Below, in pieces: positions 1 to 29,615 of a DNA stretch of 29,615 bases. How positions within the stretch are numbered: the first letter of the stretch is position 1; the number at the start of each line of letters is the position of its first letter. This DNA comes from Bacteroidota bacterium (GTDB lineage: Bacteria; Bacteroidota; Bacteroidia; Bacteroidales; Bacteroidaceae): positions 1 to 29,615 of the forward strand of contig JAEXAJ010000015.1 in assembly GCA_023458215.1 (NCBI GenBank). The letters are read 5' to 3'. The translations under genes and the position numbers were made by a program. Below the pieces are notes generated by a model, which saw only the letters and a program-made list of their open reading frames with translations, was not told where the DNA came from and did no database searches.

Positions 1-1829
1 GTATGGACCCTTATAATGTAAACCCCTATTGGGATATTTACAAGAATTCTAATGTTTCGAAAAAAGACCTGTTCCGCTTCAATGGTAAAGTGACTTGGAA
101 CATCAGCCAACACTTGAAGATACAAGGAACAGCAGGTGCCGAACTCAATTGGTTTAACTTTGAGGACTTCAAAGCACCCACCACTCCGGGATTCGAAGCA
201 GGTCGTTTGCAAGACAGCAACTTCCGCAACCGCATGTATAATTTCGAAGTTCTGGCTCTCTACAATAATTCTTGGGGCGATTTCGATTTCAACGCTACAT
301 TGGGAGGCAATGTATACAAGGTAAACAATCAAACCACTATTACTACCGCCCAGGATATGAAGATACGCGAAGTAATAGCCTTGATGAGTTTCAATGAAAT
401 CAGCGTGGAACCCAACAGTTACCGTAAGCAGATCAACTCGGCTTATGGAGCCATCAACTTGGGTTGGAAACACATGCTTTATTTAGATGCGACTCTCCGT
501 GGCGACCAATCTTCTACTTTGCCGGTTAGCAATAATATGTACATCTATCCGTCTTTCTCGGGCAGCTTTGTGTTCTCAGAACTTTTGAAATTAGACAAAG
601 TCCTGCCTTACGGAAAGTTACGTATGTCATGGGCACAGGTGGGTAGTGACACCGATCCTTATCAACTCGGATTGGTTTATACCAAGTCTAAATTTGCTTA
701 TCCGGGGTTCACCATCGGCTCTATCAGCAATGGTACCATTCCCAACAAAGACCTGAAACCCACCAAGACTAACTCTTTAGAATTAGGTATGGAGTTGAAA
801 TTCTTGCACAACCGTGTAGGTTTAGACTTTACTTATTACTCTCAGCTGAGTAAAAATCAGATTATGGGTATGGCAAACTCTTCGGCTACCGGTTACGGAT
901 ATCGTCTGATTAATGCCGGTGAGATTGAAAACAAAGGTATTGAGATTGCCTTGAATACTCGTCCGGTTCAGATAAAGGACTTCTCTTGGGATTTGAACTT
1001 CAATTTTTCGAAGAACAGCAACAAAGTGAAGAAATTGGTAGATGATATGGATATGTTCGAACTGGAAAAAGCAACGTGGTTGGACGTACAGGTAGCAGCC
1101 AAGGTGGGCGAAAACTTCGGTTCCATCATAGGCCCCGATTTTCAGAGAAACGAGCAGGGGGATATTCTTATCGACCCCACGACCGGTCTGCCTATGTACG
1201 ACAAAAGCAATCACGTATTGGGTAATGCTTCTTGGGATTGGACCGGTGGTGTCTATACCAACTTTACCTACAAGAACCTGTCACTCTCTGCTGTATTCGA
1301 TGTAAAAGTAGGAGCCGACCTCTATTCTATGTCAGCCCGTGCTGCGCACGAAACCGGCAAAAGTCTGTCTACTTTGGAAGGCCGTGATGCATGGTATCAG
1401 TCGGAAGAAGCACGTCAGGCAGCCGGCTATGCCAAAGACTCCCCCGACTGGAAACCAACAGGTGGTTTTATAGCACCGGGAGTAATAGATAACGGTGACG
1501 GTACTTATCGTGAGAATGACATCATCATCAATCCCGAAAAATATTGGATGAATGTTTGTCGTAATGCCCCTTCCATGTTTATCTATGACAACTCATACGT
1601 AAAGTGCCGTGAAATTACCCTGAGCTATACGTTGCCCAAAACCTGGCTAAAGAACGTAGTGAGCGGATTAACTCTATCATTTGTAGCCCGAAACCCATTC
1701 ATTGTATGGAAAAACATTCCTAACATCGACCCGGACTCTAATTACAACAACACTACCGGTATGGGTATGGAATATGGTTCATTACCTTCACGCAAGAGTT
1801 ACGGCTTCAATGTCAACGTTAAATTCTAA
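1..1829 (+). CDS. SusC-like TonB-dependent outer-membrane transporter, C-terminal part
   Basis: The reading frame is open from the left edge, so the gene begins outside the window; the ATG at position 3 is an internal Met, not a start. About 608 residues are visible. They are beta-barrel sequence of the SusC/RagA type, with alternating aromatic and polar strands and the usual barrel ending in Phe (NVKF). The signal peptide, CarboxypepD_reg-like domain, TonB box and plug must lie upstream. SusC proteins import oligosaccharides across the outer membrane using TonB energy, with a SusD lipoprotein as lid. Here the SusD-like gene follows after 47 bp on the same strand, which fits a SusCD pair. The substrate cannot be told from this fragment. 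Confidence 0.95.
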   Translation, partial: MDPYNVNPYWDIYKNSNVSKKDLFRFNGKVTWNISQHLKIQGTAGAELNWFNFEDFKAPTTPGFEAGRLQDSNFRNRMYNFEVLALYNNSWGDFDFNATLGGNVYKVNNQTTITTAQDMKIREVIALMSFNEISVEPNSYRKQINSAYGAINLGWKHMLYLDATLRGDQSSTLPVSNNMYIYPSFSGSFVFSELLKLDKVLPYGKLRMSWAQVGSDTDPYQLGLVYTKSKFAYPGFTIGSISNGTIPNKDLKPTKTNSLELGMELKFLHNRVGLDFTYYSQLSKNQIMGMANSSATGYGYRLINAGEIENKGIEIALNTRPVQIKDFSWDLNFNFSKNSNKVKKLVDDMDMFELEKATWLDVQVAAKVGENFGSIIGPDFQRNEQGDILIDPTTGLPMYDKSNHVLGNASWDWTGGVYTNFTYKNLSLSAVFDVKVGADLYSMSARAAHETGKSLSTLEGRDAWYQSEEARQAAGYAKDSPDWKPTGGFIAPGVIDNGDGTYRENDIIINPEKYWMNVCRNAPSMFIYDNSYVKCREITLSYTLPKTWLKNVVSGLTLSFVARNPFIVWKNIPNIDPDSNYNNTTGMGMEYGSLPSRKSYGFNVNVKF

Positions 1830-1876
1830 GAGAGAAACCGCAATAATTAGTTCAATATATAAAAGAAGATATACAA

Positions 1877-3556
1877 ATGAGACATTATAAATCATATATC
1901 ACAATTATTTTGATGGCATGCACCTTGCTCTCTACTTCTTGTAGTGATGAGTATATGGAGAACATGAATACCGACCCATCGAAAGCTGCCACTATTGACC
2001 CCAACGCACAACTCACCACTGCTCAATTGCAAACTTATGGTGATATAGAAGCAATGGAAACCTTCCGTAGCTACATTTATGCCTTCAACCAACAATTGAT
2101 GGGATGCTGGAATACCACCAATTATGGCGGACGCCACACCATCGATTCTAACGAAATGGGACACATCTGGCAAAGATATTATTTGAATAGTATCAAGAAT
2201 ATCACCGATGCACAACTTCGTACAACTGATGATGCCGAGAAGGTAAATATCAACGCTGCTTTACGCATCTATCGGGTGTACCTCATGTCGCTGATGACTG
2301 ATATTTATGGAGATGTACCCTACTCTGAAGCTGGTAAAGGTTTCATTGAGAGCAAATTCACTCCTAAATATGACACTCAAGAAGATATTTACAGTGATTT
2401 CTTCGTTGAACTCGATGCCGCCGTTACTAATCTCGACGCAACTAAAGACCGGATTACCGGCGACGTTATTTACAAAGGAGACATAAGCAAATGGAAGAAA
2501 TTCGCCAACTCACTTCGTCTGCGTTATGCCATGCGCATATCCGATGCCAATCCGCAGAAAGCGCAAGAGGAGTTCGAAAAAGCACTGGCGGCAGATGGAG
2601 GTGTATTCACATCGGGTGCCGACGATGCATTGATCCCTTACATGGATATTGCCTTCAGTTTTGGTGGTGAAAGCTATACTGACTACCGTCGTAATGCGCT
2701 ATCTCAGTTATTCTTTGGTAATGATCCACTTAACAACCCCAGTTTCATCTGCTCAACGCTGTACAACCAATTGTATAACACAAGCGACCCACGTTTCTCT
2801 GCTATCATTCGATTCTACTTCGATAAAACGATGAGTTCAACCGATACCGAAGGTCGTATTGATATTTCCGAAGAAGTGCTGGCCAAAGGCATGGCTCACC
2901 CACGAGATCCGGGCGCATTCTTCTATGAGCCTTGGCCTGCCGGTTACGACAGTGATCTCATGAAAGAACTTCAAAAGACCGATCCCAGCATTGAAAAGAC
3001 TAATATGGATACCGAAACGGAACCCAAATTGGCGAATAACTTTCTGAAAGGAGACAATCCGGGAGTGGTTATTACCTCGGCCGAAGTGAATTTCTTATTG
3101 GCGGAAGCTTCTCTTAAAGGATGGAATGTGTCTGGAACTGTAGAAGACTATTATAAAAAAGGTGTACGTGCTGCCATAAATTTCCTGACAGACAATTACG
3201 GGTGCGATGCAGTGAGCGATACAGATTTCAATAACTACATGAATAAAAACGGTATCGGTTATACATCCGAGCAGAAGAAAGCATCTATTAACACCCAAGC
3301 ATGGATTTTGCACTTCACCAACCCGCTGGAATGCTGGGCAAACCTGCGTCGTTCCAATTACCCACGACTCAAGTCGCCTGCCGACTATGGTTTCAGCCAA
3401 GTTCTCACGGGTGGTGCGGCTATTCCCGTCCGTCTATGCTACCCCGTCATCGAATCATCGTACAATAAAAAGAACTACGAAGAAGCATTGAGCCGCATGG
3501 GAGGTAACAATAGCTGGAACACACCTGTTTGGTGGGATAAAAATAATGCTCAATAA
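1877..3556 (+). CDS. SusD/RagB-like outer-membrane lipoprotein (SusD-like_2 type)
   Basis: This 559-residue protein has a lipoprotein signal peptide with lipobox LSTSC (Cys22), followed by acidic residues (CSDEYMEN) that in Bacteroides favour surface display. The early NMNTDPSKA stretch and the helical, TPR-like body (for example MTDIYGDVPYSEA and the FLLAEASLKGW region) are typical of SusD-like proteins of the SusD-like_2 group. SusD proteins bind glycans at the cell surface and cap the SusC barrel. It sits 47 bp after the SusC gene and 22 bp before the next lipoprotein gene, so the three probably form one transcript. The family is clear; the ligand is unknown. Confidence 0.95.
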   Translation: MRHYKSYITIILMACTLLSTSCSDEYMENMNTDPSKAATIDPNAQLTTAQLQTYGDIEAMETFRSYIYAFNQQLMGCWNTTNYGGRHTIDSNEMGHIWQRYYLNSIKNITDAQLRTTDDAEKVNINAALRIYRVYLMSLMTDIYGDVPYSEAGKGFIESKFTPKYDTQEDIYSDFFVELDAAVTNLDATKDRITGDVIYKGDISKWKKFANSLRLRYAMRISDANPQKAQEEFEKALAADGGVFTSGADDALIPYMDIAFSFGGESYTDYRRNALSQLFFGNDPLNNPSFICSTLYNQLYNTSDPRFSAIIRFYFDKTMSSTDTEGRIDISEEVLAKGMAHPRDPGAFFYEPWPAGYDSDLMKELQKTDPSIEKTNMDTETEPKLANNFLKGDNPGVVITSAEVNFLLAEASLKGWNVSGTVEDYYKKGVRAAINFLTDNYGCDAVSDTDFNNYMNKNGIGYTSEQKKASINTQAWILHFTNPLECWANLRRSNYPRLKSPADYGFSQVLTGGAAIPVRLCYPVIESSYNKKNYEEALSRMGGNNSWNTPVWWDKNNAQ

Positions 3557-3578
3557 ACACATTAAATCAAGTATTAAT

Positions 3579-4829
3579 ATGAAAAAGATACATCTCATAC
3601 TGTTCACTATATTGACGTTCAGCATCCTCTTTACGGGTTGCAGCAAAGAAGAACCGTTCTCTACCGCCACGTCCAATGACGACCCGCGGATTCTTGACCC
3701 TATCTTTCCCGATCGCGTCAATGGCAACCTGCCCGTTATTGCTAATTTTAGTCGCGATGGTAAGTTTTCAATGAAACTGACTGTAACCCCGGCCGATTAC
3801 ACCACAGTGACTTGGTATATTGACGGCAAAGAGGTTTTTAGCGGTACTGAAATAGATATGGAGTTTGTGGCAGGTACTTATCACCTCAAAGTGACTGCCA
3901 ACACCGAAACCGGCAAATCTACCTATCGTGAAGGTACCATTCAGGTAAACCCTTTGGAGAGTGACCCCAGCACTACGGATGTAGGTTTTGAACGCCTCAT
4001 CGCCCCGGGCAATCAAGCCCGTTTTTATGGTAATAACCTCAACAAAGTAACCGGTATCCTTATCAACGGCATGGACGCCACAGATATAAATTATATAGAA
4101 TCTGAAGATGGCAACTACCTGGAATATATCGTACCGACCGGTCTGACCGAAGGCAATTACCGTGTGCTGTTCACCGATGCTGAAGGGAATGAATATGGTG
4201 CCAACACCGTACAAGTGACTAAGGTTCCTATGATTACATCAGGAGTCAACCGCGCCACTGCTGCCGCGGCATGGACCATGACCGGTATCAACCTTGACGC
4301 CGTCGCTTCTATCACTGTGAACAATATAGAAGTGACTGAATTTGCCGAACAAACAGCAGCAGTTCTTACCTTGACTTGTCCGGAATTGGAGGAAGGCACA
4401 TACACTGTAACCGGTAAGACTAAAGGTGGCGAAAGCATAAAATTTTATGTAAACGGTAAAGTCACCGAGGAGCAAACAGTTACCATCTCTGCTGAAAAAG
4501 CGTTATGGGAAGGCCATCATTACGTGTCTTGGGACAAACCCGATGGAGATCCTAACAAAACATTCAATCTCATACCGCTAGAGGTAATTACTGCCATTGC
4601 ACCAGGCACAATTCTACGTGTTTATTACTCTATTGAACCTACCGCTGAATACCACCAAATGCAACTTGCTACCGGTTGGTGGAGCGGATTGGAAGATAAG
4701 ATAGAGTTCACTGAAGGGGGTGTTTACACGATGACCGTCACTCAAGAAATGATCGACAAGATAAATGCCGAAAGCGGATTCCTTTGTGTGGGCCACGGCT
4801 ATTATGTCGACTTAGTAACGATTCAATAA
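3579..4829 (+). CDS. IPT/TIG-type surface glycan-binding lipoprotein
   Basis: The start is placed at 3579 (MKKIHLILF), because this gives a proper lipoprotein signal with lipobox FTGC (Cys21) and a 22-bp gap after the SusD gene. An in-frame ATG at 3546 would overlap the SusD gene and put 11 charged residues ahead of the signal. The 416-residue protein reads as a string of beta-sandwich domains: a PKD-like domain at about 52-124, two IPT/TIG-like domains at about 130-214 and 216-292, and a C-terminal domain of about 115 residues rich in Trp and Tyr (ALWEGHHYVSW, ATGWWSG) that may hold the glycan site. The position after SusCD is the usual one for a surface glycan-binding protein. It is the last gene of this PUL on the + strand; no enzyme of the locus is visible here. 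Confidence 0.85.
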   Translation: MKKIHLILFTILTFSILFTGCSKEEPFSTATSNDDPRILDPIFPDRVNGNLPVIANFSRDGKFSMKLTVTPADYTTVTWYIDGKEVFSGTEIDMEFVAGTYHLKVTANTETGKSTYREGTIQVNPLESDPSTTDVGFERLIAPGNQARFYGNNLNKVTGILINGMDATDINYIESEDGNYLEYIVPTGLTEGNYRVLFTDAEGNEYGANTVQVTKVPMITSGVNRATAAAAWTMTGINLDAVASITVNNIEVTEFAEQTAAVLTLTCPELEEGTYTVTGKTKGGESIKFYVNGKVTEEQTVTISAEKALWEGHHYVSWDKPDGDPNKTFNLIPLEVITAIAPGTILRVYYSIEPTAEYHQMQLATGWWSGLEDKIEFTEGGVYTMTVTQEMIDKINAESGFLCVGHGYYVDLVTIQ

Positions 4830-4853
4830 CCTAAAGTTATTTTTTCTTTTTGC

Positions 4854-4901
4854 AATTGCGGGTCATACGGAATACAGTTAGTAACCGTTTGACCCGCAAT
4901 T
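4854..4901. terminator. Convergent intergenic hairpin, possible terminator
   Basis: A perfect 12-bp inverted repeat (AATTGCGGGTCA at 4854-4865, its complement at 4890-4901) continues after one mismatch with a further 4 bp (ACGG/CCGT) around a 14-nt loop. It lies between two convergent genes ending at 4829 (+) and 4920 (-), where a shared terminator is expected. The T-tracts are weak: the + strand side continues TAAATGATTT, and the T-rich run at 4840-4850 lies ahead of the stem. The hairpin is certain; the terminator role is inferred. Confidence 0.55.
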
Positions 4902-4919
4902 AAATGATTTGGATGAGCA

Positions 4920-6089
4920 CTATTTCAACCAGGTAGCCCGCTTCCAAAGATATTCAAGCGGTCCGTGCGCATGGCGATTCATCCACCAACGGCAGAAGGC
5001 GAGTTGCACAAAGAAGATTAATATTCCCACTAAGCAACTGGCAGTTATCCCTAGCTGATTGTGCAATCCCAATCCCCAGTTATAGAAGATAAGGGAGCCT
5101 ATAATACTTTGAGTAATGTAGTTGGTAAGACTCATCTTGCCATAGGGAGTTAACTTCATCAGAAGACCGTGCAAGTTGGTGCGGTAAAAAGCAAAGATAC
5201 CACCCGACACGAGTACCAACATGAACGAAAACTTTGACAAAGAAGTGATGATTAACAACAGAGGGGTGAGTATTGACTTATTAACAATGAAGTCGGGAAG
5301 CATATTGCCCAACCCATACAAGGGGAAAAAGGCGATAAGCGCACCGCATAACACTTTATTCCATACTTTCACATTCTCTTTCAAGAACAATCCACGACGT
5401 CCTATCAATAGTCCAAGCAAAAAGAGGGCAGCAGTTTGAAACACTCTACCATTATCCCATGCCCAAGCCAAACTAGCTAATTGTCCTTCCCATAAGTTTA
5501 CACACATGGTTTCGAGAAATGTTCCGTGGCTTTGCATCTCGAAAGTGGCCCCCCAAAGTTCTCTCGTAGGTATGACGGGCGGAGTGAAAGCAGGATCCAT
5601 GCAAGCGCGTATCACATAGTAAAGCGGCAGCGGTTGTATCAGTAACAAACCGGCCAATAACCACAGCCACTTATCCTTCAAGCGGCAAACGAGCGGCAAG
5701 ATAAAGCCTACCAAAGAATAAAGTACCAACACCTCGGCGGTGAAGAATATGGCGTTAATATTGCCGAGAACAAACAACAGCACCAACCGCCAGCAGAAAC
5801 GCAAGCGGAAGTCTTTGCCTCGCATGCGCTGGTTATTGTCCTGAATGTAGAAACTGAACCCGAAAAGCAGCGCGAATACGGCATAAGCTTTTCCGCCAAA
5901 GGTAAAGAACAGTCCGTCCCATATAGCTTTATCCGTGAAGTTAAGCCAATCGCTTTGCATGGCTTTATCGGGATAGGAATAGAAGTTGAAGTGTTCGATG
6001 GCATGCAATACTATGATGCCCATTACAGCCAGTCCACGCAGCACATCGGCCACATCAATGCGTGTTTGTTTTTCTTTTTGTTGTATCAT
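4920..6089 (-). CDS. DUF418-family multi-spanning membrane protein (YeiB-like)
   Basis: This 389-residue integral membrane protein has about ten hydrophobic segments. The N-terminus RIDVADVLRGLAVMGIIVLHA (split: RG at 18-19, His29 and His33) has the shape of the DUF418 and related acyltransferase-like families. The C-terminal part KMSLTNYITQSIIG followed by a second helix pair is the signature of DUF418. The family is related to membrane acyltransferases that modify surface or secreted glycans, but its reaction is not established. It is transcribed divergently from the acyltransferase-3 gene at 6322, and a TATATTTG box lies about 48 bp upstream. Family assignment is strong; function is open. 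Confidence 0.85.
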   Translation of the reverse strand: MIQQKEKQTRIDVADVLRGLAVMGIIVLHAIEHFNFYSYPDKAMQSDWLNFTDKAIWDGLFFTFGGKAYAVFALLFGFSFYIQDNNQRMRGKDFRLRFCWRLVLLFVLGNINAIFFTAEVLVLYSLVGFILPLVCRLKDKWLWLLAGLLLIQPLPLYYVIRACMDPAFTPPVIPTRELWGATFEMQSHGTFLETMCVNLWEGQLASLAWAWDNGRVFQTAALFLLGLLIGRRGLFLKENVKVWNKVLCGALIAFFPLYGLGNMLPDFIVNKSILTPLLLIITSLSKFSFMLVLVSGGIFAFYRTNLHGLLMKLTPYGKMSLTNYITQSIIGSLIFYNWGLGLHNQLGITASCLVGILIFFVQLAFCRWWMNRHAHGPLEYLWKRATWLK

Positions 6090-6136
6090 TTTATAGTGTT
6101 TTAGACGGTCAATCGCCGTGTTTTTACTTTATGTTG

Positions 6137-6144
6137 CAAATATA
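6137..6144 (-). promoter_or_regulatory. Candidate -7 box for the DUF418 gene
   Basis: Read on the minus strand this is TATATTTG, an exact match to the Bacteroides -7 consensus TAnnTTTG, 47 bp before the start codon at 6089. No convincing TTTG -33 box is seen at the expected distance; the region is simply A+T rich. Confidence 0.5.
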
Positions 6145-6196
6145 GAAGTAATATTAAAGAATCGTGTTTATGTAAGCTACTTTCGTTCTTTATTTC

Positions 6197-6204
6197 TATC
6201 TTTG
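6197..6204 (+). promoter_or_regulatory. Candidate -7 box for the acyltransferase-3 gene
   Basis: TATCTTTG matches TAnnTTTG on the plus strand, 117 bp ahead of the ATG at 6322, which would leave a leader of about 110 nt. A clean TTTG -33 box is not visible. With the box at 6137 it would make 6090-6321 a divergent promoter region. Confidence 0.4.
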
Positions 6205-6321
6205 ATTACAGATATTAAGGTTATAGGTAAAATAACGACAAAACAATTTTGCTTATAGATACATCCCAATAAAGACAAAACTAAAATCATTTTATTATTA
6301 ATACCTAAGAAACTCAACAAA

Positions 6322-7410
6322 ATGAAACGCATTATTTTTTTAGACTATGTACGTATTTTTGCATGCTTCCTTGTTATCGTTGTACATGCCAGTGAAAATT
6401 ATTACGGTGCTCCCGGGTCTACAGATATGGTAGGACCACAATCCTATCTAGCTAATGAAACCGATCGTCTTTGGGTAGCTATATACGATGGGTTCTCGCG
6501 CATGGCAGTACCTTTGTTCATGATTGTTTCTTCCTATCTGCTTGTGCCGTTGAAAGAAGGTCAGACTTCATGGCAATTCTATCGACGCCGCTTCACCCAC
6601 ATTCTGCCACCATTTTTCATATTCATGGTATTATACAGTACCCTGCCCATGCTTTGGGGACAGATAAACGGAGAAACATCACTCAAAGATATATCGCGGA
6701 TATTACTGAACTTCCCCACATTGGCCGGACACTTGTGGTTCATGTATCCCCTGATCAGCCTTTACCTCTTCATGCCCATCATATCTCCATGGCTCAACAA
6801 GGCCACAGCAAAAGAAGAACGTTTCTTCATAGGCCTCTTCCTGTTATCAACATGCATGCCTTATCTCAGCCGGTGGTTCGGTGAATTGTGGGGGCAATGT
6901 TTTTGGAATGAGTATCACATGCTATGGTACTTCGCCGGTTATTTGGGATATCTTGTTTTGGCACATTATATACGTGTACACCTCACTTGGAATCGTTCCA
7001 AACGTCTGGTCATAGGAGCCATATTAATGGTTGTAGGAGCTATATGGACCATCTACTCGTTCTACATCCAAGCTATACCCGGAGAAACTCTTTCCACTCC
7101 TGTGATAGAAATCGGATGGGCCTTCTGCACAATAAACTGTGTGCTTCTTACGACGGGCACATTCCTTCTTTTTACATGTATAGATCAGTTGAAGGCTCCA
7201 AGGCTGATAGAAGAAATGTCTAAACTCAGCTACGGCATGTATCTTATGCATATATTTTGGCTCGGACTATGGGTAACAATCTTTAAGTACAATCTGGCAC
7301 TACCCACTGTAGCAGCTATACCCTGTATTACGGTGACTACTTTTGTCTGCTGTTATGTAACCACAAAAATAATCTCGCTACTACCAGGCAGTAAGTGGAT
7401 TATAGGATAA
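6322..7410 (+). CDS. Acyltransferase family 3 membrane protein
   Basis: This 362-residue protein has about ten membrane segments and begins FLDYVRIFACFLVIVVHASE, with Asp8, Arg11 and His22 in the arrangement of acyltransferase-3 (OafA/WecH-type) enzymes; the Arg and His are the residues usually linked to catalysis. These enzymes move acyl groups, commonly acetyl, from a cytoplasmic donor to sugars of surface polysaccharides, lipids or periplasmic glycans. The start is supported by the immediate N-terminal motif. It is divergent from the DUF418 gene and ends at a strong terminator, so it is probably transcribed alone. The acceptor is unknown; it lies between two PULs but is not co-directional with either operon. 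Confidence 0.9.
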   Translation: MKRIIFLDYVRIFACFLVIVVHASENYYGAPGSTDMVGPQSYLANETDRLWVAIYDGFSRMAVPLFMIVSSYLLVPLKEGQTSWQFYRRRFTHILPPFFIFMVLYSTLPMLWGQINGETSLKDISRILLNFPTLAGHLWFMYPLISLYLFMPIISPWLNKATAKEERFFIGLFLLSTCMPYLSRWFGELWGQCFWNEYHMLWYFAGYLGYLVLAHYIRVHLTWNRSKRLVIGAILMVVGAIWTIYSFYIQAIPGETLSTPVIEIGWAFCTINCVLLTTGTFLLFTCIDQLKAPRLIEEMSKLSYGMYLMHIFWLGLWVTIFKYNLALPTVAAIPCITVTTFVCCYVTTKIISLLPGSKWIIG

Positions 7411-7470
7411 AAAAGAAGCCTCACCTCCCATTTCTCTCTAACGGAGAGTGCCGGAGGTGAGGCTTTTTTA
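7411..7470. terminator. Strong bidirectional intrinsic terminator
   Basis: A perfect 13-bp inverted repeat (AAGCCTCACCTCC at 7416-7428, complement at 7453-7465) is flanked by A-rich sequence on the left (7411-7417) and a T6 run on the right (7464-7469), so it can end transcription in both directions. A small inner stem CTCTC/GAGAG (7434-7438, 7444-7448) lies in the loop. It starts right after the stop codon of the acyltransferase gene (+) and precedes the end of the GMP synthase gene (-) at 7491. Confidence 0.9.
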
Positions 7471-7490
7471 GTATGATTAAATGGTCTTTT

Positions 7491-8798
7491 TTATTCCCAC
7501 TCTATCGTAGCATTGGGTTTCGGCGACATATCGTAGCAAACGCGGTTTACGTTCTTTACTTCTTTCAGAATACGGTCAGTAATCTTCATCAGGATAGGCC
7601 ATTCTACCGGTTCGATGGTAGCAGTCATAGCATCTACTGTATTGACGGCACGAATGATAACGGGCCATTCGAAAGAACGGGCGTTATCACGTACACCTAC
7701 TGACTTAAAATCGGGCACTACAGTGAAGTATTGCCATACCTTCTTGTCCAATCCGGCAATACGAAATTCCTCACGCAAGATAGCGTCAGCTTCACGCACA
7801 GCTTCCAAACGGTCACGGGTAATAGCACCCAAACAACGTACACCCAATCCTGGACCAGGGAACGGTTGACGGTAAACCATCTCATAAGGCAAACCCAGTT
7901 CAAGACCGCAAGCACGTACCTCGTCTTTGAATAACTGACGCAAAGGTTCAACGAGTTCGAATTGGAGATCTTCGGGCAGACCACCTACGTTGTGATGTGA
8001 TTTCACCATCTTGGCAGTCTTCGTTCCGCTTTCTACGATGTCGGGATAGATAGTGCCTTGACCCAAGAAGTCAATACCATGTAGTTTACGAGCTTCTTCT
8101 TCGAATACACGGATAAACTCGCCGCCGATAATCTTACGCTTCTGTTCCGGATCTTCTACGCCTGCCAACTTATCGAGGAAGCGGTCGGTTACGTCTACAT
8201 AAATAAGATTGGCTTTCAGTTGATTGCCGAACATCTCGACTACATCTTCCGACTCACCCTTACGCATCAAACCATGATTTACATGTACGCAAACCAGGTT
8301 GTCGCCGATAGCTTTCAGAAGCAGAGCCGCGACTACTGAACTATCTACACCACCCGAAAGTGCAAGCAATACCTTCTTGTCACCTACCTGACGCTTAACT
8401 AATTCTATCTGGTCGTTAACGAAGTTCGTCATGTTCCAGTTAGCCTCAGCTTTGCAAGTATCAAAGACGAAAGATTTTACAGCAGCTTTAATAGCTTCGA
8501 TGTCGTCGGTAAATGCAGCAAGTTTCACTTCGCAAGTAGCCTTATCATGTCCGGCAGCCATTACGGGAATGCCCAATGAATAAATACCCGGATTTACGTC
8601 GATAGCAACACCATCAATTACGTTGTTCGGTCCACCATTGATTATAATACCCTTTACATTGGGTAATGCCTTCAACTCCTCAACTGTAATATCGTGAGGA
8701 TAGATTTCACTGTAAACACCTAACGCACGGATGGCACGAGCCAATACCGTATTTTCATGACTACCTAAGTCAAGGATAACAATCATATCCTGTTTCAT
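7491..8798 (-). CDS. guaA: GMP synthase with collapsed glutamine amidotransferase domain
   Basis: This 435-residue protein has a complete ATP pyrophosphatase half: the PP-loop SGGVDSS at 148-154, GQGTIYPDIVESG, the RQPFPGPGLGVR segment, and the C-terminal dimerization domain ending KPNATIEWE. These amidate XMP to GMP. Canonical GuaA is about 510-525 residues, with the PP-loop near residue 235. Here about 85 residues are missing from the N-terminal class I amidotransferase domain. The fold starts normally (IVILDLGS, INGGPNNV), but where the nucleophile elbow G-x-CYGMQ should follow GIPV the sequence is AAGHDKATC, and the downstream catalytic His-Pro-Glu segment is absent. The enzyme should therefore use free ammonia or ammonia from a partner. 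It has its own promoter-like box and is probably not part of the adjacent PUL operon. Confidence 0.9.
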   Translation of the reverse strand: MKQDMIVILDLGSHENTVLARAIRALGVYSEIYPHDITVEELKALPNVKGIIINGGPNNVIDGVAIDVNPGIYSLGIPVMAAGHDKATCEVKLAAFTDDIEAIKAAVKSFVFDTCKAEANWNMTNFVNDQIELVKRQVGDKKVLLALSGGVDSSVVAALLLKAIGDNLVCVHVNHGLMRKGESEDVVEMFGNQLKANLIYVDVTDRFLDKLAGVEDPEQKRKIIGGEFIRVFEEEARKLHGIDFLGQGTIYPDIVESGTKTAKMVKSHHNVGGLPEDLQFELVEPLRQLFKDEVRACGLELGLPYEMVYRQPFPGPGLGVRCLGAITRDRLEAVREADAILREEFRIAGLDKKVWQYFTVVPDFKSVGVRDNARSFEWPVIIRAVNTVDAMTATIEPVEWPILMKITDRILKEVKNVNRVCYDMSPKPNATIEWE

Positions 8799-8845
8799 TT
8801 GGTTCTCTGTATTTTAAATTAATTAATTCAGACGCTATTACGGCG

Positions 8846-8874
8846 CAAATATAGAGATTTTTACAGAGACTAAA
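8846..8874 (-). promoter_or_regulatory. Candidate promoter of the GMP synthase gene
   Basis: On the minus strand TATATTTG (8846-8853) matches the Bacteroides -7 consensus TAnnTTTG, 47 bp before the start codon at 8798. A TTTA (8871-8874) lies 17 bp further upstream in the place of the -33 TTTG, one base off and slightly short in spacing. It falls in the 84-bp gap after the regulator gene, suggesting separate transcription. Confidence 0.5.
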
Positions 8875-8882
8875 GGCAAGAG

Positions 8883-11800
8883 TTAACTGTTTTCTAACGT
8901 TTTTCCACTAACAAACTCTCCCGGCTTTATTCCAAACTGCTTCTGAAAACATTTCGCAAAATAAGACGGGTTGTTGAAACCAACCATGTAGCAGATTTCA
9001 TTAATACGGTATTTATTTTCTGCCAGCAGCGTCGCAGCCTTCTTTAGCCGCACTATTTGAATCAGTTCGTTAGGAGTAATATTAGCCAATGTTTTTATTT
9101 TGGCAAATAATCCGGAACGACTGATGCACAATTGTTCTGCCAGGAAATCAACAGACAATTCCGGATTAGAGAAATTCTCTTCTATGATTTGGTTGATACG
9201 GGTAAGGAACTTACTATCCACCGTATTGCTGGCGATGCTATTCAGTGGCACCATCGGCATATTCGAGAACTTCTGACGCAACAAGTTACGCAAATCAAGA
9301 AGATTCTTGATACATGCTTCCAGGTATTGTACAGAGAAAGGTTTCTCAATATAAGCGTCCGCACCGCAATCCATGCCTTCTATCTTCGAGTTGATATCCG
9401 TTTTCGCTGTCAACAGAATAAACGGGATATGGCTGATAGCTTGGTCGGAACGCAGTGTCTTGCAAAACTCAACTCCATCCATGCGCGGCATCATCCAGTC
9501 ACTCACAATCAGCGTGACATCGTTCTCTTTCAACTTTTCTAAAGCTTCTACCCCATCTTCCGCCGTCAGGATGGAATATTGATTAGAAAAGCTACTTGAA
9601 AGGAAGTTTAGCATTTCTTCGTTATCATCTACAATCAGCATCAGAGGCTTACTTTTTGTGGTAACTTCCGGCAAACTTTCCTGCAAGATGTCTTCGGGTA
9701 GCATGGAGTTGATAACGCCGGGAGTTCCCTCCTGTGCTTTGTCAACAGACTGTTCTATTGGAAATGTTACAATAAAAGAAGAACCTTTGCCAACCTCAGA
9801 CTCCACTTCTATACATCCGTTATGCAATTCGATAATGCTCTTTACAATGCTCAGCCCGATACCCGTACCGGGTTTATTGTCCATAGCCTGATAAAAAGGT
9901 TTGAAGATTTTCTGCTGCTCTTCCTTACTGATTCCTATTCCGTTATCAGTGACCCTGATTACAAATGTATGCTGTTCGGACTGCACTTTACACGACAGCA
10001 CCACTTTGTCTTTGGTATATTTGCTGGCATTAGTCAGCAGATTGCTTATCAGTTTGGTAACCGCCTCACTATCTACCATCGCCGTAAAGTCCGCATCGGG
10101 ATATTCTACTTCCAAATGGGCACCATGCTGGGTAATGAAAGGTTTAAACCGCACACATACGGCTTCGAGCAGTTGACGAATGTTCTGTGATGCATATCTC
10201 ATCACCATGTTTTCTTGCTCTACTTTGCGGAAATCCAACAATTGATTAACGAGAAACAACAGCCGCTGACTATTGCGATCAATAATACTCAAATCATTAT
10301 GCAGCGCTTCGGGCATTTGTATGGACGACTTCATAATCTTCTCCAAAGGCCCTATAATCAACGATACCGGAGTACGTATTTCATGTGCAATCATGGTGAA
10401 GAATTTAATCTTCGCCTCATGTACTTCCTTCTCTTTATTTACGTTTAGTTGAGTGATCTCTGCTGTATGCTTCTTTTCCGAACGTTTCAGCAGGAATCGG
10501 ATAAAGAAAGTGAGAGATATACACAATAAAATGAAATATAATATTTTTGAGAATGTATTCCAGTAAAATGGCGGATGAATCACAATTTTCAGATTTGCCT
10601 CCTGTTCGTTCCAAACTCCATCATTATTAGTGGCCTTCACTTTAAAGACATATGTTCCGGGAGGCAGGTTGGTGTATGTTGCCTTATTCTGCGAACCCAC
10701 GTAGTTCCAGTCTTTGTCAAAACCTTCCAACATGTAGGCATATCGATTTTTTTCAGGCGTACAATAACTCAACGAAGCGTAAAGTAAACTAAACACATTA
10801 TCTTTGTAGGAAAGTTCCAATTGCTCCGTTTGGTTCAACGCTTTCGGCAGCATTTCATTTCCTATCCTGATTTCCTTATTGAAAACCTCCAAACCGGTGA
10901 TTACGACCGGAGGTATTACTTTATTCATTTTAATCTGATAAGGATAAAAGGCGTTGAAACCACTTACCGAGCCAATATAAATTTTCCCATCGGATGCCTT
11001 CAAGGCAGAATTCTGAAGGAATTGTTCACTTTGCAGTCCATCGCTTTTGGTAAATACCTGACAACCTTCTTGGGGAGTATAGCGTACTAATCCGCGGGTA
11101 GTGGTCAGCCACAAAACACCTTGATCTTCGATGATACTACAAATATTCCGACTGGGGATATCTAATGCTATTTGCTCGAACACATCTTTATTAGGATTGT
11201 ATTTACAAAGACCCGCCATGGTAGCAATCCACATGTCACCGTTACTATCCACATGAGTACAATTTACCTGATTACTCCCCAATTCGCCGGCTTTACCATT
11301 GTCAGTATAATTCTTCCAAATTTGCATTTCCGGATCGTATTTAAACAATCCTCTACCCTGAGTTGAAAACCAAAGATTTCCTTCCCTGTCTTCATCTATA
11401 TCTATGGTCAATGCTCCGAGTGTTTTTACACGGATAAAGTTATCCTCCTGCCTATTATATAAGTTGACTCCTGACATTGACGCAACCCAAATCCTTTTTT
11501 TACTGTCTTTGAAGATGCTATATGAGCTACTCCCATCTAATGAAGAAAGGTCGTTTGGGTAGGTGGTATATACCTTAAATACACCCGTCTTTGTATTCAA
11601 CACATTAACCCCACCCGTATATGTTCCAATCCATAAATCATCATTGTCCATGCAAAGTGCATGCACATTATGATAAGATAAACAGTTACGACTATCATTA
11701 GGTATGTAATGAATAAATCGCTTATCGTTGGGTGAATAACAGTTCAAGCCACCGTCATCCGAAGCAATCCAAATATTTCCACGAGCATCTTCACAGAAGC

Positions 11801-12869
11801 CACTGATAACAGTTCCACTTACCGAATTGGAATAACGTGAGTGAGCGAAACTCTCAAACTGTCCAGTATTAGCCGGGATATAGTTTACTCCACCATAATA
11901 GGTACCTATCCACACGCCTCCTTCTCTGTCTTTTACAATAGGATAAACAAATCGATTGGATAATGCATTGGGGTCTGACTCATTCTCTGTGAATAAATGG
12001 TGCTCACCGGTAGTAGTATTAAACAATAAAAGTCCATCATCCGACCCTATAAGCAATTGATTAGGTCCATATTCTATCAACGAATGGATATGCTTAGTAC
12101 CTTTACACCCGGTAGGATGTAAGTATGTAGTGACCTTTCCGGTATACTTATCCAACTTCTGCAAGCCACAATCCCAAGTCCCCAACCAAAGGGTATGGGA
12201 CGAATCCTCCAAAATAGCAAGCGAACTGGAGTTCTGTCCCGCAGTTTCATAGTGAAGATTGAATGGTTCGAATTTATTCTCGGCTTTATTCAACTTGGCT
12301 ACACTCGGACTTCCCCAATTGGTAATGGTCCATATCTGGTTCTCACTATCAACCATAACATTCGCCATCAATCCGTTAGCACTTTTGAACTCATACTGTT
12401 CCAATACATTATTCTTCCGGTTGTATTTGAATACTCCCTGTCCCACAGTGGAAAACCATAAATTACCATCTTTATCTTCTGTGATATTGTTCACTGTGCA
12501 AGTGACGCTTACCTGCCGGGAAGTAGCCACCGAAAACGCCGTGAATGTTTCGGTTTCATAATCAAACAGATACAGACCGCTATCTGTACCAATCCAAATA
12601 TTTTCGCCGGCATCGAATAAGGCGGATACATACTCATTCGAGCCGGGAATATTAAGTTTGTATAGTTTTACAGCAGTACCATCATATCGGTTCAATCCAT
12701 CATCAGTTCCGAACCACAGAAAACCATATTTATCTTGCAAAATAGCACGCACCGAGTTAGACGACACGCCATCCTCTACAGAGAAATGTCGAAATCGGAA
12801 ATTACCGGATGCTGCAAATAACAGTATCGGTAACAGTAAATTCAGGAGTATAATACTAAATGATCTCAC
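8883..12869 (-). CDS. Hybrid two-component system regulator (HTCS) of the PUL
   Basis: This 1328-residue one-protein sensor-regulator has a signal peptide (1-20), about 14 Reg_prop beta-propeller repeats (about 25-645, with recurrent GNLWF/IWIGT strands) and a Y_Y_Y domain (about 690-765). One membrane helix (773-795) is followed by a HisKA domain with His829 in FFTMIAHEIRTP and a HATPase with NASKY, DNGIGI and GTGIGLSIV. A receiver domain carries Asp1124 (VSDWMMP), and an AraC-type DNA-binding domain covers about 1220-1323. Such proteins sense a glycan fragment in the periplasm and activate their PUL. The start codon is GTG: a stop lies four codons upstream, and the signal peptide begins at this codon. 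It is the last gene of the locus, 58 bp after the DUF6055 gene and in the same direction. Confidence 0.97.
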   Translation of the reverse strand: MRSFSIILLNLLLPILLFAASGNFRFRHFSVEDGVSSNSVRAILQDKYGFLWFGTDDGLNRYDGTAVKLYKLNIPGSNEYVSALFDAGENIWIGTDSGLYLFDYETETFTAFSVATSRQVSVTCTVNNITEDKDGNLWFSTVGQGVFKYNRKNNVLEQYEFKSANGLMANVMVDSENQIWTITNWGSPSVAKLNKAENKFEPFNLHYETAGQNSSSLAILEDSSHTLWLGTWDCGLQKLDKYTGKVTTYLHPTGCKGTKHIHSLIEYGPNQLLIGSDDGLLLFNTTTGEHHLFTENESDPNALSNRFVYPIVKDREGGVWIGTYYGGVNYIPANTGQFESFAHSRYSNSVSGTVISGFCEDARGNIWIASDDGGLNCYSPNDKRFIHYIPNDSRNCLSYHNVHALCMDNDDLWIGTYTGGVNVLNTKTGVFKVYTTYPNDLSSLDGSSSYSIFKDSKKRIWVASMSGVNLYNRQEDNFIRVKTLGALTIDIDEDREGNLWFSTQGRGLFKYDPEMQIWKNYTDNGKAGELGSNQVNCTHVDSNGDMWIATMAGLCKYNPNKDVFEQIALDIPSRNICSIIEDQGVLWLTTTRGLVRYTPQEGCQVFTKSDGLQSEQFLQNSALKASDGKIYIGSVSGFNAFYPYQIKMNKVIPPVVITGLEVFNKEIRIGNEMLPKALNQTEQLELSYKDNVFSLLYASLSYCTPEKNRYAYMLEGFDKDWNYVGSQNKATYTNLPPGTYVFKVKATNNDGVWNEQEANLKIVIHPPFYWNTFSKILYFILLCISLTFFIRFLLKRSEKKHTAEITQLNVNKEKEVHEAKIKFFTMIAHEIRTPVSLIIGPLEKIMKSSIQMPEALHNDLSIIDRNSQRLLFLVNQLLDFRKVEQENMVMRYASQNIRQLLEAVCVRFKPFITQHGAHLEVEYPDADFTAMVDSEAVTKLISNLLTNASKYTKDKVVLSCKVQSEQHTFVIRVTDNGIGISKEEQQKIFKPFYQAMDNKPGTGIGLSIVKSIIELHNGCIEVESEVGKGSSFIVTFPIEQSVDKAQEGTPGVINSMLPEDILQESLPEVTTKSKPLMLIVDDNEEMLNFLSSSFSNQYSILTAEDGVEALEKLKENDVTLIVSDWMMPRMDGVEFCKTLRSDQAISHIPFILLTAKTDINSKIEGMDCGADAYIEKPFSVQYLEACIKNLLDLRNLLRQKFSNMPMVPLNSIASNTVDSKFLTRINQIIEENFSNPELSVDFLAEQLCISRSGLFAKIKTLANITPNELIQIVRLKKAATLLAENKYRINEICYMVGFNNPSYFAKCFQKQFGIKPGEFVSGKTLENS

Positions 12870-12927
12870 TCTAATATTTTAAAACAAGGCGCAAGATAAA
12901 TACATTTTTCTAAATGAACCTAAAAAA

Positions 12928-14247
12928 TCAGTAAGAATAATCCGGTTGGCTATTCTTTATTCTAATTTGATAAGGCCATTGCGCATCTTTCCCTTGAGTA
13001 TCAGAATTCATCCAATGCTCTGTAGGGGCTCCCATTACAAGTAAATATAGATGTGCCAGTTTTTCATTCGAAGGAGTGACAAATTTCACCGTCCCCTTCT
13101 TGCTTTGTTTCATCTCGCCATAGATAGACTTGCCTTCATTAGTAATTCCTATTAAACCATATCTCCAGCCCGCCTTATCTTTATATCCATCTTCAGCCAC
13201 CAAGCCTTGAAAAGCAACCTCAACAGTTTTCCCTGCTTCAGGTACAGACAAAGGGATAGTATTGAAACCATAGTTCTCAGGACAGTTTTCTGTTGCTACC
13301 TTAAACCATCCTTTTTTACTCTGATTCAGTTTGCAGGCGTATTTATTGGCATAAGGACGAGTGGCTTCCCATACACGTGGAAAATCCCAGTTTATGAAAT
13401 GACGATAGGCATCAAACATTTCATCACAGAATTGTGCCTGACTAAGTCCGGTAATACGCTTATAGGTAATGACCGGGTCTTCTCCCTTTTTACCTTGACG
13501 ATAGAGTTCTGCAATGAGTTGCAATCCTCGTTTCATTCCCCAGTATTCCAAGACATAGGGAGAATGATAAATATTTTCCATGTGCAGGTATGCTTTATGA
13601 GTCAATTTCATAAAAGCGTCCCAATGGTATTTTTCATCAGTAATCCATTCGGGATTTACTTGCCACAACATCCATTGCGAGGTCATTTCAAAGAAGCCGC
13701 AGCCGCCCCAAGCTTCCCCCTCATCGTCACAGGATATTTGCGCCTGAAAGCTATGCCCAAGTTCATGAGCAATGCAATTCAGTTTTTTATCCTGTATCCG
13801 ATTGGGAGCAACCCATAATGCGCCAATCTCACCGTCATAATCTCCACCGTAAGCAGTTCCTTCCAAAGAATAATTCAACATTACCATCATACGATATTTA
13901 TCGCATTTGGAACCCGGTTTACTGAATTTCAGTGTATCACGAAAAAAACGATAGAAATGCTCTAACTTCTCCTCCAAATTGGGCAAGTCTACTTGCATGT
14001 CACGTCCTTCCAACTGCGGAGGATTTGCTAAATCTTTTCCAAAGCCTTTCTCCCAGAAAATAACAAAGTTCTCTGTACAAGCCATGCGATGGTAACTCCA
14101 TTTGCTTTCAGGATCATTAAGATCCATACCCTGCAAATCTTTCGGAATATAGATTGTTTTACCTTCGGAAAGAACGGGCTGTTGAGCCGAAAGAGAGTTT
14201 CCGGCTAACAGTCCGATCAAAAGAAATATATAAACATGTAGTTTCAT
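12928..14247 (-). CDS. DUF6055-type exported protein with HExxH motif, putative metallopeptidase
   Basis: This 439-residue protein has a Sec signal peptide, probably cut after NSLSA, and no lipobox, so it should be periplasmic or secreted. The core has IGALWVAPN, then the zinc-type motif HELGH (161-165), and 22 residues later GGCGFFEMTSQW, whose Glu187 is a likely third ligand as in gluzincin peptidases. A C-terminal beta-rich domain (about 310-432) ends in QWPYQIRI. It is clearly homologous to the larger protein at 18086-20434, which keeps HEIGH, the GGC-x-x-E-x-x-x-QW motif and the C-terminal domain. The gene is 12 bp after the GH146-type gene, so probably cotranscribed. Peptidase activity is my inference from the motif; the DUF name is from memory. 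Confidence 0.85.
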   Translation of the reverse strand: MKLHVYIFLLIGLLAGNSLSAQQPVLSEGKTIYIPKDLQGMDLNDPESKWSYHRMACTENFVIFWEKGFGKDLANPPQLEGRDMQVDLPNLEEKLEHFYRFFRDTLKFSKPGSKCDKYRMMVMLNYSLEGTAYGGDYDGEIGALWVAPNRIQDKKLNCIAHELGHSFQAQISCDDEGEAWGGCGFFEMTSQWMLWQVNPEWITDEKYHWDAFMKLTHKAYLHMENIYHSPYVLEYWGMKRGLQLIAELYRQGKKGEDPVITYKRITGLSQAQFCDEMFDAYRHFINWDFPRVWEATRPYANKYACKLNQSKKGWFKVATENCPENYGFNTIPLSVPEAGKTVEVAFQGLVAEDGYKDKAGWRYGLIGITNEGKSIYGEMKQSKKGTVKFVTPSNEKLAHLYLLVMGAPTEHWMNSDTQGKDAQWPYQIRIKNSQPDYSY

Positions 14248-14259
14248 TCAATATAGGGT

Positions 14260-16605
14260 TTATTTTTCCTTCTTCATTAATCTACAATTATAAATATTGC
14301 TCACACGAGTTTTATCATTAGCACGGAACATGATCCTTACCTTGTCTTTGCCTTTCGTTACTTCCAGCGGGATGTTCACCGTATGTTCTACAAATCCTTG
14401 AGTAGTATCCGTGAGACTAACCGGCTGTACCCAATCGTCAATCACAACGTCGAACGTATATTTCCGGCTATCACCGCCATAATAAGTCAATAATAACTCC
14501 ATGGGTTGATCGTAACCACATTTCATATCGAATGTAAACCAGCCGTTTTCGTAAGCGAAACGATATTTACGCAGATAACCTTCTCCGTTACGAGTGTTTT
14601 CTCCTTGAAGATTATGATCCCGTTCGGGTTGCATTTCACCAAAAACGATGTAATCTGTGGTCATTTTATCCAGTTTGGCTATGCGTTCTAACTCAGCCTT
14701 GCGTTTTTCTTCAATGGCCTTCCATTCGGCAGGCGAGTATACATCCCAATAAACGGTCTGATAATCATCTGCTACTTTATAGAAAGGAGTCATTTTAATT
14801 CCATCGGGTCCGCCGGGCAAAGTGGTAACAAAATTGAGAGGATGCTCACTCGTTTTTTTGATATAGTTCGTCAGGCTCTTCTCTTCAGATACAAATACAG
14901 GGATATCTCCCATCTTCCGTTCTTCTGTGCCGAAAGTTCCTGCCAAAATGGTCGGTCCGTAGAAGACTGCACGGCGATCAGGATTGTCGGGCATCGCTAC
15001 AGTATAGAGAGGCATTGGCAACACCATTTCTATCACATCCCCTTTTTTCCAACGACGATTGAGGCTGATGAAGGAACCGGGAGTAGTTGTTACTTTTTGT
15101 TTACTACCATTGATACGTACAGTCACCTCATCGGCTGCCCAAGCCGGACGGCGCAGATTAATGGTAAGCGGTTGCTTCGATGCTTCCTCCAGCTTGATCA
15201 TCACTTTACCGTGTTCAGGATAATCAGTGATCATGCGGAGTTTCAAGTTTTTCTCTTTCCATGTTAATACAGAGGGGATATAGAGATTTACGTTCATCGT
15301 CTCTTCACCAGGCACATAACTATAGATGGCTCCACCATACTTGGAATGGTTCTCAAACCCACTACCCATGCAACAACTGAAGTTATTGTCCCGGCTACCA
15401 AAGCCTTTATGTGTGCCCATTCCTAATGAAAGGAAATAGCAGACATTTCCTGTTTCGGGATGCTGTGAAGCTAGAATATGGTTGTACAGTGCCCGTTCGT
15501 AATAATCGAGGTATTGCACGTCGTTCGTCCACTCATAAAGGTGTCCGGTCAGTTTCAACATATTGTAGGTATTACAAGTTTCACAGGTATTACTACCTAG
15601 ACGGTCACTCAGTTTGTCGGGTACTGAGAGATATTCGCCCATACTGTTTCCACCATTGGCATAGGAATGGTGGTGAACAATGGTTTCCCAAGAGAAACTG
15701 GCTATTTTCTCATCACGCAAGTTTCCGGTCAGCTCATATTGACGGGCACTACCTATCAGTTTAGGAATTTGAGTATTAGAATGCAGACCTTGCAAAGCAT
15801 CTACACCTTCGGCCAATTTATCCTGCAAACGCTTATGATAGAAAGCGTAGGAGGCATTAAGGTATTTCTTATCTCCGGTCAAAGCATACACTTGTGCGAA
15901 AGCTTCGTTCATACCGCCATATTCACAATTCAGCATGGTCTGCATCTGTTCTTCATTCAATGGAGCAATGACATCTGCCAAGTAGTCAGACAAGTTGATT
16001 AATACTTTCTTCGCAGTTTCGTTTCCTGTCAAGAGATAAGCATCGTTCAGCCCCATCATTGTTTTGTGCTCATTGTACCAAGGTACCCAAATGCCATTCA
16101 AGTCAAAACCCATGGAGCGGATAATCCCTTTCTTTACCTCCTTGAATACTTTATCACCACCAGGCATTCCACCAATAAAACCGTTGACAAAGTTCATCTG
16201 GCAAGAGTCCAGCTCATTGACCACATAGTTTATCTTGGTCTTAAAAGTCTCATCACCCGTAGCGGCATAATGCTGTGCCATGGCAGTAAGCAAATGTCCC
16301 AACGTATGTCCGGCAATGCCCATGGATTCCCAACTACCGTAAGGTTCTGCTTTCGGTTTCAAGTTCGCATTCTTGCGAAAGTTGGATAGCAGACGATCCA
16401 AATCCAGTTCATTCATCCATTGGGCATTAAGCTCCATGGCGTGAAGGAAGGGGCTGTCGAGGAGACGGACATCAGAAATGGCAAAGTACTTGGCCTTGGC
16501 AGGCACATTATTCTTAACTACTACGGGGTTGCACTCTCCGCAAGCATTGGATTGGTTAGAAATTCCGAAAAGAGTCAGAAATAGTATAATCAGTTTTATT
16601 TTCAT
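14260..16605 (-). CDS. GH146/GH127-type beta-L-arabinofuranosidase
   Basis: This 781-residue exported enzyme starts with a signal peptide (probably cut near SNA-C). The (alpha/alpha)6 catalytic region (DUF1680) runs to about residue 430, with beta domains after it and a DUF6805-like C-terminal beta-sandwich (about 665-775). The residues of zinc- and thiolate-dependent beta-L-arabinofuranosidases are in place: Glu324 (GEYLSVP), Glu342 and Cys344 in CETC, and the Cys411-Cys412 pair in FSCCMG; one Cys of the pair is the expected nucleophile. The CETCNTYNMLKLTGH form and 781-residue length resemble GH146 more than GH127, a distinction made from memory. It removes beta-L-Araf from oligosaccharides, here probably in the periplasm. 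It lies 46 bp after the CotH gene. Confidence 0.9.
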   Translation of the reverse strand: MKIKLIILFLTLFGISNQSNACGECNPVVVKNNVPAKAKYFAISDVRLLDSPFLHAMELNAQWMNELDLDRLLSNFRKNANLKPKAEPYGSWESMGIAGHTLGHLLTAMAQHYAATGDETFKTKINYVVNELDSCQMNFVNGFIGGMPGGDKVFKEVKKGIIRSMGFDLNGIWVPWYNEHKTMMGLNDAYLLTGNETAKKVLINLSDYLADVIAPLNEEQMQTMLNCEYGGMNEAFAQVYALTGDKKYLNASYAFYHKRLQDKLAEGVDALQGLHSNTQIPKLIGSARQYELTGNLRDEKIASFSWETIVHHHSYANGGNSMGEYLSVPDKLSDRLGSNTCETCNTYNMLKLTGHLYEWTNDVQYLDYYERALYNHILASQHPETGNVCYFLSLGMGTHKGFGSRDNNFSCCMGSGFENHSKYGGAIYSYVPGEETMNVNLYIPSVLTWKEKNLKLRMITDYPEHGKVMIKLEEASKQPLTINLRRPAWAADEVTVRINGSKQKVTTTPGSFISLNRRWKKGDVIEMVLPMPLYTVAMPDNPDRRAVFYGPTILAGTFGTEERKMGDIPVFVSEEKSLTNYIKKTSEHPLNFVTTLPGGPDGIKMTPFYKVADDYQTVYWDVYSPAEWKAIEEKRKAELERIAKLDKMTTDYIVFGEMQPERDHNLQGENTRNGEGYLRKYRFAYENGWFTFDMKCGYDQPMELLLTYYGGDSRKYTFDVVIDDWVQPVSLTDTTQGFVEHTVNIPLEVTKGKDKVRIMFRANDKTRVSNIYNCRLMKKEK

Positions 16606-16651
16606 CTTAATTAGAGTGTGTTAATAATTGAAGTTTTACAAAAGAGTTCTC

Positions 16652-17944
16652 CTACTTGCTGCCTGTCGGATAACCCTTGATTACTGTATCTAAATAGTCA
16701 ATGCGTTTCTCTAACCATTGCTTCATGCGCGATAGCTCCACAGCAAAGCTCTTATCAATGGGCCAGCGATCTGCATTACGTCCCATAGCGCGGAAGCAAG
16801 ACTCTTCATAAATAGAGATTTCTTCCCAATACTCCTTCATAATTTTTCCTTTAACCTCAGTCCAACGTGCCTTGTATTCTTTCACAAAGCGCTTGTTATT
16901 AAAGAGATCAGTAAAGAAATTAGGTATATGGTAGCCGCCCGTATGATTCACCGGATCAGTGCCCAATACAAGTTCTTTGTAACTAGTGAAATAGTTATGT
17001 CCAGTGTACATAGTCCCCCAGTCGAAGTCAAATCCAGCATCGAAATCCCAAAGTGGCCCCATGGTCCAAAGCCCGTTTTTATCTTTATGCATATAGATGC
17101 TGCGTGGAGCATCCACTTCCACATTATACACCAGTTCCTGTATCAGCATATAATCTATGAACGAAGCAATATTCATCAGTTGGGCGATTGTTTCATAATT
17201 GCCTTCACGTATATTCTGCTCCAACTTGGCAAAGTCATCCTGAACCACTTTCAATTGTGCAGTAGTAGCCTCTTCAGGATATTTCACACAAATAGGCATC
17301 CGATAAATTGTCGACCAGAAATTATCTCCCCCATTCGGATTCAGTTCCGGTCCGTCATCCGCATCCAGCGAAATTAGTATTCCTTGTTCATCATCTACCG
17401 CTACGCGGCTACTACCTTGTTCCACTTGCTCGGTCAACTGATAAAGTCCGATATACTCACCATTCAGTGTAACTTCTACATAACGAGAATGATTAGTAAA
17501 AGGCAAACCTAACTTCTCACCTACAATAAATGTGAAGTTATTCATCATTTGGGTCGGATCACGATAGTTGGCAAGAAGCACCCAATCCTTTTCAGCGGCC
17601 AGTCCAAGTATTTCAGACTTTTTATCTAACTTAATGCGATATGGTTTCTTCGGATACCAGAGCCAAGTAGAATTTCCACGCCCGCGAATGCGTCCTGTTC
17701 CTGTATAATCCCACTCTTCATCTTCAGAGTCAATGATGAGGGTGCAGTTCACATAGTCTTCCTTATCCTTCCCCACAATAGGCGCAGCGTTTTCGGTGTC
17801 GATGGTTAGTTGAGCGACTTGATACATGAGAGGTAATGGAATTTCTGGAACTGGTGGACAAGGGTCAATAGTCTCCGAGCCATCAGAGCAGTTTGCAAAA
17901 AGCAAGGATAAACAGATTAAACCAAATAAATTTGAATATTTCAT
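16652..17944 (-). CDS. CotH-family lipoprotein
   Basis: This 430-residue protein has a lipoprotein signal peptide with lipobox LLFANC (Cys19), followed by SDGSE, which favours export to the surface. The body is the CotH kinase-like fold: RGRGNSTW (87-94) with KKPYRIKLD, then KDWVLLANYRDPTQMMNNFTF, NGEYIGLYQLTEQV, and the C-lobe NVEVDAPRSIYMH and GPLWDFDAGFDFDWG. CotH proteins include spore-coat protein kinases, and related folds can do other AMP- or phosphate-transfer reactions; fungal CotH proteins are surface adhesins. An ATP-dependent kinase outside the cytoplasm would lack ATP, so its job here is unclear. It sits in the PUL after a 141-bp gap with hairpins, and 46 bp before the GH146-type gene. 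Confidence 0.88.
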   Translation of the reverse strand: MKYSNLFGLICLSLLFANCSDGSETIDPCPPVPEIPLPLMYQVAQLTIDTENAAPIVGKDKEDYVNCTLIIDSEDEEWDYTGTGRIRGRGNSTWLWYPKKPYRIKLDKKSEILGLAAEKDWVLLANYRDPTQMMNNFTFIVGEKLGLPFTNHSRYVEVTLNGEYIGLYQLTEQVEQGSSRVAVDDEQGILISLDADDGPELNPNGGDNFWSTIYRMPICVKYPEEATTAQLKVVQDDFAKLEQNIREGNYETIAQLMNIASFIDYMLIQELVYNVEVDAPRSIYMHKDKNGLWTMGPLWDFDAGFDFDWGTMYTGHNYFTSYKELVLGTDPVNHTGGYHIPNFFTDLFNNKRFVKEYKARWTEVKGKIMKEYWEEISIYEESCFRAMGRNADRWPIDKSFAVELSRMKQWLEKRIDYLDTVIKGYPTGSK

Positions 17945-17969
17945 TCACCTATACGTTTTAAAAGTTTAA

Positions 17970-18034
17970 AACTGTTTTGAATTTCATACATTCTTATTCT
18001 GAGGAAAAAGAGTTGAATAAAATTCAAAACAGTT
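17970..18034. repeat. 15-bp perfect inverted repeat in the operon gap
   Basis: AACTGTTTTGAATTT (17970-17984) is matched by its exact complement at 18020-18034 across a 35-nt loop. Beyond a one-base bulge the stem can grow by about five more A/T pairs (TTTAA...TTAAA). It lies in the 141-bp gap between the DUF6055 lipoprotein gene and the CotH gene, the longest gap inside the operon. In RNA it would form one large hairpin just ahead of the CotH start, which could set mRNA ends or stability; as DNA it could be a regulator site. Confidence 0.65.
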
Positions 18035-18048
18035 CTTAAATGAGATTC

Positions 18049-18071
18049 AAAAACTGCCATTATCAATGGCA
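18049..18071 (-). terminator. Small terminator-like hairpin after the DUF6055 lipoprotein gene
   Basis: On the minus strand a 6-bp perfect stem TGCCAT-TGATA-ATGGCA (18055-18071) is followed by G and five T (18049-18054), starting 15 bp after the stop codon of the gene at 18086. This is the form of a weak intrinsic terminator. It would reduce, not necessarily stop, transcription into CotH, GH146, DUF6055 and regulator genes. Confidence 0.5.
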
Positions 18072-18085
18072 AGCGAATCCTTATA

Positions 18086-20434
18086 CTACTCTACAATAAA
18101 ATTAAATTTAAGAGTAGCAATGTATTCTTTGCCATTCTTGGTATAAACAAGTTCAACAACTTGAGGATAAGTTTGTCCAGCAGTGATAGCACCTGGCATA
18201 AAGCCTACTTCCATGTCGTAAATCGTATGAGCCTTGGTATAGGTTCGAGCTTCTTTACCCCATGCTTGAGGTTCGCCAGCTGCATTACACCAAAATCCAC
18301 CTAACTCACCATTACTATTGTCTTCGTAACTATAAGTACCATTAGGTAATTTCAAACGCATACAGATTTTTCCTTCAGCCAATCCCTTAGAACTATGATG
18401 CTGAATTGCAGCTATATCTTCCGGCATCAGACAAAAAGCATGGCAAATAGCTGCATTATCGTAGTAAGCGATGTTATAGCGAGCAAATTCATAAGATGAA
18501 GCAGCTGTACCGCGGACATTAATAGTCATTTCCACATTTTTAGGAGTAGCGTTCGGATCAAGTACCACTTCTATTACATCATTATACTTTTCCAGATCAG
18601 TGCCACTTAAAGTAATAGTGTAAGGCCATTGTTCATCATCAGCTTCCTTATCATTCCAGTATTGACGGTTGTATTCATTGGGAGCAGCCATCACTACAAA
18701 GTAGAGTTCACTAGTACCAGCAGGCACTCTGTAAGAAGCTGTACCTTTGGCACCTTTACTCATTTCTGAATAGGTCGGTTTACCGTTTACTATAGCTACA
18801 TAACCATAACGATAGTTGGATGAAGTGTTTTTCGAAGCGTTGTAGGCCGTAGTTTTAGCTACAACTTTTCCATCTCCATCCACCTGCTCACCTTTATCCC
18901 CTTTGGCAAGAGCGCTTCCAGAAGCAAGGGCGTTAATTGTGGTAGAAACAGTAGTACCGGCAGCAGGCACTTTCATTTTAATAACATTGAAGCCGGTAGT
19001 TCCGGGACAACTTGCATAACCCACCTGATATTTGAGGTCACCCACTCTGTATAAGTCAGTACTGTAATCGCCTTTCACTTTAGCAGGTACAGTCACCGGC
19101 TTTTTATCATTATTGGCAAACTTTAAGTCATAATACACCATACGTGAAGCATAATCATAAAGGTCAGCATAAAGAACATCCTGATTATTATTGCAATATA
19201 CACGTTGATAAGTCTGTAGTGGATCTTCCGGGAATTCCGAATCACGCCAAATACGTCCATAAGCACTGATGCCATGTTTCTCGACCCATGTGTGTTGCAA
19301 CCAATAACTTGCATAACGCATCCATTCATGATTGAAGTGGCGGTGGCAGTTTTTCTTCCAAACATCAAGGTTATAGTTGAACATTTCTTCGGGATAATCA
19401 ATTTGAGCCTGCCATTGTGCACACTGTTCCCAATAAGCACAACCTCCAGCACCATCAGGACCAAAGCCATAGCGAAATCCATGATGCAAATCAGCCAAAG
19501 CTCCCTGTTTGTTCACTTTATCAGCATAAACTTGATATTGGAATGAGTGACCTATCTCGTGAGCAATAGTAGAACCTACAGGATGGCAAGTAGACGGATT
19601 TACCCAAAGTGCACCAATTTTATCATCATACCCAGAACCAGTAGCAAGCCATTCGTCCTGATAAATCAAATAAATCTGCATTTTATAGTCATCAAGCATA
19701 GATTTATCTTGCCCAAGGGTAGCCATACCAAGAGTATTAATATTAGTTTTGAAATATTGCTCAGCTTTCTGAAGCAAATCATCAACATCCACCCACATTC
19801 CACTAGTATGATTGTCCGGAGAATTAGGATCGTTTCCAAACTCAGGTGACCAAAAAACAAAGAAGTGTTCACTCTGTTTCATGCGATGCCATGAATAGTA
19901 ACTGTCATGACGAAGCATATATTCAGGACCTTTTTCAAAGTGAGGATTTCCTACACCGGGACAAGTGTATTTTGCATAATCTTTAATATCGGCAGGTTTA
20001 AGATACAATACTTTGTACTTCTGAACCAACTTAATAGCTTGTGACTGACCTTTCACGGTAGAGATCGTAACAGTGGCAGAACGATCTTTGGCGGTGTCTT
20101 CGTACTCCTGCATGGTCACTGTCAGTTTCAACTCTTCACCTGCTTTGCCTTCAGCAGGTGATACACTAGCCCATGAACAGGCATTACCTTCGGCATCTAC
20201 AATGGCAACAGCCCAGTCCATATCACTCTTGAAGTTGATTTCCAAAGTCTTGTCCTCAGCTTCAACCGCATAATCGGCCTCCGTACCTGTAATGGAACCT
20301 TTATATCGAGGATCATAATCAGCTGCACGTTTTGACATATCGTCATCCGCACATGAAGTAGTGAGAAGCGATGTTCCACTAACAGCCATCAGCATAGCTG
20401 CAAGGTAGAAATAGTGTCGTATATTGCTTTTCAT
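18086..20434 (-). CDS. Surface lipoprotein with BACON-like, DUF6055 HExxH and DUF4859 domains
   Basis: This 782-residue lipoprotein has lipobox LTTSC (Cys28) followed by ADDD, a strong Bacteroides surface-export signal. The order is: a BACON-like beta domain (about 45-142), which often binds glycan or mucin; the DUF6055 region with IGALWVNP and HEIGH (292-296); 40 residues later GGCAYWEQCAQW, with Glu336 as likely third zinc ligand; a beta domain (about 545-625, ending WPYTITL) shared with the paralogue at 12928-14247; and a C-terminal DUF4859 module (about 650-782) with GGFWCNAAGEPQAWG. It lies 33 bp after the DUF4859 lipoprotein gene. I infer a surface metallopeptidase or glycoprotein-processing enzyme tethered to its target by binding modules; activity is unproven. 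Confidence 0.88.
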   Translation of the reverse strand: MKSNIRHYFYLAAMLMAVSGTSLLTTSCADDDMSKRAADYDPRYKGSITGTEADYAVEAEDKTLEINFKSDMDWAVAIVDAEGNACSWASVSPAEGKAGEELKLTVTMQEYEDTAKDRSATVTISTVKGQSQAIKLVQKYKVLYLKPADIKDYAKYTCPGVGNPHFEKGPEYMLRHDSYYSWHRMKQSEHFFVFWSPEFGNDPNSPDNHTSGMWVDVDDLLQKAEQYFKTNINTLGMATLGQDKSMLDDYKMQIYLIYQDEWLATGSGYDDKIGALWVNPSTCHPVGSTIAHEIGHSFQYQVYADKVNKQGALADLHHGFRYGFGPDGAGGCAYWEQCAQWQAQIDYPEEMFNYNLDVWKKNCHRHFNHEWMRYASYWLQHTWVEKHGISAYGRIWRDSEFPEDPLQTYQRVYCNNNQDVLYADLYDYASRMVYYDLKFANNDKKPVTVPAKVKGDYSTDLYRVGDLKYQVGYASCPGTTGFNVIKMKVPAAGTTVSTTINALASGSALAKGDKGEQVDGDGKVVAKTTAYNASKNTSSNYRYGYVAIVNGKPTYSEMSKGAKGTASYRVPAGTSELYFVVMAAPNEYNRQYWNDKEADDEQWPYTITLSGTDLEKYNDVIEVVLDPNATPKNVEMTINVRGTAASSYEFARYNIAYYDNAAICHAFCLMPEDIAAIQHHSSKGLAEGKICMRLKLPNGTYSYEDNSNGELGGFWCNAAGEPQAWGKEARTYTKAHTIYDMEVGFMPGAITAGQTYPQVVELVYTKNGKEYIATLKFNFIVE

Positions 20435-20467
20435 ATTATATTGTTTTAGAAAGTTTAAAATAAGGCA

Positions 20468-21472
20468 TTACTCGAAAGTTGCGTTCAAGAGGAACGACAT
20501 CGCTTTTTGTTTATCGGGTGTAGCCAAACCGAATTTAATCGTCATTGTGGTTCCCGATACAATACCCGGAGCACGTCCAATAGCCATGCAAGCAGGACTA
20601 TCTTCCTCTGCCAGCCAAGGTTCGATAAAGTAAGAGAAGCCTGCTGCCCCCCAAGCACAAATCTCGTTATTAGCAGTACACCAGTAACCACCGTTATTGG
20701 CAGTAGAAGTACCATCCCATACATACGCATTGGTTCCAAGGTTCATCATATAGGTTTTTACTGCACCATCGGAAACAGCTGCAACCAATGCGGCAGGAGT
20801 AATGCCAAATACATAATTGATATTTTCAGCCACACTCTCGAATGTCAACGAATAAGCACTATAGTCACCGGCAGGAATCGTCACATCCTGAATGATGAAG
20901 CTCTTATCAAATACAGTCATAGCCATAACGAAACGAACAGCAGTATTGTAGTTAGGTCCTTCGAGAGCAAACCCAAATTCTACCGAAGCTGCACCACCGG
21001 CATTACCATCGGGGTAAAAGTTGAAGCATTTGGCTGCAGCATCGAATTCAATAATACCATAGAGGGATTCATCATCAGCCTTACATACATTACCGTTCTT
21101 ATTTACATACCAACCATATTTCTTTCCTTCCACGTTAGCTTTGGCTTTGTTCCACACATTACGTGAAACATTAATGGGGCAAACAGCCACCTTTCCGCTT
21201 TCAATAGCACTCATCAATTCGTCTACTGTCATACCTAGCTGTTTTTGTATGACAGTTTCATGTTCTTCAATATTAATAGTAGCAGGAATTGGATCGCCTG
21301 CTTTCTTATCAAAAGCATTGGTTACAGTTCCTTTTTCATCAGTTTTCACGGGTGGGTTTTCATTCGGACCGTATACATGGATTCTTGTAGCATCTGTATA
21401 TTCTTCATTGCAAGCGGTCGTCATAAACAACGCACCACAAATTATCAGTGTATAGATTAATTTCTTTTTCAT
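20468..21472 (-). CDS. Surface lipoprotein with two DUF4859-like modules, putative glycan-binding protein
   Basis: This 334-residue lipoprotein has lipobox MTTAC (Cys21) followed by NEEYTD. Two related modules follow. Module 1 (about 70-205) has LGMTVDELMSAIESGKV and YGWYVNKNGNVCKADD. Module 2 (about 206-334) has FGITPAALVAAVSDGAV and GGYWCTANNEICAWG. Both resemble the C-terminus of the large lipoprotein at 18086-20434, so three copies of the module exist in the locus. No catalytic motif is seen. The gene is 6 bp after the SusD gene, the usual place of a surface glycan-binding protein (SusE/F position), and the aromatic and Cys-rich loops could form a ligand site. The DUF4859 name is from memory. 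Confidence 0.85.
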   Translation of the reverse strand: MKKKLIYTLIICGALFMTTACNEEYTDATRIHVYGPNENPPVKTDEKGTVTNAFDKKAGDPIPATINIEEHETVIQKQLGMTVDELMSAIESGKVAVCPINVSRNVWNKAKANVEGKKYGWYVNKNGNVCKADDESLYGIIEFDAAAKCFNFYPDGNAGGAASVEFGFALEGPNYNTAVRFVMAMTVFDKSFIIQDVTIPAGDYSAYSLTFESVAENINYVFGITPAALVAAVSDGAVKTYMMNLGTNAYVWDGTSTANNGGYWCTANNEICAWGAAGFSYFIEPWLAEEDSPACMAIGRAPGIVSGTTMTIKFGLATPDKQKAMSFLLNATFE

Positions 21473-21478
21473 GGTTCT

Positions 21479-23173
21479 TTATTTTGCGGTTGTATAACCA
21501 GGGTTCTGAACTAAGTTAGGATTGGCATCCAGATTATCCTGCAGGATGGGGAAGATATCAAGATGGTGATCGTTCGGATTAGTGTTGGCACTTTTGCCGA
21601 ACCATGACTTACCATTGAATACATTACATCCATTAGTCATCTTGAAGCGGATAAGGTCTTGACGACGGTGATGTTCATACACAAACTCCCAAGCCAGTTC
21701 ATCAAGCAAACCACCGAGAATGATATCATCACCTCCTTCGTTAGTAGTAATAATCTGAATATTGGTAAGGTTCTTGTTATCATCAAGTGTACCTTGTGTT
21801 TCGCGTAATCCGTAATCGTATACGCTACCACCTTTCAGTTGGGCAACGGTACGGACTGCTTTTTCAGGATTGTCCTTGAATGCACGACGACGAATCATCG
21901 TTACGATATCTGCTGCATCCTGTTCTGTCTCACCCTTATATCCGCCCAGACGAAGTAAACATTCAGCTTTTATAAAATAAGCATCTGTCAAACGGAAGAA
22001 AGGCACATTGTCATCACTAGTACCAATGTTACCCGGCTGAATTTCATAAAGCCATAGACGAGCACCCTGATAATCACCTGCACCCGGTTTTTCAATAGCC
22101 CATACTTCGGGAGTAAGGTTTACCTCTTTACCGTTATCATAGAGGATATTGCCTTGTTGGTCACGCTGAACACCCCATTTCCAAGTATCAGCCTTACGAG
22201 AGTCATCTTTATCATAAGTATTAAAGAATTGCGGTACGCAAGCACTACCATTCCAAGGGTCGAAGGAAACACCAAATACGTCCTTACAGATGGCAGGAAA
22301 CCATTTACAGAAGTGATTTGTACCATGACCGGCATATTTATTACTATACATCAGTTCAAAAATATTTTCCTTGCTTCCGGCTACTGAGAAAGGCTCACGA
22401 TAACTTGCAGCCAATGTATAAGCACCATCATTAATGACCTCATTCACTTGATCGATAGCCATACCGTAGTATTTATTATCAGGAGTATCGGGGAACCAGG
22501 CATCATGGTTCAGGTACATTTTTGCCAGCAGCATGCAGGCACCATAGTAATTTAGTTGCCCTTTTTCCACTTCTTTGGTAAGCAATGGTTTAGACTCTTC
22601 TACTTCTTTCACAATAAAATCGAAAGTAAACTGTGGAGTTTCCTGTTTCGGCATATAATCGGCTGGTAGTTTCAAAGTAGTCGTTACAGGAATATTACGA
22701 TGCAAATCGAACAATACATAGTAGAATAGCGCACGGAAAGTACGCAACTCGGCTACTGCTCTGTCATTACTACTGATGGCCTCATCGTCAAGCAACTGAT
22801 TGCAAGAGTTTATACCTTGATAACAAGAGTACCAAGGACGGTAAAGATGATTGATGGTAGGATGGAATTCATGCTTGTGTAATGAAACATACTGTGCACC
22901 CCATCCTCCATAAGTACGGTAAGGGGTCATAATCAAGTCACCACACTCTTGACTAATGTCCATATAACCTTCCCAACCATCGTACATATCACGTAAACGG
23001 TCGTAGATTACACCATATTGAGCCGCTATCTCTGTTTCGGTAAATTCGTAGCTACCATCACCGGGGAGCTCACTATATAAGGTTTCACTCAAATCAGTAC
23101 AACTGCCTAACAGGATAGAACCTGCAAATAACATACCGATAGCACCTTTTTTAAATATCGTATTGTATTTCAT
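21479..23173 (-). CDS. SusD/RagB-like outer-membrane lipoprotein
   Basis: This 564-residue lipoprotein has lipobox LLGSC (Cys25). The N-terminal part (YGVIYDRLRDMYDGWEGY, AELRTFRALFYYVLFDLHRNIP) and the C-terminal part (FFRLTDAYFIKAECLLRLGG, LLDELAWEFVYEHHRRQDLIRF, then FPILQDNLDANPNLVQNPGY) are textbook SusD/RagB sequence. It should bind the target glycan at the surface and cap the SusC partner encoded 22 bp upstream. The next gene starts only 6 bp downstream, so SusC, SusD and the DUF4859 lipoprotein are very probably translated from one mRNA. Confidence 0.97.
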   Translation of the reverse strand: MKYNTIFKKGAIGMLFAGSILLGSCTDLSETLYSELPGDGSYEFTETEIAAQYGVIYDRLRDMYDGWEGYMDISQECGDLIMTPYRTYGGWGAQYVSLHKHEFHPTINHLYRPWYSCYQGINSCNQLLDDEAISSNDRAVAELRTFRALFYYVLFDLHRNIPVTTTLKLPADYMPKQETPQFTFDFIVKEVEESKPLLTKEVEKGQLNYYGACMLLAKMYLNHDAWFPDTPDNKYYGMAIDQVNEVINDGAYTLAASYREPFSVAGSKENIFELMYSNKYAGHGTNHFCKWFPAICKDVFGVSFDPWNGSACVPQFFNTYDKDDSRKADTWKWGVQRDQQGNILYDNGKEVNLTPEVWAIEKPGAGDYQGARLWLYEIQPGNIGTSDDNVPFFRLTDAYFIKAECLLRLGGYKGETEQDAADIVTMIRRRAFKDNPEKAVRTVAQLKGGSVYDYGLRETQGTLDDNKNLTNIQIITTNEGGDDIILGGLLDELAWEFVYEHHRRQDLIRFKMTNGCNVFNGKSWFGKSANTNPNDHHLDIFPILQDNLDANPNLVQNPGYTTAK

Positions 23174-23195
23174 AATTATTTTGCTTTTAATGAGA

Positions 23196-26100
23196 TTAGA
23201 AAGTTACATTCATACCTACAGTGAATGAACGTACAGTAGGATATTTATCACGACTGTCTACGCCGGCGGTCCAAAAGTTGTTACTGCCGAGTTCCGGGTC
23301 GGTTCCCTTGTACTTAGTGATTGTAAACACATTGTCTACACTACCATAGAAGCGTATATTTTTTACATAAGCACTTTTCTTTAAGTCATAAGTATAACCC
23401 AAAGTCATGTTGGTTAGTTTCAAATAATCACCATCTTCTATGTAATAACTAGTTACGACCTGTGACTGTTGTGTCGAGAGCGAGCGAATACCACCAATTG
23501 CATCGGCTGCTGATTTCAACTTATTGTATGCGTGAGCATTATTTTCATAGAACACACGTTGTTGGTTGATAATCTTATAGCCAAACTGACCGGTGAACTG
23601 CATAGTCAGATCAAAATTTTGATAGCGGAATGTATTATTCCATCCCATAGAGATTTTGGGAATACCATTACCCATGCGTTGATACCAGTTGTCGCGGTCG
23701 TTACGCATTTCCTGATAAAATTCGGCAACTTGACCAGTTTTTGGATTTTCAATTAAGAACATACCTGTTTTTTCAGATACACCTACTGCTTTCAGTGAAT
23801 AGATTTCACCGAAACTTTTGCCTACCTCAACTTTGTGGGTATACTGACTCACGGGGTCACCTACACCTTGCTGCCAAAGAATATTCTCTGTCTGATAAAG
23901 GTCATTGGAAAGACTTACCAGTTTATTGGCATTGTGTTGCATTGTCAATGTAGTATTCCATTCAAAATTTTTGGTTTGAACAGGAATAGCGCGTAACATA
24001 ACCTCGATACCCGAATTGCGCATTTTACCTACATTAGCCAAGGTAGAAGTATACAAGTTTGGAGGACTGGGAACGGCATAATCATAAAGCATATCCGAAG
24101 TATTCTTTACATAGAAGTCTACAGAACCACCCAAACGTTCATTCAATACACCCCAGTCCAAACCTACATTGAACTCTTTAGCAATCTCCCATTTTAAATT
24201 AGGATTGGCATTTGATAATGCTTTCAAACCTTTCCCCCATTTTCCGTTACGGTAATAATTACCACCGGAATAACTATAGCGAACGATAGATTGATAAGAA
24301 CCACCCGGAATAACACCAGTCATACCATAACCGGCACGAAGTTTCAAATTATTCAACCAGTTACCTGTTGATTCCATAAACTCTTCATTCATGATATTCC
24401 AACCCAAAGAAACAGAAGGGAAAGCACCCCACTTATGGTTGGCACCAAACTTGGAAGAACCTTCGTAACGAACAGAAGCTAAAATATTATAACGATCATC
24501 GAAGCCATAGCTAATACGGGCAAAGGTACCAATCAGCGTCGATTCTGTTTTCGAACTGCTCATCGAAGCCTTACCATCAGTAAGATATTCACCGGCACCT
24601 ATGTTGTGGTAACTAAAGTAATCAGTCGGGAAATTGGCATTCCACATACCTGCACTTTCATAAGTATTCTTTGACCAACTGTAACCTATCATACCTTCAA
24701 AACGGTGTTTGTCGGCAAATGTAGTATGATATTTAGAAGTCAATTCCAAGTAATCGGTACGATTATAATTATCACTCAAACTTGCTTCACCGGTCAGGTT
24801 ACCAATGGCGGTAGTGGTGTGATATTTGGTGTTGTATGAACCAGTCTTACCTACCGAACGGTGACTAGCCAACATTAAGTTAGTTTGCCATCCCTTAATA
24901 GGCTCAAAAGTTACATTTCCGGTAATTCTAGTGCTTATTTCCTTTGTTTCACCTGTACTTTCATTCTGTAACGAAACGGGATTGTAGTATTGTAGTAGTG
25001 AACGTTCATTGTAAGAGCCGTCTTCATTCCAAATAGGAGAAGTCGGATTTCGAATCACAGCTTGTCTATAAATTTGCGTAAGACTATTTACTCCCCAAGC
25101 ATCATACTTATCTAAATACTTATAATTGTCTTGTACAATGTTCAGGTTTACCTTCAACATATTATTGAACATCCAATGATTTACATCAAACGACAAACTT
25201 AAGTCTTCATGACCTGATTTCTTCATTACTCCTTGCTGATTTCGATAAGTTATATTACCGTAATAAGAGGTAGTAGAAGAACCGCCTGAGATAGAAAAGC
25301 TATGATTATGTGTTACACCTGTGCGACTCACGGCATCTAGCCAATCGGTGTCGGACCCTTCATCATTATATTGAGTCTTTCCTGCACGAATATCATCAGG
25401 AGTCATGAAGTCTGCCTTTTTGGCCCAATTAGAGAATGAGACGTAACCAGAATAAGTGGCAGTCGCTTTCTGTTCACGCAAGCCAGTCTTGGTAGTGATA
25501 AGAATAACTCCACCTGCACCTCGTGTTCCATAAATAGCGGCAGCGGAAGCATCTTTCAACACATCAATAGAGGCTATATTTTCAGTGGGAACAGTACCCA
25601 TATCACCAGGGACACCGTCGATCAGCACCAACGGAGAAGCATTACCTGATACGGAAACAATACCACGAAGGCTGATTTCAGTACCAACATTGGGGTCACC
25701 CGAAGGTTTGGCAATGGTCAAACCTGCCACTTTACCTTTTAGCAAATCACCTGCATTGTTGAAATTACCAACCAAGAAGTCTTCGGCTTTCACACTGGCA
25801 ATGGCACTTGTTACGTCACCCTTTTTCTGCGTACCATAACCGATAACTACTACTTCATCCAGTAATTCAGTATCATCGGCCAAAGTTACATTGATCTTCC
25901 GTTGGGAGCCTACTGCTATTTCCTGAGTCTTATATCCAATGTAAGATATTACTAAAATAGAGTTTGCTCCTTTCACTTTCAGTGTGTATTCACCATCAAT
26001 ATTAGTGATTACGCCATTTGCAGTTCCTTTCTCCAAAATATTGGCACCTATAATAGGCTCACCACTCTTGTCTTTTACTACACCGGTAACTGTAACAGTC

Positions 26101-26249
26101 TGTTGCTGTACAATCTCGGTTGTCATTGACGCTGCCGTTCCCGGAGTTGCAAATACCGGACTAATACCGATACCTGCCGCAAGGAAAAGACATGCTGTCG
26201 CCTTGAGCAAAGCTTTACTTACCAAGGCTTGGTTTCCATGTGTTTTCAT
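23196..26249 (-). CDS. SusC-like TonB-dependent outer-membrane transporter
   Basis: This 1017-residue protein is complete: a signal peptide (about 1-35), a CarboxypepD_reg-like domain (about 52-125, VTGVVKDKSGEPIIGANI), the TonB-box region DEVVVIGYGTQ (131-141), a plug domain (about 143-255, with ISLRG, LVLIDGVPG and the SIDVLKDASAAAIYGTRGA motif), and a beta-barrel to the terminal VGMNVTF. It imports oligosaccharides with the SusD partner encoded 22 bp downstream. The upstream GH127 lipoprotein gene ends 31 bp before its start, which puts an enzyme first in the operon, ahead of SusC. Length and motifs are normal for the family. Confidence 0.98.
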   Translation of the reverse strand: MKTHGNQALVSKALLKATACLFLAAGIGISPVFATPGTAASMTTEIVQQQTVTVTGVVKDKSGEPIIGANILEKGTANGVITNIDGEYTLKVKGANSILVISYIGYKTQEIAVGSQRKINVTLADDTELLDEVVVIGYGTQKKGDVTSAIASVKAEDFLVGNFNNAGDLLKGKVAGLTIAKPSGDPNVGTEISLRGIVSVSGNASPLVLIDGVPGDMGTVPTENIASIDVLKDASAAAIYGTRGAGGVILITTKTGLREQKATATYSGYVSFSNWAKKADFMTPDDIRAGKTQYNDEGSDTDWLDAVSRTGVTHNHSFSISGGSSTTSYYGNITYRNQQGVMKKSGHEDLSLSFDVNHWMFNNMLKVNLNIVQDNYKYLDKYDAWGVNSLTQIYRQAVIRNPTSPIWNEDGSYNERSLLQYYNPVSLQNESTGETKEISTRITGNVTFEPIKGWQTNLMLASHRSVGKTGSYNTKYHTTTAIGNLTGEASLSDNYNRTDYLELTSKYHTTFADKHRFEGMIGYSWSKNTYESAGMWNANFPTDYFSYHNIGAGEYLTDGKASMSSSKTESTLIGTFARISYGFDDRYNILASVRYEGSSKFGANHKWGAFPSVSLGWNIMNEEFMESTGNWLNNLKLRAGYGMTGVIPGGSYQSIVRYSYSGGNYYRNGKWGKGLKALSNANPNLKWEIAKEFNVGLDWGVLNERLGGSVDFYVKNTSDMLYDYAVPSPPNLYTSTLANVGKMRNSGIEVMLRAIPVQTKNFEWNTTLTMQHNANKLVSLSNDLYQTENILWQQGVGDPVSQYTHKVEVGKSFGEIYSLKAVGVSEKTGMFLIENPKTGQVAEFYQEMRNDRDNWYQRMGNGIPKISMGWNNTFRYQNFDLTMQFTGQFGYKIINQQRVFYENNAHAYNKLKSAADAIGGIRSLSTQQSQVVTSYYIEDGDYLKLTNMTLGYTYDLKKSAYVKNIRFYGSVDNVFTITKYKGTDPELGSNNFWTAGVDSRDKYPTVRSFTVGMNVTF

Positions 26250-26280
26250 ACTACATCTTTTTGTTAAAAGGTTGATATAT

Positions 26281-28719
26281 TTATTTAACTTTCCATTCTA
26301 TCACTCCCCCCGAAACTCCCTTCTGGAGCTGGGCGGCTATTTTCAGTCCTGTCGTCTTCACCGGTTTGAAGTCGAGGCTATTGTAGCAGTCCTTCTTCAC
26401 AGTATAAGGGGTGATGGCTTCTACCTCTTTCCATGTGTTGCCATCCTTATAATATAGCTTCCAGTTCTCCGGCACGCGGAAGTCACCGTCGTAATGGTCG
26501 AAGTCGAGCCAGTAGATTTGGACGTTGGAAACCGTATAGGGCTGGTCGAACTCATAAGCAAGGGTTTCGGTCGTTCCGTTCTTCAACCACCAGTAATGGT
26601 AAGGTTTGGAGATGTCGGACGAGCGTTTCGGTTCCCATTGATCGTTCACGCCCCATGCCCAAGTTTCAACAGAAGCAGATTCGGGAGCATCCTTTTGGAT
26701 AGGAGCTTGTATCATTAAAGTACGTGCCTTGCTGGCGATAGTAGGTTCGGGAGTTGCACGGGCATATTCGGCTGATGCAGGAATCCATACGGCCATTTGG
26801 TCAGCACCCCGGTTATTCCAGGTTGAATAAGGAATGGCACGGAAAGGAACGTCTTCTATTTTGCCGTCTTTCTCTATCTGACGGGCAGTACCGGTAAGTA
26901 CCATTACTCCATTCAGCAGATTGGCGTCGTATGCAGCATTCATCTGAGTACCATCGGGGATGAATTTATTGAAGACTGTGCTATCAGCCTGATCTTTACC
27001 TTCGAGGCAGAACATAATGGGACCGCGTTCGATGGCAAGTTTACCCAAATCATCCTCTACATTATCATTAGCCTTGATGCGACGCACATCCATCGGAAGG
27101 TTGATTTCCACAACGTCACCGGCTTTCCATGCACGGGAGATGGTGGCATAGCCGTCGTACTGCTTGACATCCACTTTCTTTCCATTAACGGAGATTGTGT
27201 AAGCGTTTGCCTTATCAGTATAAGAGTAGAGATCGGTAGGCACGGGAGCATTCTGCGCCCAACCGGGGATGCGGAGACGCAAAGCAAAGGCTTGTTCTTT
27301 CTCAGGAGTAACGGAGATGGAGATTTTACCGTCCCAAGGATATTCCGTTGTTTGCTCCAAAGCTATGTTGTTAGTATCTGTGTTGAGATCGGCTTTACTC
27401 TGGATGTAAAGATTAACATAAACATCGTTGCCCTGCGTGGCATACATATAATAAGGTACGGAAGCCATGAAACGAGTGATATTACCCGGGCAACAAGCAC
27501 AACCGAACCAATGTTGGCGTTCGTGCTGACCCATGCTTTCGAGCGGATTGTCGTAGAAAAACTTGTCACCACTAAGCGATACGCCCGAAATCACTCCATT
27601 GTAAAGCGCACGTTCCAGTACGTCGGCATATTTGGCGTTGCCGGTAGCCAGGAACATACGGTGGTTCCAATAGACATTGGCAATGGCGGCACAAGTTTCG
27701 CAATAGCCGGTATGGTTGTTCAATTCATAATTAGGACCGAAACCTTCGCCTTGCGGACGAGAGCCGATACCACCGGTTATATAGAGTTTCTTGCTTGCCA
27801 TATTCTCCCAAATGCGGCTCAAGGCATTGAAGTAGGCGGTGTCGTGCGTCAAGGCAGCCACATCGGCTACACCGGAGAAGAGATATCCGGCACGTACGGC
27901 ATGACCTACTATTTCGTCTTGTTGCAGAATGGGTTTGTGATCCTGACTATACTCACTGAGGCGGTGTCCGTCGGTTCCACGACCGGTTTCTTCAACGAAG
28001 TATTTGGCCATCTTCAAGTATTTCTCGTTGTTTGTCACCTTATATAGTTTGGCAAGTGCCATTTCGGCAATGGGGTGACCAGAGGGAACATGTTTTTGTC
28101 CTTCGTTAGGGCCGAATACCTGACAAACCAAATCAGCGTTCTTAATAGCCACATCGAGTAGCGTACGTTTGCCGGTTGCACGATAGTGGGCAACGGCTGC
28201 TTCGTACAGATGGCCGCTGTTATAAAGTTCGTGACTGTTAATCTTCTCCCAACGGTACGTTCCCCACCAGCCCGAAAGACGGGTACATTTATTAGTGACA
28301 CAGGTAGTGAGATACCCGTCCGGTTCTTGGGCAGCGGCGATAAGGGTGATTACACTGTCCAAATAAGCATCTAGTGCCTTGTCATACTTCACGGCGAGCG
28401 AGTAAGAGGCACCTTCTATTATTTTATAAGGATCGGTATCGTCAAAAGAGAAGTCTCCACGGTGTTCACCTTTCATCAGTCCGCCGGCAATGGCGAAGTT
28501 GTCGAAGCGTCCGTTCTTCTCACATTCTTTAAATGCGGAAGGGATAGAAATCGTACGGTTGGTTTCAATGCGCGGTGTCCAAAAGTTATCGTTCAAGTGA
28601 ACTTGTGTAAAGGGGACTTCTTTAATCGGAGCATCAGGCTGAACGTATGCATCGTTACAAGCCGATAGACCCAAGAGGGCAATGCTACCGAAAAGGAAGG
28701 ATAGTCGTTTCTTCATCAT
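26281..28719 (-). CDS. GH127 beta-L-arabinofuranosidase lipoprotein
   Basis: This 812-residue lipoprotein has lipobox GLSAC (Cys21). The DUF1680 (alpha/alpha)6 domain holds the full GH127 set: Glu325 in GEGFGP, Glu341 and Cys343 in CETC, and Cys407, Cys409 and Cys410 in CACCPGN. The 16-residue step from Glu325 to Glu341 equals that between Glu322 and Glu338 of Bifidobacterium longum HypBA1 as I recall it, where Cys417 is the nucleophile; Cys409 is the equivalent here. About 150 extra C-terminal residues (about 690-812) look like a galactose-binding-like F5/8-type domain. It should release beta-L-Araf, perhaps at the cell surface. The ATG at 28717 is directly followed by a second Met, so either may start. 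It is the first gene of the operon. Confidence 0.93.
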   Translation of the reverse strand: MMKKRLSFLFGSIALLGLSACNDAYVQPDAPIKEVPFTQVHLNDNFWTPRIETNRTISIPSAFKECEKNGRFDNFAIAGGLMKGEHRGDFSFDDTDPYKIIEGASYSLAVKYDKALDAYLDSVITLIAAAQEPDGYLTTCVTNKCTRLSGWWGTYRWEKINSHELYNSGHLYEAAVAHYRATGKRTLLDVAIKNADLVCQVFGPNEGQKHVPSGHPIAEMALAKLYKVTNNEKYLKMAKYFVEETGRGTDGHRLSEYSQDHKPILQQDEIVGHAVRAGYLFSGVADVAALTHDTAYFNALSRIWENMASKKLYITGGIGSRPQGEGFGPNYELNNHTGYCETCAAIANVYWNHRMFLATGNAKYADVLERALYNGVISGVSLSGDKFFYDNPLESMGQHERQHWFGCACCPGNITRFMASVPYYMYATQGNDVYVNLYIQSKADLNTDTNNIALEQTTEYPWDGKISISVTPEKEQAFALRLRIPGWAQNAPVPTDLYSYTDKANAYTISVNGKKVDVKQYDGYATISRAWKAGDVVEINLPMDVRRIKANDNVEDDLGKLAIERGPIMFCLEGKDQADSTVFNKFIPDGTQMNAAYDANLLNGVMVLTGTARQIEKDGKIEDVPFRAIPYSTWNNRGADQMAVWIPASAEYARATPEPTIASKARTLMIQAPIQKDAPESASVETWAWGVNDQWEPKRSSDISKPYHYWWLKNGTTETLAYEFDQPYTVSNVQIYWLDFDHYDGDFRVPENWKLYYKDGNTWKEVEAITPYTVKKDCYNSLDFKPVKTTGLKIAAQLQKGVSGGVIEWKVK

Positions 28720-28961
28720 TATATATATGTTTTAATTCATTAGCATTAGCGATGCGGCAAAGGAAAGGATTTAGTAGCTAATAACATAAAACAATAATCT
28801 ATTAGGATGCCAAAATAGTCGGACTTCTATACGAGAGAAGAAGATTTAGACTATTATTGGGTCGATTGGACTATTTTAGTATCGTTGTATCGAGACTAGC
28901 ATAAGGAGGGTATTGGATGTTAATAGAAAAGTTACTTCCCATTAATTAAGTCTGTTTCCTG
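28720..28961. promoter_or_regulatory. Promoter-proximal leader region of the GH127-led PUL
   Basis: This is the A+T-rich upstream region of the minus-strand operon, with no gene. On the minus strand TTCCTTTG at 28758-28765 is one base off the -7 consensus TAnnTTTG and lies about 40 bp before the start; no good -33 box is seen. Three related GACTATT sites follow further upstream (separate entry). The exact promoter cannot be fixed by eye. Confidence 0.4.
28810..28879. promoter_or_regulatory. Three GACTATTwTwG-like sites, candidate regulator operator
   Basis: Two direct copies on the plus strand, GACTATTATTGG (28849-28860) and GACTATTTTAG (28869-28879), start 20 bp apart, about two helical turns. 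A third, inverted copy CCAAAATAGTC lies at 28810-28820. They sit 90-160 bp upstream of the first PUL gene. AraC-type domains, such as that of the HTCS encoded at the end of this operon, often bind direct repeats about two turns apart, so this is a plausible operator. The repeats are seen; the binding is inferred. Confidence 0.4.
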
Positions 28962-29030
28962 CATTCAGCGTCTTCAGCCTTCTGCATCTCCCTGACAAAA
29001 GGCGTTTCGGCTGAAAGCGGGGCTGAATAA

Positions 29031-29038
29031 TAGGTTTG
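29031..29038 (+). promoter_or_regulatory. Promoter-like -7 box inside the inverted repeat
   Basis: TAGGTTTG matches TAnnTTTG on the plus strand, just inside the left arm, pointing away from the PUL. A TTTC at 29005-29008, 22 bp upstream, could be a poor -33 box. A single short match can arise by chance, so confidence is low. Confidence 0.25.
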
Positions 29039-29135
29039 GAGGATTCAGCCGCCTCGTCATCGACGGCTTAAACAAACACCCTCTGCTATCAGACAATAAG
29101 CGGAACACTTTTTATCAAGAAACGATCCACTGCAT

Positions 29136-29204
29136 GACATGCCCATGTCGTGCAACATAACATGCCCATGTTGTGCAGCATGACATGCCCATGTCATACA
29201 CTAG
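29136..29204. repeat. Three tandem 23-bp units, each a GCCC-loop palindrome
   Basis: Units start at 29136, 29159 and 29182, an exact 23-bp period (the third is degenerate at its end). Each opens with a 14-bp dyad: GACAT-GCCC-ATGTC, AACAT-GCCC-ATGTT, GACAT-GCCC-ATGTC. In the middle unit both arms change together, so pairing is kept. The first dyad can extend to 10 pairs (29131-29154) with one G-T wobble, the third to 7 perfect pairs. Spacers share GTGCAnCAT. Confidence 0.85.
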
Positions 29205-29239
29205 ATGAGTATGGCTTGAATAAGACTTAGTGAAGAGTG

Positions 29240-29327
29240 AAACAGATGATGGGTTTGAGTGAAACAGATGATCTGTTTAAGGTAAACAGACCATGCATTT
29301 CGCTCAAACAGACGATGTAATCACCTC
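29240..29327 (+). repeat. Four tandem 22-bp units with core AAACAGAYSATS
   Basis: The cores start at 29240, 29262, 29284 and 29306, an exact 22-bp period: AAACAGATGATG, AAACAGATGATC, AAACAGACCATG and AAACAGACGATG. The first two units also share the preceding GAGTG. The second unit forms a 7-bp dyad AAACAGA/TCTGTTT (29262-29278). The 10 bp between cores are poorly conserved. The array resembles iterons or a multi-site protein-binding block; nothing in the window names the binding protein. Confidence 0.8.
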
Positions 29328-29417
29328 CGCTGAAAGCTGAAGATTTACTTTCTGGCACCGTTTTCAGCCGGAATGCCCTTCATCAGGGCGATGCAGAAGG
29401 CTGAAGGCACTGAAGGG

Positions 29418-29520
29418 TGATAAAGGTACCATTGTTTCTATACTCAATATATTAGTTTTTAATAGAAGCTTTTAGCTCAAAACGCTTTAGAAATGAAACA
29501 AATGGCAAGCGGTACTAACT
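29418..29520. other. A+T-rich intergenic stretch without recognised signal
   Basis: I see no gene, RNA or clear repeat in this roughly 100-bp stretch between the end of the large inverted repeat and the REP-like palindrome. Confidence 0.5.
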
Positions 29521-29613
29521 GTCATTCTGAGCGAAGTCGAAGAATCCCTTCTCTTTGCACAAGGCTGCGCTAAACATCAGGAGAAGAGATCCTTCGACTT
29601 CGCTCTGGATGAC
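29521..29613. repeat. REP-like palindromic element with GTCATTCTGAGCGAAG arms
   Basis: The left arm (29521-29553) begins GTCATTCTGAGCGAAGTCGA and the right arm (29581-29613) is its reverse complement at 29 of 33 positions, around a 27-nt loop. The GTCATTCTGAGCGAAG...GAATC word is a repeat I recall as common in intergenic regions of many bacteria, so this is probably a dispersed REP/MITE-type element. It could form a long hairpin in RNA. No transposase is present in the window. Confidence 0.7.
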
Positions 29614-29615
29614 GG

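Follow-up and report, generated by a model that had tools for sequence, protein, structure and literature searches.

A nine-gene SusCD locus combining two DUF6055 gluzincin-like proteins with GH127-family enzymes, and its probable role in the use of extensin-type glycoproteins

RESULTS

Organization of the locus

The window analysed here is a 29,615-nucleotide stretch of DNA from a Bacteroidota bacterium. It contains a run of nine genes, all on the minus strand and separated by gaps of 6–141 bp (Table 1), in which a SusC–SusD pair is joined by co-directional enzymes and a sensor, the features by which a SusCD PUL is recognized. At the right end, positions 28720–29615 hold no open reading frame of 100 aa that would continue the operon and give no match to neighbour proteins below an E-value of 0.27. 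A plasmid comparison gave no match.

Table 1. Genes of the operon, in order of transcription
Feature	Position	Strand	Basis
GH127-family enzyme, 812 aa, lipobox-like GLSACNDAY; first operon gene	26281..28719	-	PF07944 381 bits, GH127 M and C domains
SusC/RagA TonB-dependent transporter, 1017 aa	23196..26249	-	TIGR04056 748 bits, cut-off 368
SusD-family lipoprotein, 564 aa	21479..23173	-	PF07980 and PF14322
DUF4859 lipoprotein, 334 aa, CNEE after lipobox	20468..21472	-	PF16151, two stretches
BACON–DUF6055–DUF4859 lipoprotein, 782 aa; predicted surface gluzincin peptidase	18086..20434	-	Pfam, alignment, model
CotH-kinase-family lipoprotein, 430 aa	16652..17944	-	PF08757 158 bits
GH127/GH146-type enzyme, 781 aa; predicted periplasmic beta-L-arabinofuranosidase	14260..16605	-	PF07944 385 bits, DUF6805
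DUF6055 protein, 439 aa, Sec-like signal; predicted periplasmic gluzincin peptidase	12928..14247	-	PF19527 518 bits
Hybrid two-component sensor/regulator, 1328 aa; last gene	8883..12869	-	Reg_prop, Y_Y_Y, HisKA, HATPase, receiver, HTH_18

The 1328-aa regulator is likely the inducer sensor, and a homologue is present in 18 of the 51 related loci compared (two places, L009/L124 and L021/L113, are duplicated in this set). Judged by gene order, the 334-aa DUF4859 lipoprotein is placed like a surface glycan-binding protein. The original prediction had described an operon with GH127 and GH146-type enzymes and no visible endo-glycanase; both enzymes are indeed present, and Pfam likewise detects no endo-glycanase among the 15 window proteins scanned. 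Alpha-galactosidases and proline-specific peptidases are absent from the operon itself and present in the loci of relatives. The Pfam scan yielded no GH121 match, although Pfam may hold no model for this family. The CotH-family protein was considered as a defining part of the system and dropped because of its rarity: CotH occurs in 7 of the 51 related loci and in 7 of 24 genomes surveyed, lying near DUF6055 in only one of these. It has no role in the scheme proposed below.

The DUF6055 pair

The 439-aa and 782-aa proteins both belong to PF19527 (DUF6055), scoring 517.7 bits (profile positions 4–415 of 417) and 428.3 bits (22–416), respectively, against a Pfam gathering cut-off of 27 bits. The shared HE(L/I)GHSFQ motif is read as HELGHSFQ in the smaller protein (HELGH at 161–165) and as HEIGHSFQ in the larger (HEIGH at 292–296), with the downstream glutamates, the predicted third zinc ligands, at E187 and E336, as first numbered. 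A second motif, given earlier as GGC-x-x-E-x-x-x-QW, is present in both proteins with a different spacing: three residues separate GGC from the glutamate (GGCGFFEMTSQW and GGCAYWEQCAQW). At the positions corresponding to H161, E162, H165 and E187, all 302 sequences of an alignment carry the same residues; the set comprises the two window proteins, 60 from related loci and 240 from databases. The last were the best 120 of 2594 and the best 120 of 1836 matches to the two proteins, so the most distant DUF6055 relatives are under-represented.

The description of the two proteins as paralogues holds (29% identity over 443 columns, BLASTP E-value 4e-50). Each has relatives up to 88–89% identical among the best 120 of its 2594 or 1836 database matches, and the pair is therefore not the product of a recent duplication. 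By the 439-aa protein the nearest named genomes are those of P. sartorii (best segment 82%, the gene being in pieces) and B. oleiciplenus (78%). Of 251 genomes sampled from the family of B. oleiciplenus, 115 carry DUF6055. Loci related to the present one occur in B. cellulosilyticus DSM 14838 and B. oleiciplenus YIT 12058. Inspection by eye bears out the proposed N-termini, one Sec-like (LLAGNSLSAQQ) and one with a lipobox-like sequence followed by ADDD (LLTTSCADDD); in the alignment of the 782-aa protein, C28 is at least 90% conserved across 52 sequences.

Structure models were obtained with mean pLDDT values of 90.2 (439 aa) and 88.5 (782 aa). Structure prediction had been proposed as a check on the gluzincin assignment, and the 439-aa model has a gluzincin fold, with HELGH in a helix spanning residues 157–173 and E187 in a second helix spanning 184–197. 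Its PDB structure matches include lugdulysin, M1 aminopeptidases, aureolysin and a mucin peptidase; a PDB search with its sequence gave no match at E-values up to 1. The C-terminal region is beta-rich, as had been anticipated, with strands from residue 307 onward. CBM22 and CBM29 chains are among the structure matches, and because of their size and strands we take it that they cover this region of the model. Foldseek matches to the 782-aa model are mainly Ig-like, e.g. pilus chaperones and a xyloglucanase, with nothing useful on the peptidase or DUF4859 parts. Motif and conservation, together with the fold of the 439-aa model, support assignment of both DUF6055 proteins as gluzincin metallopeptidases, for which convergence on zinc and hydrolysis are predicted. 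The original gluzincin reading is strengthened by the invariant motif positions, by fold matches to several gluzincin families and by the peptidase activity of Svx.

Relationship to Svx

Svx of Pectobacterium and Dickeya is a secreted protein of the same gluzincin type, and its peptidase part is distantly homologous to the DUF6055 pair. The two proteins score 77.4 and 41.0 bits to the Svx/AvrXca equivalog model NF040510, well below its curated cut-off of 625, and by these scores they are distant relatives of Svx rather than equivalogs. The 439-aa protein resembles Svx in having the second glutamate 21–22 residues beyond HExxH, whereas in the 782-aa protein it lies 39 residues on. Svx peptidase activity falls on mutation of either glutamate (PMC9266454). 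In a 2026 report on P. atrosepticum, Svx degrades carrot extensin and leaves mucin and concanavalin A uncut (PMC13164431). One paper assigns a DUF6055 protein to MEROPS family M106 (PMC11241649).

Svx requires an acyltransferase-like domain for activity on extensin, and the DUF6055 pair differs in this respect: neither protein has a C-terminal left-handed beta-helix of this kind by Pfam at an E-value of 0.001, and the DUF6055 match of the 439-aa protein runs to residue 435. The surface DUF6055 protein instead carries BACON and DUF4859 domains, which may replace the domain that Svx needs for extensin, and, unlike Svx, the two paralogues are encoded inside a SusCD operon.

The GH127 and GH146-type enzymes

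The 812-aa protein is a predicted beta-L-arabinofuranosidase by sequence, with PDB matches, in order, to 6ex6 (E-value 2e-206, labelled 'Six-hairpin glycosidase' in the match table), 4qjy, 5mqo and 3wkw. We take 6ex6 to be the B. thetaiotaomicron arabinogalactan enzyme BT3674. The best PDB match of the 781-aa protein is 5opj (E-value 5e-158), presumably the GH146 enzyme BT0349. BT3674 is reported to assist in breaking down larch arabinogalactan, and the reported substrates of BT0349 are arabinan-derived oligosaccharides (PMC10850190). The 812-aa enzyme may thus lean towards arabinogalactan. Against the model for aceric acid hydrolase of RG-II (NF049879, cut-off 950) the 812-aa and 781-aa proteins score only 490 and 90.6 bits.

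A GH127/GH146-type beta-L-arabinofuranosidase for Hyp-linked arabinans is common to the present locus and to the HypBA1/HypBA2/HypAA system (GH121/GH127/GH43) of Bifidobacterium longum and to the counterpart of that system in Xanthomonas (PMC7263609, PMC6085000). GH43 is also found in 12 of the 51 related DUF6055 loci. The Bifidobacterium system relies on a GH121 disaccharidase and an ABC importer, whereas the present locus has a peptidase pair and SusCD import, with no GH121 seen. The B. thetaiotaomicron PULs for arabinan, pectin and arabinogalactan (BT0349, BT1003, BT3674) likewise combine SusCD, an HTCS and GH127/GH146 enzymes, but are not known to include peptidases, and the present locus has no pectinase.

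Genes near DUF6055 in other Bacteroidota

Neighbours were counted within 15 kb of 36 DUF6055 sites in 24 Bacteroidota genomes; these are related genomes, so the sites are not independent, and for the expected values placement was taken as uniform and genome sizes were rounded. Among the families counted, GH127/146 (PF07944) comes up most often, lying near 21 sites where 1.2 are expected. It is followed by GH97 (16 sites; 1.6 expected), dipeptidyl peptidases (11; 1.0 expected) and GH27 (3; 0.4 expected). The GH28 pectinase family is found at none of the 36 sites within 15 kb (1.0 expected), nor within 20 kb. PF07944 is absent within 15 kb of the other 15 sites, a few of which are near contig ends, and is missing altogether from 2 of the 24 genomes. 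The proposed co-occurrence of DUF6055 with GH127/146 is borne out by these counts.

The counts omit 4 of 40 DUF6055 rows (one fragment of 97 bits and three of at most 22 bits) and 16 PF07944 rows, which were weak or split pieces and scored no more than 42.6 bits. For GH27, DPPIV, GH97 and GH28, places were taken from DUF6055-bearing contigs, with some distant ones on large contigs omitted; every count entered the expected values. In the SusC control, 139 of 142 rows were kept, the three left out lying on a second contig of one genome, and only 49 candidates per genome had been scored.

The GH97 and GH27 proteins examined are nearest to alpha-galactosidases, and in six genes DUF6055 and GH97 are fused. 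Clustering had placed with DUF6055 13 proteins that have no DUF6055-like BLAST match, and the five of these scanned are GH97; the fusion proteins account for this by joining both groups.

DISCUSSION

The locus is probably a PUL of a peptidase-first type, and we favor, with reasonable though not high confidence, a nine-gene, HTCS-controlled system for extensin-type hydroxyproline-rich glycoproteins that works in the following order. SusCD and the DUF4859 lipoprotein would retain the glycoprotein on the cell surface, where the BACON–DUF6055–DUF4859 lipoprotein, acting as a zinc gluzincin peptidase, would cut its glycosylated backbone. The glycopeptides would then enter through SusC, lose their beta-L-arabinofuranose chains to the GH127 and GH146 enzymes and undergo further cleavage by the periplasmic DUF6055 peptidase. 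Where related loci are concerned, serine-linked galactose would be a target of alpha-galactosidases (GH97, GH27, GH36), and the last steps on the proline-rich peptide would fall to dipeptidyl and Xaa-Pro peptidases. We infer the substrate, the membrane side of each protein and the order of the steps; the sequence of surface cut, import and periplasmic finish is suggested by the N-termini and by PUL logic. Extensin is proposed because Svx cuts it and because DUF6055 loci are enriched for enzymes suited to extensin sugars and a proline-rich backbone. The gluzincin part of the original interpretation is supported, and its extensin part is supported indirectly, through these same two observations.

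The strongest competitor, which we nevertheless regard as unlikely, is another beta-arabinofuranosylated plant target, such as arabinogalactan protein, RG-II or the ends of arabinan, whose protein part the peptidases merely loosen or cut. The closest solved relatives of the two GH127-family enzymes, with their reported roles on arabinogalactan and arabinan, point this way, as does the 490-bit aceric acid hydrolase score, but that score falls far short of 950, GH28 is missing within 20 kb of all 36 DUF6055 sites and no arabinogalactan backbone enzyme is found among the 15 window proteins. The GH97 and GH27 alpha-galactosidases, DPPIV and the peptidase–GH97 fusions are also better suited to extensin, with its Ser-alpha-Gal and proline-rich backbone, than to any of these polymers. 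We give little credence to the idea that DUF6055 proteins serve in binding or as structural components, retaining a zincin fold but inactive as peptidases: the literature yielded no assay of a Bacteroides DUF6055 protein, and carbohydrate-binding modules are among the fold matches, but four catalytic positions invariant across 302 sequences are unexpected for pseudoenzymes, and the related Svx is an active peptidase whose activity depends on both glutamates.

The gluzincin mucin peptidases BT_4244, ZmpB and AM0627, presumably of M60, share the fold and a glycoprotein-cutting role with the DUF6055 pair, whereas the latter has no Pfam match to such a family and its neighbourhood enzymes are of plant type. 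Beta-L-arabinofuranose is a plant sugar. A system for mucin-type host glycoproteins, suggested by the presence of ZmpB, ZmpA, BT_4244 and AM0627 among the fold matches, is the least credible reading, given this sugar, the prevalence of PF07944 near DUF6055, the failure of Svx to cut mucin (PMC13164431) and the lack of sialidase, fucosidase or hexosaminidase by Pfam in the 15 window proteins and 30 scanned neighbours from related loci, the latter a minority of all neighbours.

Returning to extensin, a broader version of the proposal is plausible, and we lean towards it with some hesitation: a widespread class of dedicated extensin PULs in gut Bacteroidota, in which DUF6055 glycopeptidases would recognize Ser-galactosyl/Hyp-arabinosyl backbones and make their cuts ahead of deglycosylation, in some cases as a single peptidase–alpha-galactosidase chain, and DUF4859 would be a new Hyp-arabinan-binding module replacing the beta-helix of Svx.

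Extensins are among the toughest proteins of the plant cell wall, and no Bacteroidota locus dedicated to them was found described in the titles and abstract openings of the published papers searched. The presence of an Svx-related peptidase pair and arabinose-removing enzymes in one operon of a gut-type Bacteroides suggests a dedicated gut-bacterial route for eating extensin. If this is correct, a testable role would follow for DUF6055, so far a family of unknown function, and for DUF4859, one catalytic theme would span a virulence peptidase of plant pathogens and gut commensals, and glycoproteins would join the dietary-fibre substrates handled by PULs.

The operon and its DUF6055 proteins

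Nine genes form the operon, with intergenic gaps of 6–141 bp between the window ORFs, and genes 5 and 8 encode the DUF6055 proteins. Both score well above the Pfam cut-off for this domain (428–518 bits versus 27), and they are 29% identical to each other over 443 columns of a pairwise alignment. The original prediction described a shared GGC...E...QW motif; the motif is indeed present in both proteins, but GGC and E are separated by three residues rather than the proposed two. The reading of a DUF6055 gluzincin, a predicted peptidase, within a SusCD polysaccharide-utilization locus (PUL) holds in every test that could be run. The literature search yielded a single paper naming DUF6055 and no published assay of a Bacteroides DUF6055 protein; a 2024 Aspergillus paper, in the part available, assigns a DUF6055 protein to peptidase family M106 and terms the domain uncharacterized (PMC11241649).

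Features of the window and of related DUF6055 loci (L handles)
Feature	Coordinates	Strand	Description
Operon gene 1	26281-28719	-	GH127-type enzyme, 812 aa
Operon gene 2		-	SusC
Operon gene 3		-	SusD
Operon gene 4		-	Lipoprotein, two DUF4859 matches
Operon gene 5	18086-20434	-	BACON-DUF6055-DUF4859 lipoprotein, 782 aa
Operon gene 6		-	CotH-family lipoprotein
Operon gene 7	14260-16605	-	GH146-type enzyme, 781 aa
Operon gene 8	12928-14247	-	Second DUF6055 protein, Sec-like signal, 439 aa
Operon gene 9		-	Hybrid two-component sensor
Window, GuaA-like	7491-8798	-	435 aa; amidotransferase part covers only positions 1-76/190 of PF00117, C-terminal GMP synthase domain complete; shortened GMP synthase or paralogue
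Window, SusC/SusD-like	3-4829	+	Part of a second pair, then 427-aa lipoprotein; strand opposite to operon
Window, repeats	28964-29613		Upstream of operon; two tandem repeats, three copies each (units 23 and 22 nt), and 86-nt inverted pair, 74% complementary; perhaps mobile or regulatory
Window, inverted repeat	29521-29613		33 nt, at very end; perhaps mobile or regulatory
L124	10173-12890		GH97 with C-terminal extension, HEFAH motif, below-cut-off PF07737 match
L096	14458-17178		As L124
L095	7827-8672		Stand-alone HEFAH extension, 282 aa
L020	6409-7771		Phocaeicola sartorii (closest named relative); periplasmic DUF6055 gene in three pieces (real decay or sequencing error), flanked by HTCS and GH27 genes
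L002	6929-8434		Bacteroides timonensis; M43-like metallopeptidase gene between DUF6055 lipoprotein and CotH genes
L110, L112			DUF6055 proteins of ~1080 aa; ~570 residues N-terminal of peptidase domain match almost nothing in Pfam
L018, L019, L125, L127, L130, L131			DUF6055–GH97 fusions

Neighborhood of DUF6055 sites

Co-occurrence of DUF6055 with GH127/GH146, which the original prediction put forward as a check, was borne out: PF07944 lies within 15 kb of 21 of 36 sites, where 1.19 were expected, in 24 genomes picked among DUF6055 carriers, the sites not being independent because the genomes are related. The absence of PF07944 within 15 kb of the remaining 15 sites counts against the extensin reading. 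Also enriched at this radius are GH97 (16 of 36, 1.64 expected), the dipeptidyl peptidase PF00930 (11, 1.03 expected) and GH27 (3, 0.40 expected, all within 410 bp), while the negative control, GH28 pectinase, occurs at none of the 36 (1.04 expected). A control at the PUL level used three of the 24 genomes, which have 137 SusC sites not near DUF6055: of these, 10 have PF07944 within 15 kb, 5 have GH97 and 2 have DPPIV, and none has PF07944 together with DPPIV. CotH is close to DUF6055 at two sites, both in one of the 24 genomes (table read by eye).

Relation to Svx

The NCBIfam model for Svx, a peptidase of soft-rot bacteria, picks up the two DUF6055 proteins of the window at E 9e-22 and 1e-10, as well as each of the five further DUF6055 proteins compared with it. 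Every score falls far under the curated cut-off, indicating distant relatives rather than Svx; for the window proteins, identity with Svx is ruled out by score and domain content. Svx peptidase activity is zinc-dependent and is lowered 3.1-fold by E141A and 3.5-fold by E167A (2022, PMC9266454). Svx degrades a carrot extensin preparation, leaves gastric mucin and concanavalin A intact, and requires its acyltransferase-like domain for extensin degradation (May 2026, PMC13164431). The phylogeny section of PMC9266454 names only Gamma-, Alpha- and Deltaproteobacteria, and a word search of the available text of PMC10815107 (2024) and PMC13164431 found neither 'Bacteroid' nor 'DUF6055'. Three other papers mention 'Svx', 'Bacteroid' and 'peptidase' together, and their titles point to different subjects.

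Neighboring enzymes and DUF6055–GH97 fusions

By clustering, PF07944-type proteins are present in 25 of 51 related loci, the GH97-type group in 13, GH43 in 12, DPPIV in 7 and GH27 in 5. Thirty neighbor proteins selected from these loci were scanned by Pfam, with no match for two. The families include GH43 with lectin-like domains, GH97, GH42, the alpha-galactosidase families GH27 and GH36, DPPIV/S9 prolyl peptidase, M24 Xaa-Pro-type peptidases and DUF4859 proteins; others have no clear bearing (EamA, HipA, GlmS-like, DUF5695, DUF885, M43, tricorn/S41, transposase and more). In the PDB, one GH97 neighbor has its nearest matches in two retaining alpha-galactosidases, 3a24 and 5e1q (E 4e-201), with alpha-glucosidases following from 2e-66, and one GH27 neighbor is closest to alpha-galactosidases. 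With the HEFAH extension, a second type of zincin peptidase may be joined to alpha-galactosidase-type GH97 here; a single PDB search with the stand-alone version gave nothing useful.

DUF6055 is followed directly by GH97 in six distinct ORFs (1062–1095 aa) among 136 loci, four of them from 12 places picked for a long open frame; Pfam confirms the architecture for two of the six. Two fusions score 718 and 765 bits, close to but under the NCBI retaining alpha-galactosidase cut-off of 800, and the one compared with the PDB is closest to 3a24. Joining a peptidase to an alpha-galactosidase-type domain is unrelated evidence that agrees with the Svx authors' modelling, in which an alpha-galactosylated serine sits in the active site (PMC13164431).

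A proposed model for extensin degradation

Extensin carries alpha-galactose on serine and one to five arabinofuranoses on consecutive hydroxyprolines (PMC5371791), so that a peptidase, beta-arabinofuranosidases, an alpha-galactosidase and proline-directed peptidases make a fitting set. The window's nine-gene operon contains neither alpha-galactosidase nor prolyl peptidase, and no place was found for the CotH lipoprotein in the extensin scheme. Among solved structures, the 812-aa GH127 matches 6ex6 best, the arabinogalactan enzyme BT3674, and may therefore lean towards arabinogalactan; it also scores 490 bits against the aceric acid hydrolase (RG-II) model (cut-off 950). Titles and abstract openings in the literature searched gave no account of a Bacteroides extensin PUL, and PMC7761036, in the part available, merely groups extensin with arabinogalactan linkages.

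All told, the locus probably works like an extensin peptidase locus. The occurrence of DUF4859 both at the place of a surface binding protein and in fusion with the peptidase suggests a putative substrate-binding module, one that may fill the role of the Svx beta-helix; the literature searched does not mention DUF4859 by name. At the surface, SusD and the DUF4859 lipoprotein would bind substrate, the 782-aa lipoprotein would cut it and SusC would be the import route. In the periplasm, arabinose would be stripped by GH146, a bifidobacterial member of which is reported active on Hyp-linked Araf (PMC10850190), and possibly by GH127 too, and the 439-aa peptidase would cut the naked or partly naked chain.
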